Positions 1 through 64,000 of a stretch of DNA of 64,000 nt are shown in pieces; within the stretch, counting starts at the first letter, position 1; the number at the start of each line of letters is the position of its first letter. The notes beneath the pieces are model-generated. The model was given only the letters and a program-made list of their open reading frames with translations, made no database searches and was not told the origin of the DNA. The position numbers were made by a program, and so were the translations under genes. Location of the stretch: assembly GCA_944328665.1 (NCBI GenBank), contig CALVHS010000019.1, positions 1-64,000 of the forward strand. The letters run 5' to 3'. The DNA is from an uncultured Clostridia bacterium. GTDB taxonomy: Bacteria > Bacillota > Clostridia > Christensenellales > Borkfalkiaceae.

Positions 1-463
1 AGATGCCGAAAATGCCGCCGACGGCGAAGACCATCCACACGTTGCCCTCCGCCCATACAGCCGCCGCATGCAGGGGATCGAAGAGCAGATACACGAATCC
101 CGCCGCGATCATCCCCCACAGCAGAGAAAAGAGGGGGCAGACGATCCCCTGCAAATTGCCCCGTCTGTCCGAATAATCCCACAGCTTGATCTTCATGCAC
201 TTGATAAAGATGAGCCCCGTGACATATTCGAGCAGGGTCAGCGCGGCCAAAAGCAGCAGCACGAGCGCCCAGCGGGGCAGCGGGATAAAGCACGCGCCGT
301 ATAAAAGCAGGGTGCCGCAGCCATACATCGGCAGGTACGGGCCGTTCAAAAAGCCGGGATTGATCCACTTTTTGGCGCTGAAAAAACGGCGGAAAAAGAG
401 TTCGAGCACCCAGCCGCCGACGCTGCCGAGCATGAATAAAAAGGCGAGGCGGAAAAAGAGCAT
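1..463 (-). CDS. CmpB-type putative ABC transporter permease, 3' end beyond window
   Basis: This is the N-terminal part (about 154 residues) of a multi-pass membrane protein that continues past the left edge. My own translation gives hydrophobic segments separated by motifs I associate with the clostridial CmpB-type putative ABC permease family (PF06541): GGWVLE near residue 17, NPGFLNGPYLPMYGCG near 38-53, LLEYVTG, KLWDYSD, and GIVCPLFSLLWG. The start is the ATG at 463. It has GGGGAG just upstream, and the ftsY stop lies in the same frame 15 bases earlier, so no longer start is possible. It is the last visible gene of the mrnC-to-ftsY operon. The family is clear; the substrate is unknown. 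Confidence 0.8.
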   Translation of the reverse strand, partial: MLFFRLAFLFMLGSVGGWVLELFFRRFFSAKKWINPGFLNGPYLPMYGCGTLLLYGACFIPLPRWALVLLLLAALTLLEYVTGLIFIKCMKIKLWDYSDRRGNLQGIVCPLFSLLWGMIAAGFVYLLFDPLHAAAVWAEGNVWMVFAVGGIFGI

Positions 464-475
464 GTCGGGCTCCCC

Positions 476-1372
476 TTACACGATGCCTTCCGTGAATTCT
501 TCCGCGTCGAAAAGCTGCAGATCGTCGAGTTTTTCGCCCGTGCCCACAAAGACGACGGGGATCTTCAGTTCTCCGCACAGAGAGACGACGAAGCCGCCCT
601 TCGCCGTACCGTCCAACTTGGTCAGCACGATGCCGTCGAGGTCGACCGCCTCGTCGAAGATGCGCGCCTGCGAGAGGGCGTTTTGCCCCGTGGTCGCGTC
701 CAAGACCAAAAACTTATAAAAATGCGCCTCGGGATAGTCCCTTTCCACCACGCGCCCCATCTTTTTCAACTCTTCCATGAGGTTCGCCTTGACGTGCAGC
801 CTGCCCGCCGTATCGACGATGACCACGTCCGTCTTTTTGGCTTTGGCGGAAGACACGGCATCATAGACGACCGCGGAGGGATCGCTCCCCTCCTCGTGCT
901 TGACGACGCGCACCTTCGCCCTGTCCGCCCAAACGGAAAGCTGATCGGCAGCCGCCGCGCGGAACGTATCCGCCGCCGCCAGCGTGACGCTCTTTTTTTC
1001 CCGGACGAAATAATGGGCAAGTTTGCCGATGGTCGTCGTCTTGCCCACGCCGTTGACGCCGACTAGCATCATGACGGCGGGATACTCGATCTTCGGCACT
1101 TCCGCTTCGCAGAGGGTATCCTCGATGACGTCTTTCAAAAGATCGACGACAAATTCTCTGTCTTTGAGCTTTTCCGCCTTTGCCTCGGCGCGGATTTGCC
1201 CGATGATGTCCTCCGCGGTCGTCACGGAAATGTCCGCGGAGATGAGGATCTCTTCCAGTTCGTCATAAAAATCGTCCCCGAGTTTGTTTTTGGCAAACAG
1301 CGCCGAAAGTTTGGAAGAGATATTGTCGCGCGTCTTTTTGAGCGCGCCGACGATCTTGCCGAAAAATCCCAT
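476..1372 (-). CDS. ftsY: Signal recognition particle receptor FtsY
   Basis: GTPase that docks SRP-bound ribosomes at the membrane for co-translational protein insertion. The 298-residue protein is essentially the NG domain: a four-helix N domain (about 1-90), the P-loop GVNGVGKT at about 105-112, DTAGRLH near 190, and the TKLDGTAKGG guanine-specificity and closing motif near 250. The acidic A domain found in some proteobacterial FtsY is absent, as usual in Bacillota. The ATG at 1372 follows an AGGAGC site. It lies downstream of gpsA, separated by 60 bases containing a GC-rich hairpin. Given the many exported giant proteins in this window, SRP targeting should be heavily used here, but that link is inference. 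Confidence 0.97.
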   Translation of the reverse strand: MGFFGKIVGALKKTRDNISSKLSALFAKNKLGDDFYDELEEILISADISVTTAEDIIGQIRAEAKAEKLKDREFVVDLLKDVIEDTLCEAEVPKIEYPAVMMLVGVNGVGKTTTIGKLAHYFVREKKSVTLAAADTFRAAAADQLSVWADRAKVRVVKHEEGSDPSAVVYDAVSSAKAKKTDVVIVDTAGRLHVKANLMEELKKMGRVVERDYPEAHFYKFLVLDATTGQNALSQARIFDEAVDLDGIVLTKLDGTAKGGFVVSLCGELKIPVVFVGTGEKLDDLQLFDAEEFTEGIV

Positions 1373-1405
1373 GATAGCTCCTTTTTGATCGACAAAAACA
1401 GCTTT

Positions 1406-1427
1406 GCGCGGGCGGGCACGCCCGCGC
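1406..1427 (-). terminator. GC-rich hairpin between gpsA and ftsY
   Basis: Perfect 9-bp inverted repeat (1406-1414 with 1419-1427) with a 4-base loop just after the gpsA stop. On the minus strand the stem is followed by AAAGCTG and then a short TTTTT, so the U-tract is displaced. It could be a weak terminator or attenuator that lowers ftsY transcription, or a 3'-end stabiliser for gpsA mRNA. Confidence 0.4.
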
Positions 1428-1432
1428 GGATG

Positions 1433-2428
1433 TCAAAATTCGAACTTCGTATCCCGCGAAAAGAGCCGCGCGATGCGTTCCATGCACAGGGACTTCCATC
1501 CCTCGCCCGTCTGCGGCTTTTCGCTAAAGCAGACGTCGTACACGGCGTCGGTGATGGGAAGTTCCACACCCGTCTTTTCGCCTAATTTTTTCATCGCCGC
1601 GGCGGTCATCACGCCTTCGGCGAGCTTTTCGAATTTCTGCCCCTTCACAAGCATCTCCCCGTACATGCGGTTGTGCGAATGGCGGGAAAAGAGGGTCGTC
1701 TCGTAATCGCCGAGATGTGCCAGCCCGTAAGCGGACAATTCGTTGCCGCCGAGCGCTTTGATCAGCCGCGCCACCTCCCGCGCGCCGCGGGACATGAGCG
1801 GGCCTTTGAGGGTGGAGACGCCGCCGCCGTCCAAGATGCCCGCGGCAATGCCCATGACGTTCTTTGCAGCCGCGCCGATCTCGGTGCCGATGATGTCGTT
1901 GCCGTAATAAAAGCGGATCAGTTCGCTCTTGAAGTCGTCGGCGAGCGCCTTTTTCAGCGCCGTGTTGTGGCTGTCGATGACCATGCAGTTGGGGATGCCC
2001 GCCGTAAAATCCTGAATATGCCCGGGGCCGACCCAAACGGCGATCTTCTCTGCGTCGACGCCCGCTCCGATCATGATCTCGGAGAGGCGGCAGCCCGTCT
2101 CCACCTCGATGCCCTTCATGCAGAGCACGAAGATCTTGTCCGCAATGTCCGCACAATTTTTGATCCGCTCGATAAAGCCGCGCAGCCCCTGCGAACTGAT
2201 GGAAATGATGACGATCTCGGCGCGCCCGACGGCGGCGGCGAGGTCGCATGTCAGCGTGATGGAAGGGTGCAGCGTGACATATTCGTTTTTGCCCGTCTCT
2301 TTGAGAACGCGGTAAGAATAGTCCTCCTCCGGCCCCCACGACCAGACCTGCTTCCCTTTTTTGGCGGCGAGGTACCAGGCGATGAACGAGCCCCAGCGCC
2401 CGCAGCCGAGAACGGAAACGCGATCCAT
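1433..2428 (-). CDS. gpsA: NAD(P)-dependent glycerol-3-phosphate dehydrogenase (divergent)
   Basis: Reduces dihydroxyacetone phosphate to sn-glycerol 3-phosphate for phospholipid synthesis in the cytoplasm. The 331-residue protein has the Rossmann motif GCGRWG near residue 8, a KGIE..TG segment with the conserved Lys, and KNVMGIAAG with the second conserved Lys. Near residue 255 it has GDYETTLFSRHSHNR, matching the GpsA phosphate-binding region. The usual GPSFA..V..G.PT segment reads GPGHIQDFTAGIPN, so this is a divergent branch. The ATG at 2428 is chosen because GGAGG precedes it by 6 bases; an in-frame start at 2458 has no comparable site. It sits between recR and ftsY in one operon. Confidence 0.85.
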   Translation of the reverse strand: MDRVSVLGCGRWGSFIAWYLAAKKGKQVWSWGPEEDYSYRVLKETGKNEYVTLHPSITLTCDLAAAVGRAEIVIISISSQGLRGFIERIKNCADIADKIFVLCMKGIEVETGCRLSEIMIGAGVDAEKIAVWVGPGHIQDFTAGIPNCMVIDSHNTALKKALADDFKSELIRFYYGNDIIGTEIGAAAKNVMGIAAGILDGGGVSTLKGPLMSRGAREVARLIKALGGNELSAYGLAHLGDYETTLFSRHSHNRMYGEMLVKGQKFEKLAEGVMTAAAMKKLGEKTGVELPITDAVYDVCFSEKPQTGEGWKSLCMERIARLFSRDTKFEF

Positions 2429-2471
2429 GAAACAACCTCCTTCGGTCAATTCTTCCATAAAAAACCGGACG

Positions 2472-3065
2472 TCAGACTTCTTTGCGCTCGATAAAAGCGC
2501 GGGACAGCGTCACGTCGTCCGTATATTCGATCTCGGAGCCGATGGGGATGCCGCGGCTGAGCCTTGTCACCTTGATGCCGAGCGGCTTGATGAGCCGCGC
2601 GAGGTACATCGCCGTCGCGTCCCCTTCCACGTCGGGATTGGTGGCGACGATGACTTCCTCCACCCCCCCTTCGTTCAGCCGCGCGAGCAATTCACGGATG
2701 CGGATATCGTCGGGGCCGATGCCCTCCATGGGGCTGATCACCCCGTGCAGGACGTGGTATACCCCCTTATATTCATGCAGCTTCTCGAGGGCGATGACGT
2801 CCTTGGGCTCTTTGACGACACAGATCGTCCGCTTGTCCCGCTCGCGGCAGATATCGCAGATCTCGCTTTCGGTAAAATTGCCGCAGACCTTGCAATACCT
2901 GACCTTTTTTTTGACATTGAGGATAGCGGCGGCAAATTCCTGCGCCTCGCTCTCACTCATGCCGATGACCTTATACGCATAGCGCTGGGCGCTCTTTTTC
3001 CCCACGCCCGGCAGCTTGGAAAACTCGTTGATGAGCCTGCCGATCGGCTCGATATAGACCTGCAT
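2472..3065 (-). CDS. recR: Recombination mediator RecR
   Basis: DNA-binding ring protein that works with RecO/RecF to load RecA at gaps. The 197 residues show the expected order: an N-terminal helix-hairpin-helix segment (LPGVGKKSAQRYAY, about 18-31), a C4 zinc finger with CKVCG at about 57 and CDIC about 11 residues on, and a Toprim domain starting near VVKEPKD (about 83). The length matches the family. The ybaB stop codon directly abuts this ATG (TAAATG). The dnaX-ybaB-recR order is one of the most conserved gene strings in Bacillota, which supports all three calls. Confidence 0.97.
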   Translation of the reverse strand: MQVYIEPIGRLINEFSKLPGVGKKSAQRYAYKVIGMSESEAQEFAAAILNVKKKVRYCKVCGNFTESEICDICRERDKRTICVVKEPKDVIALEKLHEYKGVYHVLHGVISPMEGIGPDDIRIRELLARLNEGGVEEVIVATNPDVEGDATAMYLARLIKPLGIKVTRLSRGIPIGSEIEYTDDVTLSRAFIERKEV

Positions 3066-3401
3066 TTACAGCAGTCCTCCCATGCCGCCCATGCCGCCGA
3101 AGGGAGACATCTTCTCCTTATACACCTCGTCCGCCTTTTTATAGCCGTCGAGGATGGCAGCCATGATGAGATCTTCCAGCATTTCGACGTCCTCCGGGTC
3201 GACCACCTTCGGGTCGAGCTCGATGCCGTCGACGATCTTTTTGGCGTTCATGTATACGACGACCGCCTCGCCGCCGCTCGTGCCGACGATCTCCCAATCG
3301 TCGAGCAATTTTTCCGTTTCCTGCAGCTGTTCCTGCATTTTTTGCGCCTGCTTCATGAGATTCTGCATATTGCCTCCCATGCCGCCCTTGAAAGATGCCA
3401 T
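3066..3401 (-). CDS. YbaB/EbfC family nucleoid-associated protein
   Basis: Small dimeric DNA-binding protein of 111 residues. The N-terminus is rich in Gly and Met (GGMGGNMQNLMKQAQKMQ), followed by an amphipathic helix (EQLQETEKLL) and the conserved core containing GTSGGEAV.V and ELDP.VVDPEDVEMLEDLI. The C-terminal tail is again Gly/Met-rich (FGGMGGMGGLL). It lies 12 bases after dnaX and directly abuts recR, consistent with co-regulated replication and repair functions. The ATG follows a GGAGAAAAG site. Confidence 0.95.
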   Translation of the reverse strand: MASFKGGMGGNMQNLMKQAQKMQEQLQETEKLLDDWEIVGTSGGEAVVVYMNAKKIVDGIELDPKVVDPEDVEMLEDLIMAAILDGYKKADEVYKEKMSPFGGMGGMGGLL

Positions 3402-3413
3402 TTGCTTTTCTCC

Positions 3414-5027
3414 TTATTTTTCCTGAATATCCGTGCCCGAAAAATTCCTTTTCAGGCGTTCGATGTCCTCGTCCGTCCGGTCTTCCCGCGCACTTTTGCA
3501 GCGGATGGCAAAATCGGTGATGCCGATGCTCTCCAACGCCGCGGCGACGCTCTTATGATGCGCTTCGCGGCAGAGGGAACGGTAGATGACCTCGTTCGAG
3601 GCGGTGAGCACGAAGGTATCCCCCTCGAAAGAGGGTTCGAGATCCTGACACATCGTAAACAGCACCCCGTTTTTGGCATTCGCGCGCAGCGCCCGCATAA
3701 AGTAACCGAAAGCGCCTTTGCGCTTGTCGGGGGAGAGCGCGTCCACCCTTTCCGCCGCACGGCGCGCGGGCGGGGCGACAGGTTCGGGCGGCGGCTCGTC
3801 AAAGGGCGCTTCCTCGAAAGGCGCCTCCTCCAACGCGGGCGCACGCGCCTCCCGCGCGGGAGAGGCGGAAACCGCCCCGCCGCGCAGCTTTTCTTCGAGC
3901 GCGTCCAGCCGCCTGGCGATAGAGAGCTCGTCAAGATCGGCTGCGGGCAGGCATGCCTTGACGAGCGCCGTTTCAAAAACGATGCGCGGAGAAAGCGAAT
4001 AGCGAAGATCCGCTTCGATCCCCGTGAAGATCTCCGCCGCGCGCAGGATCTTCCGCCCGTCCGCCGCCGCGGCGATGCGCGAGATCTGCGCGAACATCTC
4101 CGCGGGAAGGTTGAGGATGCCGTTCGCGTTGCGGCAGGATCCGGCGACGGAGCAGTAGTTGATGCATTGCAAAAGATCTTTCGTCAGTACGCCCACCCCC
4201 TTGCCGGAAGAGAGGAGCTGCTCCGTCTTCGTAAGGGCGTCCGACACGTTTTCCGTCAAGATCGCCTCGCTCAGTTTTGCGATCTCGTCGAAGTCCGCGG
4301 CGCCCAGCACTTCATTGACATCCGCATACGTGAGCGTTCCGCGGCTGTACGAGACGCAGATATCGGCGATGGAGAGCATATCGCGCACGCTTCCCGCCCC
4401 CGCGCGGGCGATGACAGAGACAGCTTCTTCCTCGTACTCCTTTCCGATCTCCCGCAGGATCCTTTTCAGGTGTTCTTCCAGATCCTTTTGCGGGATGAGC
4501 TTGAAATCGAAGCGCATACAGCGGGAGAGGATGGTCGCGGGCAGCTTTTGCGGTTCCGTGGTCGCCAAAATGAACACGGCGTGTTTGGGCGGCTCTTCCA
4601 GCGTCTTTAAGAGGGCGTTGAATGCGGAATCGGAAAGCATGTGCACTTCGTCGACGATGTACACCTTGTAGCGCGCCGCCACGGGCGGGTACTGTACCTT
4701 TTCGCGCAGGTCGCGCATCTCGCTGACGCCGTTGTTGGAAGCCGCGTCGATCTCGGTGATGTCCAGATTGGCCGGATCGGAAAGCGCCCTGCACGTCCCG
4801 CACTCGCCGCAGGGCGAGCCGTCGACGGGATGCTCGCAATTGATGGCGCGGGCAAAGATCTTGGCAGTGCTCGTCTTGCCCGTGCCGCGCGGCCCGCAAA
4901 AGAGGTAGGCGTGCCCGACGCGGTCGGTCTCGATCTGGTTGACGAGGATCTTGACGATATGTTCCTGCCGAACAAGCCCCGAAAGGGTGGCAGGACGGAA
5001 TGTGCGGTATAAAGCCTGATATGCCAA
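3414..5027 (-). CDS. dnaX: DNA polymerase III subunit gamma/tau
   Basis: Clamp-loader ATPase of the replicative polymerase, 537 residues. Domains in order: an AAA+ core with GPRGTGKTST near 45-54; a zinc module with one Cys then CGECGTC at about 64-79; DEVHMLS (Walker B) near 126; TTEPQKLP and the SRC sensor near 155-169; the collar domain; and a Pro/Glu-rich linker (about 390-430) before a tau-like C-terminus. The start is a TTG codon at 5027, decoded as MAYQALYRTFRP like other DnaX N-termini, with GGAGGG 9 bases upstream. I saw no obvious A-tract frameshift site for making gamma separately. Confidence 0.97.
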   Translation of the reverse strand: MAYQALYRTFRPATLSGLVRQEHIVKILVNQIETDRVGHAYLFCGPRGTGKTSTAKIFARAINCEHPVDGSPCGECGTCRALSDPANLDITEIDAASNNGVSEMRDLREKVQYPPVAARYKVYIVDEVHMLSDSAFNALLKTLEEPPKHAVFILATTEPQKLPATILSRCMRFDFKLIPQKDLEEHLKRILREIGKEYEEEAVSVIARAGAGSVRDMLSIADICVSYSRGTLTYADVNEVLGAADFDEIAKLSEAILTENVSDALTKTEQLLSSGKGVGVLTKDLLQCINYCSVAGSCRNANGILNLPAEMFAQISRIAAAADGRKILRAAEIFTGIEADLRYSLSPRIVFETALVKACLPAADLDELSIARRLDALEEKLRGGAVSASPAREARAPALEEAPFEEAPFDEPPPEPVAPPARRAAERVDALSPDKRKGAFGYFMRALRANAKNGVLFTMCQDLEPSFEGDTFVLTASNEVIYRSLCREAHHKSVAAALESIGITDFAIRCKSAREDRTDEDIERLKRNFSGTDIQEK

Positions 5028-5044
5028 CGGTATCCCTCCTCAGA

Positions 5045-5599
5045 TCAGCCTTTGACGATCTGCATGATCTTCTTTTTTGCTCGCTGGATGGCGTTGTCCG
5101 CCGACTTGACGGAAACGCCCCTCCTCGCCGCGATGTCGGAGACGGAGAGCCCCTCCATATACAGGACGAGCGACTCGTACTCGCTTGCAGAGAGCGACCC
5201 GCGCACCTGCGTCCAAAATTCTTCCGCCTCTTCCCCCGCGATCAGGGAAGATTCGGGATCTCCCGCGGCGGCGATGTCTCCGTCGCTGCCGTCGGGCAGG
5301 GGCACGCCGCGGTTAAGGGGCAGATGTTTTTTGCGGGAAGCGCTTTTGACCGCCCCCGTGATGCGGCGCCGGATACACAGATAGGCGAAATTTTTGAAGC
5401 TCATCCCCCCCTGCCGAAAATCCGTCACGGCGAGATACAGCCCGATCATGCCCTCCTGCACGAGGTCTTCCGTCTCTCCCCCCTCCAAAAAAAAGCTGCG
5501 CGCACAGCCGCGCACGGCATTTTTGTATTTTTCAAGCAGCTGCCTCGTCGCGCCGCCGTCCCCCGCCTGCGCGGCGAGGGCGAGCTGTTCGTCCGTCAT
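5045..5599 (-). CDS. sigH: SigH-like RNA polymerase sigma factor
   Basis: A 184-residue sigma-70 family factor. Region 2 runs over about 10-90, with ETEDLVQEGMIGLY (core binding) followed by FKNFAYLCIRRRI (-10 recognition). Region 4 covers about 130-180 and ends in the helix-turn-helix SDIAARRGVSVKSADNAIQRAKKKI, close to the Spo0H C-terminus. The start overlaps the rlmB stop by 4 bases (ATGA). In Bacillus, sigH lies downstream of mrnC-rlmB-yacP; here yacP is missing and dnaX follows. By family knowledge SigH drives early sporulation and stationary-phase genes. An alternative is another sigma factor of the SigH/SigI size class, but synteny favours SigH. Confidence 0.85.
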   Translation of the reverse strand: MTDEQLALAAQAGDGGATRQLLEKYKNAVRGCARSFFLEGGETEDLVQEGMIGLYLAVTDFRQGGMSFKNFAYLCIRRRITGAVKSASRKKHLPLNRGVPLPDGSDGDIAAAGDPESSLIAGEEAEEFWTQVRGSLSASEYESLVLYMEGLSVSDIAARRGVSVKSADNAIQRAKKKIMQIVKG

Positions 5600-6306
5600 C
5601 TTCTCTGCCTCACCGCCTCATATACGGCGATACCCAACGCGACGGACGCATTGAGCGAATTGACCTTGCCCGCGAGGGGCAGGGACAAAACCTTGTCGCA
5701 TTTCTTTTTCGTCAGCGGGGAGACGCCGCTGTTTTCTCCGCCGACGACGAGAGCGATATCCCCCGTGAGGTCGCTCGCATAGATGTCCTCCCCGTCCGCT
5801 TCCAGCGCGTACACCCAAAAGCCCCGCTTTTTCAGTTCATCCACCGCGTAGTTGATGCCGGGCACGCGCGCCACCTTGATATGGCTCGCCGCCCCTTCGC
5901 TGATGCGCACCGCCGCACCCGTGACCTGCGCGCTCTTATTTTTGGGGATGATCACCCCGTCCGCGCCCGCACATTCCGCCACGCGCAGGATACTGCCGAG
6001 GTTATGCACGTCCTCTACGCCGTCACACAACACGAGGAGGCGCGGCCCCGCCTTCGGCGCGCACAATTCGGAAAAGTCCGCATACGCATACTCGGAGACG
6101 AAGGCGATCACGCCCTGGCATCTGCCCGTCTCGCTCTCCTTATCCAACAGGCGGGCGTCTGCAAACTGCACGCGCACGTTCTTTCCGCGCGCGAGCGCAA
6201 AGATCCGCCCCAGAGAGCCGTCCGCGCCCTTTAGCAGCATGATCTTGTCGATATCTTTGTCCGTTTTGAGAAGTTCCAAAACGGCGTTCCTGCCCTCGAT
6301 CTTCAT
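5596..6306 (-). CDS. rlmB: 23S rRNA (guanosine-2'-O)-methyltransferase RlmB
   Basis: SPOUT (SpoU) family methyltransferase that 2'-O-methylates G2251 of 23S rRNA in the P-loop region. The 236-residue protein has an N-terminal substrate-binding domain (EGRNAVLELL at the start). The trefoil-knot catalytic domain carries DGVEDVHNLGSILR near 114-127 (motif 1), VVGGENSGVSPLTKKKCD near 190-207 (motif 2) and LNASVALGIAVYEA near 217-230 (motif 3). It overlaps mrnC upstream and sigH downstream by 4 bases each, giving a tightly coupled mrnC-rlmB-sigH unit. Confidence 0.95.
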   Translation of the reverse strand: MKIEGRNAVLELLKTDKDIDKIMLLKGADGSLGRIFALARGKNVRVQFADARLLDKESETGRCQGVIAFVSEYAYADFSELCAPKAGPRLLVLCDGVEDVHNLGSILRVAECAGADGVIIPKNKSAQVTGAAVRISEGAASHIKVARVPGINYAVDELKKRGFWVYALEADGEDIYASDLTGDIALVVGGENSGVSPLTKKKCDKVLSLPLAGKVNSLNASVALGIAVYEAVRQRR

Positions 6307-6695
6307 AATCCTTCCGATAATAACTGTGCGATCCTCGCATACTCTCCGGCGAGATACAAAAAGCCGACGACCGCCTCCAACCCCGTTGAAAGGTTGTATT
6401 CTGCGACGCTGGCGTGTTTGCTTTTGGTCGGCTTTTTAGCGTTGCGCCCGCGCAAAAAGATCTCCCGTTCTTCCTCGGTGAGTTTTTCTTCTATCTTAGA
6501 AAAGAGCGCCGCCTGTCCCTTTGCCGAGACTTGCGCCGCCGACAGCTTTTGCAGCATGCCCGTCTTATGATCGGAGGAGAAAACGAGCGATTCCCGCACA
6601 TAGAGGGAATAAGCGGCATCCCCCACAAAGGCGAGCACGACGGGAGAAAGCTGCGCCGCACGCTCCCGCTCCATGACCGCGTTGAATGGTATCAT
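6303..6695 (-). CDS. mrnC: Mini-ribonuclease III
   Basis: Dimeric RNase III-like enzyme without a dsRNA-binding domain, which matures 23S rRNA ends in Bacillota. The catalytic region is LAFVGDAAYSLYVRESL near 15-31. KGQAALF, FLRGRNAK and YNLSTGLEAVVGFLYL follow; the last is the second RNase III signature, with its conserved Glu. The start needs thought: the -10 box TATAAT ends 6 bases before the ATG at 6695, so the predicted transcript begins at or next to this codon (leaderless). The N-terminus MIPFNAV aligns well with Bacillus MLEFDTI. A later ATG at 6674 has no clear ribosome site. First gene of the housekeeping operon. Confidence 0.9.
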   Translation of the reverse strand: MIPFNAVMERERAAQLSPVVLAFVGDAAYSLYVRESLVFSSDHKTGMLQKLSAAQVSAKGQAALFSKIEEKLTEEEREIFLRGRNAKKPTKSKHASVAEYNLSTGLEAVVGFLYLAGEYARIAQLLSEGL

Positions 6696-6701
6696 ACGCA
6701 A

Positions 6702-6730
6702 ATTATAGCACATCCGGAGAAAAAATTCAA
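6702..6730 (-). promoter_or_regulatory. Sigma-A-type promoter of the mrnC operon
   Basis: -35 TTGAAT at 6730-6725, a 17-base spacer, and a perfect -10 TATAAT at 6707-6702. The predicted start of transcription falls near 6695, at the mrnC ATG. It lies directly after the cwlD terminator and appears to drive the whole housekeeping operon to the left edge. Confidence 0.85.
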
Positions 6731-6751
6731 CATCCGCGGGGCAGTTTCAGG

Positions 6752-6786
6752 AAAAAACGCCCGCCTTTACGATAAAAAGGCGAGCG
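6752..6786 (-). terminator. Intrinsic terminator overlapping the end of cwlD
   Basis: Eleven-base-pair stem (6776-6786 with 6758-6768, one G-U pair) with a 7-base loop, followed on the minus strand by TTTTTT (6757-6752). The upstream arm lies within the last codons of cwlD, so coding and termination sequence are shared. Confidence 0.85.
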
Positions 6787-7444
6787 TGCCGCGAAAGATG
6801 GCTGCGGAAAGTTTTTTCCGGTAAGAGGCGTCCGAAAGCAGCTTTTCGTCCTCCGCGTTGGAAAGGAAGCCGCATTCCACGATGACGGAGGGGAAATTGG
6901 TACAGGAAAGCATATAATAATCGCCTGCGAGCGGGGCGTGCCCCCGCCCCGAAAGGCCGTTCAGTTCCTTTTGGATGCAGCGGGCGAGCTGTTCCCCCGA
7001 AGGGCTGCCCGGGCGGTAAAACACCTGCCCGCCGCGGCGGGAGGCGTCGGCGGGAAAAGAGTTTTGATGCACGGAGAGCATGGCGGCGGGCTGCGCGCGG
7101 CGGATGATCTCGCGCCGCTTTTCCATATCCCTGCGCTTGAATCCCTTGCCGGGCAGCCCGTACAGCCCCCCTTCCCCCGTGCGCGTCAGCACGACGCGAA
7201 AGCCCGCCCCCTCGAACTCTTCCTTGAGGGCATAGACGAGGGCGAGGTTGATCTCGCTCTCTTTGGCGCCCGCCCCGCCCGTCACGCCGCCGTCGATGCC
7301 GCCGTGGCCCGCGTCGAGCACCACCGTAAAGAGGGCGGCGGAAGCCCGCTCCGCCGCGGCAAAGGAGAACAAAAAGGAAAGGAGCAAGAGCACCGCCGCA
7401 CAGAAAGCCGCCGCGGCGATCGCCCTTTTGTTTGCGGCAAAAAT
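6767..7444 (-). CDS. cwlD: N-acetylmuramoyl-L-alanine amidase, CwlD type
   Basis: Zinc amidase (Amidase_3) that by homology removes the peptide from muramic acid during spore-cortex muramic-lactam formation. Zinc ligands and the catalytic Glu are visible: DAGHGGIDGG, the Glu in GAKESEIN, MLSVHQNSF and IVECGFLSN. Start choice: a strong GGAGGTGAT site lies 7 bases before an in-frame ATT at 7444. Using it gives FAANKRA plus a long hydrophobic stretch, a classic signal peptide, and 225 residues. The first conventional in-frame start, GTG at 7393, has no good ribosome site and removes the basic n-region. ATT initiation is unusual but favoured here. It ends in a terminator of its own. Confidence 0.88.
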   Translation of the reverse strand: MFAANKRAIAAAAFCAAVLLLLSFLFSFAAAERASAALFTVVLDAGHGGIDGGVTGGAGAKESEINLALVYALKEEFEGAGFRVVLTRTGEGGLYGLPGKGFKRRDMEKRREIIRRAQPAAMLSVHQNSFPADASRRGGQVFYRPGSPSGEQLARCIQKELNGLSGRGHAPLAGDYYMLSCTNFPSVIVECGFLSNAEDEKLLSDASYRKKLSAAIFRGTLAFLS

Positions 7445-7521
7445 AAGATCACCTCCCCGCCCGAAGGCAGAGCCTGTGCTCTATTTGTATGCAAAACGCC
7501 TCTCCGTCAGAACGGGGCGCG

Positions 7522-9831
7522 CTATTCTGCCAGCATGCGGATAAAGCCGCAGACGCGGGCGGACGGCTCTTTCGCGGAGCCGGCAAAGCGCACGGTCACA
7601 ACGGGATACGGCTTACCGTTCGCCTGCTTTTCGCGCGCGGCGGCGACCGCCTTTGCGGGCAGGACAAATTCGCGGATGTATTCCCCTTCCCCCTGCGTAT
7701 AGTTCAGGCGCTCCGCAAACAGGGATACCCCTCCCGCCGTCACGGAAAGCGGTTTGCCGTTGTCCTCGGCGCGCAGCGAGATCTGCAGCACGTTCTTTTT
7801 TGCGGGCGCGATCGCCATGTCATAGGCGAAATACCCTCCCGCGTCCGCGTAGCGGCAGGTGTGCCCCGACGTGACCGCATGCGATCTTTCCGCGCGCATC
7901 GCGTGCAGCGCGTCGCTCTCATACTGCCCGTAGCCGGGCTGTACGATGTCCGCCGCCTCGCGCGGGTCGTACGTCTCCGGCCGGCGCTCTCCCTCTTCCA
8001 AATACCAATAGATGCCGTAGCGCTCTTTGTACCGCTCGAAATGCGGGCAAAAGGTAAGGGAAATGTCGGCGCCCCGCAGGATAAATTTCCCCTCTTCCCG
8101 CACGAAATGCGCGGGGACGTCCTGCAAAAATTCCTGTACGGAAGGGACGTACAGCCGCTCCGTGCGGACGAGTTTTCCGGCGGGGACGGTCACGTCCACG
8201 CCCGTCACCGCCGTCTGCATGTCCTGCGTGCCGAGATCGGCGGAGAGGACGGCGGCGCCGTAACGAAAGGCGACGCAGCGGGGCGCGTCGGGCAGCCCTT
8301 CCGCCGTAACTTCCTCGGGCAGGCGCACTTTGACAACATCGCCCGCGCGCATCTCCGCCAAAAGATGGCCGTCCCGCTCTGCTGCCTGCACACGCTGCCC
8401 GTTTTTGGAAAGCTGCACGCCCCGCTTTGCCCATGCGGGCACGCGAAAGTACACTTTGAGCGGCCTGTCGCTGCGCAGCAATGTGAATTTTGCCGTATCG
8501 GCAAAGGGGAAATCCGCTTCCAGCCGCCCTTCCGTCTCCCCGTCCGTCAGGCGCGCGGAAAAGTACAGTTCGATATAGAGGGAATCCTCCCCCTTATAAA
8601 AGATACTGTCGCCCAGCTTGGTAAAACTCTCCATGCCGCTGCCCGTACAGCACCAAAATTTATCGTACGGATCGCCGTATACCTTGAAATACCCGCTCGC
8701 CATCGGCTGAAAATACGTCGTCATGCCCGTTTCAGGGTCTTGCGAGGAGAGAACGGAATTGATGTAGGCGTTCTCATAAAAATCGGTATACTTTTTGTCC
8801 CCCGTGACCGCAAAGAGGGCGCGGGAAAGTTTGAGCATGTTGTAGGCGTTGCACGTCTCGCAATTGCAGTTGGTGCGCTCCGCGTCCAGCGCATAGTCGG
8901 CGCCGAAATGCTCCCACTCCGAATTGCCGCCCGTCGCATAGGTATGCCGCGTGACGACCGTCTCCCAAAACGCCTGCGCGACGGCGAGATAGCGGGAAGC
9001 GTCCACCTTCTCCCCGCCGAACTCCTTCCCGTGCAAAGTCAGATAACGATTCAGCGCCCCCAATATTTTGGGGATCGTCTCGTTGGCGTGCCTGCCCTTC
9101 AGGTTGTCCTTTTCCCCCTTGAGGATGATGTCGAAGAGGAGCTCTTCGTCAAAGATATGCGCGGCGAAGGCGTGCGCGGGCTTTCCGGTCAGGGAATAAA
9201 GGGTGTACAGGCAATCGTTCATGCCGCCGTATTCAACGGAGAGAACCTGCGCGCGCGTCTTTTCGTCCCAACCGGAAACGCGCGCATACACCCAGTCGCC
9301 GAGGGCGGAAGCGACGTCCTTCGCCCTGCCGATCCCCGCCAGCAAAAACAGGTCGCACAGCCCCGCGATCAGCTTGTGCATCGTATACCACGGCACCCAT
9401 GCCTCGCTCACGATGTCTGTCCTGCCCGCTTCCACATTGTCGAACTGCGCCTCGGGGCCGGCGGCAAGGAGGGGGGCTCCCCAAATAAATCCCGGCTTGC
9501 CGCGGCTGTTTGCGCTGCATTTTTCGAGCGCTTCCGCGATGCGGATCCCCTTCTGCAAAAATCGTTCCCTCTCCTCCGAAGGAGTGGCGGGATTGGCGGC
9601 CGCCTGCGCGATCGCCGTCATGTAATGTCCGAGGGTATGCCCCGCGATGAGCGTATTTTCCCAACCGCCGTACCGCTCTCCGCGCGCGGGCAGCGCGGCG
9701 TTCTCGTAAAATCCCGCCAAAAGCCTGTCCTCTTCCAGCGAAAGCAGGTACGCCCGTTCCTTGCCGAAAGCATGGCGGGAATACGCGTCCTCGATCTCGA
9801 CAGCGGCAAGGGGCATCGTCTGTACCTTCAT
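7522..9831 (-). CDS. GH127 beta-L-arabinofuranosidase family protein
   Basis: Retaining glycosidase of 769 residues, predicted to release beta-linked L-arabinofuranose from plant glycans or hydroxyproline-rich glycoproteins. It has an (alpha/alpha)6 barrel with GGWENTLIAGHTLGHYM near 55. The zinc/cysteine site is NCETCNAYNM (about 320-330) plus FWCCTGSG (about 391-398), giving the Glu and three Cys used by characterised GH127 enzymes, one of them the nucleophile. C-terminal beta domains follow. There is no signal peptide, so it is cytoplasmic and would act on imported oligosaccharides or glycopeptides. It has its own promoter, lies next to the peptide-import operon, and ends 77 bases before cwlD. 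Confidence 0.93.
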   Translation of the reverse strand: MKVQTMPLAAVEIEDAYSRHAFGKERAYLLSLEEDRLLAGFYENAALPARGERYGGWENTLIAGHTLGHYMTAIAQAAANPATPSEERERFLQKGIRIAEALEKCSANSRGKPGFIWGAPLLAAGPEAQFDNVEAGRTDIVSEAWVPWYTMHKLIAGLCDLFLLAGIGRAKDVASALGDWVYARVSGWDEKTRAQVLSVEYGGMNDCLYTLYSLTGKPAHAFAAHIFDEELLFDIILKGEKDNLKGRHANETIPKILGALNRYLTLHGKEFGGEKVDASRYLAVAQAFWETVVTRHTYATGGNSEWEHFGADYALDAERTNCNCETCNAYNMLKLSRALFAVTGDKKYTDFYENAYINSVLSSQDPETGMTTYFQPMASGYFKVYGDPYDKFWCCTGSGMESFTKLGDSIFYKGEDSLYIELYFSARLTDGETEGRLEADFPFADTAKFTLLRSDRPLKVYFRVPAWAKRGVQLSKNGQRVQAAERDGHLLAEMRAGDVVKVRLPEEVTAEGLPDAPRCVAFRYGAAVLSADLGTQDMQTAVTGVDVTVPAGKLVRTERLYVPSVQEFLQDVPAHFVREEGKFILRGADISLTFCPHFERYKERYGIYWYLEEGERRPETYDPREAADIVQPGYGQYESDALHAMRAERSHAVTSGHTCRYADAGGYFAYDMAIAPAKKNVLQISLRAEDNGKPLSVTAGGVSLFAERLNYTQGEGEYIREFVLPAKAVAAAREKQANGKPYPVVTVRFAGSAKEPSARVCGFIRMLAE

Positions 9832-9882
9832 ACTTCCTCCTCCGCGCCCAACGAAACGGGGCGCGAACTCGTTCTCGATATC

Positions 9883-9911
9883 ATTATACCCCCTGCTGCG
9901 GCGTTTGTAAA
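9883..9911 (-). promoter_or_regulatory. Promoter of the GH127 gene
   Basis: -35 TTTACA (9911-9906), a 17-base spacer, and -10 TATAAT (9888-9883). An overlapping TTGACA lies at 9922-9917 but is too far from the -10. The leader of about 45 bases contains a 6-bp GCGCCC/GGGCGC hairpin (9844-9849 with 9859-9864) just before the ribosome site GGAGGAGG. Confidence 0.8.
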
Positions 9912-9974
9912 GCCTCTGTCAAAAATTTTGCCGCGCGCTTTTTTGAAAAGATCCGCCGCGTTGCCGCCCGCGCC

Positions 9975-10014
9975 AAAAAAGCGAAAAGGCGGCGGAGCAG
10001 GACGCTCCGCCGCC
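9975..10014 (-). terminator. Terminator of the protease-Opp operon
   Basis: Perfect 11-bp GC-rich stem (10004-10014 with 9988-9998), a 5-base loop, then TTTTCGCTTTTTT on the minus strand. It lies 20 bases after the small membrane protein stop. It marks the end of the operon that begins at about 31.5 kb. Confidence 0.9.
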
Positions 10015-10034
10015 ATAAGGATCTCTTTTGCAGA

Positions 10035-10283
10035 TCACCTTGCAAGAAGCAGCAGGATCAAAAATAACACGACGAGCACAGACAAGACGACGCACATCGG
10101 AAAGAGCATCATCTTGACGGCGGAAAGATATGTCTTCCACTTTTCCTTGAAAGTGGAACGGGGCGGCGCGGGCTTGTCGGAAGGTCTTCCCAGCCCTCGG
10201 CGCGGCACGTTGGACATGTCCGCAATGGTACTATTGTCGTCATAATAAATGACTTTTTGCTTCTTTTCCTTTTTCCGGGCCAT
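10035..10283 (-). CDS. Small single-pass membrane protein, unknown function
   Basis: An 82-residue protein from the ATG at 10283. That start is chosen because AGGAGG lies 4 bases upstream and its first base overlaps the oppF stop (TGATG). The N-terminal half is charged and polar (ARKKEKKQKVIYYDDNS, then TIADM and a Pro-rich stretch). A single hydrophobic helix occupies about 56-80 at the C-terminal end, so it should sit in the membrane with a cytoplasmic N-terminus. I do not recognise a family. The position at the end of the opp operon suggests it may accompany the transporter, but that is only context. Confidence 0.75.
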   Translation of the reverse strand: MARKKEKKQKVIYYDDNSTIADMSNVPRRGLGRPSDKPAPPRSTFKEKWKTYLSAVKMMLFPMCVVLSVLVVLFLILLLLAR

Positions 10284-11443
10284 CAGTCCTCCTGCGGGTA
10301 GCAATGGCACGCGACAAAGTGCCCCTTCTCGTATTCTTTATAGGCGGGAGCGATATGGCTGCAGATCTCCATCGCCTTCGGGCAGCGCGTATGGAACTTA
10401 CAGCCCATGGGAGGGTCGGCGGGCGACGGGATATCGCCCGAAAGGATGATCCTGTCCGTCTTTTCGTCCGGGTTGGGATTGGGCACGGCGGAAAAGAGCG
10501 CCTCCGTATACGGATGCATGGGGTTGCCGAAGATCTTTTCCTTGTCGCCGTATTCCACCATCGACCCGAGATACATGACGCCGATCTTGTCGGAAATGTA
10601 CTTGACGACGGACAGATCGTGCGAGATGAACAGATAGGTCAGCCCGCGCTCCTGCTGCAATTTTTTGAGCAGATTGATGATCTGCGCCTGGATGGAGACA
10701 TCGAGCGCGGAGACGGGCTCGTCGCAGACGACGAAGTTGGGGTTGACGATGAGCGCGCGCGCGATGCAGATGCGCTGGCGCTGCCCTCCGGAAAATTCGT
10801 GCGGGTAGCGCTCGTAATAATAATCGCGCAGGCCGCATTTATCCATGACGGAAAGGACGTATTCCTTGATCTGCGCGGGCGGTACGATCTTATGAACGCG
10901 CACCGCTTCCGCGAGGATACCGCCGACCGTACTGCGCGGCGGCAGCGAAGAATACGGGTCTTGAAAGACGATCTGCATCTTGGTGCGCAGGGGGCGCATC
11001 TGCACAGACTTATACCCGGCGATGTCCGCCCCTTCAAAAAAGATCTGCCCCGCCGTGGGCTGGTACAGCTTGAGGATCGTCCTGCCCATCGTCGTCTTGC
11101 CGCAGCCCGATTCGCCGACGATGCCGAGCGTCTCTCCGGGATAGATCTTGAAAGAGACGTCGTCGACCGCTTTGAGCGTGCTCAACGGCTTGCCGCTCAA
11201 CGACTTCTTCAGCGTAAAATATTTTTTGAGGTGGCGCACTTCGAGGATGGCGTCGGGATCGGGCGGAAGCGCCTTGTCCCTTTCCGACAGGGCGTCCCGC
11301 TCGCTCTGCTCCTTCGCGCGCTCCGCAGCGTCGTCAAAACCCGCAAAAGCCTCGCTCTCTTCGGAAAGGGTCTCCCCTTCCCCCTGCGCCGCCCTGTTTG
11401 CGGCCTCTTCCGCCGCGTTGGCGTTGTTCTTTTTTTCTTCCAT
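10283..11443 (-). CDS. oppF: Oligopeptide ABC transporter ATP-binding protein OppF
   Basis: Second ATPase of the oligopeptide importer, 386 residues. An acidic N-terminal extension of about 75 residues (rich in E, A and N) precedes the ABC domain. GESGCGKTT (Walker A) is near 128, VFQDPYSSLPPR (Q-loop) near 177, FSGGQRQRI (signature) near 228, and VCDEPVSALDVS (Walker B/D-loop) near 250. The C-terminal oligopeptide extension has GCKFHTRCPKAMEICS..PAY and ends in HFVACH, with the family's conserved cysteines. The start at 11443 follows GGAAGG; the in-frame upstream Met codons lie inside oppD. Its stop overlaps the next gene by one base. Confidence 0.95.
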   Translation of the reverse strand: MEEKKNNANAAEEAANRAAQGEGETLSEESEAFAGFDDAAERAKEQSERDALSERDKALPPDPDAILEVRHLKKYFTLKKSLSGKPLSTLKAVDDVSFKIYPGETLGIVGESGCGKTTMGRTILKLYQPTAGQIFFEGADIAGYKSVQMRPLRTKMQIVFQDPYSSLPPRSTVGGILAEAVRVHKIVPPAQIKEYVLSVMDKCGLRDYYYERYPHEFSGGQRQRICIARALIVNPNFVVCDEPVSALDVSIQAQIINLLKKLQQERGLTYLFISHDLSVVKYISDKIGVMYLGSMVEYGDKEKIFGNPMHPYTEALFSAVPNPNPDEKTDRIILSGDIPSPADPPMGCKFHTRCPKAMEICSHIAPAYKEYEKGHFVACHCYPQED

Positions 11444-11444
11444 A

Positions 11445-12812
<1,368 letters not shown>

Positions 12813-12813
12813 C

Positions 12814-13890
12814 CTATCGCCTCTGTTTGGGGTCGAGGGCGTCGCGCAGCCCGTCTCCTATAAAGTTAAAACCTAACACGGCTATGACGATACAGATACC
12901 CGAGGGCACCCACACCAAAGGATAATTCTGCAAAATGTCGCTCCGGCGGGAGATGATCTCGACCATCGTGCCCCAGGAAGCGTACGGGGTCTGCACGCCC
13001 AGCCCCAGATAAGAGAGGGTGGATTCGTAGAGGATCATGCTGCCGAGCGAGAGGGTCATGGTGACGAGGATCTGCGGCAGGACGTTGGGGATGAGGTGCT
13101 TGAAGATGCGGCGCATGGTGGAATACCCCATCGCCTCGGCGGCGACCATGTATTCCTGTTCGCGCAGGTATAAGATCTGCCCGCGCACCAGGCGCGCCAT
13201 GCCCGTCCACGACCATAGCGAGACGAGCCCCATCAACAGATAGATGTATAGCTGCGGGTCGACGTCGTTTGCGTCCAGCACGGTGCCGAGGATGAGCATC
13301 AGCGGCAGCGTCGGGAAACACATGAGGATATCGCCCAGGCGCATGATGACGTTGTCCACCACGCCCCCGTAAAAGCCCGCTATGCCGCCCAGCACGATGC
13401 CGATGAAAGAAATGAGAAAGACGGCGAGAAAGCTGAGCGTCAAAGAAAGCCTGCCGCCGTACATGAGGCGGGTAAACACGTCCATGCCCTGCTCGTCGGT
13501 GCCGAGCAGATGCTCGGAAGAGGAAGGCGCGAGGATATTGATGGGGTCATGCCCGACGATCAGCTGTTTGAAGCCGCCGTCCTCCCCTTCCACATCATGT
13601 ACCGAATAGATGGTATTGATGCCCGCGCGGTCTACTTCGATCTCTCCCCACTTGTCATAGATGACGGGGCCGAGCCAGCTGAACAAGACCAAAAAAACGA
13701 GCATGGCGATGCCGACGATGGATAGTTTGGAGCGGAAAAACCTCCGCAAGACCATGCGCATCGGCGACATCAGTTTGATGTTTTTATCGAGAGGAGTTTC
13801 TCCGTCCGCTCCGTCCGCGATCTCGGCGAGGGCAACATCCCCCGCCTCCTCGGCGGCGAGCTCTTTCAATTCAAGTTCGTCTTTATCCAT
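12814..13890 (-). CDS. oppC: Oligopeptide ABC transporter permease OppC
   Basis: Membrane permease of 358 residues. A cytoplasmic acidic N-terminus (about 1-45) is followed by a first membrane helix (about 57-76) and an enlarged extracytoplasmic loop ending in HLLGTDEQGMDVFTRLMYGGR, the OppC family motif. Five more helices follow. The EAA loop reads AAEAMGYSTMRRIFKHLIPNVLP, the site that contacts the ATPases. The C-terminus ends NFIGDGLRDALDPKQRR, typical of the family. It lies between oppB (14 bases upstream) and oppD. Confidence 0.95.
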   Translation of the reverse strand: MDKDELELKELAAEEAGDVALAEIADGADGETPLDKNIKLMSPMRMVLRRFFRSKLSIVGIAMLVFLVLFSWLGPVIYDKWGEIEVDRAGINTIYSVHDVEGEDGGFKQLIVGHDPINILAPSSSEHLLGTDEQGMDVFTRLMYGGRLSLTLSFLAVFLISFIGIVLGGIAGFYGGVVDNVIMRLGDILMCFPTLPLMLILGTVLDANDVDPQLYIYLLMGLVSLWSWTGMARLVRGQILYLREQEYMVAAEAMGYSTMRRIFKHLIPNVLPQILVTMTLSLGSMILYESTLSYLGLGVQTPYASWGTMVEIISRRSDILQNYPLVWVPSGICIVIAVLGFNFIGDGLRDALDPKQRR

Positions 13891-13904
13891 GGTTTCCCTC
13901 TCCT

Positions 13905-14891
13905 TTAAGCGAGTTTGACGCGCGGATCGACCACCGCATACATCAAGTCTGCGAGCAGCACGCCCAATACGGAAAGGCAGGCAAGGAACATATTATACGT
14001 CATGATGACGGGAATATCCCCCTGCTGCATCGCATTCAGCGCATAACTGCCGATACCCGTGAGGCTGAACACCTGCTCGGTGATCATGGCGCCGCTGAAC
14101 AGAGACGGGATGAGCCCCGCAAGGCTTGTGACCAGCGGGATCATCGTATTGCGGAAAGCGTGCTTATAGATGACCTTTTTTTCGTTCAGGCCCTTGGCGC
14201 GCGCCGTACGGATGTAGTCGGAATTGAGCACTTCGAGCATGTTCGTCCTCGTCATGCGCATGCGCGAACCGATGCTGAGGATAACGACGGTCATGATCGG
14301 CAGGCACATATGCCAGAGATAGTCCAGCATTTTAGAAAAGCCCGTCAAAGAAACGCCCGCCGACGCCATGCCGGACACGGGGAACCAGCCCAGCTTGTTG
14401 GCGAAGATATCCTTGAGCATCTGCCCGAAGAAAAAGGAGGGCAGCGAAATGCCGATCAGCACGAGCACGGTGACCACATAGTCGCGCACGGAATATTGAT
14501 GCGTCGCCGCCGTGATGCCGAGCGGGATGGCGATCATGAATTCGAAGATCACGGAGATGAAGGCGACAAAGAAAGAAGTGCCGATCCTGTCCGCGCTGAA
14601 GATCTCATCCAGCACCGGGCGCTGGCTGATAAAGCTGTTGCCGAAATCCCCGCGGAACACGTTGCCGAGCCAAGTCAGATAGCCGACAAAGATGTTGCCG
14701 TCCAGCCCGTAAGTGTGGTACATCTGCTGGATGAACTCCTCGCTGACCTCCGTGCCGTTCTGCACGAGCGTGAGGATGCGCTGTTCGACGAAGTCCGTCG
14801 GCATACAGCGGAGAAGCACATACAGGATAACGGAAACGCCGAGCAGCAAAAATATGGAAATGATGATCCTTTTCAGAATATATTTCAGCAT
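13905..14891 (-). CDS. oppB: Oligopeptide ABC transporter permease OppB
   Basis: The 328-residue partner permease with six membrane helices. The start MLKYILKRIIISIFLLLGVSVILY is the usual OppB N-terminal helix. The EAA loop is RTARAKGLNEKKVIYKHAFRNTMIPL near 232-257, and the C-terminus ends VDPRVKLA, matching the family's VDPR motif. It forms the transport channel with OppC. It lies 23 bases after oppA in the operon. Confidence 0.95.
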   Translation of the reverse strand: MLKYILKRIIISIFLLLGVSVILYVLLRCMPTDFVEQRILTLVQNGTEVSEEFIQQMYHTYGLDGNIFVGYLTWLGNVFRGDFGNSFISQRPVLDEIFSADRIGTSFFVAFISVIFEFMIAIPLGITAATHQYSVRDYVVTVLVLIGISLPSFFFGQMLKDIFANKLGWFPVSGMASAGVSLTGFSKMLDYLWHMCLPIMTVVILSIGSRMRMTRTNMLEVLNSDYIRTARAKGLNEKKVIYKHAFRNTMIPLVTSLAGLIPSLFSGAMITEQVFSLTGIGSYALNAMQQGDIPVIMTYNMFLACLSVLGVLLADLMYAVVDPRVKLA

Positions 14892-14914
14892 CCCTGTTTA
14901 CCGTTCCGCAGCGA

Positions 14915-17530
14915 TCAGGCGATCAACTCGAGTTCCCACACCTTTTCGAGAGGGGAAGAATACGGGTTGACGTCTTTGTTGAATCCGCGGACGGTGTTGC
15001 TGTTGTAGGCAAACAGCTCCTGCCGCTGATAGACGGGCAATTCGACGGCGAGGTCGAGCACCAGCCCCATCGCATCCTCATAGAGGGGCTTTCTGTCATT
15101 CTGATCCATGCTTTCGCGCGCTTCGTCGATGATCTCGCTCAGATCGCGGATGATGGCATACTCCGTGCTGTACAGGGTGGTGTTGGACTTGATCTCGCGA
15201 TAGCCCCAGGCGTAGGTAGAGGTCGCCGTGGAGTTCATGTGATAGACCTGATACATATCGGGGTCGACTGTGGAGCCCCACGCCGCCGCCCAGACTTCGA
15301 GCGAGCCGGTGGCAAGTTTTGTAAGCGCCTGCGAATCCGCCTTCAGTTCGATATCCCAACCCATGGAGTTGAGGATCTCCATCGCCTGACGGAAGACGTT
15401 GTAACAAGGGTGTTCGGAAATGGAAGCGCCCGCGATGGTGAAGGTGATCTGCAGATCGGAAGGGCTTGCGCCCGCGCCGTTGTTCGCCGCATTCATGTAA
15501 CTGCGGATCTTTTCGCGCGCGTCCGTCTCGTCGATCCACTGCGTATAGTCATGCCCGTTCGGCTTGGAGGTGTTCCCGTCCGCCTCGAAGGGATATGCCC
15601 AGCTGACGCGGGACATCGGCCAGTCGATATTGACGCAGGTGCCCGCCTGATAATACGAGGTCGCCTGTGCGATATTCATGGCGGACATGATCGCCTTGCG
15701 GATATTGATATCGGGGACTTTGCCCGCGTTGATGCCGATATAACCGTAGCCGAGCTGCCAGGTGCTCAGGCTTTCGAAGCCGTCGCTTGCCATCGACGAC
15801 AGGCGGTCGGCATTGTCCTTGGTGAACTGCGGGACGACGTAGTCGACCGCGCCGCTTTCGAGGGCGTCGAGCGCATCGGTGGAGCTGTACACCTGCATGC
15901 GCAGCTTGTCCGCCTTGACGTCAAACATAAAGTTTTCGTTCGCCTTAAAGTAGACGATGTTGCTGCTCCAGAATGCGGAACCGCTCGGGTCGTCGCCGTT
16001 GTTCGCGTCGGTCGCGGCGAACGGGCCGGCGCCCACGGGCACTTCTACGTGCTGCTGCGACTGGATGACTTTCTGCTGGAAGTCGGAAGAGGCGTATTCG
16101 ACGCCGAACTGATTGTTGGCGATGTCGATGGGCCTGCCGTCCGGATGATCCTCGTCCGCGGTGTAATAATGGGCGGGCGCGACGGTGAAGCCGAAGTTGT
16201 AGATCGCCTTCGGGTCGGTGCCGTTGACGGTGATCCGCAGCACGTCGTATTCCGCGCTGTTCGCGGGCGTGCCGTCCGCGTTGTGATCGTGCGCGACGGT
16301 ATAAGTCGTATCGTTGACGACGACGGAAGTTTCCTCCGTCGTGTGGCCGAGAGAGACGACGCCGGAAATATTCGGATAGAGCAGTTTGCCGTCCGTTCCG
16401 AGGTTGTTGCGGAGGATGATGCCCGTCGCGTCGGCGGTGTAGAGCGTCTGCAAAGAGCCCGCCGTGCCCCACGTGGTCAAAATGGCGTTGAGGCCGGTCG
16501 TCACGTTGTCGTCATAGACGTGCTCGATCGCGTCTTCGCGTTCGGTGATGCGGTCGGCGATGCCGGCGCCGTCAAAACTTTCGATGACGCTCTTGTCGTC
16601 CCTGCCGTTCACCTGCTTATATTTGGGGGTGATATATCCCTCATAGAGGAAAAATTTGAAGGTATCGCTCTCCAGTTCCTCCGCCCAATCTTTATAAGGA
16701 GCGGTCGTCGTGTCATACGATTCGAGCGCGGCGATCCAGTCCCCTTCCAACTCTTCGCGGAAGGTGTCGAGGGTGGTCTGATAATCTTCGAGCAGCTGAG
16801 CGCGATAGTCCGCCTCCGTCCACGTCGCCTGTTCGGCCACGGTGGCGACGGCGTCCATGTATCCCGAAGAAACGCTCCAGCCGTTGATCGCTTCCTTCAT
16901 GCTCTCCTCGTCGAGGCTGAAGGAATCGGAAGTATCGGAGATGCGGCCGTTTTGTTCATAGATGTCGACCATCTCCAGGATACGCAGATAGGCATTCGCC
17001 GACGCCTGCTGCGAGATCTGCGATTCCGTCTCGTCATTGTCGGAGAGGTTCTGCTGCGTCCTGTATTGAGAAAGCCCCTCGATGTCGATGGAGTACATGG
17101 TCGAAGAACCCGTATAGACGGGGTCGAGGTACTCATAGATGTTGAACATGACGTCGTTCATGGTGAGGGGCTTGCCGTCCGAAAACTTCAATCCGTTTTT
17201 GATGACGAAGGTATAGACGGTCTTGGCGCTGTCGCCCGTGCCCGTGATCTCGTACTCGAAATCTTTGACGACGGTGCTCTCTTCGTCCCCGGCGACGGGG
17301 TCGCCGCTCGCATCCGTCGAAAGCATGCCGATCTGCGTCATGCCGACGACGTCCATATCCGGGCCCGACGTCGCATAGAAGGGATTGAACAAGCCGCTCA
17401 ATTCTTCCGTCATGATGACGATGCTGTCCTTTTTGACCGCCGTGCATGCGGAGATGGGAAGGACGATGCCCGCCATCAGCGCGCAGCTCATGGCGATCGC
17501 CAGCACTCCTTTTGCTCTGCCTTTAAACAT
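14915..17530 (-). CDS. oppA: Oligopeptide-binding lipoprotein OppA, enlarged
   Basis: Extracellular solute-binding protein (SBP_bac_5) feeding the Opp permease. At 871 residues it is much longer than the usual 530-600. Its signal peptide ends in a PISAC lipobox with Cys at about 29. The family opening (GLKFSDGKPLTMNDVMFNIYEYLDP, about 112-136) and the binding-domain motif VPVGAGPF (about 497) lie about 360 residues apart, against roughly 90 in typical OppA. That implies about 270 inserted residues, rich in acidic and amide residues. The C-terminal lobe resembles other OppA proteins. The start ATG lies inside the last codons of the preceding lipoprotein gene (8-base overlap), suggesting translational coupling. 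Confidence 0.9.
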   Translation of the reverse strand: MFKGRAKGVLAIAMSCALMAGIVLPISACTAVKKDSIVIMTEELSGLFNPFYATSGPDMDVVGMTQIGMLSTDASGDPVAGDEESTVVKDFEYEITGTGDSAKTVYTFVIKNGLKFSDGKPLTMNDVMFNIYEYLDPVYTGSSTMYSIDIEGLSQYRTQQNLSDNDETESQISQQASANAYLRILEMVDIYEQNGRISDTSDSFSLDEESMKEAINGWSVSSGYMDAVATVAEQATWTEADYRAQLLEDYQTTLDTFREELEGDWIAALESYDTTTAPYKDWAEELESDTFKFFLYEGYITPKYKQVNGRDDKSVIESFDGAGIADRITEREDAIEHVYDDNVTTGLNAILTTWGTAGSLQTLYTADATGIILRNNLGTDGKLLYPNISGVVSLGHTTEETSVVVNDTTYTVAHDHNADGTPANSAEYDVLRITVNGTDPKAIYNFGFTVAPAHYYTADEDHPDGRPIDIANNQFGVEYASSDFQQKVIQSQQHVEVPVGAGPFAATDANNGDDPSGSAFWSSNIVYFKANENFMFDVKADKLRMQVYSSTDALDALESGAVDYVVPQFTKDNADRLSSMASDGFESLSTWQLGYGYIGINAGKVPDINIRKAIMSAMNIAQATSYYQAGTCVNIDWPMSRVSWAYPFEADGNTSKPNGHDYTQWIDETDAREKIRSYMNAANNGAGASPSDLQITFTIAGASISEHPCYNVFRQAMEILNSMGWDIELKADSQALTKLATGSLEVWAAAWGSTVDPDMYQVYHMNSTATSTYAWGYREIKSNTTLYSTEYAIIRDLSEIIDEARESMDQNDRKPLYEDAMGLVLDLAVELPVYQRQELFAYNSNTVRGFNKDVNPYSSPLEKVWELELIA

Positions 17531-19124
17531 TGTCTGCCTCCTGCTTCTGATAATTTATTACATACGATGCGGCGTTTGTCCTGACTGTTGTCGTAAACGT
17601 GATCTCGATGTTGCCGTCCGCATCTACTGTGATATCCGGCTGTACGGGGTTGCCCTGTTCATCTTCGACAAAGCGTACCGTAAAGTTATATTCCCCGTTC
17701 CTCAGGTCTGTACCGTAAACGGTGAGCCCCACGTCGCCTTCCACGATGAGCCCCGACCTGTCGGCGCCCACATCCGTATTGGCGACGAGATTGAACATCG
17801 GCCCGCTGCCCGGGGTAATGGCGCCGATCTGCATCGCCGCCTCCGAAAGGGTGACGTTTTCAATCTGCGCGCCCGCACAGATGTTGCCCGCAAAAACGCC
17901 GAACATGAGATCGCGCAGGCGCTGCCCCGCGTTCACGATATCGAGGGTGACCTTCGCAAAGGAAACGTCGCGGATGACCGCGCCTTCCGCCACCTGACCG
18001 AAGAGCCCGCCGTATTGCGCGTTCCTGCTGTTGTGGGTGACGGTGACGTTGCGGATCGTGTAATGCTGCCCTTCCGTGCTGTAAAACCTGCCCGTGAACG
18101 AGTTGTTGCTCAGCGCCGCGGGCCACGCGGCCTCTCCTATGCCGAAGTCGAGGTCGGCGAGGATCTCGTACCAACCGTCCGCATCGCCGTGCGCGGCAAG
18201 CTGCCCCGCGTTTTCGATGCGGTAGCGCGTGCCTTCGACAAATTTTACATAGATGTTCTGCACGCGGCCCTCTGCGGTGCCCGTATCGTAGTCGACGGTG
18301 CCCACATGTTCGAAGGAATCTTCGATCTGCCGGGTACACGCCTCGTCGGTATAGGCGGCGTCAAAGGTGTATCCTTCCCGCTCGGGGAAACGGAAACGGC
18401 TGTTGTCCGCATAGTTGTGCTGATAATTCATGGCGCCGTCATCCCAGCGCGGGATCCAGATGGTATCCCTGTCGGCGGAATCGGAACCGGCGGCGTTGGT
18501 CGTCTTATAGTCGAAATCGGTGACGCCATACTGCACCCATTCTCCGTCTTCCTCGTAAAAATAGCGGAATTCGAAGTACGGCACCCAACCTGCATACAGC
18601 GTGAGAGAGTACGTTCCCGAAGCGGAGACGGTCAAAACGTCCTGCGTAAAATCCCAAGGATCCGCATAGGTATAGGCGGGATATCCCACCGTCTGCGTGC
18701 CCGCAAGGACGTAAGTGCCGTCCTCCGTCTCTTCGAGGGGGGCGCCGCTTTCGTCCACGGGAGCGCCGCTTTCGTCCGTGACGATCGTGCGCGTCTTATA
18801 CCATCCTGCGAGAAAATATCCCGTGCGCGTGAGCGTGATCGGCGAATCGCTGCCCGAAGGGCGGTCTTGGTCTGTCGGGTCGACCAGTTTGATGTTGACG
18901 TTGCCGTCCTCGTCCTCCTCGTATTGCGAGGGGTCGAACATGTCGACGATCATGATCCCGTCGCGGCCCATAAAGGCGCCGCCGTTGGAGTCGTACGATA
19001 CCGTGACCACATATCCCTCTTGCTCGAGCTGCTCGATCTCGTTCAGCTCCGCGCAGGCGGCGGCGCCGCAGCACAGCGCGCTTACGCCGAGCAAAAGCAG
19101 GCAAATTTTCAGCTTTTTCATCAT
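17523..19124 (-). CDS. Surface lipoprotein with InlB-type and GLUG-like segments
   Basis: A 533-residue predicted lipoprotein: basic N-terminus, hydrophobic core and a GAAAC lipobox (Cys about 24). The N-terminal half contains stretches of the InlB/Listeria-Bacteroides repeat type, such as VTVSYDSNGGAF and GYFLAGWYKTRT. The second half has a beta-helix-like region with NAGQLAAHGDADGWYEILADLDFG and YGGLFGQVAEGAVIRDVSF, which look like GLUG motifs of cell-surface proteins. The C-terminus is a beta-rich domain (FTVRFVEDEQGNP..ITFTTTV). It lies between the subtilisin and oppA and overlaps oppA by 8 bases, so it is probably a binding accessory of the import operon. Exact function unknown. Confidence 0.8.
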   Translation of the reverse strand: MMKKLKICLLLLGVSALCCGAAACAELNEIEQLEQEGYVVTVSYDSNGGAFMGRDGIMIVDMFDPSQYEEDEDGNVNIKLVDPTDQDRPSGSDSPITLTRTGYFLAGWYKTRTIVTDESGAPVDESGAPLEETEDGTYVLAGTQTVGYPAYTYADPWDFTQDVLTVSASGTYSLTLYAGWVPYFEFRYFYEEDGEWVQYGVTDFDYKTTNAAGSDSADRDTIWIPRWDDGAMNYQHNYADNSRFRFPEREGYTFDAAYTDEACTRQIEDSFEHVGTVDYDTGTAEGRVQNIYVKFVEGTRYRIENAGQLAAHGDADGWYEILADLDFGIGEAAWPAALSNNSFTGRFYSTEGQHYTIRNVTVTHNSRNAQYGGLFGQVAEGAVIRDVSFAKVTLDIVNAGQRLRDLMFGVFAGNICAGAQIENVTLSEAAMQIGAITPGSGPMFNLVANTDVGADRSGLIVEGDVGLTVYGTDLRNGEYNFTVRFVEDEQGNPVQPDITVDADGNIEITFTTTVRTNAASYVINYQKQEADNV

Positions 19125-19142
19125 ATTTTTCCGATCCGAAAT

Positions 19143-22100
19143 TTAAGCGTTGCGCTTATTGTTTTTCTTGAGCAAAATGATCCAGACGGTGAGCCCGATA
19201 ACGGCGAGCAGCAATACGCCCGCAATGATCAGCCCGACCATATTGTCTTTGAAGAATTCCGACGCCGCCGAAGGCTCTTCGACGGGTTCGGGTTCGGGCT
19301 GGGGCTCCCTCGTCTTGAGGTAAGCGAGCGCCCTTTCCGCCGCCGTGAGCCTGTCGACGTTGCTTACGAGCGACTTTTGCTCGACGGAAGAGATGCCGTC
19401 ATATGCCGCGCGCGCCGCGACGATCGCCCCTTCGTCCGCGAGGGTCACGGACGCCGAATCCGGAAGCTGCGCGATCAGGGCGATGACCTCGAGCGTGGCC
19501 TGCATGGCGGCAGGGTCGCCGTCGACGGTCACGCCGAAGTAGAGGCCGAGGACAAAGCTGTCATAGCCCTGCCCGTTGGAGGGGCGCACCATAACGATCT
19601 GCCTGTCCACATGCCCCACATGATCGACAAAGTTGGCGCCATAATAGTAGTTGCTGCCGCCGCCCGTGCCGACATTCCACATAAAGTAATCGATGATGCC
19701 GAGGCCGCCCGCATTCTGTGCGAAGGGCACGTTCTCTTCCGTGGCGTAGGAGACGTCATACTCTTCTTCGAGCATGGGCGCTTCATACCCCTTGAACACG
19801 ACCATGTACAGATCGTCGCAGCCGTAGAACGCCTTATCGCCGACGGCGCGCAGAGTGCTCGGCAGGGTCACGCTCTTGAGCGGCGCGCCCGCAAAGGCGC
19901 GCGCCGTCACGCGGACGGTGCCGTCCGCCGCGGTGAAGTCCTCGTCCTGTTTTGCCGCCGGGTACGAGACGAGCTCAAGCCCGCCCGGAACGACTTGATA
20001 CAGCACGCCGCCGATGACGCGCACGGTCTGGCTGACGTCATGATCCTCGGTCAGCCGCTGCCCGACGACGCTGCCGTTAAAGATGACGTCCTCCTGCTTG
20101 CCGAACGTCTCGATGGCGCAGCCGTAGAAAGGATTTTCTCCCAAAGCGGTCAGCTTGTCTCCGAACGTGACGGAAGTGACCGCGGAATCGGCAAAGGCAA
20201 AATCGCCGATATACGCCGCGTTCGTGAGGACGGGCGACGTGAGCGCCGTGCCGGCAAAGGCGTTGCCGCCGATCGCGGCGACGCCGGAAAGGTCTGCCTC
20301 CGCCAGGCCGTAGCAGTATGCAAACGCCCCTTCCGCGAGTTGTGCGCCGTCTTGCAGCAGGACGCTTTCGAGCGCGGTCTGCGCAAAGGCGTAGGCGCCC
20401 ACGCTGCCGACGTGCGAGAGGTCTGCCTGCCGCAGCGCCGTGCCGGCAAAGGCATAGCCGCCGATCGCGGAAATTTCCGCGGGCAGGTCGATCTGCTCCA
20501 ACGCAACATTGTACGCGAACGCATAGGCGGGCACCGCCGCAAGCGAATCGCCGAAGACGACGGAAGAAAGCACGCCGTTGTAGGCGAACGCGCCCTCGCC
20601 GAGGACGGCGGCCTTGCTTAAATCGACAGAGACGAGCTGCGCCGCCGCACCGGAAAATTTATAATCGGTCGGGACGAGCTCCCCGTCGGCATACGCATAT
20701 TCATAGGCGGGAGAAATGACATTGTTTTCCAGACACAGATCCATTGCCATTGCCCCCGAGAAGGCATACGCTCCGACGGATACGGCTTTTGACAGATCGA
20801 CGGAGCGCAGCGCCGCCGCGTTGAAGAAGGCGTAATCGCCGATCTCGGCGCCGCTGCCCAAGGTGAGATCGGTCAGCCTGCCGTTCCCCGCAAAGGCATA
20901 CGCCCCCAATTCGGTATCGGCGCCGATCTGCACTTGCGTGAGGGCAGACAAAACGCCCGCGGAGAAATCATAGCGATAATAATTGTAGACAGATCCGTCC
21001 TCCGCCGTATACGTGTACGCCGTATAATAGCTGAAATTCGACAGCGTGCTCTCATCGGAAAGATCGCACAGATACAGCTCCATCGGGTTGGAAAAAGCGT
21101 AGTCGCCCACGACGACGCCGTCACCCAATACGACCTTTTCGAGAGAGAGGCAATAGGCAAAAGCGCCCTCGCCCAAAACGGTCTTGTCCGCGATCTGCAC
21201 CTCGGTTATATCGGTATACGCAAACGCATACGCCCCCACCGACGTAACGGCGGAAAGGTCAGGAAGTTCCGCAATGGCAGTACCGAAGAAAGCGTAATCG
21301 CCTATCTGCGTCACCTGCGGTATGGATACCCAATGCAAGTTCGTACAATCGGCAAACGCATACGCCCCCACGCTGACGGCATTAGGAGCCGTCACGCTGA
21401 ACAATTTTGTGTTCCCCGCAAACGCGCCGTTTGCAATGGACGTCGCATCGATCGTGATGGAGTTGCCGGAGCGGCCGGGCGCGACGAGGATGAGCTCTCC
21501 GCTCTTATATACGAGCGAGCCGCCCTCTTCGAGGGTCAGTTCCTTGTTCTGCGGGCTGAGCGCAAAAGAAGAAACAGCCGTGCCCGCAAACGCATATTCG
21601 CCGATGACGGAAACATCCCTGCCGAGAGTGACGTCGGAAAGGCGCACGCTGTTATAGAAAGCATAGGAAGCGATGACCGACGCATTGATATCGACCGTCA
21701 CGAGCAGAGGGCATTCCGCAAACACATAAGAACCGATCTTGATGCGGGACGCGCCGATGCGCACATCCGTCAGAGAATCGCAGCCGTAGAAGGCGCCCAT
21801 ACCGAGCGACCGGCAGGAAGCGGGCAGATCGAGATAGCCGATATCGCTGTCGGCAAAGGCATAATCGCCGATCGCCGCCATCGAATCGAGGCTGACGCTC
21901 GTCAGCGCCGTGCCGCGGAACGCCTCTTTATTGACGAACTGCACATGTTCGAGGTTGATCTCCTTCAAGCTCGTGCAGCCGTAGAAGGCGCCCATGCCGA
22001 TACGGTTGAGCGTGGACGGGAGCGTGACCTTTTCGAGCGCGGTCAGCCCCGCAAACGCATACTGCTGGATATCGGTGACCCCCTCGGGGATGACGATCTC

Positions 22101-25100
22101 CGTGATGGTATTTTCGCCGATATAGACGGGCTTGGTGTTCAGCGGATCTTCCTCGTCGATGACGTCGCCCGCCGTCAAGTCCTTGGGAACGTATTCGTAG
22201 TTGGAGAACGCATACTGATAGATGGTCGTGATCCCCCTGTTGTCCGGGATCTCCACCTTACCGCCCAGCCCCTTATAGGACATGAGATAGATGCTGTTGA
22301 TCGTGAACGGGTCTTTGACCGTGACCGTGATGCGCTCGGAATACAGCGTGTTCCTGCCGTCGAAGGTGACGTTCACCGTAACGATCGTCGTCCCTTCCTC
22401 CTGCGCGACGATGGTGCCGTCCTCCGTGACGGTCGCGATGCGCGCGTTGCCCGAACGGTAGGTGACCGCCGTCCTGTCGGGGAAGTACGAATCGAGCAAG
22501 TAAGAAAGGGTCACGCTTTCCGAAGGATACATCGAGAGGGTATAATCCCCGCCGAAATCGTAACTCGCGCCCGTGACGCCGATCTCCCTTTCCTCCGAGG
22601 ACATGCCGTAATACGCCTTGTTGACCGTATAGCCCGTGAGGGTGAAGTTATTGACTTCCGGCACGGTATAGCCGCCCTGATAGCCCTCATCCCCTTCCGC
22701 GAGCACGCGCACGGTGACGGTGTCGACGACGGGGTTGCCCTCACGATCGTATCCCGTCGCCGTGATCGTGGTCGTGCCGCTCTGTTTGGCGAGCACGGTC
22801 TGGTTGATCACTTCCGCGACGGTGGCGTCCTCCACCGTGAAATCGATCATCTGCACCCAGCTTTCGGAAGGATACACGTTCAACACGGAAGAGATATCCA
22901 GCGTCTCGTTGGGGCTCAGGGCGATCTCGTCCTGCGTGAACGCCAGGGCAAGGAAATCGTCGGGGAGACGGATCTCGAACATGGACTGGTTCAGTGCATA
23001 GTCGTAGCAGACGGCGATAAAGGAGTTGTTGTCCTCTTCCAGCGTGAGGGAACCGTCCGCGCCGAAATGATACCCGTCGGACTGCTTGATCTGCTCGATA
23101 TAGTCGGTGAGCTCGATGGTCACGACGGAGGTGGAATTAAAGGAGGAATAGACGGGCGTCAAATACTTGCCGAAGGAGGAAAGCATGAAGCCGCCGTCTT
23201 CAAGCGTGACCTGCCCCGCCTGCACCGCCATCGCATAATGGTTGTCGTAGATGCTCAGGTCGGCAAAATAGGTGGTCTTTTTCGTCGAACGGTCGTATTC
23301 CGTGCGGAAAACGACGTCCGTCACGGCAGGCGCCTCGAAGTCGACGAACAGCGGGAAAGTAAAGGTGTTGCGCACATTCTTCTGCTCTTCCTTTCCGCCG
23401 TAGTCGATATATGCGGACACGGTGACCGTGTACTGCGTGTTGTTTTTGAGATCTTGCTCGAGCGCGCTGAATTCGACGTCGATGGAGGACTGGACGATCG
23501 CCGCCCCCGTATTGTGCGATTTGTATTGATTGTAGGCGGTGCGGCTGAAAATTTCTCTGCCCGTCGAATCTTCGACGATGGAAATATCCACTTCTTTGGC
23601 GTTGCGCAGCAAGCCCGCCCAAATATATTCGACGCTGTTGACCGCGGATGCGGCGCCGTCGCGGTAATTGGAAATGGCGATATGCTCTTTGCTCGCCGCG
23701 ATCTGCGTGGATGCGGGATCCTGCGTAAAGGCATAGCTGCCAAGCGTCAGGATGTAATCGTCGTACAATCCGCCGACCGCGCGGGTCGCATATGCGTCCG
23801 CCATCAGCTTGTCCTCGGGATCGAGGCCGGCGTTGAGTTCGTCGGGGTTGGTATCGTAAAACTCCTCGTCGAAGATGGGCGCTTCCGTCCAGTCGCCGTA
23901 AAAGGCGAGCATCGGGATGCTCATGTCGACGTCGGTACCGCTCGACGCGTCCAGCGTGATAAATCCTTCCACATACATGCCGTGCGCGAAGGAATCGTCC
24001 AAATATTTTTTGTCCTCGTCGGAGAGCACGATGCGCAGCGTGACGGTGGCGGTGCCGTGTCCGTTCACCGTGATGCTGTTGCCGCTCTGCGTGCCGCCCT
24101 CCACGCCCGTGACCGTCATCTCCGCCCCTTCGAGCAGATAGCCGTCCATCGTGACGGTGGTATCGCCGTGGCTGGTGTAGGTCGTGCTGACGCCCTCGGT
24201 CATCACGATCGAGGAAAGGTCGTACGTCACCGCAGAGCCGCTGATGTTGTTGATGTCGAACTTCATCTCGTAGACGCCGCTCTTTTCCTTGTCGTCGCCC
24301 AGCTCCAGTTTGGTCTTGTCCATCCGGTTGCCGTCGACGTCGTATGTAGTGATATAGGATGCGGAAGAGGCCGCCTTCGAGATATTGACGAGCCCCGCGC
24401 CCTGTTTGCGGACGGCATACGGAAGCCCGTTTTTATTGTAGACGATATCCGCCGTGGACATCATCAGCTGGTTGGCGAGCGCGGTGACGTCCGTCGCCGG
24501 CACGTTTTCGCCGAACACGCCGCTGTATTTGACATACTGGCGGATGAGCGCTGTGGCGCCCGCCTGGTTCGGCGCCGCCATGGAGGTACCGGAAAGCCTG
24601 TCATACCCCTGCCCCGGCACAGCCGAATAGATCTCGCCGCCATGCGCGGTGATCTCCGGCTTGATCTTCAGATCGGAAGTCGGCCCCCAGGAAGAGAAGT
24701 CGGACATGAACGGGCCCGCCGTCTGGTCGCGGCTGATGCGGATGACGCCCGTCTCCTGTGCGGCGAGCAATTCGCCGTCATCTTGCGAAACGGAGCAGAC
24801 CGCGCCGATATCGGCGCCGACGGACATAGAAATGGTGCCCGATACGTTGTTGTAGATAATGATGCCCGCGGCGCCCTTCTCCTGCAGGGCGACGCGCACC
24901 TTGTCCTCAAAGGAGGTCGTGCCGCGCTTGACGAGCACGATCTTGCCGGCATAGAACTCGTCTTCGTACGTATAGTCGGAAGAACGGCCGATGCCGGGGA
25001 TGGTGACATATTCGAAGTCATGGCTCTGCACGTCCGAGCCGAGCGTGGAGAGCACATCGTCGACAAAATCCTTCTTTTCCGTATCGGAGGTGGAAGCCTC

Positions 25101-26417
25101 GTTGAAATAGATGATCTGATCGCCGAACAACAGATACGGCGTCTTGACGCCGTCGACGGAGGCGACCGAGAGGGACGCGTCATACGTCGCGGGCGAACCT
25201 ACCGTACCGGAATCGGGATTGGACGTCAGACCGTTGCTGCCGTTCTTTTCGGAGTTGAAGGTCGCGTTATAATCGTTGGAAGCCGCGGCGATCAGCGAGA
25301 TGCCCGCATCCTTGATCCTGTCATAGATATCGTTGACGTTTTCCTCGTCCACCTCGCGCGAAAAGCCGCAGGAAGTACCGAGAGACATATTGATGATATC
25401 CACGCCGAGTTTGACGCAGTCCTCGAGCGCGGCGAGGATGGCGGAAGTCTTGGCGCCTTCGGCATAGTCGGAAAACACCTTCATGATGGCGAGCTGCGCG
25501 TTGGGCGCGACGCCCGTGATCTCGTCGTCTTTGCCCGCAATGACGCCCGCCACGTGCGTGCCGTGATCGGAATTGAGGGGGAACACGTCGCTGTCCTTGT
25601 CGCCGTAGTCGTACGCATACGGAACTTTGCGGCTGACATAGACGTCTTCGGCGGTCAGCCCGGGATTATAGCCCGCGGCGACCGTCTCTCCGATCTTTTC
25701 GGAAATGCTCTGCAGCGTGAACGCCTCGGTGGAGGAGGTAAAATTGCTCTCGCTGAAAGCGGTGTGCGTATAGTCGAGGCCGGTATCGAGCACCGCGACG
25801 ACGACGCCGTCCCCTTGGTACTCGGAATCGGAACTGTCGAAAATACCCGTCTCGTAGACGTCCACCTCGTTGGTGACGACCTCGGTGACGGCGGCAGGCT
25901 CATACTCTTCGCCGACGATCACCGTAGAGCCGGAGAGCGCCTTCGATACCTTGGCGAAATCTTCGGCGCGGACGGTGATCTCGAACCCGCTGAAAAGGGT
26001 GTCATACGATTCGCCCGCCGTATAGGCGATGCCCGCTTCCGACAATTTGGCGAGGAGTTTTTCCCCTTCCGCCTCCGCCCTGCGGGAGACATTGCGCGCC
26101 TTGACCGTCGCCGCATACTCGCTCAGCGAAAGGCTGCTGCCGCTCTTTTCGTACGAATCCATCACGGATTCCGCATCCGTTTGCACGATCAGAGAGATAT
26201 TCTGCCCGTCCGAGACCGTATCCGGAAGCCGATAGACGACATCGCCGTCAAAAAAGTTTTCCGCACCCGTCTCTAAAGAGCCGGACACCTTGCTGATCGT
26301 ACTGTATTTGCCCGCGCCGGCGCCGCCGGAGCGATCCGCAAGCGCAACGCCCGTGAACAGGCATGCCGAGCAGAGCAGCGCCAACAGCCTTATGGCAGTT
26401 TTCCTGAATGTAACCAT
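19143..26417 (-). CDS. Giant cell-surface subtilisin (S8) fused to BspA-type leucine-rich repeats
   Basis: A 2424-residue secreted protease. It has a signal peptide (about 1-27) and a pro-region, then an S8 catalytic domain with Asp in AVLDTGLDYTH (about 210), His in DHGTHVAGVIAG (about 285) and Ser in SGTSMAAPNQAG (about 609). A PA-like insertion separates His and Ser, as in lactocepin-type enzymes. Fn3-like regions and at least two Big_2-like domains (about 1180-1370) follow, then LRR_5 repeats from about 1376 to 2210 (AFYGC, YAFAGT units). A C-terminal segment ends in a membrane helix and KKNNKRNA tail. No LPXTG motif is present. The ATG at 26417 is preferred over 26432 because AAGGA is correctly spaced. 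It probably digests external proteins for Opp import. Confidence 0.92.
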   Translation of the reverse strand: MVTFRKTAIRLLALLCSACLFTGVALADRSGGAGAGKYSTISKVSGSLETGAENFFDGDVVYRLPDTVSDGQNISLIVQTDAESVMDSYEKSGSSLSLSEYAATVKARNVSRRAEAEGEKLLAKLSEAGIAYTAGESYDTLFSGFEITVRAEDFAKVSKALSGSTVIVGEEYEPAAVTEVVTNEVDVYETGIFDSSDSEYQGDGVVVAVLDTGLDYTHTAFSESNFTSSTEAFTLQSISEKIGETVAAGYNPGLTAEDVYVSRKVPYAYDYGDKDSDVFPLNSDHGTHVAGVIAGKDDEITGVAPNAQLAIMKVFSDYAEGAKTSAILAALEDCVKLGVDIINMSLGTSCGFSREVDEENVNDIYDRIKDAGISLIAAASNDYNATFNSEKNGSNGLTSNPDSGTVGSPATYDASLSVASVDGVKTPYLLFGDQIIYFNEASTSDTEKKDFVDDVLSTLGSDVQSHDFEYVTIPGIGRSSDYTYEDEFYAGKIVLVKRGTTSFEDKVRVALQEKGAAGIIIYNNVSGTISMSVGADIGAVCSVSQDDGELLAAQETGVIRISRDQTAGPFMSDFSSWGPTSDLKIKPEITAHGGEIYSAVPGQGYDRLSGTSMAAPNQAGATALIRQYVKYSGVFGENVPATDVTALANQLMMSTADIVYNKNGLPYAVRKQGAGLVNISKAASSASYITTYDVDGNRMDKTKLELGDDKEKSGVYEMKFDINNISGSAVTYDLSSIVMTEGVSTTYTSHGDTTVTMDGYLLEGAEMTVTGVEGGTQSGNSITVNGHGTATVTLRIVLSDEDKKYLDDSFAHGMYVEGFITLDASSGTDVDMSIPMLAFYGDWTEAPIFDEEFYDTNPDELNAGLDPEDKLMADAYATRAVGGLYDDYILTLGSYAFTQDPASTQIAASKEHIAISNYRDGAASAVNSVEYIWAGLLRNAKEVDISIVEDSTGREIFSRTAYNQYKSHNTGAAIVQSSIDVEFSALEQDLKNNTQYTVTVSAYIDYGGKEEQKNVRNTFTFPLFVDFEAPAVTDVVFRTEYDRSTKKTTYFADLSIYDNHYAMAVQAGQVTLEDGGFMLSSFGKYLTPVYSSFNSTSVVTIELTDYIEQIKQSDGYHFGADGSLTLEEDNNSFIAVCYDYALNQSMFEIRLPDDFLALAFTQDEIALSPNETLDISSVLNVYPSESWVQMIDFTVEDATVAEVINQTVLAKQSGTTTITATGYDREGNPVVDTVTVRVLAEGDEGYQGGYTVPEVNNFTLTGYTVNKAYYGMSSEEREIGVTGASYDFGGDYTLSMYPSESVTLSYLLDSYFPDRTAVTYRSGNARIATVTEDGTIVAQEEGTTIVTVNVTFDGRNTLYSERITVTVKDPFTINSIYLMSYKGLGGKVEIPDNRGITTIYQYAFSNYEYVPKDLTAGDVIDEEDPLNTKPVYIGENTITEIVIPEGVTDIQQYAFAGLTALEKVTLPSTLNRIGMGAFYGCTSLKEINLEHVQFVNKEAFRGTALTSVSLDSMAAIGDYAFADSDIGYLDLPASCRSLGMGAFYGCDSLTDVRIGASRIKIGSYVFAECPLLVTVDINASVIASYAFYNSVRLSDVTLGRDVSVIGEYAFAGTAVSSFALSPQNKELTLEEGGSLVYKSGELILVAPGRSGNSITIDATSIANGAFAGNTKLFSVTAPNAVSVGAYAFADCTNLHWVSIPQVTQIGDYAFFGTAIAELPDLSAVTSVGAYAFAYTDITEVQIADKTVLGEGAFAYCLSLEKVVLGDGVVVGDYAFSNPMELYLCDLSDESTLSNFSYYTAYTYTAEDGSVYNYYRYDFSAGVLSALTQVQIGADTELGAYAFAGNGRLTDLTLGSGAEIGDYAFFNAAALRSVDLSKAVSVGAYAFSGAMAMDLCLENNVISPAYEYAYADGELVPTDYKFSGAAAQLVSVDLSKAAVLGEGAFAYNGVLSSVVFGDSLAAVPAYAFAYNVALEQIDLPAEISAIGGYAFAGTALRQADLSHVGSVGAYAFAQTALESVLLQDGAQLAEGAFAYCYGLAEADLSGVAAIGGNAFAGTALTSPVLTNAAYIGDFAFADSAVTSVTFGDKLTALGENPFYGCAIETFGKQEDVIFNGSVVGQRLTEDHDVSQTVRVIGGVLYQVVPGGLELVSYPAAKQDEDFTAADGTVRVTARAFAGAPLKSVTLPSTLRAVGDKAFYGCDDLYMVVFKGYEAPMLEEEYDVSYATEENVPFAQNAGGLGIIDYFMWNVGTGGGSNYYYGANFVDHVGHVDRQIVMVRPSNGQGYDSFVLGLYFGVTVDGDPAAMQATLEVIALIAQLPDSASVTLADEGAIVAARAAYDGISSVEQKSLVSNVDRLTAAERALAYLKTREPQPEPEPVEEPSAASEFFKDNMVGLIIAGVLLLAVIGLTVWIILLKKNNKRNA

Positions 26418-26457
26418 CGTATCTTCCTTCATTCTCCTGATATGCTATCGGCAAAGT

Positions 26458-29400
26458 TTATGCCTGCTCTTCCTCTTCGGCGGGGACTTCCGTCACAACG
26501 GCAGCCCCGTCCTCGATAAGGATCGTATAAACGTCACCGGTGATCAACGTAACGGTATACGTTTTCGTCTGTTCGTCGTATGTGCTCTCCGTGACCGCGT
26601 ACGCGTAAGAACCGCGGACAAAAAGTTTGACCGTATTGCTTTCGACGGCGATGTCGACATATCCTCCGTCTTCGGTATAATAGGTCGCGGCGCTTTCCGC
26701 TGCGAGGGTGGCGCTTGCATAAACGGGGATGATCGCATCATCCTCCTCACCGACTTGCTCGCCGGTATCTTCGACGAGGACGATCTTATAATAGGTGGAA
26801 GAAAGGATCTTGCCTTCCTCCTCCGACCCTTCCGGCATCTCTTCGCGCGTCCTGGTGACAAAATATACGTCTTCGCCGATATAGCCCTTCCAATCGGCTT
26901 CGATCGGCGTGCCGTCCTTCGACAGCTGCACATCGAAAAGTGAACCCGCCGCAAAAGCTTCGGATCCGACGACGCGTCCCACCGTGACCGTGATCCCCGT
27001 CTCCGCGTCAACGAAATCTTGATACCTTACCAACGCATACAACTGGAATCCGTACGTCCCGACATAGTTGTTATACGCCGCGACAAACAGAAGTTCATAC
27101 TCATATCCGTCCGCACCGGTAAAGGAAGCGCTGTATGCATTGTCGCCCAAACTTTCATAGCGCACCTTTTCCATTTCAAACGGCTCGCCGTTTGCATCAC
27201 AAACGCCCGTCGTTTCGCCCAGCCAAAAGTTCAAGTAGGGATCGCCCGCGACGCCTGCCTCGTCATAATCCGTCATGAGGGAGATCTCGCCCATGCTGTT
27301 TTCAAAGACGTTCGCCGTGGCAGAACCGTAGAAGAGATAGACGAGATAATAAAGGGTCAGATACTGATTGGCGGGAAGCTCGCTGATCAGCCGCATGCCC
27401 GTAATGGTATAGGTCCCTGCCCCCGCGGCGCTGCCGCGGTAATCGACCGAAATATCAAACCTGTAATAGGACAAGCCGCCCATCGTCGGAAGCCTGAGAT
27501 ACATCTCGTATCCGTCCTCCGTCTGTTCGCGGACGATCGTACAATTATTGTAAGGATCTCCTCCTACATATACCGTACCGGCGACCGCGAATTCAGATCC
27601 GCCCGAAGGCGTGAAATACAGCGTGGCGAGCGCCTCTTTGATCTCCGTGCCGTCGTCTTCGACTTCTACGAGCACGGGATACTGCCCTTCCGTCCCTTCC
27701 GCCCTTTCAAACGTGAGGCGGAATCCGTCGTTTGCGTAATACGTTTTGCCTTCATATTCGATAGATTCGCTGAACGAGGGAAAACTTGTGCTGTCCTCGA
27801 CGAACCCGTATTCGTTGGCATCTTCGGAAGAGGGATCTTGCAAATAGATGATCACTTTTCCGTCCACGACATTGTAGTAATACCGCGTTTCTCCGTTAAA
27901 CACCGCGAATCCGTACGAAGTAAAGAGCAGCGACTCAAGATCGGACGTATAATATGCATGTTCGCTGGGGATATCCACGGGGGACATCGTCCCGTCCGCA
28001 TTGTCATACGTATAAAGAGAAGCGTCCGTGCCTGCCGCATTGGCATAATAAAGCAGATCGTCCGTGATCACCGTATAGGTGCCCGACTCCGCCTTGCCCG
28101 TCCCGTCGTATCTGGTAACGTTGCCGTAACCGTCCAGCATAAGGACAGACCAGTCATCCCTGTTCACATAGACGCGAACAAATTCGCTGTAATGGATGAC
28201 GAAGACATTGACCGTCTCGGAACCGCCGATGCTATAGACCCGGAGCGAACCGAAGACGGTAAGTTCCGTGCTCGCGTCCTCTTGATAGGTCACGGTCACG
28301 GAGCCGTCATCGTGCACCGTATAAGAACCGCTTTCGTCGATATAGGAGATCTCGTCCTCGACTACCGTAAATACAGCCGCATTGCCGTATCCGTCAAGGC
28401 GGACATACCTGTCGAGGAACATCTGATTGTCCAGGAAAAGGAAATTGCCGTATTCTTCGCCGCGCACCGTAAAGGACGTCAGATCCGTGTCGGTATAGTC
28501 AAAGAAGAAATATCCGGACGACGTATACAGGACAAGGACCTTTTCGGAGATCTCGTCGGACGAGAAGAAATACATCCCGGTATAATTGCTGCCGTCGGGC
28601 GCCGTGTAGCGCGCGCCGAAGCCGAAGCCGTCCAGTTCAAGGATGCCCGCCGTTTCCGAAGCATACGTGCCCCGACCGATCTCTTGGTTGTATTTCGCAA
28701 AATACGTGACATTCGAAGCGGATGCCAACACGAAGTCGAACTGCATGCCGTCCGCCGTAAAAGTATACACGGTCATGCCGAAAGCGGTGGCGCCCGTTTC
28801 CTGGAACGTACCGATATGCTCCTCTTCCCCGGAGGTATACACGGCGCCGCCCTTGCCGTCAAATTGCATCGTTTCGGCAGCAGACGTCGTCCCGTCCGCA
28901 AGGATGACACGGGCGGTATACGGCGCCGTTTGCAGGAAATAATAGGTGAGCGTTTCGGGATCCGTTTCCACATACAGATATCCCGATACCGTTCCGTTAT
29001 TCGTCACGGCGATCCCGATCACGTTTTCGCTGCCGCTGACCGAGGAATATGCCCCCACATAGCGGTTGCCGCTCTGCTCGAGAACGGCAAACCCGCCCAC
29101 CAAAGTGAGCTTGCCGCCCGCAACGTTCGTGCAGGTATACTGCTGCGCATACTCTTCTTCCGCTGCCGTGCCGTCTTCCGTTTCGATCACCGCGGAATGC
29201 CAGTAGTTGACATAATAAATATTATCGTTGCTCGCCGTGGTGATCGTAACGGCGAAGATGATGCTCTTAATCGCGGTGAGATCCACAAAAGTGGCGGATA
29301 CTTCCGCATCGACGGGTTCACCGACTACCGTAAACAGATACAGTTCGCTTGCCGGATCATATTCATATGTGCCTTGCGAGATGAACAGATATTCCTGCGT

Positions 29401-31491
29401 CTCGACGTTATATCCGTATAAGGACGCCCAACCGTCCTGATGGTCGTTGAGAACGATCAGGGGCGCATAATAGATCGAGCCGTCCGACTGGTACTGATAC
29501 TCGGAATAGCCGATCGGCTTTTCGACATAAGAATCGACCGTGACCTCTTCTTCTCCGGAGCCGATCGTCTCCGACTCTACGATAAAGACACGCTCCTGCC
29601 CTTGCGCGGAAACAACGGATATGACGTCGCCGCCGAAAACGGAGGATCTTTCGATCGAATAATATCCTGTCTCCGTGACCGAGCCGTTCGTGTAGGTGGC
29701 GTTATACAGGCCGTCGAGCACGAGCGTACCGCCGTCCGTCCCCGTATACGTCCTGTCGTACTCCTCCATATAGAGCATGTAGCCCTTCATGCCGTTAAAT
29801 TCAACGATGCGCACGACGCCGGCTTCTATCCCGTAGGTACTGAGCAGCGTGAATTGCGTTCCGTCCTCGTTCATGACGTAACGGTAGGATACGGACGAAT
29901 CGCCGTTGTTCATCACCGCCGTTTCAAAGCCGTTCAATGTGATCCCGAGATATTCTTCCCTGTAATAAACGACCGCGCCGTCCGCAATGGCGAAGCGAAC
30001 GAGCGTCCCGAGGGCAACGTGCTCTTCGTTGCGCACCATGAAAGCGGGGCGGGAAGCGCCGTCCACTTCTGTACTGCCGACGCTGATGACGAGCGTCTGC
30101 CCCGCGAGATCGCCGCTCTCAAACGCGACGTGATAATACCCGTCTTCGTCGATAGAATATTCGCCCTGAGAATTGCTGTTGTATCCGGACTCATCCTGCA
30201 CGGTATACGTGATCCCGTTGTAGCCGTCGAAAACGATGCGCGTATCGTCAACAAGTCCCTGGCCGACTACATACAGCGTCGCGGTATACCCCCTCGACTC
30301 GTTATAATAAGAAAAGGTGCCGTCCTCGTTCAGCCTGCCCTGCGCCATCAGCTCGTTCAACGTATCGTCGATGAAATTGAACTGACGGCTCTGCGCGTCG
30401 TATTCCCCTTTGAAATAGACGTCGCCCCTGCACAGATAGACATCGGCAGCATCTTCTTCAAAGAGGAAAATATAATCGTCGCCGCCGAACATGTCCGTGT
30501 AGCCTTTGTTCCACACGGCGTACAGCGCCATGTTGCGCTCGGGGGTGAACGTATCCGTCTGCGCTTCGGCGCCGCCTTCCTTATTATAAATAAGAGAATC
30601 AATATGATTCAGCTTGTACGCAGGTTCTCCGTCGGCACTGGTCGCCCAGCCGGAAAGGAAATATCCTTCGAACGAATAATCGACGGGAAGCTCCACCTCT
30701 TCGCCGTAATACACTTGCCGCGTATCATCGGCGGCAGAAGACCCGTCCGGATAATTTGCCAAAAAACGGACGGTATACACTTCCCTGTCAAAATAAAGTT
30801 TGAGTACATTGTCCTCAGCGCTCTCCGTGAGCACCAACTGCGAAACTTCGTCGCCGTGCGCAACGCGGCGGAATCCGGTGACCGTCTCTTCGGGAGCGAC
30901 CGTCGTTCCCACATAATCGCTGTCCGAGACCGACCCCGTCTTCTCATATCCGTCGAGCGTCAGCGTTTGCGTCCAAAGTTCGACGGTGTATTCCACCTTA
31001 TATTCGGCGCGCAGCGTGATGCCTTCCTGCGGCATGCGCTCATTCCGCGCAAGTTCTTTGTCTCCGTAGAACCATGCGCCGAAAGTGAACCCGCTCTTGG
31101 AAGGGATGTAATCCTGCATGAAATCATAGATGACTTCGCCGCTCTTCAAATAAAGGGTCGTCCCCGCATCGAGCGATCCGCCGTTCAGTTCAAGGGTGAT
31201 GGCGCCGAGCTGCTCCCATTTGGCATATACCGTCATATCTCCCGTCGGGGTGACCGATGCGACGGCGTCACCGGAAAAGTCCTCGGAAAGGTACCAGCCT
31301 TCAAAGCTGTACCCCTCGCGCTCCGGCGTAGGCAGCACATATTCCTGCCCCGGCTCTACTTCCGCGGCAGAAATGCTCGCTCCTCCGTCTGTATCAAAAG
31401 ATATGGAATACGTCTTTGCGCCGCAGGAGACCGCCAGCGCACTTGTCGCCAAAAGAAACATCAGCGACAAAACCAACAAGAATTTTTTCAT
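26458..31491 (-). CDS. Large repeat lipoprotein (InlB-type N-terminus plus about nine copies of an 80-residue beta repeat)
   Basis: A 1677-residue predicted lipoprotein (lipobox AVSC, Cys about 23). Residues about 24-330 hold several InlB-type beta-grasp units (ISFDTDGGASI, GYSFEGWYLSEDFSG, MTVYAKWEQ). From about 410 to 1200 a motif of the form LDGYGNAxY...G...GxYxV recurs at residues about 418, 505, 590, 690, 795, 874, 951, 1031 and 1118, a period near 80. I do not recognise this repeat. The C-terminal third is acidic and beta-rich and ends EVPAEEEEQA with no membrane helix. It is the first gene of the protease-Opp operon, with a clear promoter and a GAGGAG ribosome site. Probably a surface binding protein. 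Confidence 0.85.
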   Translation of the reverse strand: MKKFLLVLSLMFLLATSALAVSCGAKTYSISFDTDGGASISAAEVEPGQEYVLPTPEREGYSFEGWYLSEDFSGDAVASVTPTGDMTVYAKWEQLGAITLELNGGSLDAGTTLYLKSGEVIYDFMQDYIPSKSGFTFGAWFYGDKELARNERMPQEGITLRAEYKVEYTVELWTQTLTLDGYEKTGSVSDSDYVGTTVAPEETVTGFRRVAHGDEVSQLVLTESAEDNVLKLYFDREVYTVRFLANYPDGSSAADDTRQVYYGEEVELPVDYSFEGYFLSGWATSADGEPAYKLNHIDSLIYNKEGGAEAQTDTFTPERNMALYAVWNKGYTDMFGGDDYIFLFEEDAADVYLCRGDVYFKGEYDAQSRQFNFIDDTLNELMAQGRLNEDGTFSYYNESRGYTATLYVVGQGLVDDTRIVFDGYNGITYTVQDESGYNSNSQGEYSIDEDGYYHVAFESGDLAGQTLVISVGSTEVDGASRPAFMVRNEEHVALGTLVRFAIADGAVVYYREEYLGITLNGFETAVMNNGDSSVSYRYVMNEDGTQFTLLSTYGIEAGVVRIVEFNGMKGYMLYMEEYDRTYTGTDGGTLVLDGLYNATYTNGSVTETGYYSIERSSVFGGDVISVVSAQGQERVFIVESETIGSGEEEVTVDSYVEKPIGYSEYQYQSDGSIYYAPLIVLNDHQDGWASLYGYNVETQEYLFISQGTYEYDPASELYLFTVVGEPVDAEVSATFVDLTAIKSIIFAVTITTASNDNIYYVNYWHSAVIETEDGTAAEEEYAQQYTCTNVAGGKLTLVGGFAVLEQSGNRYVGAYSSVSGSENVIGIAVTNNGTVSGYLYVETDPETLTYYFLQTAPYTARVILADGTTSAAETMQFDGKGGAVYTSGEEEHIGTFQETGATAFGMTVYTFTADGMQFDFVLASASNVTYFAKYNQEIGRGTYASETAGILELDGFGFGARYTAPDGSNYTGMYFFSSDEISEKVLVLYTSSGYFFFDYTDTDLTSFTVRGEEYGNFLFLDNQMFLDRYVRLDGYGNAAVFTVVEDEISYIDESGSYTVHDDGSVTVTYQEDASTELTVFGSLRVYSIGGSETVNVFVIHYSEFVRVYVNRDDWSVLMLDGYGNVTRYDGTGKAESGTYTVITDDLLYYANAAGTDASLYTYDNADGTMSPVDIPSEHAYYTSDLESLLFTSYGFAVFNGETRYYYNVVDGKVIIYLQDPSSEDANEYGFVEDSTSFPSFSESIEYEGKTYYANDGFRLTFERAEGTEGQYPVLVEVEDDGTEIKEALATLYFTPSGGSEFAVAGTVYVGGDPYNNCTIVREQTEDGYEMYLRLPTMGGLSYYRFDISVDYRGSAAGAGTYTITGMRLISELPANQYLTLYYLVYLFYGSATANVFENSMGEISLMTDYDEAGVAGDPYLNFWLGETTGVCDANGEPFEMEKVRYESLGDNAYSASFTGADGYEYELLFVAAYNNYVGTYGFQLYALVRYQDFVDAETGITVTVGRVVGSEAFAAGSLFDVQLSKDGTPIEADWKGYIGEDVYFVTRTREEMPEGSEEEGKILSSTYYKIVLVEDTGEQVGEEDDAIIPVYASATLAAESAATYYTEDGGYVDIAVESNTVKLFVRGSYAYAVTESTYDEQTKTYTVTLITGDVYTILIEDGAAVVTEVPAEEEEQA
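28050..30250 (-). repeat. Tandem ~80-residue LDGYGN-type protein repeats within the 1677-residue lipoprotein
   Basis: Repeat starts can be placed at about 30239, 29724, 29110, 28870, 28640, 28401 and 28140, with two weaker copies between the first three. Spacing in the best part is 77-87 residues. Each copy has a hydrophobic residue, [LF]DG, an aromatic, G, A/T, Y/F, a short acidic segment, then G[TSE]Y. DNA identity between copies is low, so the repeats are old. Confidence 0.7.
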
Positions 31492-31552
31492 ACAAGAATA
31501 CTCCTCAAAATGTATGACACGCTTTATGGCTTATACCAAAAAAACCACAAGT

Positions 31553-31582
31553 ATTATACATTGTTTGTCTGTCTACTGTCAA
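31553..31582 (-). promoter_or_regulatory. Promoter of the surface protease-Opp operon
   Basis: Consensus -35 TTGACA (31582-31577), an 18-base spacer, and consensus -10 TATAAT (31558-31553). The predicted start is near 31546, giving a leader of about 55 bases before the ATG at 31491. No other comparable promoter lies between the genes down to 10035, where gaps are only 2-25 bases or overlaps. Confidence 0.88.
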
Positions 31583-31612
31583 ACAATTTATACGGCAAAC
31601 GCTCTTTCGATC

Positions 31613-31648
31613 GGCAGGCGGAGCAAATTTTTCGATCCCGCGCCTGCC
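31613..31648 (-). terminator. Hairpin after the MoxR operon, no U-tract
   Basis: Perfect 8-bp inverted repeat (GGCAGGCG arms, 31641-31648 with 31613-31620) with a 20-base loop, starting 8 bases after the stop of the 958-residue lipoprotein gene. No run of T follows on the minus strand. It could be a factor-dependent terminator or a 3'-end stabiliser. Read-through into the next operon is possible. Confidence 0.4.
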
Positions 31649-31655
31649 CGCCGTC

Positions 31656-34532
31656 TTACGCCTGCTCCCATACCGCATACAGCGTCGTTCCCGCGGGCAC
31701 CTGCCCGATCTCATCCGCCGCATAGACCGTTCCGCTTGCCCTGTCCTCCCAACCGGCAAAAGTATATCCGCTGCGCACGGGGACGGCGATCGTTCTTTCG
31801 TTGATATACTGCATCGACGTTTGCGTGACCTCGAAGGAGAGGAGGTAGCCTTCCTCCGAAAACACGCATGAGAAAAATACGGGACGGTAAGAAGAATTCC
31901 AATATCCTTCCCTGTTCACGGCGTCATACGCCGCGTCCGTATAGATCGTCGCGGACAGGTCTCCGTAAAACGCGTGTTCGCCGATCGATGTATCGCTTCG
32001 GATGACGACCGATCTGAGGCCGACGCATCCGCGGAATGCCTGTGCGCCCAAACTGCGCAAACTTTCAGGCAGCGCTACGTCCTGCAGCGCCGTGAGATTC
32101 GCAAAAGCATTGTTGCCGATCTCTTCCAGGCCGTTGTTCAGCTCCAGCGAAAGGATCCCCGTACAACCGTAAAAAGCAAAATCACCGATCTTTTTGACCG
32201 AAGCGGGAATAGAAAGAGACGTAAGCGAGGTGCACTCTCCAAAAGCGCGGCTGCCTATTTCGGTGAGGTTTGCCCCCAAGGAGAGGGAAACCGCCCCGCT
32301 GCACCGATAAAACGCGCAATCGCTCACGCGCAGGACTGTATCGGGAAGAGCGATCTCCTCGAGCGACGTGCAATTATAAAACGCATATCTGCCGACTTCT
32401 TCCAATCCTCTGCCGAAGTTTAAAGAAGGAAGGTTGATGCAGTTATAAAAAGCAAAATCGCCGATGCTCGTCAGCCTTGTGCCCGTATAATTCACTTCGC
32501 TCAACTGCGTGCATCCATAAAAAGCCGAACGGCCTATCGAGGAGATGAGCGGAGGCAAGCTGACGCGGAAGATCGCTTCGCAGCCGTAAAAGGTATAATC
32601 TTCCACGGCAGTCGCATTGCTGTTGATATTGACGATGCTCAGATTTTTGCAGCCATAAAACGCACCTTTGCCCATATACCGCGCATTGCTCATCCCGTCT
32701 ACCTGTTCCAGATTGATATGCCCGTAAAAAGCAAAGTCCGCAATGCCCCTCGTCTCGCTGCTCAGCTGTACATAGGAGACCTTGCTCATTTGGCCCGAAT
32801 ATTGGGCGGCTTTTTCCTCCTCGCCGATCGACATATACGCCATATAATACATGGCGGGCTCGTACCCTTCGTAGCCGACCACCCAATCGCCCGCGTAGAT
32901 GACGCCGTATTCATCCGCGTTCGCATACAGCGCCGTCCCATAGAACGCAAGATTGCCGATCTGCCTGACCGACGCCGGTATTATGGAAGAAATGGAATTA
33001 TTGTCCAACGCGGCGCAATCGTAAAACGCATACGGCTCGATGACCTCGAGCGAGTTCCCCAAATAGACGGTGCGCAAAGCGCCGCACCCGATGAACGCAC
33101 CGATGTCAAGCACCCGCAGCGCCGAAGAATCCGTCGCCTCGAAATACCAAAGATTGTCGCAGCTGCTGAACGCAGAGTTGCCGACGATCTCTACAGAATC
33201 GGGCAAAAACACGCGCTCTAATAAAGGACAGGTATAAAACACGGCGCTTGCGATCCCGCGGATATCGCTGCGGAGCGGGACAAACGATTCGTTCCGCAGA
33301 TCTTGCGGGGTGCTCTCGTCCCCGGCGATCACGATCTCGCCAAATTTACTTTCGACCACCTCTACCAGCCAAGAATCCGCATAGACATACGTTTCGCCCG
33401 CTTCCTTCGCCCGGTCATAAATGGCGGTATTGAGAAAGGCAAATTGACCGATGTCCTCTACGCTTTCGGGTATTTGCACCTCCGCCAGCGCAGAGCAGCC
33501 GCAGTAAGCGCTGCCGCCGATACTTTCCAACCCTTCCGGGAAAGCGATCTCCGTAAGGGCGGTGCATTCGTAAAAAGCGGATCCGCCGATCGTTTTCAGC
33601 GCCTGCTTGTCAGAAAACTCCACCTGACCGAGTTTCACGCAGCCGCGAAACGCATCTTCGCCGATCGCGGCGACGCTGTCGCCCACGGAAACGCTTTCCA
33701 GCGAGGAGCAGTTCAAAAATGCCATGCTCCCCACCTCTTCGACCGCGTCCGGGATCTCGAACCCGCGCAGTGCGGAACAGTTCGCAAACGTTCCCGTTCC
33801 TATAGAAACGATATGTTCCGGAACGGTGATGTTCGTCAACGAACGGCAATAGTTGAACAAATTATCCGACAAGATCGTGACCCCGTCGGGAATGACGACG
33901 TTATCGAGCTGATAGCAAGCCTGGAACGCCTCGGCGCCGATCTCCGTGACGGATCCCGGGATCGTGACAGAGGTCAGCTGCGCACAGCCGTAAAAAGCGC
34001 TGTCTCCGATAGACACGACATTGCTGCCGACGATAACGCCCGTCACGCGGCTGCTGCGGAAGGCGGCGTCGCCGATCCTCACGACAGGTTTGCCCCGATA
34101 TGTGTCCCCTACGTCTACATTCCCCGAAGAGGTGCCGTAGCTCGTCAGTTCAAACGCCATCCCGTCGGAAGTTTTTTGGTAAAAACAACCGTTTTCGTAG
34201 TCTCTGTGAAAATAGATGACCTCCGACCAAGGAGAATCCGCATACCCCTGCGAGGCGACCGCTTTGACCCTGATCTCGTAATCGCCTGTCGCCAAACTTA
34301 TCAACGAATAGTTGGCACGCCGCGCCACTTCTTCCGTACTTACCCCCGCGGCGTCTGTGATCGACACGGTATATCCACGGGAATTCTCCACGTCTTCCCA
34401 CGTCATTTTATAGGTATCGTCGATGACGATATTTTCGGGAACGGCGAGCGGCTGCTTCGAGCACGCCGCCGAACAGAGGGATATGCCCAGGATCGCCACG
34501 GCCAAAAATATTGCGGTTACTGTCTTTTTCAT
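31656..34532 (-). CDS. BspA-type leucine-rich-repeat lipoprotein with C-terminal InlB-type unit
   Basis: A 958-residue predicted lipoprotein (lipobox SAAC, Cys about 24). Residues about 30-115 resemble an Fn3 domain (MTWEDVENSRGYTVSI, YEIRVKAVASQG). LRR_5 repeats run from about 128 to 860 in the pattern I..AFYGC..L..V.IP.SV..IG. Two non-repeat islands, around 385-420 and 555-600, interrupt the array. The last 90 residues form an InlB-type unit (RSGYTFAGWEDRASGT, TTLYAVWEQA). It is the final gene of the MoxR operon, 18 bases after the second VWA gene, so it is expected to be made with the MoxR complex and may be its client or ligand-binding part. Confidence 0.88.
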   Translation of the reverse strand: MKKTVTAIFLAVAILGISLCSAACSKQPLAVPENIVIDDTYKMTWEDVENSRGYTVSITDAAGVSTEEVARRANYSLISLATGDYEIRVKAVASQGYADSPWSEVIYFHRDYENGCFYQKTSDGMAFELTSYGTSSGNVDVGDTYRGKPVVRIGDAAFRSSRVTGVIVGSNVVSIGDSAFYGCAQLTSVTIPGSVTEIGAEAFQACYQLDNVVIPDGVTILSDNLFNYCRSLTNITVPEHIVSIGTGTFANCSALRGFEIPDAVEEVGSMAFLNCSSLESVSVGDSVAAIGEDAFRGCVKLGQVEFSDKQALKTIGGSAFYECTALTEIAFPEGLESIGGSAYCGCSALAEVQIPESVEDIGQFAFLNTAIYDRAKEAGETYVYADSWLVEVVESKFGEIVIAGDESTPQDLRNESFVPLRSDIRGIASAVFYTCPLLERVFLPDSVEIVGNSAFSSCDNLWYFEATDSSALRVLDIGAFIGCGALRTVYLGNSLEVIEPYAFYDCAALDNNSISSIIPASVRQIGNLAFYGTALYANADEYGVIYAGDWVVGYEGYEPAMYYMAYMSIGEEEKAAQYSGQMSKVSYVQLSSETRGIADFAFYGHINLEQVDGMSNARYMGKGAFYGCKNLSIVNINSNATAVEDYTFYGCEAIFRVSLPPLISSIGRSAFYGCTQLSEVNYTGTRLTSIGDFAFYNCINLPSLNFGRGLEEVGRYAFYNCTSLEEIALPDTVLRVSDCAFYRCSGAVSLSLGANLTEIGSRAFGECTSLTSLSIPASVKKIGDFAFYGCTGILSLELNNGLEEIGNNAFANLTALQDVALPESLRSLGAQAFRGCVGLRSVVIRSDTSIGEHAFYGDLSATIYTDAAYDAVNREGYWNSSYRPVFFSCVFSEEGYLLSFEVTQTSMQYINERTIAVPVRSGYTFAGWEDRASGTVYAADEIGQVPAGTTLYAVWEQA

Positions 34533-34550
34533 GATATTGCTACCTTGTTT

Positions 34551-37373
34551 TTATAGAGAAAGCGTCGCGGATCCCGCACCGCTTCCCGCCTTTTTCTTGC
34601 GCTTACGGTCGCGCACGATCTCATGGATCCACTTGAACTTGAATTTGCGCACCATGATATCGAGCAGGAAAAGCACAATCGCGGCGATCAGGAGGATCAT
34701 GGCGGGGTCGTACGTCTTTTCCAGCGTCGGGACAAAGTTGTCATAGATCGAATTGGGATTTTCCATGTCCGTAACGCTTTGCCCCCCGCCTCTCTGCGCA
34801 AGTCCGTCCATATAAAGGGCGAGGTCTTGCCGCGTCAGATCGTAATAGGGATCAAACTCTCTCGAATACGAAAAGCTGAAATAACTCTGATATGTGCCGA
34901 TGATGTTTTCGTTTTCGTCGTATACGTCCAGGATCAGTTTATACACGCCTTCCCGCTTCAAAACGAAGCTGCAGCGGCTATAATCGTTCGCTTCGGAGAG
35001 CGTCGTCGTGACATAACGATCCGCGTCCGCCCCCTCCCCGGTATTCAGAGAAAGGGACAAAACGCTCTCCTCCCCTACAGACTCGATCCTTCCGCTGATC
35101 GAAACGCCCTCCTCCGGGCGAGAGGGGATGCTGAGTTCGCCGAGAAAATTTTCCCGCTCCATCTCCACCGTGACAACGCTCGGCTCGATATTCGTGACCG
35201 GCATCAACGCACCGACCATGTTCAAAATGAAACTGATCCCGTTTGCATCCTGCATGAATGCGGACGACCATTCGCCCCCGCTGAGATCGCACATGAAACT
35301 GCCGACCGTTCCCGTACCGAATTTCCACTGCGCATATAGAGGGACGTTAAAATCGCCCGCAAGCACGAGATAATCGTCGTCTCTGACCCTGCCGCCGAAA
35401 AATCCGCCGAGCACCGCAGGAAACACACCGGTCTCATCCAGTTCGATGCCGTTGAACAGCACCGAACCTTTATCATACGCCACGGGATTGAACCCGTTTT
35501 CATATTCGTTGATATCCTTGATATCGGCTACGTTGAGATCTTCGCGCATTTCCAGGACAAGATCGGCGCTGTTGGTGACGGTATGCAGCCTGCCCTTGCC
35601 TAAATCGCAGGCATTTTGCATCTCCTGTGCCGTAGTGCTGCCCGGCTCGATCCCGATCCCGACGATAGAAAGCGTGATCCCGTCTTTATTGAGATTTTCG
35701 ATCGTCTCCAAATACTCGCTGTCTCCGCCGGAAACGCCGCCGTCCGTAACGATGATCATATGGCGGCGCGCCACATCCGTCAGCCCTTTCAGCAAGGTAC
35801 CGGCGCGGTTGATCGCTTCCGAAAAAATGGTGCCGCCGCCCGTTTCGTTGATAGAACTGATGGCTTCGCGGATCGTCGTATCCTGTGTGCGCCGCGTGAG
35901 AGGCAATACGAGGTCGTACATGGAATTGAGCGCCATCACGCCGATGTAATCCCTTTCGCTGAGGCTGTCCAAACACGCCGATGCCCCCGCTCTTGCCCAG
36001 GCGAGCATCGAATCTCCGCCCCCGAATTCCGCCCCCATGGAACCGGACGCGTCGATGATGATCATGACCGCCACGGGGGGCGTATAATTGATCACCTCCA
36101 CGGGAAGCATGGATTGGTAGACCGTCCCGTACATGTCGCTGCGATTATACGCATTGTTGAGGCCTTCCTCATCCGTACCGCCCAACGTGAGCATGCCGCC
36201 GCCATATTCATGTACATAGGAATACAGAATATCGATAAAACCGCTCGGCATATCCTTATTGGCGACATTGTTGAGGATGACCTCGTCATAGGCGCACAAC
36301 CCGGCGACATCTTGGGGCAGACGACCGGCGTCGGTGTACAAATTGATCACGCTCACATCATATTCGCCCCGTTCTTCCAACAGGTCGACCAGAGCGTCCG
36401 ATTCTCCTTCGCGGCTCTCAAGAATGAGGACGCGGTCGAATCTCTCCAAATTATAATAAGAATAATACAGGTTGTTTTCTTCGAGCCGATCGTTCTGCGA
36501 CGCGACTTTTATCTGTATTTTATGAAATCCTTCCTCCGTAAAAACATACGGGATCTCGACCGTGCGCGTGCCCGCTTCTATCACGAAATTGAATTGTTCG
36601 CTCTCTTCTCCGTTATCGCTCAGCGACAGGGTGACTCCCGTGGCCTTGTTGCTGTACAACACGCAGCCGAGCGTGAATTCTTCTCCTGCGTTGATATGAT
36701 ATTCCGGATACTCTACCCCCAGCACCTGCACATCGCCCGCGCCGTCTTCAAACCCGTAAGACGAAGGGATATATGCCGTGTCCACGAGGATGCCGCGCGC
36801 CGTTACGGACTGTATGACGTCCTCGGCACGCTCGTCCGTCTCCTTTCCGTCCGTCACGAGAACGATCTTGCCGGACGCGTTTTCCGAAAATAATTTGGAC
36901 GTATAGGTGAGTGCGGCGGCAATATCCGTGCCGCCCGTTTCCGCAGGCAGCTCCGCTGCAAGATACGCATCGAAAATGCCGTCCACATCGCTCGTCATCG
37001 GCACCGCATAGCGCTGGTCGAAGCCAAAGGTGACGATGCCTATTTTATAACCGTCATACCATGCCCCCGTTTCCAACGCCGCCTGCATAAAATCGTCGCG
37101 CGACTGTTCCGCTTGTTCGCCGGAATCGGATACGTCAACGACAAAAATGATCTCGTTGTATTCGTTGGAAATGTCATAGCGGATATATATGCCCGCCAGC
37201 ACAAAGACGCAGCAGACGCTGATCACGCAATGCAGCACGAGAGAGATGATACGGTTCCTCGTGCGGCGGTATTTCTTTTTGCTGAGAAAATACATCAGCA
37301 AAGCGGCCCCTATCAAAGGGATCAAGAGCAGCAAAAGCCAAGGGGACGTAAATTGAATGGGAAAATTCGACAT
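34551..37373 (-). CDS. Membrane protein with two von Willebrand factor A domains and a GATase-like domain
   Basis: A 940-residue protein with two N-terminal membrane helices (about 11-28 and 43-63). A first VWA domain has MIDAS DVSDS near 80 and LVTDGKETDER. A beta-sandwich region and a glutamine-amidotransferase-like Rossmann segment follow (VLILESREGESDALVDLL to GGGMLTLGGTDEEG). A second VWA domain with canonical DASGSMG is near 437. A C-terminal membrane helix near 895-910 is followed by a basic tail. This is the architecture of large BatA-like proteins in MoxR loci, with the VWA domains facing outward. It probably acts as a scaffold or metal-dependent binding module with MoxR and DUF58. 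The ATG at 37373 lies 24 bases after the preceding VWA gene. Confidence 0.88.
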   Translation of the reverse strand: MSNFPIQFTSPWLLLLLIPLIGAALLMYFLSKKKYRRTRNRIISLVLHCVISVCCVFVLAGIYIRYDISNEYNEIIFVVDVSDSGEQAEQSRDDFMQAALETGAWYDGYKIGIVTFGFDQRYAVPMTSDVDGIFDAYLAAELPAETGGTDIAAALTYTSKLFSENASGKIVLVTDGKETDERAEDVIQSVTARGILVDTAYIPSSYGFEDGAGDVQVLGVEYPEYHINAGEEFTLGCVLYSNKATGVTLSLSDNGEESEQFNFVIEAGTRTVEIPYVFTEEGFHKIQIKVASQNDRLEENNLYYSYYNLERFDRVLILESREGESDALVDLLEERGEYDVSVINLYTDAGRLPQDVAGLCAYDEVILNNVANKDMPSGFIDILYSYVHEYGGGMLTLGGTDEEGLNNAYNRSDMYGTVYQSMLPVEVINYTPPVAVMIIIDASGSMGAEFGGGDSMLAWARAGASACLDSLSERDYIGVMALNSMYDLVLPLTRRTQDTTIREAISSINETGGGTIFSEAINRAGTLLKGLTDVARRHMIIVTDGGVSGGDSEYLETIENLNKDGITLSIVGIGIEPGSTTAQEMQNACDLGKGRLHTVTNSADLVLEMREDLNVADIKDINEYENGFNPVAYDKGSVLFNGIELDETGVFPAVLGGFFGGRVRDDDYLVLAGDFNVPLYAQWKFGTGTVGSFMCDLSGGEWSSAFMQDANGISFILNMVGALMPVTNIEPSVVTVEMERENFLGELSIPSRPEEGVSISGRIESVGEESVLSLSLNTGEGADADRYVTTTLSEANDYSRCSFVLKREGVYKLILDVYDENENIIGTYQSYFSFSYSREFDPYYDLTRQDLALYMDGLAQRGGGQSVTDMENPNSIYDNFVPTLEKTYDPAMILLIAAIVLFLLDIMVRKFKFKWIHEIVRDRKRKKKAGSGAGSATLSL

Positions 37374-37396
37374 GATCTTTTTCTCCTCTTACCCCC

Positions 37397-39388
37397 TTAC
37401 AAAAACTCGCGTGAATGCAGCAGCCATTCACAGAACAAAAGCACTACGAAAGCGATCGCTATGTATCGAACGAGCTCTTTATACTCGTTCCCGTAAGACT
37501 CCACCAAATAGGGGTTCCGGAAAGAATCTGCCTGCGCAAAGATATTGCTCTCCTCGGCGGGGATCTTCGCATAGATCCTCTGCTCGATCTCCTTCCCGAA
37601 ATCCGTCGTCTGGACGAGCGAATACGTCCCCGGTACATCCAGCCGAAGGGTCGCGGGAAATTCGTTGAAGATCGTCTGCGACTCCCCCGTATATGTGTTG
37701 GAGACGGCAAGCTGCGGGCCGCGGGCATTCAGCGTAACGTCCTCATTTACGGAGAACGCATTGCCTTCCACCGTGTACGGGATCCACTGCTCGAACAAAT
37801 TATAAAACAGCGCACAAAAATCGACAAACCGCATCGAAATATTGGAAAAATGTACGCTGAAGGGGAAAACGAGCACTTTGCTGTTCCCGTCGTTTTTTGC
37901 GAGCAAGACGGGGGACGTGTCACAGCTGAGCAAGACCTCGTAAGACGGATCATAGGAAAGCAATTCGGTATAACGCGTCACAAAGATCTTGTCCGCCGCA
38001 ACATTTTGGAGCAATTCGCTGTCCTGCTTTTCCTGCGTGAGATAGACGCCCACTCCCTGCGTCCCGGCGACGGAAATGCTTCCTAAAGTCAAGCCGGAAT
38101 TTTCGGGCGCGCTGTCCGGATCCCAAAGGATGACGATGCCGTCCGTAGGCATGACCTCGGGCATGGTGTGCTCGAAAATGTAGAGATCGAACCCCTCCGT
38201 GGCAGGTTCGCTGTGCACTTCCGTGACCTGGATATCCCACACGTTTTTCTCCGTGCGGTAATACGACGCCATCGCCCCCAAAACGCCGTTGACGAGATTG
38301 TTCGGCGCGGGAGAGCTATATTGGACCTTCAGCACTTCTTTTTTTCCGTCATAGATGGAAAAAGAATCGTCCTGCGAGAAGGAATCGCCTCCGTCCAATA
38401 CGATATTGATATCCCCGTAAGAATAAAAACGGTCTGCGTCCGCGATGGAAACGAAAAGGACGTTTTCGTCGTTCATTTCGTAATCTTCCGGCTTCAGGTT
38501 CCCCGAACGGAAGATCACGGTCATCGTTCTGTCCTGCCTGCACGGAACGAGCGCGCTCAATTCGACCGTCCGGGCGGGTTCGCCCTCTTCCAACTCTTCC
38601 GTGTTGACGTCATGCACCTGCGCCCTGAGGGAGACGTTCCCGTCCCTGCCGTAACACGCCACTTCCACAAACAGGGAATAATAGTTGTCCTCCACCACGG
38701 TATACGCGTTCAGGATCCCCGCGTTCCACTCCCCTTCCTCCGTGACGTCAACGACGTTCACTTTGGAGGGAATATACGAATATCGGGTATCGGTATATAA
38801 GTAAAGTTCGGCGTTTTCGTTTTCGCGGACGACGTTTTCGCAAAGGCGCATCGCCGCGTCGATATCCGAAGCGCCGTAAGAGCACTCGTTTTCGCTAAGC
38901 AGCGCTTCCAATCCCTCTTGCACGGCCTGCGCGGACGAAGCCGTCGCGCGCTGCGCAAGGGTGATCGGCGTGGGCCCCGCCACAAAAATACTGACATAGC
39001 CGCCCGCCGCAAAAACTTCATCGGCGAGCTGCGCCGCCGCGTCCACCGCCCTGTCGAACCGCGTCTCTCCGCCCGCGCCCGCGCGCATGCTTGCCGATGA
39101 ATCGATCACGGCGATCACTTCGCGCTCCGTGACGGCGGCACGCGTGATGAGAGCGGGCTGCGCGATCGCCAAGGAACACGCGGCAAGAAAAAGCACCTGG
39201 CAAACGATCAGCAAAATGTTGCGCAGCTTGCTGACGGGCAGGCGCTTTTTTTTCAGTTTCAAGCTGAGTGCCCAAATATATGTACTGGAGACGTGCTGCT
39301 GCTGATAGTTCGCTTTGATGATATAGATGAGGATGAGCGCCGCAATCGAGATGAATGCCAGCAGCCCCAAAGGCGTCAATAAACTCAT
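37397..39388 (-). CDS. BatA-like VWA membrane protein
   Basis: A 663-residue protein starting at the ATG at 39388, which overlaps the DUF58 stop as ATGA; upstream in-frame Met codons lie inside that gene. It has two N-terminal helices (about 4-24 and 50-75). The VWA domain has MIDAS DSSAS near 90 and a Thr/Asp-rich second loop near 170-200. A long beta-rich extracytoplasmic region follows. A C-terminal helix (about 635-657) ends SREFL. N-terminal anchoring followed by VWA is typical of BatA proteins encoded beside MoxR. It is probably a partner of the MoxR ATPase across the membrane. Confidence 0.87.
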   Translation of the reverse strand: MSLLTPLGLLAFISIAALILIYIIKANYQQQHVSSTYIWALSLKLKKKRLPVSKLRNILLIVCQVLFLAACSLAIAQPALITRAAVTEREVIAVIDSSASMRAGAGGETRFDRAVDAAAQLADEVFAAGGYVSIFVAGPTPITLAQRATASSAQAVQEGLEALLSENECSYGASDIDAAMRLCENVVRENENAELYLYTDTRYSYIPSKVNVVDVTEEGEWNAGILNAYTVVEDNYYSLFVEVACYGRDGNVSLRAQVHDVNTEELEEGEPARTVELSALVPCRQDRTMTVIFRSGNLKPEDYEMNDENVLFVSIADADRFYSYGDINIVLDGGDSFSQDDSFSIYDGKKEVLKVQYSSPAPNNLVNGVLGAMASYYRTEKNVWDIQVTEVHSEPATEGFDLYIFEHTMPEVMPTDGIVILWDPDSAPENSGLTLGSISVAGTQGVGVYLTQEKQDSELLQNVAADKIFVTRYTELLSYDPSYEVLLSCDTSPVLLAKNDGNSKVLVFPFSVHFSNISMRFVDFCALFYNLFEQWIPYTVEGNAFSVNEDVTLNARGPQLAVSNTYTGESQTIFNEFPATLRLDVPGTYSLVQTTDFGKEIEQRIYAKIPAEESNIFAQADSFRNPYLVESYGNEYKELVRYIAIAFVVLLFCEWLLHSREFL

Positions 39389-40284
39389 GAAAGTAACCCT
39401 GTCTTGAAAAACTCCGCAAACAATACCTTTTCGATAGGCTGGGCGGTGGAGACGGAAATAAAATCGGCGTTCCACCGCATACAAAAACTACGCAGGTCTT
39501 CTTTCAGCCCTGCGAGTGCCTCTTCGTATGCCTTTTGCAGCGAGGAATTGATGCGTATCTTCATATTCCTCGGATCCTCGACGGATTGCGACTCAGAATC
39601 GATCAGGTTTACCCTTCCGCTGTACGAAGGGTCTATCTCCTCAGGCGTAAGCACTTGCAAAAGCATGATCTGCCGCCGTTTGTATGCGAGATAGCTGACC
39701 GCTTTTTTCCAATCGGATTCGGTAAAAAAGTCCGAGATGATGAGGGTGAGGCCGTTTTTCGTCCCCGTGTCGGGACATCCGGTCACACATTTTTCAAGAT
39801 CCGTTTCCCCGTCAAAATCCAGATCGCCGAGATTCGAGATCGCGCGGAAAAAGGAATTTTTTCCGACGATGGTGCCGAACGGGTTTTCCGAACGGTCGCC
39901 GCGCATCAGATTGAAGGAGACCTTGTCCATATTGTGGACAGCCAAAAAGCCCATCGCCGCGGCTGCCGCCACGGCGTAGGCGCCCTTTTTCGGATTCTCT
40001 TTTCCCATAGACGCGGAGCAGTCCAAAAAGATCTGCACCTGCATCTGCCGCTCGTCCGTAAACAGTTTAAGAAAATATTTTTCAAAACGGCTGAACAGAT
40101 TCCAGTCGATGCGGCGGATGTCGTCGCCGAGTTGATATTCCCTGAAGTCGGCAAACTCTACCGTCTGCCCATATGTCGTGACCAGGTGTTTTCCGCCGAA
40201 ATATCCCGTCAGGCTGGATTTTAAATTAAAAGCCAAAGCCTCCAATCGACTGAAAAACCGATCGTTCAAGTATTTATTACTCAT
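39385..40284 (-). CDS. DUF58 domain protein
   Basis: A 299-residue soluble protein of the DUF58 family, which almost always accompanies MoxR ATPases. The signature EYQLGDDIRRIDWNLFSRFEKYFLKLFTDER spans about 50-80, followed by a VWA-like fold beginning IFLDCSASMG (about 85-94). By family knowledge these proteins link MoxR to its membrane VWA partners; biochemical function is not established here. It lies 18 bases after moxR and overlaps the next VWA gene by 4 bases. Confidence 0.92.
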   Translation of the reverse strand: MSNKYLNDRFFSRLEALAFNLKSSLTGYFGGKHLVTTYGQTVEFADFREYQLGDDIRRIDWNLFSRFEKYFLKLFTDERQMQVQIFLDCSASMGKENPKKGAYAVAAAAAMGFLAVHNMDKVSFNLMRGDRSENPFGTIVGKNSFFRAISNLGDLDFDGETDLEKCVTGCPDTGTKNGLTLIISDFFTESDWKKAVSYLAYKRRQIMLLQVLTPEEIDPSYSGRVNLIDSESQSVEDPRNMKIRINSSLQKAYEEALAGLKEDLRSFCMRWNADFISVSTAQPIEKVLFAEFFKTGLLS

Positions 40285-40302
40285 GTAAAAGCCGCGTCCG
40301 CT

Positions 40303-41301
40303 TTATTTCTTCCCTTCGTACTTACCGCTGACTTCCTGTACGATCCGGCGGATGATCTCATCCGGAGAGATGCGCTCGGCGATCGCTTCGAAGTTCAGCT
40401 TGATCCTGTGGCGCAAAACAGGGTACGCCAGTTCGTTGATATCCGCATACGCGACGTTGAGCCTGCCCTTGATCAGCGCCATCACCTTTGCCGCCGAAAT
40501 GAGGGCCTGCCCCGCGCGGGGGCTTGCGCCCATCCTGACGTATTTTTTCGCCGCCTCGGAGGCGCATTCGCCGTCCGGGTGGGTCGCGGAAATGAGGATC
40601 ATGGTGTAGCGGAGCACTTCGGCTGCCACGGGGATCTGGTTTGCCGTTTCGCGCATGTGCAGCAGCTCTTCTTTGGTGCAGGCGCATTCGGCGACTTCTT
40701 CCATCGTCTTTTGCGTCATGTCTACGATCTGCACCAACTCGTCGATGCTCGGGTTGGGCACGTTGACTTTGAACATAAAGCGGTCCATCTGCGCTTCGGG
40801 CAGCGGATAGGTGCCGTCCTGCTCGATGGGGTTTTGCGTCGCCAAGACAAAAAAGGGCTCTTCCAGCTTGCGCGAAACGCCCATGACCGTGACGGTGTGT
40901 TCCTGCATCGCTTCCAGCAGCGCAGACTGCGTTTTCGGCGTGGCGCGGTTGATCTCGTCGGCAAGCACGATATTGCTGAACACGGGCCCCGGCTGAAAAC
41001 GGAACTGCGAATTGCCCTTGGCGTCCTTGACGATGATATTCGTGCCGGTCACGTCCGCCGGCATGAGGTCCGGCGTGAACTGGATGCGCGAAAAGGGCAG
41101 GTTGAACACCCTGCCCAACGACCTGACGAGGCGGGTCTTGCCGACGCCCGGCACCCCTTCGAGGAGGATATTGCCGCCCGCGATCATCGCGACGACCGCG
41201 TCCTGCACGACTTCCTGCTGGCCGACGACGTCGCGCGAGATCTCCTTAAAAATGCGATTGCACTGCTTGCAAAATTGTTCGATGCTGCTTTCCGTAACCA
41301 T
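40303..41301 (-). CDS. MoxR-family AAA+ ATPase
   Basis: A 332-residue ATPase with the Walker A motif GVPGVGKT at 49-56, Walker B LADEINRATPKTQSALLEAM near 114-133, sensor 1 ATQNPIEQDGTYPLPEAQ near 155-172, and the C-terminal lid with MGASPRAGQALI. MoxR proteins are chaperone-like remodellers that help mature or insert metal in secreted and membrane complexes together with VWA proteins. Gene order here (membrane protein, moxR, DUF58, VWA, VWA) is the classic arrangement. Client unknown; the neighbouring giant surface proteins are obvious candidates by context. Confidence 0.94.
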   Translation of the reverse strand: MVTESSIEQFCKQCNRIFKEISRDVVGQQEVVQDAVVAMIAGGNILLEGVPGVGKTRLVRSLGRVFNLPFSRIQFTPDLMPADVTGTNIIVKDAKGNSQFRFQPGPVFSNIVLADEINRATPKTQSALLEAMQEHTVTVMGVSRKLEEPFFVLATQNPIEQDGTYPLPEAQMDRFMFKVNVPNPSIDELVQIVDMTQKTMEEVAECACTKEELLHMRETANQIPVAAEVLRYTMILISATHPDGECASEAAKKYVRMGASPRAGQALISAAKVMALIKGRLNVAYADINELAYPVLRHRIKLNFEAIAERISPDEIIRRIVQEVSGKYEGKK

Positions 41302-41325
41302 GGAATATATTCCTGCTCCTTTCGA

Positions 41326-42453
41326 TTATCTCCTGATGATGTCCGCATAATCTTCGATGATGCCGATGAGATCTTCCGGAATATTGTCGGAAGAAGAGAT
41401 CTCCTGCTGTGCCTCTTCGTATGCGTTTTCGTACGTCGAGCCGCCGTAATCGGTCTGCCCGTCATTCACCTGATGCGCGGGATTCGTGCTGCCGCCGCCC
41501 CCTTCGCCATCGCCTTCGAGATCGCCGTCGCCGCCCTCTTCTTCCTTGTCTCCGTTATCGTCCGGGCTCGGCTTCGGCACCGTGATACTGCCGTCGCCCC
41601 CCTGCGGAGGAGAAGGAAGTTCGTTCGTCATATCCGTCTCCGGTTCAAATTCTGCGTCGCCGACCGGCAAAAAGGTCGCCACGAGGAACAGATCTTCCGA
41701 TACGGCTTTGTCCGTGCGGCAAGGGTCGGCAAAGCCGTCCGACCAGCCGGCAAAGAAATACTCGCCTTCCTCTTCCGTTTCGCCGGCGATCGCCCAGATC
41801 ACCTTCGCGTCCTCGCCCGCCGTGACCGTCTGCTTATAGAGCACGACGCCCGACTCGTCCGTCTCGCCCGTGAGCCCTAAAATGATGCCCGCTCCGTCTA
41901 CCGTATAGGTGATAGTATACTCGGCGGGAAGCGCCTGCTCTCCGCGGAGCAGCTCCGCCCCGCTGGGCAGCACGTCCGCCGCGGCGAGCGCGGAGACGGC
42001 CGTCGTCCCCAGCCCGAGCGCCGCGACGGCGCTCAGCGTCACGACGATCGCCATGCTGAACACTTTCAACGCGATCTTTTTGACACCGGAAGTTCCGAAA
42101 TTGCGCAAAATGGAGACGGTATTCGCGCGCTGCGCGCAGGCGAGGGTCTCCTCGCTGTCTTTAAACTCGAGCAAGGTGACCATCCTTTCGTCCAACCCCA
42201 TCTCCTTGTCTATGCGCTTTGCCGTCTGCCTCTCCGTAGGGCGGAAAAACACAAAATAGAAGAACGGCAGGGCGCCGCCCCAAACGGCGGCAAAGACGAT
42301 CGCTCCGAGCCATACATGCTTAAAATCGGTGAACCAGAAGACCACGGAACAGACCGCCAAGGCAGCCAGCGCCACGACGAGCCCGCAGACCAGCGATTTG
42401 ATGACCGCTTCTTTGACGAGCCGCTTTTTGTATAAATGTAAAATTTCATTCAT
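41326..42453 (-). CDS. MoxR-operon membrane protein with InlB-like external unit
   Basis: A 375-residue protein, first in the MoxR operon. Two membrane helices (about 19-41 and 47-70) are followed by KRIDKEMGLDERMVTLLEF (about 79-97), a motif resembling the D..LGL.DR..T.LE segment of membrane proteins seen in other MoxR loci. A third helix lies near 127-155. The external part has a unit with YTITYTVDGAG and YFFAGWSDGFADP..DLFLVATF, which looks like an InlB/Listeria-Bacteroides repeat. A long Gly/Asp/Glu/Pro linker (about 270-320) follows, then a short helical tail. Family not named with certainty. It ties the MoxR module to the domain vocabulary of the surface proteins around it. Confidence 0.75.
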   Translation of the reverse strand: MNEILHLYKKRLVKEAVIKSLVCGLVVALAALAVCSVVFWFTDFKHVWLGAIVFAAVWGGALPFFYFVFFRPTERQTAKRIDKEMGLDERMVTLLEFKDSEETLACAQRANTVSILRNFGTSGVKKIALKVFSMAIVVTLSAVAALGLGTTAVSALAAADVLPSGAELLRGEQALPAEYTITYTVDGAGIILGLTGETDESGVVLYKQTVTAGEDAKVIWAIAGETEEEGEYFFAGWSDGFADPCRTDKAVSEDLFLVATFLPVGDAEFEPETDMTNELPSPPQGGDGSITVPKPSPDDNGDKEEEGGDGDLEGDGEGGGGSTNPAHQVNDGQTDYGGSTYENAYEEAQQEISSSDNIPEDLIGIIEDYADIIRR

Positions 42454-42492
42454 ACCTTTTATCTCCTTTTCAGTCTTTCTACATACAGATTC

Positions 42493-42521
42493 ATTATACT
42501 ATTTTTTTTTTCATTTGTAAA
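42493..42521 (-). promoter_or_regulatory. Promoter of the MoxR operon
   Basis: -35 TTTACA (42521-42516), a 17-base spacer rich in A, and -10 TATAAT (42498-42493). The predicted start near 42486 leaves about 32 bases to the ATG at 42453, with AAGGAGAT as ribosome site. It lies directly after the terminator of the giant LRR gene. Confidence 0.88.
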
Positions 42522-42530
42522 GCAATATAT

Positions 42531-42583
42531 ATGGTAAAAAGGAAAACAGACCCTATTTTCAGATCTGTTTCCCCTTTTACCAT
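42531..42583 (-). terminator. Intrinsic terminator of the giant LRR lipoprotein gene
   Basis: Twenty-base inverted repeat (42564-42583 with 42531-42550) around a 13-base loop. Its two mismatches become G-U pairs only in minus-strand RNA, so the hairpin is best formed in that direction. The inner core GGGGAAACAGA pairs with TCTGTTTTCC and runs straight into TTTTT. Confidence 0.88.
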
Positions 42584-42630
42584 TGCGGCAGAAATTTCCG
42601 CCGCTTATACTGTTGCATCAGTCCGCATAA

Positions 42631-45600
42631 TTATGCGGCAGTTTCCTCGTCGCCGCCGTAGGAATAGAGGACGACGAACTCGATCTTCGCGCGGCAGCTA
42701 CCCGCCCAATTGTCGTTCCAATTGCAGCCGGAATCAAGGACGTATACATACACGACGATTGTTTGCGCCGCCGTCCAATCGACAAACGGGGTGACGTCCA
42801 GCGTCGACAAGCCGACGGGCAGTTCCAATTTCTGCAGCGCCGTGCAGCCCGAGAAGCAGTAGTTCCCTACCTCGACGAGCGTTGACGGCAGAGAGACGCT
42901 CTTCAAAGAGGTGCAGCCCATAAAGGCTTCCAGCTCGATCTCCGTGACGCCCTCTTCGACGATCACGGACTCCAGATAGATGCAGTTTTGGAACATCTCT
43001 TCGCAGAGGATGCCGATAGAACCGGGGATGGTGACGCTCTTAAGGCCGCTTCCGCTGAACGCGGTGTCCTTCAGTTCTTCGATATTGTCGGCAAACTCGA
43101 CGCCGGCAAGCGACGTGCAGCCAATAAAGGCGCTGTCGCCGATGCTCGTTACGCAGGTCAGATCCGCGACCCCTTCTCCGAAAGAGTTGACGATCTCCAT
43201 CTCCCCTTCCGCATTCAGCCGATACAGATAGATCGTTTTCAGCGAAGTGCAGTTTTGGAAAGCATAGTTGCCGATGGTCGTCAGCGATTCGGGGATGTAT
43301 ACCGTTTCCAGCGCCGTGTTATCGGCAAAGGTGTATGTACCGAGGCTGGTGACCGACGCGGGCAGGACGATAGATTTGATATTCGATTCCCTGAACGCAG
43401 ACCCGCCGATCGTCGTGATGGTCGAAGGCAGATCGATCTTCGTAAAGGGCGTCTGATGGAACATGTACGTCGGGATGATCGTCACGCCCTCTTCAAAGAT
43501 CACTTCTTCCAGCGCCGTGCAGCCGGAGAACGGCTTGGACGACGAACTGAGCGAAGACGTCTCTTGCAGAGATTGGAAGGTGACTTTTTTCAGCGACGTA
43601 CAGTTCTGGAACAGGTAGGTGCCGAACTTTTGCAGGCCTTTCGGCAGGACGATAGACTCGAGCGCCGTGCAGCCGGAGAATTCATAGTTGCCCAGCGTTT
43701 TGAGCGTGGAAGGCAGCGTGACGCTGACGAGCGAAGCGCAACTGTTAAAGGTATAACCGCCCAACTTCTCTACCCCTTCGGGGATCGCGACACTCTGCAA
43801 AGAGGTGCACTCGCGGAATATCTGATTGCCGATCGTCTGCACCGTTTCGGGGATCGCCACGGTCCTGATATTGGCGGCACGGTAGAAAGCGTGATCGCCG
43901 ATCTCCTCCAGCCCTTCGGGCAGGACGACGGATGTGCCCATATAGTTTTGGAACGCCCTGTCGGGGATCGATTTGGATTCACCCAGCGTGACGATGACGT
44001 TGCCGTAGAAATATGAGAACGCATATCCGACGATCTGGTCGGTCGTAAGCGTGACCGTCATATCTCTGAACCCGTTGAGGGCATACGCGCCGATCTTGAC
44101 GCCTGCCGGTACCGTGTAATTTCCGATGCCGGACATGGCGCCGGGAACGCCGATGGCTTCGGCATCGGCATTCAGCAAGACGCCGTCCTGCGCCATAAAT
44201 GCCGTGTTGCCCTCGGCGACCGTAACGGACAGCTTGTTGAAAGCGTTGTTTCCGATGGACGTGACCGTAGAAGGCACCGTGATCGCCGTCAGCCCCGTGT
44301 TAAGGAAGGCGTCCGCGCCGATCTCTTCCAGCCCTTCGGGCAGTTCGAGAGAGGTGAGCGACTTGGCGCCGTTGAACACGCCGTTTCCGATCGTCTTGAG
44401 CGTAGAAGGCAGGATCATCACGGAGATGCTTTCGCAGTCTTCGAACACGCCCGCTTCGATCGTCTCGAGCGACGTCGGCAGGAGCGCTTCTCCTTCGCTG
44501 CCGGACACCGCTTTCGTGGCGGGATCATACAGTTGGATGGTGGTCAAGGCGGTGCAGCCGAGGAAGATATCTTCCGGCAGGCACTCGATCTGCGCGTTGA
44601 GCACGACCTTTTCCAGCGCCGTACAGCCTAAGAACACGCTGTCCGTATAGCTGGTCGCGCTCGTGCTGTAGCGGGTGGAGGAGGTCAGGTACTGTACTTC
44701 TTTCAAAGACAGGCAATTGCTGAACGCCTCCGCGCCGACGCGGGTGACCGTTTCGGGGATGATGACCTTTTCGACGCCGCTTTCGGTGAACGCGTTGTCG
44801 CAGATCTGCTGCAAGCCGTAAGGAAGGGTCACGACATCATCATCGCCGTTGAGCGCGCCGTCCGACGTCGTATACTGCACCGTTTTGAGGTTGGGGCAGT
44901 TCATGAACACATCCGAACCGAGCATCGTCAGCGCGTCATGCAGGACGACCTTTTCGAGCTTCGCGTTGTTGGAGAGCGCGCTGTCCGCCCTAGTACTAGA
45001 GTCCGCGGAAGACAGCTTCGTCACGCCGCGCGGTATAAAGATCTCTGTAAAGCCCGTGTTCTGGAAGCAATAGGTGCCGATGTACTCCAGCATGTCGGGC
45101 AGCTTTGCGACGCCCGTTTCGCCCTCGGTCACTTCACCCTTTATGGGATCGTACAGATCGATGGTCGTCAGCGACGAGCAGTTGCAGAAGGTATAATTTC
45201 CGAACGACGTGATCTCTTGGTTGAGCACGATCTTTTCCAAGTTCGTGCAGCCGTCGAACATGTAAGTCGCGTAGCCGGTGGCAGAGGTAGAATAGGTGCT
45301 CGCCGACGTAAGGTAATGTACTTCTTTCAGGTTCACGCAGTCCCGGAACGAGTAAGAACCCATCCTCTCCACCGATTCAGGGATGATCGCCTTGGTAAAC
45401 AGAGGCGCCGCTTCGCCCTCGTCGAGCGAACTGCTGCCTGCCCTGCCGCTGCCGAAAGCGTGATTGCCGAGAATGGTAAGGCTTTCGGGCAGGGTCAGTT
45501 CGCCTTCGTTGCCGACGAGCTCGCCGCTCGCGTCCAGATACCGGACGGTCTTCAGCTTGCTGCAGTTGGTGAAGGAATATCCTCCGATCATCGTCAGCGC

Positions 45601-48600
45601 GTCATGCAGGACGACCTCTTCCAACTGCGTGCAATCTCTGAACGTGTAAGAATTGGACGACGCCGTAGGCGTGCTGCTGCCGGTGCTGTAATAGAGCCTT
45701 GTGATGCTGCGCGGGATGGTGACCTTGCGGATGGCGGTGCCTTGGAAAGCGTAATTCCCTAACGAAGAGAGCGCGGAAGGCAGCAACGCCTCGCCTTCGG
45801 TCTCTTCCACTTCGCCCGAGGCAAGATTTGCGATGGCGACGGTGGTAAGCGACGTGCAGCCGTTAAAAGCGTAATTGCCGATCGTTCCGAGCGAGTCGCT
45901 GAGGATCACGCGCTTGAGCGCGACGTCGCCCCGGAATACATAGGTACCCAACGAGGTGACGGAGGACAAGTCTGCTTCCGTAAGGGCGGCGCAGTTGCCG
46001 AAGGCATAGTTGCCGATGGTCGCAACGTTGGACAGATCGACATTTTTGAGCGATTCGCAATACTGGAAGGCATAGTTGCCGATAGAAACGACGTCGCCGA
46101 GGTCTACATCCGTCAGCTGTGTGCTTTCATAGAACATGTATTGGGGGATCGCCGTGATCCCGCCGAGGTCGGCACTCTTCAAACCGCTGTCCTGGAACAG
46201 CTTCTGCGCGCCGGTAAGTTCCGTGATCTCTGCGGGGAAGGTGACCGATTCGAGCGCGGTGCAGTTTCTGAACATATAATTCGGGAGCCAGTCGATCGCC
46301 GCGCTGAACGTCACGTTCTTCAAAGAGACGCAGTTGTCAAACATATAGGTCCCCGTATAGCCTGTGGCGCTTGCAAGTTTGGGGATATTGACCGCTTCCA
46401 GCGAGGAGCAGTTCCTGAACGCATAATTGCCGATATTGAGCAGCGTGGAAGGCAGGATCGCCTCTTTCAGCGAAATACATTGCGTGAAAGCGTACATCCC
46501 CATTTTTTGCAGCCCTTCGGGGAGGTTGATGCTCTTGAGGGAATGGCACTCCGCAAAGGCATAATCGCCGATCTCGGTGAGCAGGCTGCCCTCATCAAAG
46601 ACGACCTCTTCCAGCGAACGGCAATACTCGAACGCGTTGTCCTCGATGGTCGTCACCGTGGCGGGGATGTACAGCTTTTTGATGCCGTTCTGCCCCGCAA
46701 AGGCACTTTCTCCGACGACCGTAAGCCCGTCGGGGAGCCGGTATTCGCCCGTATCGCCTTCCTCCGTTACCGGCCCGAAGGCGAGGACGATCCTCGTCCC
46801 GTCCACATTGAGAAGCAGCGGATCCGTCGGGTGCCCGTAATAGTTCTGGTTGCCCGCCTCCACGATGATGGTGCGGAGGGACAGGCACTGCGAAAAGGCG
46901 CTGCCGATCTCCACGATGCTCGAGGAGACGCGGACGGTCGTCAATTGGCTGCACGCAGAGAACAGATAATCGCCCAGCGTGATGTTGGCTGTGCTGTCGG
47001 GGAAGGACATTTCGGTGAGCGCCGTCCTTGCAAACGCCAGGTTGCCTACCGATTGCAAGCTGCTCTTGGCGGCGCCCCCCACATCCGCGGTGAGGAATTC
47101 GAACGAGGTGAGCGCGGTGCAGTTTTCAAACGCGTTGTTGCCGACGGTGACGATGCTTGCGGGCAGTTTGACCGCCGTAAGGCCCGTCCCCTTGAACGCG
47201 CTCGCGCCGATCTCCGTCAGCACGGCGCAGTTTTCCAGATTGGCGGACGTGAGCGCCGCCGCGGAAAGAAAGGCGCTGCCGCCGATCGTAGCGAGCTTGC
47301 AGTTTTCGGCAAAGTTGATCTGCGCGAGGCTGCCGTTGGAGGAAAACGCGCTCGTGCCGATGGAAGTGATGCCCGCGGCGAAATTGACGGTCGTCAGGTC
47401 GTCATTCCGCGAAAAGGCGTAATCGCCGATGGACTGCACGGCGCCGGAAAGGGTAAGTTCGGTGATGCCTGACCCGTAGAACGCGTACCGCTCGATCGTC
47501 ATGGCGGAAGAAGTGCCGGATGCAAACGTCACGTCCTCCAGCGAACCGACGGCGAACGCATATTCGCCGATGCGCGTAACGGTGGAAGGGATGACGGCGC
47601 TGACGATCCCGGAGCCGACCGGGTAGGTGGAAGTGCCGCTCGATTTAAAGAAGGCGTAATCGCCGATCTCGGTGGTGCGCTCGGGCAATACGATCTCCGT
47701 AAGGTTGGTGCAGCCCGCGAATACGCCGTAGTATACATAATTTGGCTGGCCGATGCCGGAACTGACGTTTTCGTCCGTGCCGTCCGCCAGGACCAGCGGC
47801 GCCGTGCCGCCCTCTTCAAAGATGACTTCGGTCAGGTCGCTGCAGGCATAGAAGGCGCCCTCGCCGATATAGGTGACGGTGTTGGGGATGAAGATGCTCT
47901 TCAAAGAAGCGCCGTTGAACATCCTGTCCGTGATCTCCGTCAGCCCGGAAGGCAGCGTGACCGATTCGAGGCTGGTTGCCAAATAGAACATCATCTGCCC
48001 GAAGGTGAGCGGCGTGGACGCATCCCTCTCTTCAAAAGAGACGGATATGATGTTTTCATTGTAATAGAAAGCCCTGTCCTTGATCTCTACGACCGTCTTG
48101 GGGATCACGATGTTCGCAACGTTGTTGTCGATCGGCGAGAAATACAGCACGTCGATCGCGCCCGTCTCCGCATTTTTGCCGTACAGCACGTTGTCGATCG
48201 CCGCATACCGGCTGTTGCCTTCCGCCACCGTGATGTTGGCAAGCGTCGAGCAGAAATTGAACACGTCGATGTTGTCCGTGCCCGCCTCGGCGACCACCCC
48301 GGGATCAGTGGAATATTCGGGAGAATAGATCGAGTCGTAATCGTAATCCGACGCATACGTCGCCAAGCTTACGAGCGAAGCAGGCAGGGCTACGTCGGTC
48401 AGACCGTTGCAGTTGTTGAACGCCGCGTGACCGATCGAGGTGACGCCTTCGGGGAAGTTGATTTCGCTGAGCCTCCGGCAATAGGAGAACGCTTCGTCGC
48501 CGATGGTGATCGCATCTTTCCCCGTAGGAAGAGTGACGCTCACGAGGAACATACAGTCATAGAATGCCTTTTTGCCGATCGCCAGCGTGCCGCCTTCGCC

Positions 48601-51600
48601 GGAGGTGAACGTGATGCTCGTGAGCGCGTCGCAGCCTTCGAAGGCGCTTTCGCCGATCTCGCTGATCTTTGCCCCGAACGTGATGGCGGTCAGGTTGTCG
48701 TTGTCATAGAATACGTTCGCGCCGATCTCCTCCACCGTTTCGGGCAGAACGTAACCGCCCGGCCTGCCGGTCGGATAGTAGACGATACGAGTCATATCTT
48801 TGTTGAACAGGACGCCGTCCTGCGCTTCAAAGTTGGGGTTGGCTGCGTCCACTTCTACGCTGGTGAGGCTGGCAGAACCGAACACGCCGTTGATGTCGAA
48901 CAACGCGACGTTGGGGCCGAGGACGAGCGTCTTGACGGTCGTCGTCCCGGAAGTGGAAGCAAATGCGCCGTTGCTGTATTCGATGTCCGTGATGGCGGTA
49001 TTGACGATGACCTTCGTCAGGCCGGAGATGTTGCCGAACGCGTTCGCGCCGAGAACTTTCAGGTTTTCGGGCAGGGAAAGCTCCGTGATCCTCGAGCCGG
49101 AGTAATAGAACGCGGACTCCTCGATCGTGAGGGCGGGATCTTTTGCCTTGCCCTGGAAGGTGATGAAGCGCAGTCCCCTGCAGCCGTAGAAGGCTTCCTT
49201 GCCGATCAGCGACACGTTGCCGGGGATGATGATACCGGTCAGATCCGCGCATTCATAGAAGGCGCGCTCGCCGATGGTAACGACCGTCGAAGCGACGGTG
49301 TAATTGCCCGACCTGCCCGACGGGCAGAAATACAGCGTCTTGCCGCCGTCCGTGAACACTACGCCGTCCACGGAAGAATACACGCTCGTATCCGATTGCG
49401 TGATGTGCACCTTTTGCAGGTCGTTGCAGGAATCGAAGATGCTGACATCAAAACTTTGCAGACGGGCGGGAAGGGTGATCTCCTCGATGTTGGAATTGAG
49501 GAACGCCTCGCTGCCGATGGTCAGCGGCTTTTCCTCCGTCCCTTCCGGCGCAGGCAGGAAGTTGACTTCCACGATCCTGTAGTTGTTGAACGCATGTTCC
49601 CCGATGGTCGTCACGCTCGCGGGGACGTTGATCGCAGTCACATAGGTGCCCACGAACGCGTTCAGCGGGATCGACGTGACCGTGTCGGGAACGGTGATCT
49701 CGCCGGTGATGCCCATCGGCACATAGCTGAGTTCTACGCCGCCGAACTCGTTGTTATAGATGAGCATACCGTCCGCGGAGAAATAGCGCTTTTCGTACTG
49801 TCCGGTGAAGTAGTCGGACGCGTCGTATACGACGATCTCTCGCAGAGACGTGCAGCGATAGAAAGCGGAACCGGTAGAGTTAGAGCCTTCATCGCCCGTG
49901 AATACGGTATGGATGCTGTCGGGGATGTTGACGGTCACCAGGTTGGTGCAGCGCTCAAAGCAGCTGCCTTCGATGGTCGTGACGGGCAGCCCGTTATATA
50001 CCGCGGGCACCGTGACGCGCGTCAGATATTGGATGCCCGGGCCCTGGCTCACGGAATACGCGCTCTGCGAATAGTCGTTCGGGTTGGCGATGAGCGTGTA
50101 TGTAAACGCTTCTACCCATCTGACGTGCAAAGTCCTGTCCGCCGTCTGGTTCCAGACCATGACGCTTTCGCCCTCGGGGTCGGTAAACTGGGTGCCCACG
50201 CCGCCGAATTCGCTGTACCAGCCGTAGAAGGCGCGCGTGCCGTCCGCACTGACCGGAACGGGGAAGGTGAACGGGCTGTCGAAGGTGACTTCCACTTGCA
50301 CGGTGTTGACCTGCTCCGTCCCCTCTTCAAAATACCCTTCCGAATTTTCGACGGTCAAAGTGACCGTATATGTATTGGCGCTCCATTGCGCGTAATACGT
50401 CACGTCCGCCGTGGCGGAAACGGTGTCGCTTACCGGCTGTCCGCCGGAAGCCGCCGTGTACCAGCCGAGAAACGTATAGCCGAGGCGCTCTTCGGAAGAA
50501 AGAATGACGGGATCGCCCGCGACGTAATATGTCTCGCGTTCCGTCGCCGCAGCGCCGGCATTGTTGTCCAACGTCACCGTCACATTGGCGTCGACGGTGA
50601 TATCCACCCATTCGCCGGGCTCGTCCCCGATATAATAGCACACGGAAAGAACGTTGTTCCCCGCCTGCGTAAGCGTGACGGCAGCGCTCGTCGCGTCCTC
50701 TACGGGCGTCACGTCCCCGCCGTTGACGCGGACACCGTAACGCGCTACGCCGAGAACGGGGTTCCAGCTCAATCTGCCGCTATTATAGACGATGTTGCCG
50801 AGCTCGCGCGAAACGATCGTCTGCGCGGCAAACGAACTGTTCGCCGCGTCCGCGGCGATCGCCTGCACGCCGACGGAAAAATCCGAACCGACCTCGGCGA
50901 GATCTTCGTCCGTAGGCGTCCATTCGTTCGTCTCTACGGTGAACGAACGGTCGCCGATGAAAACCGTATAACCCGTCGCCCCTTCTACAGGGTTCCAGAC
51001 GATGGCGTCGCTGTCCGTGCGAATGTTTTCGGGCGTGGCGAGGCGCGCCTTTTCATATGTCTGCTCCGCCGCCGCGGGAGAATTGTACCCGAACGTCTTA
51101 GGCGTCACTTCGACGGTGAGCGCCCCGTAAAACGACTGCAAGTCGAACTTCGTACCGGTCACGGTGAACTCTTCCGTCCCGGAAGCGTCCGTCACCTTGA
51201 CGACATACGACGCGGCGTTTTCCGTCGCATCCCATGCGGCATACGTCTCTTTGCCGTCGTCCGTAACGGTCAGCCCCGTCACGTCGGCGAGATGGCGTTC
51301 AAACACGAAGGGCGCGGACACAGACGTAACATATCCGTCGGCGACCGCCTCCACGGTGAAGCGCATGCCTTCCGCGAGCATGTCACAGTCGGAAAAATCG
51401 AGCGCGGGCACATTCACGCGCACGGATGCATGCGTGTGGCCGGGCGTGCCGCAAGTATAGCTGACCAAATAATATTCCGCGTCCTCGATCGCATTGAAAG
51501 TGAGATCGAAGCCGTCCACCGTGAACAGCGAGACGCGCGCGAGGGCTTTGTTCGTATAATACGCCGTGGCGGTCTGACCGTTCGCCGTGACGGCGACGGT

Positions 51601-52590
51601 GTATTCCCCTTCCGCCGCGGAAGCAAAGTCAAACGCCTGCGACAGCGCATTCGTGATCTGTTCGTTGACGGACGTCGCCGCGCCGTCGGGCGCGGTAATG
51701 GTGACGGTGTAAGACACGTTCACGCCCATAGAAAGCCAGCTTACGCCTTCGGCGGTGACGGAGACGGCGGGAGCGTCGCTTTCCCATACGGCGAACAGCG
51801 TGAGGTTTTCTTTCACGTCCTGCCCGTCCGTGACCATCGCGGTCAGTTTTTCCGCATCGTTTTCATGGCTGTACCACCAGCCGAGGAACTCGTTGCCGTC
51901 TTGCGCGGGCAGGTCGGGCAGCATGGTAAGATACAGCTTGCCGCCCGCCGTCTGCACGGCTTCGGGCAGGGCGCCTTCATAGTCGCCGGCGTCGAAGGAC
52001 AGGGTAAATTCGCCCTCGGCGCTTTCGGCATAGCGCGCATACAGGGTGATGTTCCCCGTGATCTTTTCTTCCGCAAAGTCAAAACTTTCCGTAAAGGCGC
52101 TGTCTTTATACCAGCCCACGAACACCATCCCGTCCTTTTGCGGGTCTGCGGGCTCCGCGAGCAGCTTTCCGTTGACGACCTGCGCCGATCCGGTGCCCGT
52201 GCCGCCGTCAAGGTCGAAAGTGACCGTGTATGTCACCTTTTCGATCATCTCGTAGGCGGTGTCCTTATACGTAAACGTCAGCTTGCCGCCGTCCAAACGG
52301 GCGGCAAGCTCCTCTTCCGCATCGGAAAAGGTCAGCGTCACGGCAACGCCGTCTTCGGTATAATATGTACCGCTGCGTTCGTCGCCCGCTACCGAGAACG
52401 TAAACGTAAACGCATCGCCATCGAATTCGACGGTGTATTCCGTTCCGTCCACATCCGCATAATAGGCGCCGGTCAGGGGCTCGCCCTGCTTGTTTTGGCA
52501 TGCGCTCGCCGCAAAAAGCACGATGCCGAGCGACAACGCCGCCAGCAGGCACAGGCACGCCATCAGCGCCAAACGCTTGATGTTTTTCAT
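42631..52590 (-). CDS. Giant 3319-residue BspA-type leucine-rich-repeat lipoprotein
   Basis: A very large predicted surface lipoprotein (lipobox ASAC, Cys about 31). Residues about 35-120 form a small beta domain. InlB-type units lie at about 120-270 (GTGTGSAQVVNG, MVFVGWYKDSAF) and again near 690-850, with several Fn3-like domains between. From about 850 to 3290 the protein is almost entirely LRR_5 repeats of about 23 residues, in the order of 100 copies, often NYAFQNCTSLK..V. No membrane helix or LPXTG motif is seen at the C-terminus. The start is taken at ATG 52590; the GTG at 52599 has its ribosome site too close. It is monocistronic, with its own promoter and terminator. Probable adhesin or ligand-binding protein. 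Confidence 0.9.
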   Translation of the reverse strand: MKNIKRLALMACLCLLAALSLGIVLFAASACQNKQGEPLTGAYYADVDGTEYTVEFDGDAFTFTFSVAGDERSGTYYTEDGVAVTLTFSDAEEELAARLDGGKLTFTYKDTAYEMIEKVTYTVTFDLDGGTGTGSAQVVNGKLLAEPADPQKDGMVFVGWYKDSAFTESFDFAEEKITGNITLYARYAESAEGEFTLSFDAGDYEGALPEAVQTAGGKLYLTMLPDLPAQDGNEFLGWWYSHENDAEKLTAMVTDGQDVKENLTLFAVWESDAPAVSVTAEGVSWLSMGVNVSYTVTITAPDGAATSVNEQITNALSQAFDFASAAEGEYTVAVTANGQTATAYYTNKALARVSLFTVDGFDLTFNAIEDAEYYLVSYTCGTPGHTHASVRVNVPALDFSDCDMLAEGMRFTVEAVADGYVTSVSAPFVFERHLADVTGLTVTDDGKETYAAWDATENAASYVVKVTDASGTEEFTVTGTKFDLQSFYGALTVEVTPKTFGYNSPAAAEQTYEKARLATPENIRTDSDAIVWNPVEGATGYTVFIGDRSFTVETNEWTPTDEDLAEVGSDFSVGVQAIAADAANSSFAAQTIVSRELGNIVYNSGRLSWNPVLGVARYGVRVNGGDVTPVEDATSAAVTLTQAGNNVLSVCYYIGDEPGEWVDITVDANVTVTLDNNAGAAATERETYYVAGDPVILSSEERLGYTFLGWYTAASGGQPVSDTVSATADVTYYAQWSANTYTVTLTVENSEGYFEEGTEQVNTVQVEVTFDSPFTFPVPVSADGTRAFYGWYSEFGGVGTQFTDPEGESVMVWNQTADRTLHVRWVEAFTYTLIANPNDYSQSAYSVSQGPGIQYLTRVTVPAVYNGLPVTTIEGSCFERCTNLVTVNIPDSIHTVFTGDEGSNSTGSAFYRCTSLREIVVYDASDYFTGQYEKRYFSADGMLIYNNEFGGVELSYVPMGITGEITVPDTVTSIPLNAFVGTYVTAINVPASVTTIGEHAFNNYRIVEVNFLPAPEGTEEKPLTIGSEAFLNSNIEEITLPARLQSFDVSIFDSCNDLQKVHITQSDTSVYSSVDGVVFTDGGKTLYFCPSGRSGNYTVASTVVTIGERAFYECADLTGIIIPGNVSLIGKEAFYGCRGLRFITFQGKAKDPALTIEESAFYYSGSRITELSLPENLKVLGANAFGNISGLTKVIVNTAITDIEYSNGAFASTSGTTTVKTLVLGPNVALFDINGVFGSASLTSVEVDAANPNFEAQDGVLFNKDMTRIVYYPTGRPGGYVLPETVEEIGANVFYDNDNLTAITFGAKISEIGESAFEGCDALTSITFTSGEGGTLAIGKKAFYDCMFLVSVTLPTGKDAITIGDEAFSYCRRLSEINFPEGVTSIGHAAFNNCNGLTDVALPASLVSLATYASDYDYDSIYSPEYSTDPGVVAEAGTDNIDVFNFCSTLANITVAEGNSRYAAIDNVLYGKNAETGAIDVLYFSPIDNNVANIVIPKTVVEIKDRAFYYNENIISVSFEERDASTPLTFGQMMFYLATSLESVTLPSGLTEITDRMFNGASLKSIFIPNTVTYIGEGAFYACSDLTEVIFEEGGTAPLVLADGTDENVSSGIGQPNYVYYGVFAGCTNLTEIVLPERTTEIGDYAFFKSSGTSTYPVGSGIVSAVIPSTVTRIGEYAFAVGSLEDVTFASGTSSAMTIERYAFYGSGITELTLSGAVQSIGDYAFSRNDDLTTVNFAAGITSIGTSAFSSNGSLAQINFAENCKLATIGGSAFLSAAALTSANLENCAVLTEIGASAFKGTGLTAVKLPASIVTVGNNAFENCTALTSFEFLTADVGGAAKSSLQSVGNLAFARTALTEMSFPDSTANITLGDYLFSACSQLTTVRVSSSIVEIGSAFSQCLSLRTIIVEAGNQNYYGHPTDPLLLNVDGTRIVLAFGPVTEEGDTGEYRLPDGLTVVGESAFAGQNGIKKLYIPATVTTIEDNAFEYCRSLEEVVFDEGSLLTEIGDYAFAECHSLKSINLPEGLQKMGMYAFTQCISLKEAILPSTLLNIGNYAFRNCSSLEAVNIPKLASATGYTGTYMFDNCVSLKNVTFSAAIDWLPNYMFRNCTALESVTFPAEITELTGAQKLFQDSGLKSADLGGITAIPQYMFYESTQLTDVDLGDVVSIGNYAFQYCESLKNVDLSNVATIGNYAFGNCAALTEADLSSVTSLGTYVFRGDVALKRVILSDSLGTIGNYAFNGCTSLTTVAIANLASGEVEETEGEALLPSALSSLGNYAFQGTAIRKVTIPRSITRLYYSTGSSTPTASSNSYTFRDCTQLEEVVLHDALTMIGGYSFTNCSKLKTVRYLDASGELVGNEGELTLPESLTILGNHAFGSGRAGSSSLDEGEAAPLFTKAIIPESVERMGSYSFRDCVNLKEVHYLTSASTYSTSATGYATYMFDGCTNLEKIVLNQEITSFGNYTFCNCSSLTTIDLYDPIKGEVTEGETGVAKLPDMLEYIGTYCFQNTGFTEIFIPRGVTKLSSADSSTRADSALSNNAKLEKVVLHDALTMLGSDVFMNCPNLKTVQYTTSDGALNGDDDVVTLPYGLQQICDNAFTESGVEKVIIPETVTRVGAEAFSNCLSLKEVQYLTSSTRYSTSATSYTDSVFLGCTALEKVVLNAQIECLPEDIFLGCTALTTIQLYDPATKAVSGSEGEALLPTSLETIEAGVFEDCESISVMILPSTLKTIGNGVFNGAKSLTSLELPEGLEEIGADAFLNTGLTAITVPSTVTSIGNNAFNKLSVTVAEGNTAFMAQDGVLLNADAEAIGVPGAMSGIGNYTVPAGVKIGAYALNGFRDMTVTLTTDQIVGYAFSYFYGNVIVTLGESKSIPDRAFQNYMGTSVVLPEGLEEIGDHAFYRAANIRTVAIPETVQTIGNQIFRECTSLQSVAIPEGVEKLGGYTFNSCASLVSVTLPSTLKTLGNYEFSGCTALESIVLPKGLQKFGTYLFQNCTSLKKVTFQSLQETSSLSSSSKPFSGCTALEEVIFEEGVTIIPTYMFHQTPFTKIDLPSTITTIGGSAFRESNIKSIVLPASVTSLGTYTFADNTALETVYIPESLTTIGNYAFQNCTSLKTIYLYRLNAEGEMEIVNSFGEGVADLTCVTSIGDSAFIGCTSLAGVEFADNIEELKDTAFSGSGLKSVTIPGSIGILCEEMFQNCIYLESVIVEEGVTEIELEAFMGCTSLKSVSLPSTLVEVGNYCFSGCTALQKLELPVGLSTLDVTPFVDWTAAQTIVVYVYVLDSGCNWNDNWAGSCRAKIEFVVLYSYGGDEETAA
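44280..45700 (-). repeat. 222-residue super-repeat inside the giant LRR lipoprotein
   Basis: Blocks of LRRs with unusual insertions recur in the same order. The protein motif VVLHDALTM appears at two sites whose DNA matches almost perfectly over about 28 bases (starting at 45590 and 44924 on the plus strand), exactly 666 bases apart. Flanking motifs also pair: LKEVHYLTSASTYSTSAT with LKEVQYLTSSTRYSTSAT, and TTIDLYDPIKGEV with TTIQLYDPATKAV. This indicates duplication of a nine- to ten-repeat block, or ongoing recombination between blocks. Confidence 0.8.
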
Positions 52591-52882
52591 AGCCTCCACT
52601 CTCCTTCTGTGATTCCGATCCCGCCGCCTTTTTCCGCATTTTTCATGCGGAACGGAGCCGCCCCTGTCTTCCCCCGTAAACCATAGTACAGCAGATGCAG
52701 ACGGTACACTCCCGCACGGTGTGATCGTTTTTTGTATAATTATACCGAACCATTTCTAAAAACGCAAATCATTTCGCCCGCCTTTCACAAATCGTATACA
52801 TTAGAATTATAAATGAAAGCTATTCGAAAAACCGATACTTCTGCCCGCTCCTATCGACAGAAAGAAATTTCGGCAAAAAAAT
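52591..52882. other. Intergenic region: promoter, structured leader and unassigned A/T-rich DNA
   Basis: No gene is supported here. From right to left it holds the rseP terminator, about 100 bases of A/T-rich sequence with no clear signal, the giant-gene promoter, and a leader of about 140 bases. The leader carries an 8-bp perfect hairpin (52632-52639 with 52645-52652, 5-base loop) some 42-62 bases before the start codon. Confidence 0.7.
52739..52767 (-). promoter_or_regulatory. Promoter of the giant LRR lipoprotein gene
   Basis: -35 TTGCGT (52767-52762), a 17-base spacer, and -10 TATAAT (52744-52739). The predicted start near 52732 gives an unusually long leader for this window (about 140 bases). 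The -35 region TTGCGTTTTT followed by TATAATTAT closely resembles the promoter at 63554-63581. Confidence 0.75.
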
Positions 52883-52919
52883 GCGGGGGCGCACCGTCAT
52901 TAAGACGGTGCGCCCCCGC
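52875..52919 (-). terminator. Intrinsic terminator after rseP
   Basis: Perfect 16-bp stem (52904-52919 with 52883-52898), 5-base loop, followed closely by TTTTTTT (52881-52875) on the minus strand. It starts 16 bases after the rseP stop and cleanly separates the envelope operon from the giant LRR gene. Confidence 0.95.
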
Positions 52920-52935
52920 GCCCGAAAAAACGCGT

Positions 52936-54063
52936 TCAAAACAGCTGCAATACATCCACCAACACCGCAAAGCCCAGCAGCAAGACGAAGCCGACGGCAT
53001 GGATGACGGCCTCCGCCTTGCGGTTGATCGGTTTGCCGCGCACCCACTCGACGGCGGTAAAGACGATCTTAGAGCCGTCCAAAGCGGGGATCGGCAGCAA
53101 ATTGAAGACGGCGAGATTGACGCCGATAAAGGCGGAGATCTCCAAAAACTGCTGCAAACTGCGCGAGGCGATCTCGGATGTGAGTTTGATGGTGCTGACC
53201 GGCCCGCCGAACGCGGAAAGGCCCAGATCCCCCGTCAACAGCTGCCCCAGCACCTTGAATACGGTGCCGCCGATGCGGAAGGAATAGGTGAACGCCCTGC
53301 CGACCGTCTCGAAAAAGCCGAAGCCCGTATACGATACGGAATAGACGCGGTAGGCAAAACTTTCCCCGTCCTCGGCATACTGCTTTCGGACGCCGATCGC
53401 CTCCCAAAGGGCGGCGGCGTCGGTCAGCCCGTCGAAATCCGCGTCCGCGCGCAGCATGACCCGCACGTCCTGCACGCGCCGCCCCTCCTCCTCCGTGCGG
53501 GAGAGGGTAAAGGTGACGAGATCCCCCTTCTTTTTTCCTTCCAGCACTTCCATCAGGTCGGTCGTCAGGTAGATGTCCTTCCCTTCGCAGGCAAGGATGA
53601 CGTCGCCGTCCTGCAAAGAATACTGCCGGCAGGCGGGATCTTCCGCGGGCTCGGCATACACCATCAGCAGCAGCTGCCCGCAGGCGAAAAAGGAAACGAG
53701 GAGCAACAGCAGCGCCAAAAGATAATTCATGACGGCGCCCGCCGCCAGCACGACGATGCGCTGCCACGGCTTTTTGTTATGAAAAGCGCCGGGGCCGGGC
53801 GCTTCGGCGTCCTCTCCTTCGAAAGCGCAGTACCCGCCCAACGGCAGACAGCGCACCGAAAGGAGTTCGCCGTTCTTTTTTTTATGCTTGAAGAGCGCCG
53901 GGCCGAAGCCGATCGCAAACTCTTCGATCTTAAAATGCAATATCTTGCCCGCGGCGTAGTGCCCGAATTCGTGCACGGTGATCATGGCGAGCAGGATCAA
54001 GATCGCCAGCACGATCGAACCGAACGTATGCATGACGCTTGCAAAGGAAAGCAGGTTGACCAT
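52936..54063 (-). CDS. rseP: Site-2 intramembrane metalloprotease RseP/RasP
   Basis: A 375-residue zinc protease that cleaves within the membrane, acting on remnant signal peptides and anti-sigma factors in relatives. The first membrane helix carries the catalytic HEFGH (about 31-35). GFGPALF and LPLGGYCAF mark the conserved loop. A second helix near 107-130 precedes a PDZ-like region with DGDVILACEG. The third zinc-ligand motif NLLPIPALDGSK is near 318-329, and a final helix near 355-372 closes the protein. It lies 9 bases after dxr, the standard order in Bacillota. With so many lipoproteins and signal peptides encoded nearby, signal-peptide clearance is a plausible role. Confidence 0.94.
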   Translation of the reverse strand: MVNLLSFASVMHTFGSIVLAILILLAMITVHEFGHYAAGKILHFKIEEFAIGFGPALFKHKKKNGELLSVRCLPLGGYCAFEGEDAEAPGPGAFHNKKPWQRIVVLAAGAVMNYLLALLLLLVSFFACGQLLLMVYAEPAEDPACRQYSLQDGDVILACEGKDIYLTTDLMEVLEGKKKGDLVTFTLSRTEEEGRRVQDVRVMLRADADFDGLTDAAALWEAIGVRKQYAEDGESFAYRVYSVSYTGFGFFETVGRAFTYSFRIGGTVFKVLGQLLTGDLGLSAFGGPVSTIKLTSEIASRSLQQFLEISAFIGVNLAVFNLLPIPALDGSKIVFTAVEWVRGKPINRKAEAVIHAVGFVLLLGFAVLVDVLQLF

Positions 54064-54072
54064 GTTCCTCCC

Positions 54073-55209
54073 TTACCGCAGCCGCCCGCGCGCGAGGCGG
54101 CGCGCCGCCGCGTCCGTCTCCTCCAGCAGGGCGTAGCTTTCGGCGGGGCGGCGGGGCAGTTTGCCGAGCGTATCCTCTATGATCTCGGCGATCTGCGTGA
54201 ATTTGATCTGCCCGTCCAAAAAAGCGCGGACGGCGACTTCTCCCGCCGCGTTGAGCGCGCAGGGAAGGTCTCCCCCTTCTTTCGCGCAGGCGAGCGCCAG
54301 CGCAAAGCAGGGATAGCGCGCAAGGTCGGGCGAAGAAAAATGCAGCGCGCCGAGCGACGCGAGATCGAGCGGGGCGACGTTCGCGCGCAGCCGCATCGGA
54401 TAGGTCAGCGCCAGTTGGATGGGCAGCTCCATCGAAGGGTAACTCATCTGCGCGAGCACCGCCCCGTCCTCGAAGGCGACCAAGGAATGTACGACGCTTT
54501 CTCGGTGCATGACGACTTCCACCTTTTCGGGCGGGGCGCCGTACAGATGCATCGCCTCGATGACCTCGAACCCCTTGTTCAGCATGGTGGCGCAATCCAC
54601 CGTGATCTTGGCGCCCATCTGCCAATTCGGATGCGCCAGCGCCTCTTTTGCGGTGACGTATGGCAGTTTTTTGAGCGGAACATCGCGCAGCGCTCCGCCG
54701 CTCGCCGTTAATATCAGCTTGGAAAAGGGCGCCTTTCTGTCGAAGGCGAGGCACTGCCAAAGCGCCGAATGTTCGCTGTCGACGGGCAGGATCTTCACAC
54801 CGGCCTTTTCGGCGGCGGGCATGACGATCTCTCCGCCCGCCACGAGGCTCTCCTTATTGGCGAGCGCGACGTCCTTGCCGGCGCGAACGGCGCACAGCGC
54901 CGCCTTCAGCCCGGCAAAACCCGTGACGGCGATAAAGACGATGTCCGCCCCGGGAAAGGAACACGCCTCCTCAAACGCCCCCTCCCCCCGCGCGAAGCGG
55001 ACGCCCGCCGGCACGGCGAGCGCGTCCCCCTCCGTGCGCAGCGCGGCAAAGGCGGGGCGTATGCCGCCGACCTGTTCGGCGAACAGCCCGCCGCCCGTAT
55101 TGGCGGCGAGGGCGACGAGGCGGAACCGGTCGGGATAGCGCTCCGCGACGCGGATGACCTGCCTGCCGATGGAACCCGTGCTGCCGATCAAGGCGATCTT
55201 TTTCTGCAT
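54073..55209 (-). CDS. dxr: 1-deoxy-D-xylulose 5-phosphate reductoisomerase
   Basis: Second enzyme of the methylerythritol phosphate route, making 2-C-methyl-D-erythritol 4-phosphate with NADPH. The 378-residue protein has GSTGSIGRQ at 8-16 (nucleotide site), NKESLVAGGE near 122-131, PVDSEHSALWQCL near 145 (metal and substrate site), TASGGALRD, and HPNWQMGAKITVDCATMLNKG near 200-225. The ATG at 55209 follows GGAGAAAG; the longer in-frame extension lies over a terminator hairpin and is not credible. It supplies isoprenoid for UppS, encoded three genes upstream. Confidence 0.96.
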   Translation of the reverse strand: MQKKIALIGSTGSIGRQVIRVAERYPDRFRLVALAANTGGGLFAEQVGGIRPAFAALRTEGDALAVPAGVRFARGEGAFEEACSFPGADIVFIAVTGFAGLKAALCAVRAGKDVALANKESLVAGGEIVMPAAEKAGVKILPVDSEHSALWQCLAFDRKAPFSKLILTASGGALRDVPLKKLPYVTAKEALAHPNWQMGAKITVDCATMLNKGFEVIEAMHLYGAPPEKVEVVMHRESVVHSLVAFEDGAVLAQMSYPSMELPIQLALTYPMRLRANVAPLDLASLGALHFSSPDLARYPCFALALACAKEGGDLPCALNAAGEVAVRAFLDGQIKFTQIAEIIEDTLGKLPRRPAESYALLEETDAAARRLARGRLR

Positions 55210-55237
55210 GATCTTTCTCCGTAAATAGTGTACGCCG

Positions 55238-55264
55238 AGGGGCGCGCCCGATATGCGCGCCCCT
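55238..55264 (-). other. GC-rich hairpin in the dxr leader
   Basis: Perfect 10-bp inverted repeat (55255-55264 with 55238-55247), 7-base loop, no U-tract. It stands only 4 bases downstream of the terminator hairpin at 55269-55299 on the minus strand, giving two tandem hairpins between cdsA and dxr. Role unknown. Confidence 0.5.
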
Positions 55265-55268
55265 ATAC

Positions 55269-55299
55269 AAAAAATACCCGCGCGGGGCAGGTATTTTTT
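55269..55299 (-). terminator. Intrinsic terminator between cdsA and dxr
   Basis: Stem AAAAAATACC paired with GGTATTTTTT (55290-55299 with 55269-55278) around a GC-rich loop that can itself pair, with the T-run forming the end of the stem. It starts 5 bases after the cdsA stop. It splits an otherwise conserved operon. I could not find a strong promoter for dxr after it, so partial read-through is likely. Confidence 0.7.
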
Positions 55300-55304
55300 T
55301 CTTT

Positions 55305-56213
55305 TCAAAAGAGGACGAACAGTTCGAACACGATGTAGACAAACGTGCTTGCGAACAGCGTGCCGTCTATCCTGTCAAGGATGCCGCCGTGCCCGGGGAG
55401 CAGCTTGCCCATGTCCTTGATGCCCGCCTTGCGTTTGATGATGCTCTCGGCAAGGTCGCCGAATTCCGTCATGACCGATGCGATGAGCCCGATCGCCGCA
55501 AAGACCGCCCACGGCGCCCACGCCTCCCCCGCGCCCACGCCCGCATAGACGTATTCGGTGCAGAGGGAATACAGCCAATACAGCAGCACGCTTGCGCCCG
55601 TGCCGAACACGACCCCGCCGACCGCGCCCGAAACCGTCTTGTTGGGGCTGATCTCGGGGCAGAGCTTTTTGCCCTTGCAGAGGCTGCCCACCACAAAGGC
55701 GAAGGTGTCCGCCACGGGAGAAATGACGAAGATGATGAGCAGCGCCAGCGTAGATCCCGCGGGCAGATCGTTGGCGAGCAGCATGGTCGCCAATAACACC
55801 GTCGGGTAAAAGCCGCACAGCATCGCCCCGCCCACCCCCTGCAGCCCGCAGCGCTTGTGGTCGAACACCAACAGGCACAAGAGGACGAGCGCAAAGAGAA
55901 AGGACAGATTCAAAAGCCCGCGAAACCCCTGCTCGGGAAAGAGGGCCTCCACAACGTAATAGGATGGCGTAAACAGCGCCGCATAGGCGTAGACGGCTGC
56001 CTTCTGCGCGGGCGCCAACGAAAAGGCGGGCGGCGCCAAAGTACCGTCCTCCTCCTGCTTCCGGTATGCGCAGGCATGCACCATCTCGTATGTGCCGATC
56101 AACGAAAAGGCATACACGAGGATGCCGAACAGCCAGGGATGGATGTTGCGCAAAAAGAAAAAGCCGACGATGACGCCGATATAGACGATGCCCGTGATGA
56201 GACGCTTTTTCAT
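55305..56213 (-). CDS. cdsA: Phosphatidate cytidylyltransferase
   Basis: Membrane enzyme making CDP-diacylglycerol from phosphatidate and CTP, the branch point of phospholipid synthesis. It has 302 residues and eight or so hydrophobic segments. The CDP-diglyceride synthetase signature is near the C-terminus: ESIIKRKAGIKDMG, then PGHGGILDRIDG (about 255-290). The start is the ATG at 56213, 4 bases after the uppS stop; the longer open frame upstream is only a shadow of uppS. Confidence 0.95.
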   Translation of the reverse strand: MKKRLITGIVYIGVIVGFFFLRNIHPWLFGILVYAFSLIGTYEMVHACAYRKQEEDGTLAPPAFSLAPAQKAAVYAYAALFTPSYYVVEALFPEQGFRGLLNLSFLFALVLLCLLVFDHKRCGLQGVGGAMLCGFYPTVLLATMLLANDLPAGSTLALLIIFVISPVADTFAFVVGSLCKGKKLCPEISPNKTVSGAVGGVVFGTGASVLLYWLYSLCTEYVYAGVGAGEAWAPWAVFAAIGLIASVMTEFGDLAESIIKRKAGIKDMGKLLPGHGGILDRIDGTLFASTFVYIVFELFVLF

Positions 56214-56217
56214 GCCG

Positions 56218-56913
56218 TCAGCCCCTCCGGATGTTGCCGAAGCGCCTGTCGCGCGCAGAATAATTTTCGATCGCGCGTTCGAGGTCGCGCTTGGAAAATT
56301 CCGGCCACATGCGCTTGGAAAAATACAGCTCGGAATACGCCGCCTGGTAGAGGAGGAAATTGGAAAGGCGCACCTCTCCCCCCGTGCGGATGATGAGGTC
56401 AGGATCGGGTACGCCCGCGGTGGAAAGAAGGTCTTTAAAACTCTCCTCGTCCACGAACCTGCCGCAGGCGACCGCCGCGTTGACCGCGCGCACGATCTCC
56501 TGCCGCGCGCCGTAGTTGAGGCAGATGTTGAAAAGCCCGCCCGTGAACCCCGCCGTCTCTTCCGCAACGGAGAGGATATCCGCCTGCACGTCGGGCGGCA
56601 GCACGGAAATATCGCCGAGCACGTTGATCTTGACCTGCATTTCCAACAATTTATCCCGCTTTTTGCCGAAATAAAGGCGGATAAGCTCGAAAAGATCGTC
56701 CAATTCCTCTTTCGGACGGGAAAGGTTTTCCGCCGAAAGCGCATAGACGGTCACGATGCGCACACCCAGCCGAAAAGCGTGCGTACAGACTTTGGTCATG
56801 TTCTGCACGCCCGCCCTGTGTCCGTACGAACGGGGGCGGAAATGGCGGCGCGCCCACCTGCCGTTCCCGTCCATGATAAAGGCGACATGGACGGGCAGTT
56901 TGATCCTGTTCAT
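56218..56913 (-). CDS. uppS: Undecaprenyl diphosphate synthase
   Basis: Cis-prenyltransferase producing the C55 lipid carrier for cell-wall synthesis, 231 residues. MDGNGRWARR near 14-23 holds the catalytic Asp, followed by the GHRAG segment. YALSAENLSRP near 73, CLNYGARQEI near 147, and RTGGEVRLSNFLLYQAAYSELYF near 194-216 complete the family signature; the usual RTSGE reads RTGGE here. The ATG at 56913, preceded by GGGGCG, fits the family N-terminus and lies 11 bases after frr. Confidence 0.96.
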   Translation of the reverse strand: MNRIKLPVHVAFIMDGNGRWARRHFRPRSYGHRAGVQNMTKVCTHAFRLGVRIVTVYALSAENLSRPKEELDDLFELIRLYFGKKRDKLLEMQVKINVLGDISVLPPDVQADILSVAEETAGFTGGLFNICLNYGARQEIVRAVNAAVACGRFVDEESFKDLLSTAGVPDPDLIIRTGGEVRLSNFLLYQAAYSELYFSKRMWPEFSKRDLERAIENYSARDRRFGNIRRG

Positions 56914-56924
56914 AGGCGCCCCGC

Positions 56925-57497
56925 TCAGACGGACATGATCTCTTTTTCTTTTTCGGCGGTGTGTTTTTCGATCTGCTCGACGGTTTTGGCGACCGTCTTT
57001 TCCACTTCCTTTTCGAGGGAAGTGCATTCGTCCTCGGAGATCTCCTTGCCGTTTTTCATCTTTTTGAAGGCTTCCATCGCCTCACGGCGGATGTTGCGCG
57101 CGGCGACCTTCGCCTCTTCGGACAGCCCCTTGATCTGCTTGGCGATATCGCGGCGGCGCTCCTCGGTGAGGTCGGGGAAGATGAGGCGGATGACCTTGCC
57201 GTCGTTGGTGGGCGTCAGCCCGATGTTCGACTGAAGGATCGCCTTTTCGATCCCCTTTAAAAGACTGGTATCCCAAGGGCTGATGACCAGGCACTTTGCG
57301 TCGGCGACGGCGATGTTGCCCACCTGTTGGAGGGGAGAAAGAGTGCCGTAATAGTCCACTACGATCTTGTCCAATACGTGCGGATTTGCCCTGCCGGCGC
57401 GGATACCCGCGAATTCTTCGCGGAGGACGCTGACCGTCTTGTCCAGCTTGTCCTCAAGAGTAAGCAAGACTTCCTGTGCCTTTTCGTTATCGATCAT
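56925..57497 (-). CDS. frr: Ribosome recycling factor
   Basis: Splits post-termination ribosomes together with EF-G. The 190-residue protein has LREEFAGIRAGRANPHVLDKI near 24-44, YYGTLSPLQQVGNI near 49, and a long helical bundle containing DLTEERRRDIAKQIK near 128-142. Length and motifs match the family. It follows pyrH by 18 bases in the usual order. Confidence 0.96.
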   Translation of the reverse strand: MIDNEKAQEVLLTLEDKLDKTVSVLREEFAGIRAGRANPHVLDKIVVDYYGTLSPLQQVGNIAVADAKCLVISPWDTSLLKGIEKAILQSNIGLTPTNDGKVIRLIFPDLTEERRRDIAKQIKGLSEEAKVAARNIRREAMEAFKKMKNGKEISEDECTSLEKEVEKTVAKTVEQIEKHTAEKEKEIMSV

Positions 57498-57515
57498 GGT
57501 ATTTTCTCCTTATCT

Positions 57516-58235
57516 TTATTCGCTTACGATGAGCGTGCCCGTGCGCTCGCCGCAGACGGCGCGCACGATGGCGTCCTGTTCCGAAAGGGCGAACGCCAGC
57601 ACGGGAATATTGTTGTCCATGCACATGGTGATCGCCGTCGTGTCCATCGCCTTGAGCCCGCGGTTGATCACTTCCATGTGCGAGATCTTTTCGATCTTGA
57701 CCGCCGACGGATTCGTCTTGGGGTCGCTGTCATAGATGCCGTCCACGTTTTTGGCGAGCAGCAGGATGTCCGCGTTCGTTTCCGCCGCGCGCAGCGCCGC
57801 GCCCGTGTCCGTCGAGCAATACGGGTTGCCCGTGCCGCAGGCAAAGATGACGATCCTGCCCAGTTCGAAATGCCGCAGCGCCTTGCGCAGGATGAACGGC
57901 TCGGCGACGCTGATCATATTGAGCGCCGTCTGCACCCGCACGGGGACGCCCCGCTGCTCGATGGCGTCCTGCATGGCGAGAGAATTGATAACGGTGGCGA
58001 GCATGCCCATGTGGTCGGCGGTCGTCCTGTCCATATGCGTGCCCTGCCGCCCTCGCCAGAAATTGCCGCCGCCGATGACCAACCCGACCTCTACGCCCAG
58101 CGCGTGTACGCGCACGAGCTGATCGACGACGCCCGCGATGATCTTTTCGTCCAAGCCGAAGCCGTTTTCTCCGGCCAGGGCTTCGCCGGACAGCTTGAGG
58201 ATGATCCTCTTATATTTGGGTACCGGTTTTTCCAT
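57516..58235 (-). CDS. pyrH: UMP kinase
   Basis: Hexameric bacterial UMP kinase of the amino-acid-kinase fold, 239 residues. KRIILKLSGEALAGENGFG near 9-27 forms the phosphate site, GGGNFWRG near 57, MGMLATVINSLAM near 76, and GTGNPYCSTDTGAALRA near 134-150 contains the UMP-binding segment. The ATG at 58235 follows GGAGG by 5 bases; the upstream in-frame ATG is in the tsf terminator zone. A 14-base perfect palindrome (58252-58265) lies just before the ribosome site. Confidence 0.96.
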   Translation of the reverse strand: MEKPVPKYKRIILKLSGEALAGENGFGLDEKIIAGVVDQLVRVHALGVEVGLVIGGGNFWRGRQGTHMDRTTADHMGMLATVINSLAMQDAIEQRGVPVRVQTALNMISVAEPFILRKALRHFELGRIVIFACGTGNPYCSTDTGAALRAAETNADILLLAKNVDGIYDSDPKTNPSAVKIEKISHMEVINRGLKAMDTTAITMCMDNNIPVLAFALSEQDAIVRAVCGERTGTLIVSE

Positions 58236-58281
58236 GTGAACCTCCGCTCGCGGCGGCGCGCCGCCCTCTCTTCCGCCTTTG

Positions 58282-58317
58282 AAAAAAAGGCACACAAAAT
58301 AACGTTCGTGTGCCTTT
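58282..58317 (-). terminator. Intrinsic terminator after tsf
   Basis: Perfect 10-bp stem (58308-58317 with 58286-58295), 12-base loop, and T7 overlapping the end of the stem (58288-58282) on the minus strand. It begins 10 bases after the tsf stop and separates rpsB-tsf from pyrH-frr. I see no clear promoter between it and pyrH, so read-through probably feeds pyrH. Confidence 0.88.
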
Positions 58318-58326
58318 GCTCTGTTA

Positions 58327-58986
58327 TCAGCCTTTCATCTTGGAAACTTGCTTTTCCACTTCTTCCGCGAGGTCGTCCTTCTTCTTTTCGATGCCCTCGC
58401 CCATTTCAAAGCGTGCAAACCTGCGGACGGTGATCTTTTCGCCGATGGAGGCGATCGCCTCCGTGACGAGCTGCCCGATCGTCTTGGAAGAGTCCTTGAC
58501 GAAGGGCTGTTCGAGCAGGCAGAAATCTTCGTAATATTTCTTGATCCTGCCGGCGACCATCTTTTCCGCGATGTTTTCGGGCTTGCCCTCGTTCATCGCC
58601 TGGATCTTGAGGATCTTTTTCTCCTCTTCCAGCACCTCTTCGGGCACTTCCTCTTTGGTCACGTACAGGGGCTTTGCCGCCGCGATCTGCAGGGCAATAT
58701 CATGCACCAATTCCTTGAATTGGTCGCCGCGCGCGACGAAGTCCGTCTCGCAGTTGACTTCGACGAGGACGCCGACCTTGCCTCCCATGTGGATATAGCT
58801 GTCGACGATGCCTTCCGCGGCGATGCGGCCCGCCTTTTTGGCTGCGGTCGCCATTCCCTTTTCGCGCAGGATCTCGACCGCCTTGTCCATATCGCCGTTC
58901 GCTTCGGTGAGCGCCTTTTTGCAATCCATCATGCCGACGCCCGTCTTCTGTCTGAGGGCGTTGACGTCGCTTGCCGTAATTGCCAT
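58327..58986 (-). CDS. tsf: Elongation factor Ts
   Basis: Guanine-nucleotide exchange factor for EF-Tu. The 219-residue protein has an N-terminal UBA-like region ([22 protein letters not shown], about 11-32) and [21 protein letters not shown] near 79-99, which carries the EF-Tu-contacting TDFV motif. It has a shorter core than the 280-residue proteobacterial form. The start ATG is preceded by an AGGC-type site; rpsB lies 38 bases upstream. Confidence 0.96.
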
Positions 58987-59024
58987 AATTCTCTATGCCT
59001 CCGTTCTTTTCCTTACTGTTTTGC

Positions 59025-59813
59025 TTATTCCGCGGCGGCGGGCGCTTCCGCTTCCTCCGCCTGCTGCTCGGCTTCCTCGGCAGGTTCGGCGCCCTCGTTG
59101 ACCGCCTCCTGCATCTCCGCATTCACCGCTTCGCCCTGGTTCGCCTCGATGACCGCGTTCGCGATGACCGAAGAGAGCAGTTTGACCGCACGGATCGCGT
59201 CGTCGTTGCCGGGGATCACATAATCGATGAGATCGGGATCGCAGTTGGTATCCGTGATCGCGACGATGGGGATGCGCAGCTTTCTCGCTTCCTGCACGGC
59301 GATATCCTCGTTGTGCGGGTCGACGATGAACAATGCGCCCGGCAGCGTCTTCATCTCGCGGATGCCGCCCAGATTCGCTTCCAGTTTGTCCATCTCCTTT
59401 TTCAGCCCCAAAACTTCCTTTTTGGGGAGCAGGTCGAAGTCGCCCGACTCTTCCATCCTCTGCAGTTTGTTGAGGCGGTCGATCCTCGAGCGGATGGTCT
59501 TAAAGTTCGTGAGCGTGCCGCCCAGCCAGCGGGAATTGATATAGAACTGACCGCAGCGGGTCGCCTCCTCCCGGATCGCTTCCTGCGCCTGCTTTTTCGT
59601 ACCGACAAAGAGGATGCTCTTGCCCGCCCTGACGGTGTCGACGACGAAGTTGTACGCCTCCTCCACGAGGCCGACGGTCAGCTGCAAGTCAATGATGTGG
59701 ATGTCGTTGCGCGCCGCAAAGATGTACTTCTTCATCTTGGGGTTCCATTTTCTGGTCTGGTGACCGAAGTGCACGCCCGCTTCGAGCAGCTGCTTCATGG
59801 TGATGACTGCCAT
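59025..59813 (-). CDS. rpsB: 30S ribosomal protein S2
   Basis: A 262-residue small-subunit protein. [21 protein letters not shown] near 13-33 and [21 protein letters not shown] near 189-209 are characteristic. The last 35 residues form an Ala/Glu-rich acidic tail that is variable in the family. It is first in the rpsB-tsf pair, with a promoter and a structured leader upstream. Confidence 0.97.
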
Positions 59814-59852
59814 AAAAACCTCCGTTTGCTTCCTCCCGCACGCGCAAACACA

Positions 59853-59900
59853 GCCGCATCAGCCCGCCCGGTTGAGATTTTGGCGGGAACGGAATGCGGC
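59853..59900 (-). ncRNA. Structured 5' leader of rpsB, candidate autoregulatory element
   Basis: Two nested perfect stems in the minus-strand leader: an outer 7-bp stem (59894-59900 with 59853-59859) and an inner 6-bp stem (59882-59887 with 59863-59868), between the predicted transcription start near 59912 and the ribosome site GGAGG. S2 autoregulates through its leader in several phyla, so this may be an S2-binding site. I cannot match it to a named leader family. Confidence 0.5.
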
Positions 59901-59918
59901 ACGCGCACGGTGTGAACT

Positions 59919-59948
59919 ATTATAGCCTGTCTATTTTAGCATAAACAA
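59919..59948 (-). promoter_or_regulatory. Promoter of rpsB-tsf
   Basis: -35 TTGTTT (59948-59943), an 18-base spacer, and -10 TATAAT (59924-59919). Predicted start near 59912, leaving a leader of about 100 bases. Confidence 0.75.
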
Positions 59949-60021
59949 AAGCGTTTTGCAACCGATTTTATGCCCGCGGCGGGCAGGAATTCACTTTAAA
60001 TGTGCCCTCCGCCGCGCGCGG

Positions 60022-60426
60022 TCACTTTTTGTGGTCGTGATTTTTGCAGCCGCAGCCGCAGCCTTCTTCGTAATCGGTATCGAGGGACGCCGCTTCGTCC
60101 GCGTCGTCGTCCTCTTCCATCACGCGGCAGAACTCGTCGAACACTTCGTCGAGCAGTTTATCGTCGTCGACGGGATAGAGCATCTCTTCCTCGTCGCCTT
60201 CTCCTTTTTTGATCTCGAGGATGGCGACGTCCTCCCCTTCCTCGTCCTCGCTCTCTTCGTCGGCGGGCTGGAAAAAGGCGAACCAGCGCTCTTTGTATTC
60301 AATGGTGCCTATATGATAGCATTTGTGGATCTTGCCTTCGTCGTCCTTGAGCTCGACGAGATTGACTTCTTCCTCGTCCTCGCAGCCGCAGTCGCACCCT
60401 TCTTCATGCAATTTCTTTTCGCTCAT
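60022..60426 (-). CDS. DUF1292 family protein with Cys-rich ends
   Basis: A 134-residue acidic protein. The central core (VNLVELKDDEGKIHKCYHIGTIEYKERWFAFFQP, then EVAILEIK-like and LYPVDDDKLLDEVFDEF) matches the DUF1292 (YrzB) family, usually encoded next to ruvX as here. Two clusters are unusual: CDCGC near 11-15, and CGCGCKNHDHKK at the C-terminus, which together look able to bind a metal ion. The ATG overlaps the ruvX stop by 4 bases. Function of the family is unknown. Confidence 0.85.
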   Translation of the reverse strand: MSEKKLHEEGCDCGCEDEEEVNLVELKDDEGKIHKCYHIGTIEYKERWFAFFQPADEESEDEEGEDVAILEIKKGEGDEEEMLYPVDDDKLLDEVFDEFCRVMEEDDDADEAASLDTDYEEGCGCGCKNHDHKK

Positions 60427-60857
60427 GAGCCGTTCTCCTTGTTGATTTTATGCAGATACCCTTCCAAAATATAGGAAGCGGCAATGCTGTCGATGGTCTT
60501 TTTTCTGTCTTCGCGGCGCACGCCGCCCGCGATGAGCACCCGCTCCGCCTCTACCGTGGTGAAGCGTTCGTCCTCAAAGACGATCTCGATGTCCGTCTTC
60601 GCGCGCAGCCTTTCCACAAAACGGCGGGTCTTTTCCGTCTGCGCCGATTCCGTCCCGTCAAAGTTGAGGGGAAGCCCGCAGACGATGCGCCCCGCGCCCT
60701 TTTCTTCCGCAAGTTTGGCGAGCGCCGCGGCATCCGCCTCCGCGTCCTTCGTGCGCCGGTACGTTTCGGCGGGCAGCGCAAAGGTATTGAACGGGTCGCT
60801 GGCGGCGACGCCTACCCGTTTATCGCCGATATCGAAGGCGATGATACGTTTTTCCAT
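60423..60857 (-). CDS. ruvX: Holliday junction resolvase-like protein RuvX/YqgF
   Basis: A 144-residue RNase H-fold protein. AFDIGDKRVGVAASDPF near 6-22 holds the first catalytic Asp, IVCGLPLNFDG near 57-67, and FEDERFTTVEAE near 95-106 the next acidic residues; a final Asp is near 120 in KKTIDSIAA. By family knowledge it takes part in pre-16S rRNA 5' processing or DNA junction resolution. The ATG at 60857, 4 bases after AAGGAGATCC begins its spacer, is chosen over the upstream in-frame Met, which precedes the predicted -10 region. Confidence 0.93.
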   Translation of the reverse strand: MEKRIIAFDIGDKRVGVAASDPFNTFALPAETYRRTKDAEADAAALAKLAEEKGAGRIVCGLPLNFDGTESAQTEKTRRFVERLRAKTDIEIVFEDERFTTVEAERVLIAGGVRREDRKKTIDSIAASYILEGYLHKINKENGS

Positions 60858-60881
60858 GGATCTCCTTGCCTTGTTTTTTTC

Positions 60882-60910
60882 AGTATACCATACTTTCTCC
60901 GCTCCGTCCA
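60882..60910 (-). promoter_or_regulatory. Candidate promoter of ruvX-DUF1292
   Basis: -35 TGGACG (60910-60905), a 17-base spacer, and -10 TATACT (60887-60882). It lies between the MFS gene terminator and the ruvX ribosome site. The -35 is weak, the position is right. Confidence 0.6.
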
Positions 60911-60942
60911 CAGTTTTTTGAAAACAGTGGATGAAATTTCGG

Positions 60943-60968
60943 AAAAAAAAGGAAAGCCCGCGCTTTCC
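60943..60968 (-). terminator. Intrinsic terminator after the MFS transporter gene
   Basis: Seven-base-pair stem GGAAAGC/GCTTTCC (60962-60968 with 60951-60957), 4-base loop, then TTTTTTTT (60950-60943) on the minus strand. It starts 27 bases after the MFS stop. Confidence 0.88.
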
Positions 60969-60995
60969 TCCTTCCGCACCGACCGGCCGGTAAAC

Positions 60996-62357
60996 TTATT
61001 CCTGCGGCGGCCCGTCGGACTGTTTTGCCTGCGGGGCGGCCTCGGCATCCGCCTGCGTCGCTTTTTGCGCGCCGCGCCCGCAGCGCACGGCGACGAGAAA
61101 GAACACAAAGCCGATCAAAAACATGACGGCGAGCGCGGCGACGCCGATGCTCTGCGCGGTAAATACCGTCTCTACCCCTTCCATCTCAAGCCGCATGAAA
61201 AGGGGCGTAAAGGCGTCCGTCACCGCGCCGACGAGCAGGGTGCCCATGAACGCGGCGCCCTTACCGAAAATATCGTAGATGCCGAAATATTCGCCCGCCT
61301 TTTCCTGCGGGATGATCTTCGCATAATAGGAGCGCGACATCGCCTGGATCGTCCCCTGAAAGAGCCCCACACAGACGGCGAGGATCCAAAATTCATAGGC
61401 ACGGTCAAGGAAAACCGCGTACACGGTGATAAAAAAGTAGGCGGCGATGCAGACGATGATGAGATTTTCCGGCTTGACCTTGCGCGACAGCATCCCCAAA
61501 AGGATGGCGGCGGGGAAGGCGACCACCTGCGTGACGAGCAGCGCGATGACGAGCATGACGGTGTTCAGCCCCAGCGAAGTCCCGTACGCCGTCGCCATGT
61601 CGATGATCGTATAGACGCCGTCGATGAAGAAAAAGAAGGCGATCAGGAAAAAAAGCACCTGCTTTTTCGTGACGATCTCGCGCAAGGTCGCGCCGAGGCT
61701 TTTCAACCCGGCGCGCACGGGGTGCCCGCCCGGTTCAATGAAGCGCTCCTGCCGGTACGACTTCCACAGGGGGATCGAACAGCCGACCCACCAGACGGCG
61801 ACGATGAAAAAGACGAGGGGCATCGCCACTTGCCTGGAAAAGGCCTGCGCCACCGCATAGAGGACGTAGACGACGATGGTGAGCACGAAGGGGAGGCAGC
61901 TGCCGATATACCCCCAGGCGTAACCGCGGGAAGAGATCTCGTCCATGCGTTCGCGCACGGTCACGTCGCAGAGCATGGAGTCGTAGACGACGATGCTGAG
62001 CTGATAAGCGCTTTTGGCGAGGACGTAGAGGACAAGGAACCACAGCCAATGCTGCATGAAGCCGAGCACGGCGCAGCCGAACACGCCCACGAGGATGGCG
62101 GCGGAAAAGATCTTTTTGCGCATGCCTCGCAGATCGGACAGGGTGCCGAGCGTCGGCCCGAGCACGGCGACGAGCGCCGTGGAGATGCTCGTGGCGTACG
62201 CCCAATAGGACAGGTAACTCGCCTCCGAAATGCCCTGCTCGCTCGCCACCACATTGAAAAAGATGGGCAGCAGGGTAGAAACGAGCAGGGTAAAAGCGGA
62301 ATTGCCCACGTCGTAGAGCACCCACTTTTTTTCAAGCGGGGTCATCTTAAACTTCAT
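60996..62357 (-). CDS. UMF1-type MFS transporter
   Basis: A 453-residue membrane protein with about 12 hydrophobic helices. The N-terminus (LEKKWVLYDVGNSAFTLLVSTLLPIFF) and the loop LGTLSDLRGMRKKIF are typical of the Atg22-related UMF1 family (PF11700). A second conserved loop near 305-345 precedes QAMSRSYYAKIIPQEKAGEYFGIYDIFGKG, another hallmark. Substrate not known; fungal relatives export amino acids from vacuoles. The ATG at 62357 follows AGGAGGAG and overlaps the preceding gene by 11 bases; longer in-frame starts lie inside that gene. The tail is cytoplasmic and polar. Confidence 0.9.
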   Translation of the reverse strand: MKFKMTPLEKKWVLYDVGNSAFTLLVSTLLPIFFNVVASEQGISEASYLSYWAYATSISTALVAVLGPTLGTLSDLRGMRKKIFSAAILVGVFGCAVLGFMQHWLWFLVLYVLAKSAYQLSIVVYDSMLCDVTVRERMDEISSRGYAWGYIGSCLPFVLTIVVYVLYAVAQAFSRQVAMPLVFFIVAVWWVGCSIPLWKSYRQERFIEPGGHPVRAGLKSLGATLREIVTKKQVLFFLIAFFFFIDGVYTIIDMATAYGTSLGLNTVMLVIALLVTQVVAFPAAILLGMLSRKVKPENLIIVCIAAYFFITVYAVFLDRAYEFWILAVCVGLFQGTIQAMSRSYYAKIIPQEKAGEYFGIYDIFGKGAAFMGTLLVGAVTDAFTPLFMRLEMEGVETVFTAQSIGVAALAVMFLIGFVFFLVAVRCGRGAQKATQADAEAAPQAKQSDGPPQE

Positions 62358-63192
62358 GATCTCTCTCCTCCTGCGGGGACAGGACGGGTATGTTCCGCCA
62401 CCCCCGTTTATGACTGAACGTATCCCCGAACGCGGGCGGCAGCGGCGCTTTGCCGCGCACATAGCCGTCAAAACCCGCGATCAGCGCCGCCGCCTCCCCC
62501 ACCGCCTTTTCCGACAGTTTGCTGAGGCGCATGTTGCTGTCCTCGCAGGCGGGGATGGGCCTTTTGGCGATCATCATGCCGTGCATCTCTTTATAATTCC
62601 CCGAAAATTTGAGGACGAGGCGGACGAGCGCCCGTTTGGGCGCATGCGGCGCGCGCAGCAGCCCGTTGTAAAAGACCATCGAACGCAGCGCCCTATACGC
62701 CTCCTGCGGGCGGATGCCGAAAAAGGGCGCGATCACGGCGGCGTTTTCCTCGCTCGGGCATATATGCGCCGTCAGGTCGGCGGAGAGAGGCTCTCTCCCC
62801 TCCGACAACAGCAAAAAACGGTCAAATTCGCTTTCGATCTCGGTATGCGTCACGCCCGAAAGGCGGATCTTGTTCTCGATATAGCTGTGGCAGGCGGCAT
62901 CCAGCGCGAAATGGCAGATAAACCCGTACGCATAGGCGGCGTCCGCCTCCGTGCCGTTTTTGACGATCTCCGCCGCGGGAAGAAAAAATTTCGACGCAGG
63001 TTCCGCATGCATGCCGAAACCGATGCGATTCACCCGATCGCTCCCCAACGGCTTATAATAAAAGAGCAGGTCGGGTCCGTGCAATCCGATATCGTAGAGG
63101 GCGCGGCACCGCTTTGCCGCCGCGGCGGGCGCGCCCGTAAGCAAGGAAAGCACCTTTTTTCCGAATACATAGTGTGCGTAAGTAGAGGGCAT
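62347..63192 (-). CDS. Zinc-dependent phospholipase C family protein
   Basis: A 281-residue protein of the Zn_dep_PLPC family (PF00882), common in clostridia and generally uncharacterised. MPSTYAHYVFGKKV at the start, IGLHGPDLLFYYKP near 34-47 and FICHFALDAACHSYIE near 92-107 supply the His/Asp pattern expected for metal binding. There is no signal peptide. Despite the family name, lipase activity is not shown for this subgroup. The ATG at 63192 is preceded by CGGAGAA; it overlaps the MFS gene by 11 bases, so the two are translated together. Confidence 0.85.
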   Translation of the reverse strand: MPSTYAHYVFGKKVLSLLTGAPAAAAKRCRALYDIGLHGPDLLFYYKPLGSDRVNRIGFGMHAEPASKFFLPAAEIVKNGTEADAAYAYGFICHFALDAACHSYIENKIRLSGVTHTEIESEFDRFLLLSEGREPLSADLTAHICPSEENAAVIAPFFGIRPQEAYRALRSMVFYNGLLRAPHAPKRALVRLVLKFSGNYKEMHGMMIAKRPIPACEDSNMRLSKLSEKAVGEAAALIAGFDGYVRGKAPLPPAFGDTFSHKRGWRNIPVLSPQEERDHEV

Positions 63193-63213
63193 AAAAATTC
63201 TCCGAACATCTTG

Positions 63214-63242
63214 ATTGTAGCAAAATCCGCGGAAAAAATCTA
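63214..63242 (-). promoter_or_regulatory. Candidate promoter of the phospholipase-MFS pair
   Basis: -10 TACAAT (63219-63214) with a weak -35 TAGATT 17 bases upstream (63242-63237). The predicted start near 63207 leaves a 15-base leader. Upstream, two direct copies of TTGTAAAATA lie 11 bases apart (63275-63284 and 63264-63273), about one DNA turn. Confidence 0.5.
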
Positions 63243-63278
63243 CCTGTCGGCGCGGATTCTTTCTATTTTACAAATATT

Positions 63279-63518
63279 TTACAAGTAAAGCGCATGCGCC
63301 CCGCCTTTGCAGGCAAAAACCGCGCGTACATCCTTTTCGGCACCGATGCAAGGCGCATCTTCACGCGGCGGCTTTCTCCCCGACGCGCGTCCAAGTACTG
63401 CCGGCATATCCCTCCCGCAGGCATCTTGCCGCGGATGCGGGATCGGCAAGCACCGACGCAAAGAGGCGAACACCGTCCGCCTGCCGGCCGTTCCGTTTAC
63501 CGCATTATATTTTTTCAT
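63279..63518 (-). CDS. Doubtful small ORF, 79 residues
   Basis: An open frame starting at the ATG at 63518 with GGAGATC just upstream and a good promoter (63554-63581) before it. The start codons are A-rich (MKKYNA) like a real gene. The rest is rich in Arg, Pro and Gly with four Cys and has no hydrophobic helix, which could simply reflect GC-rich DNA. I recognise no family. It may instead be an untranslated or regulatory RNA with a spurious frame. Other frames here, on both strands, look no better. Confidence 0.35.
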   Translation of the reverse strand: MKKYNAVNGTAGRRTVFASLRRCLPIPHPRQDACGRDMPAVLGRASGRKPPREDAPCIGAEKDVRAVFACKGGAHALYL

Positions 63519-63544
63519 GATCTCCGTCATTGCCTGCGGTACCC

Positions 63545-63581
63545 ATTATAATAATTATACTACTTTCCCGAAAAAACGCAA
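63545..63581 (-). promoter_or_regulatory. Promoter with tandem -10 boxes upstream of the small ORF
   Basis: -35 TTGCGT (63581-63576), a 16-base spacer, and -10 TATAAT (63559-63554), followed 3 bases later by a second TATAAT (63550-63545). Two alternative transcription starts near 63547 and 63538 are possible. Confidence 0.65.
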
Positions 63582-63648
63582 ACAGATCTTATCCTAAGCT
63601 GTGTGCCGCACCCCGCGCGATCTCTTTTCCGGCGCAGGCCGAAAACGC

Positions 63649-63688
63649 GCGAAAAGCCGCCGCACGGTACCGTGCGGCGGCTTTTCGC
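63649..63688. terminator. Perfect 40-base palindrome, bidirectional terminator
   Basis: A fully symmetric 40-base sequence (each half 20 bases, centre GGTACC) lying 12 bases after the stop of the 62-residue membrane protein gene. The arms contain GAAAAGCCGCCGCACG and its complement, so either strand ends its hairpin with CTTTTCGC. Short T-tracts make it a plausible two-way terminator. Confidence 0.75.
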
Positions 63689-63700
63689 CGGAGCCTCCTG

Positions 63701-63889
63701 TCATGCTCCTTTTTTCGCCTTCTTATCCTCGCTTTCAAAACCTTCCAGCTTTTCGTCGATGTAGGCGTCGATCTTTTCTTTCAGCTCGTCCTGGCTCATG
63801 CGCACGAGCGCGCGCGTCTTTTTGCTGTTGGCGACGAGCAGCGCGCCTCCCGCCATGCCGAGAAGCATGCCGATCATAAATTTTTCCAT
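63701..63889 (-). CDS. Small membrane protein, YtxH-like
   Basis: A 62-residue protein with one N-terminal hydrophobic segment (about 4-21, Gly-rich: IGMLLGMAGGALLV) followed by a charged helix (MSQDELKEKIDAYIDEKL) and a lysine-rich tail. The layout recalls short YtxH-type stress-associated proteins, but that match is weak. The ATG at 63889 is preceded by GGAGG at 7 bases, and a strong terminator follows, so the gene is real even if the function is unknown. Confidence 0.75.
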   Translation of the reverse strand: MEKFMIGMLLGMAGGALLVANSKKTRALVRMSQDELKEKIDAYIDEKLEGFESEDKKAKKGA

Positions 63890-63949
63890 GGTTTTTCCTC
63901 CGAAGGGAGATCTACGACTCCCGTAGCAGTATGCCCGCCGCGGCGGGAT

Positions 63950-64000
63950 TTATGCGCCGCCCTCCCCTTCTTCCTTTCCCGCGGCGCGGCGCAGGATCTC
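63950..64000 (-). CDS. Possible C-terminal end of a gene cut by the window edge
   Basis: The minus strand from 64000 reads open for 16 codons (EILRRAAGKEEGEGGA) to a TAA at 63952-63950. The charged, Gly/Glu-rich tail is plausible for a protein end. Too short to identify, and another frame is also open through this stretch. Confidence 0.3.
   Translation of the reverse strand, partial: EILRRAAGKEEGEGGA

Follow-up and report, generated by a model that had tools for sequence, protein, structure and literature searches.

A putative LRR-armed cell-surface proteinase and its linked oligopeptide importer in Christensenellales

In Lactococcus lactis, the lactocepin PrtP combines an S8 protease domain, carrying a PA insertion, with an Fn3-like A domain and is displayed at the cell surface; the peptides that it releases are taken up by Opp (PMC7783315). 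It is attached covalently to peptidoglycan and further comprises B, H and W regions, of which W is suggested to be an adhesin; modelling has led to the suggestion that PrtP hands its peptides over to OppA (PMC7783315). Peptidases joined to BspA-type leucine-rich repeats (LRRs) are described from Trichomonas, in one case as a BspA-like protein with a partial S8 domain (PMC2843621) and otherwise as M8 and NlpC/P60 peptidases (PMC11288935). Here we analyse a bacterial gene in which a complete S8-PA protease and a BspA-type LRR array occur in one chain. It lies in a window of 64,000 nucleotides (the whole stretch of DNA under analysis) from an uncultured Clostridia bacterium of the Borkfalkiaceae, order Christensenellales, and comprises the following parts.

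19143..26417, minus strand: S8-PA-Fn3/Ig-LRR_5-TM protease gene; 2424 aa from Met6, 2429 aa if read from the first ATG at 26432
26337..26417, minus strand: predicted Sec signal peptide, residues ~6-32, ALA/D end (sequence)
25863..26255, minus strand: putative pro-region, residues ~60-190, a poorly conserved stretch ahead of the catalytic domain (relatives' alignments)
24393..25814, minus strand: Peptidase_S8 domain, residues 207-680 (Pfam E 7e-45; D216, H290, N386, S617)
24771..24980, minus strand: PA insertion in S8, residues 485-554 (Pfam E 2e-11)
23781..24362, minus strand: Fn3-like A domain, residues ~691-884 (profile alignment to 7edd; fn3_5 in relatives)
22278..22952, minus strand: Ig-like region, residues ~1161-1385 (one Big_2 match and AlphaFold2 model)
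19788..22259, minus strand: BspA-type LRR array, residues ~1392-2215, about 28 repeats of ~22 aa (Pfam, sequence, AlphaFold2, Foldseek)
19293..19532, minus strand: small helical domain, residues ~2301-2380 (predicted helices; conserved block)
19170..19241, minus strand: C-terminal transmembrane helix, residues ~2398-2421, then KKNNKRNA (sequence; no LPXTG)

The gene ends at a stop at 19143 and lies in an open reading frame of 2429 codons (19143-26432). Because the start methionine of relatives aligns with Met6, we take 26417 as the probable start, in agreement with the 2424-residue chain of the first-pass annotation, and keep 26432 as a possible alternative. An N-terminal hydrophobic segment is present in nearly all relatives, and the poorly conserved residues that follow would be a propeptide. 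Long mirror ORFs run throughout the region and can mislead gene calling, an example being an antisense ORF of 1780 aa at 20934-26276 on the plus strand. One antisense frame passed the translation check; strands were then fixed by tblastn, and the large antisense ORFs were rejected as genes, being mirror images of a GC-rich gene.

The first-pass annotation, made from the sequence alone, had read a complete S8 triad and a PA-like insertion, and both readings hold. Pfam places the S8 match above its cut-off, the triad D216/H290/S617 and the oxyanion N386 are invariant in two alignments (of 11 and 19 relatives), and a domain search finds PA inserted in S8 in 19/19 relatives. Protease activity is predicted from these domains and conserved catalytic residues, and this is the only S8 gene in the genome. 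In a profile search with residues 1-1440, the best solved relative is the C5a peptidase 7edd (query 200-884, E 2e-98), and the other closest ones are the cell-envelope proteinases 5xyr and 6vjb (SpyCEP/ScpC) and 31mr, matching over S8, PA and the first Fn3-like domain; the substrates of ScpA and SpyCEP/ScpC are host-immune. The Fn3-like A domain directly after S8 is recognised through the family-profile alignment to 7edd, with fn3_5 detected in 16/19 relatives and not by Pfam in the window copy itself. PA within S8 and an A domain behind it place the protein with the cell-envelope proteinases of lactocepin/C5a-peptidase type. It had been proposed that the LRR array replaces Fn3-like domains, which is incorrect: the A domain is kept and the LRRs come after it. 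The Big_2-like domains proposed ahead of the array survive as a single weak match (residues 1321-1353, E 3e-5, barely above the Pfam cut-off), but the region from S8 to the LRRs is not Big_2 alone, as the A domain stands first.

The chain ends in the small helical domain, a Pro/Glu linker, one membrane helix and a basic tail. Scanning GTDB representatives yielded 421 relatives, of which we kept the best 80; the 64 complete copies among these all have the C-terminal membrane helix (64/64) and none has LPXTG (0/64). LPXTG is likewise absent from the window copy, which differs in this from a lactocepin in the strict sense, anchored to peptidoglycan through LPXTG and sortase, and which scores 250.5 bits against the NCBIfam cut-off of 1400 for the SGO_0316/SGO_0317 LPXTG-anchored serine peptidases. 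We found no sortase in the window's genome (92% complete), so the helix is the default anchor of this genome and not a strain-specific swap. The suggestion that a plain transmembrane helix takes the place of sortase anchoring was thus right about the helix and the missing LPXTG, and wrong if taken as a special event in this genome, an idea that we reject.

The strongest clue to function was absent from the earlier reading of the protease gene and lies downstream of it, where the genes encode the SBP_bac_5 binding protein, two permeases and two ATPases of an oligopeptide ABC transporter.

26458..31491, minus strand: Flg_new (Listeria-Bacteroides repeat) protein, 1677 aa, lipoprotein-like N-terminus, 25 nt upstream of the protease
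17523..19124, minus strand: partner lipoprotein (LPP), 533 aa, lipobox Cys24, InlB B-repeat-like modules and other beta domains
14915..17530, minus strand: OppA, 871-aa oligopeptide-binding protein (SBP_bac_5)
13905..14891, minus strand: OppB permease
12814..13890, minus strand: OppC permease
11445..12812, minus strand: OppD ATPase
10283..11488, minus strand: OppF ATPase, start codon uncertain

The successive gaps from the protease through LPP, OppA, B, C, D and F, all on one strand, are 18, -8, 23, 14, 1 and -44 nt, and we infer that protease through oppF are transcribed together; a promoter and terminator scan of the locus gave results at chance level. OppA is the only SBP_bac_5 protein found in the window's genome. 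Like the 871-aa window copy, its relatives (~830-1000 aa) are well above the usual OppA size of ~550-600 aa. A GH127-type beta-L-arabinofuranosidase gene (7522-9831, minus strand) adjoins the opp genes. On the other side, the 1677-aa Flg_new neighbour was seen only in nearer relatives. Upstream of the LRR, Flg_new and protease genes, a MoxR AAA ATPase, DUF58, BatA-like and VWA proteins stand in a row (34551-42453, minus strand), VWA homologues holding that place in nearer relatives. Several LRR_5 proteins are encoded in this genome; one of them, of BspA type and 3322 aa long (42631-52599, minus strand), has Flg_new repeats besides its 21 LRR_5 stretches and no protease domain.

LPP is confidently modelled (pLDDT 91), and its lipobox Cys24 is invariant in the alignment; Foldseek gave no match at E <= 0.001, and the InlB B-repeat-like modules are its only recognisable parts. 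In 9/64 relatives (L075, L077, L078, L082, L089, L091, L095, L108 and L119) LPP is fused to the protease. These chains have ~2940-3040 aa, no separate LPP gene accompanies them, and LPP matches their C-terminus at 30-36% identity (E 2e-44 to 3e-63). The LPP part comes after the membrane helix known from the other copies and a further hydrophobic segment, so that it would again face outward. Such natural fusions suggest that the parts work together.

The gene order protease-LPP-OppABCDF recurs, fused cases apart, in the genome-scan loci with enough flank, and a second subfamily has the order OppABCDF-protease. In 85 of the 104 protease-positive genomes of the family, OppA lies on the same strand within 15 kb of the protease; contig breaks account for many of the remainder, but in G120 and G126 the two genes seem genuinely apart. 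Opp genes also lie close to the protease in 15/19 further loci (L146-L164), drawn from other families of the order and other genera of this family and spanning eight GTDB families. The fetched flanks of L149, L153, L156 and L161 show no Opp, nor do those of the two f6 loci (L143 and L144), and these cases, like the two separate genomes, count against a scavenging unit. Within the genus, this OppA is present in 7/8 protease-positive genomes (in the eighth, L027, it is cut by a contig end) and in 0/32 protease-negative ones. Across the 201 genomes of the family, 102 have both genes, 2 the protease only, 7 this OppA only and 90 neither, giving a Fisher p of 8e-46 for genomes that share ancestry and are not independent. 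One protease-only copy is cut and the other is a 64-aa fragment, and five of the seven OppA-only genomes are only 61-80% complete. LPP occurs in 54/201 family genomes, all but one of which (G081, 61% complete) also hold the protease. Other SBP_bac_5 proteins are present in 12 genomes of the genus that lack the protease; the link therefore concerns this OppA and not peptide uptake in general, which can do without this protease, a further point against a scavenging unit.

Taken together, we think it probable that a cell-surface proteinase feeds a dedicated oligopeptide importer here, the two making up a unit that scavenges protein and imports the resulting peptides. The mechanism that we propose builds on what cell-envelope proteinases and Opp importers are known to do. 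The protease chain would be exported by Sec and then shed its pro-region. Its C-terminal helix would keep it in the membrane. The catalytic head (S8, PA and Fn3) would be the outermost part, and a long arm of fixed length, made up of the Ig-like segment and the solenoid of ~28 LRRs, would lie between head and membrane. This arm may set the position and reach of the head and bind the protein to be cut, or else the mucus or cell surface bearing that protein. Peptides cut by the head from extracellular protein would be set free close to the membrane; OppA, probably with the help of LPP, would catch them there for import by OppBCDF.

Pheromones, too, can enter Bacillota through Opp systems, and the protease might accordingly mature or destroy peptide signals that Opp imports. 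We give this very little credence: an unsystematic look beside the operon revealed no signal-peptide gene or peptide-binding regulator, and a 2400-residue surface protease would be a costly tool for such a role. The protein could also be an adhesin-protease directed at host or microbial surface proteins, in the way of C5a peptidase and SpyCEP, in which case the Opp genes would be mere neighbours. That its nearest solved catalytic relatives are host-directed streptococcal proteinases, that BspA-like proteins are found mainly in mucosal microbes (PMC2843621) and that more LRR_5 surface proteins are encoded among the neighbouring genes would all suit such a role, which we nonetheless consider quite improbable, given that one particular OppA almost always accompanies the protease and does so in two different gene orders.

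What the LRR array does bears on how a scavenging unit would work. Pfam finds LRR_5 in 7 stretches (E 3e-100), in line with the ~830 residues first proposed, and in the AlphaFold2 model of residues 1165-2360 the array forms an LRR solenoid with pLDDT mostly 90-97, for which Foldseek's best PDB matches are BspA-type LRR proteins from bacteria of the gut and mouth. The fusion of an S8-PA protease of cell-envelope-proteinase type to a BspA-type LRR array is thus borne out by Pfam, profile search and structure model; against the NCBIfam HupY/LrrG LRR adhesin cut-off of 1250, the window protease reaches 110.3 bits. Array length is nearly constant among relatives (gaps of 0-0.11 per section, occupancy 0.96), which speaks for the proposed unit and does not support an adhesin array that grows, shrinks and shuffles its repeats. 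The LRRs are among the faster-evolving parts of the protease, a point against that unit: relatives of about 60% overall identity match S8/PA at 0.73-0.78, the Fn3-like domain at 0.66 and the first, middle and last LRRs at 0.61, 0.46 and 0.52, nearly gap-free throughout, and per-column entropy is 1.74 for the LRRs and 1.02 for S8-PA. Exposed strand positions are conserved in separate repeat groups (1456-1479, 1611 and 1843-1887). The arm is in sequence terms of fixed length and moderately, not hyper-, variable, with conserved patches, which fits a binding or spacing element of a fixed kind.

The earlier suggestion that the protease brings its own substrate-recognition arm is compatible with these features and may be correct. 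LRR_5 proteins without a protease are common in this genome, so the LRRs may instead have been recruited for adhesion, which would speak against a scavenging unit. Within such a unit, the solenoid might also serve as a stiff stalk, or give LPP and OppA a place to dock, instead of being a substrate arm; the constant repeat number, the first LRRs (beside the Ig-like segment) being the best conserved of the array, and the presence of LPP on the protease chain in the nine fused relatives all point that way. We consider this unlikely, although it deserves attention: BspA-type LRR solenoids are usually regarded as ligand binders, and a pure spacer needs no conserved exposed patches, which docking would fit.

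S8-LRR_5 proteins form a family, as the survey of fusions called for by the first-pass annotation shows: a homologue is present in 104/201 sampled genomes of the family, 109/396 of the order and 23/398 of the phylum. LRR_5 is absent from the examined homologues outside the order, the cell-envelope proteinases outside this clade have no LRR, and even within the order, GTDB family f11 has proteinases without LRR. In a maximum-likelihood tree of 49 S8 domains, which left out 11/60 rows with unclear domain limits, including most subfamily-B rows of the genus, the LRR-bearing forms fall on one side of a branch (99/96; 200/200 bootstrap trees). This topology fits a single LRR acquisition, and the interleaving of f3, f19 and f32 within the LRR-bearing side fits either transfer or old duplication with loss. 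With long homologues in more than 100 genomes, a strain oddity or chimeric assembly was ruled out. Some protease copies (L041, L043 and L044) carry one in-frame stop (TAA or TAG) in the matched region; they are possibly pseudogenes or assembly errors. A broader proposal, which we find plausible and hold only tentatively, is that of a protein-utilisation locus of gut Christensenellales, in which a membrane-anchored proteinase of single origin with an LRR arm, a dedicated LPP and a dedicated OppABCDF are gained, lost and exchanged together, the LRR arm and LPP handing peptides to OppA at the membrane, as a protein-directed counterpart of polysaccharide utilisation loci.

Several described systems share parts of this locus. 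ScpA (C5a peptidase, 7edd) and SpyCEP/ScpC (5xyr, 6vjb) of Streptococcus are the best solved relatives over residues 200-884, but the LRR part of the window protease matches none of them. The BspA-type LRR surface proteins 4gt6 (F. prausnitzii) and 4fs7 (B. ovatus), PcpA 4cp6 and TpLRR 6mlx have the same LRR_5 solenoid without a protease head. The Trichomonas proteins likewise join BspA LRRs to a peptidase, once S8, but they are eukaryotic, their S8 is only partial and they have no link to a peptide importer. BspA-LRR/peptidase fusions are thus already known from Trichomonas; in the literature searched, with most subscription journals outside its scope, we found no paper on such a bacterial architecture and no description of a bacterial S8-LRR proteinase or of its coupling to Opp. 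With PrtP, the window protease shares S8 with its PA insertion, the A domain, predicted surface display and a connection to Opp. It differs in having an LRR_5 array and a membrane helix where lactocepins carry B, H and W, in the lack of sortase in its genome and in the placement of protease and opp genes in one gene run. The breakdown of protein in the gut has been charted less fully than that of polysaccharides, and a recognisable conserved gene set would let genomes reveal protein scavenging in the mostly uncultured Christensenellales (Borkfalkia and relatives). An idea from dairy bacteria, the direct transfer of peptides from a surface proteinase to OppA (PMC7783315), likewise becomes testable: in Lactococcus the hand-over was suggested from modelling, whereas here the genes themselves are coupled.
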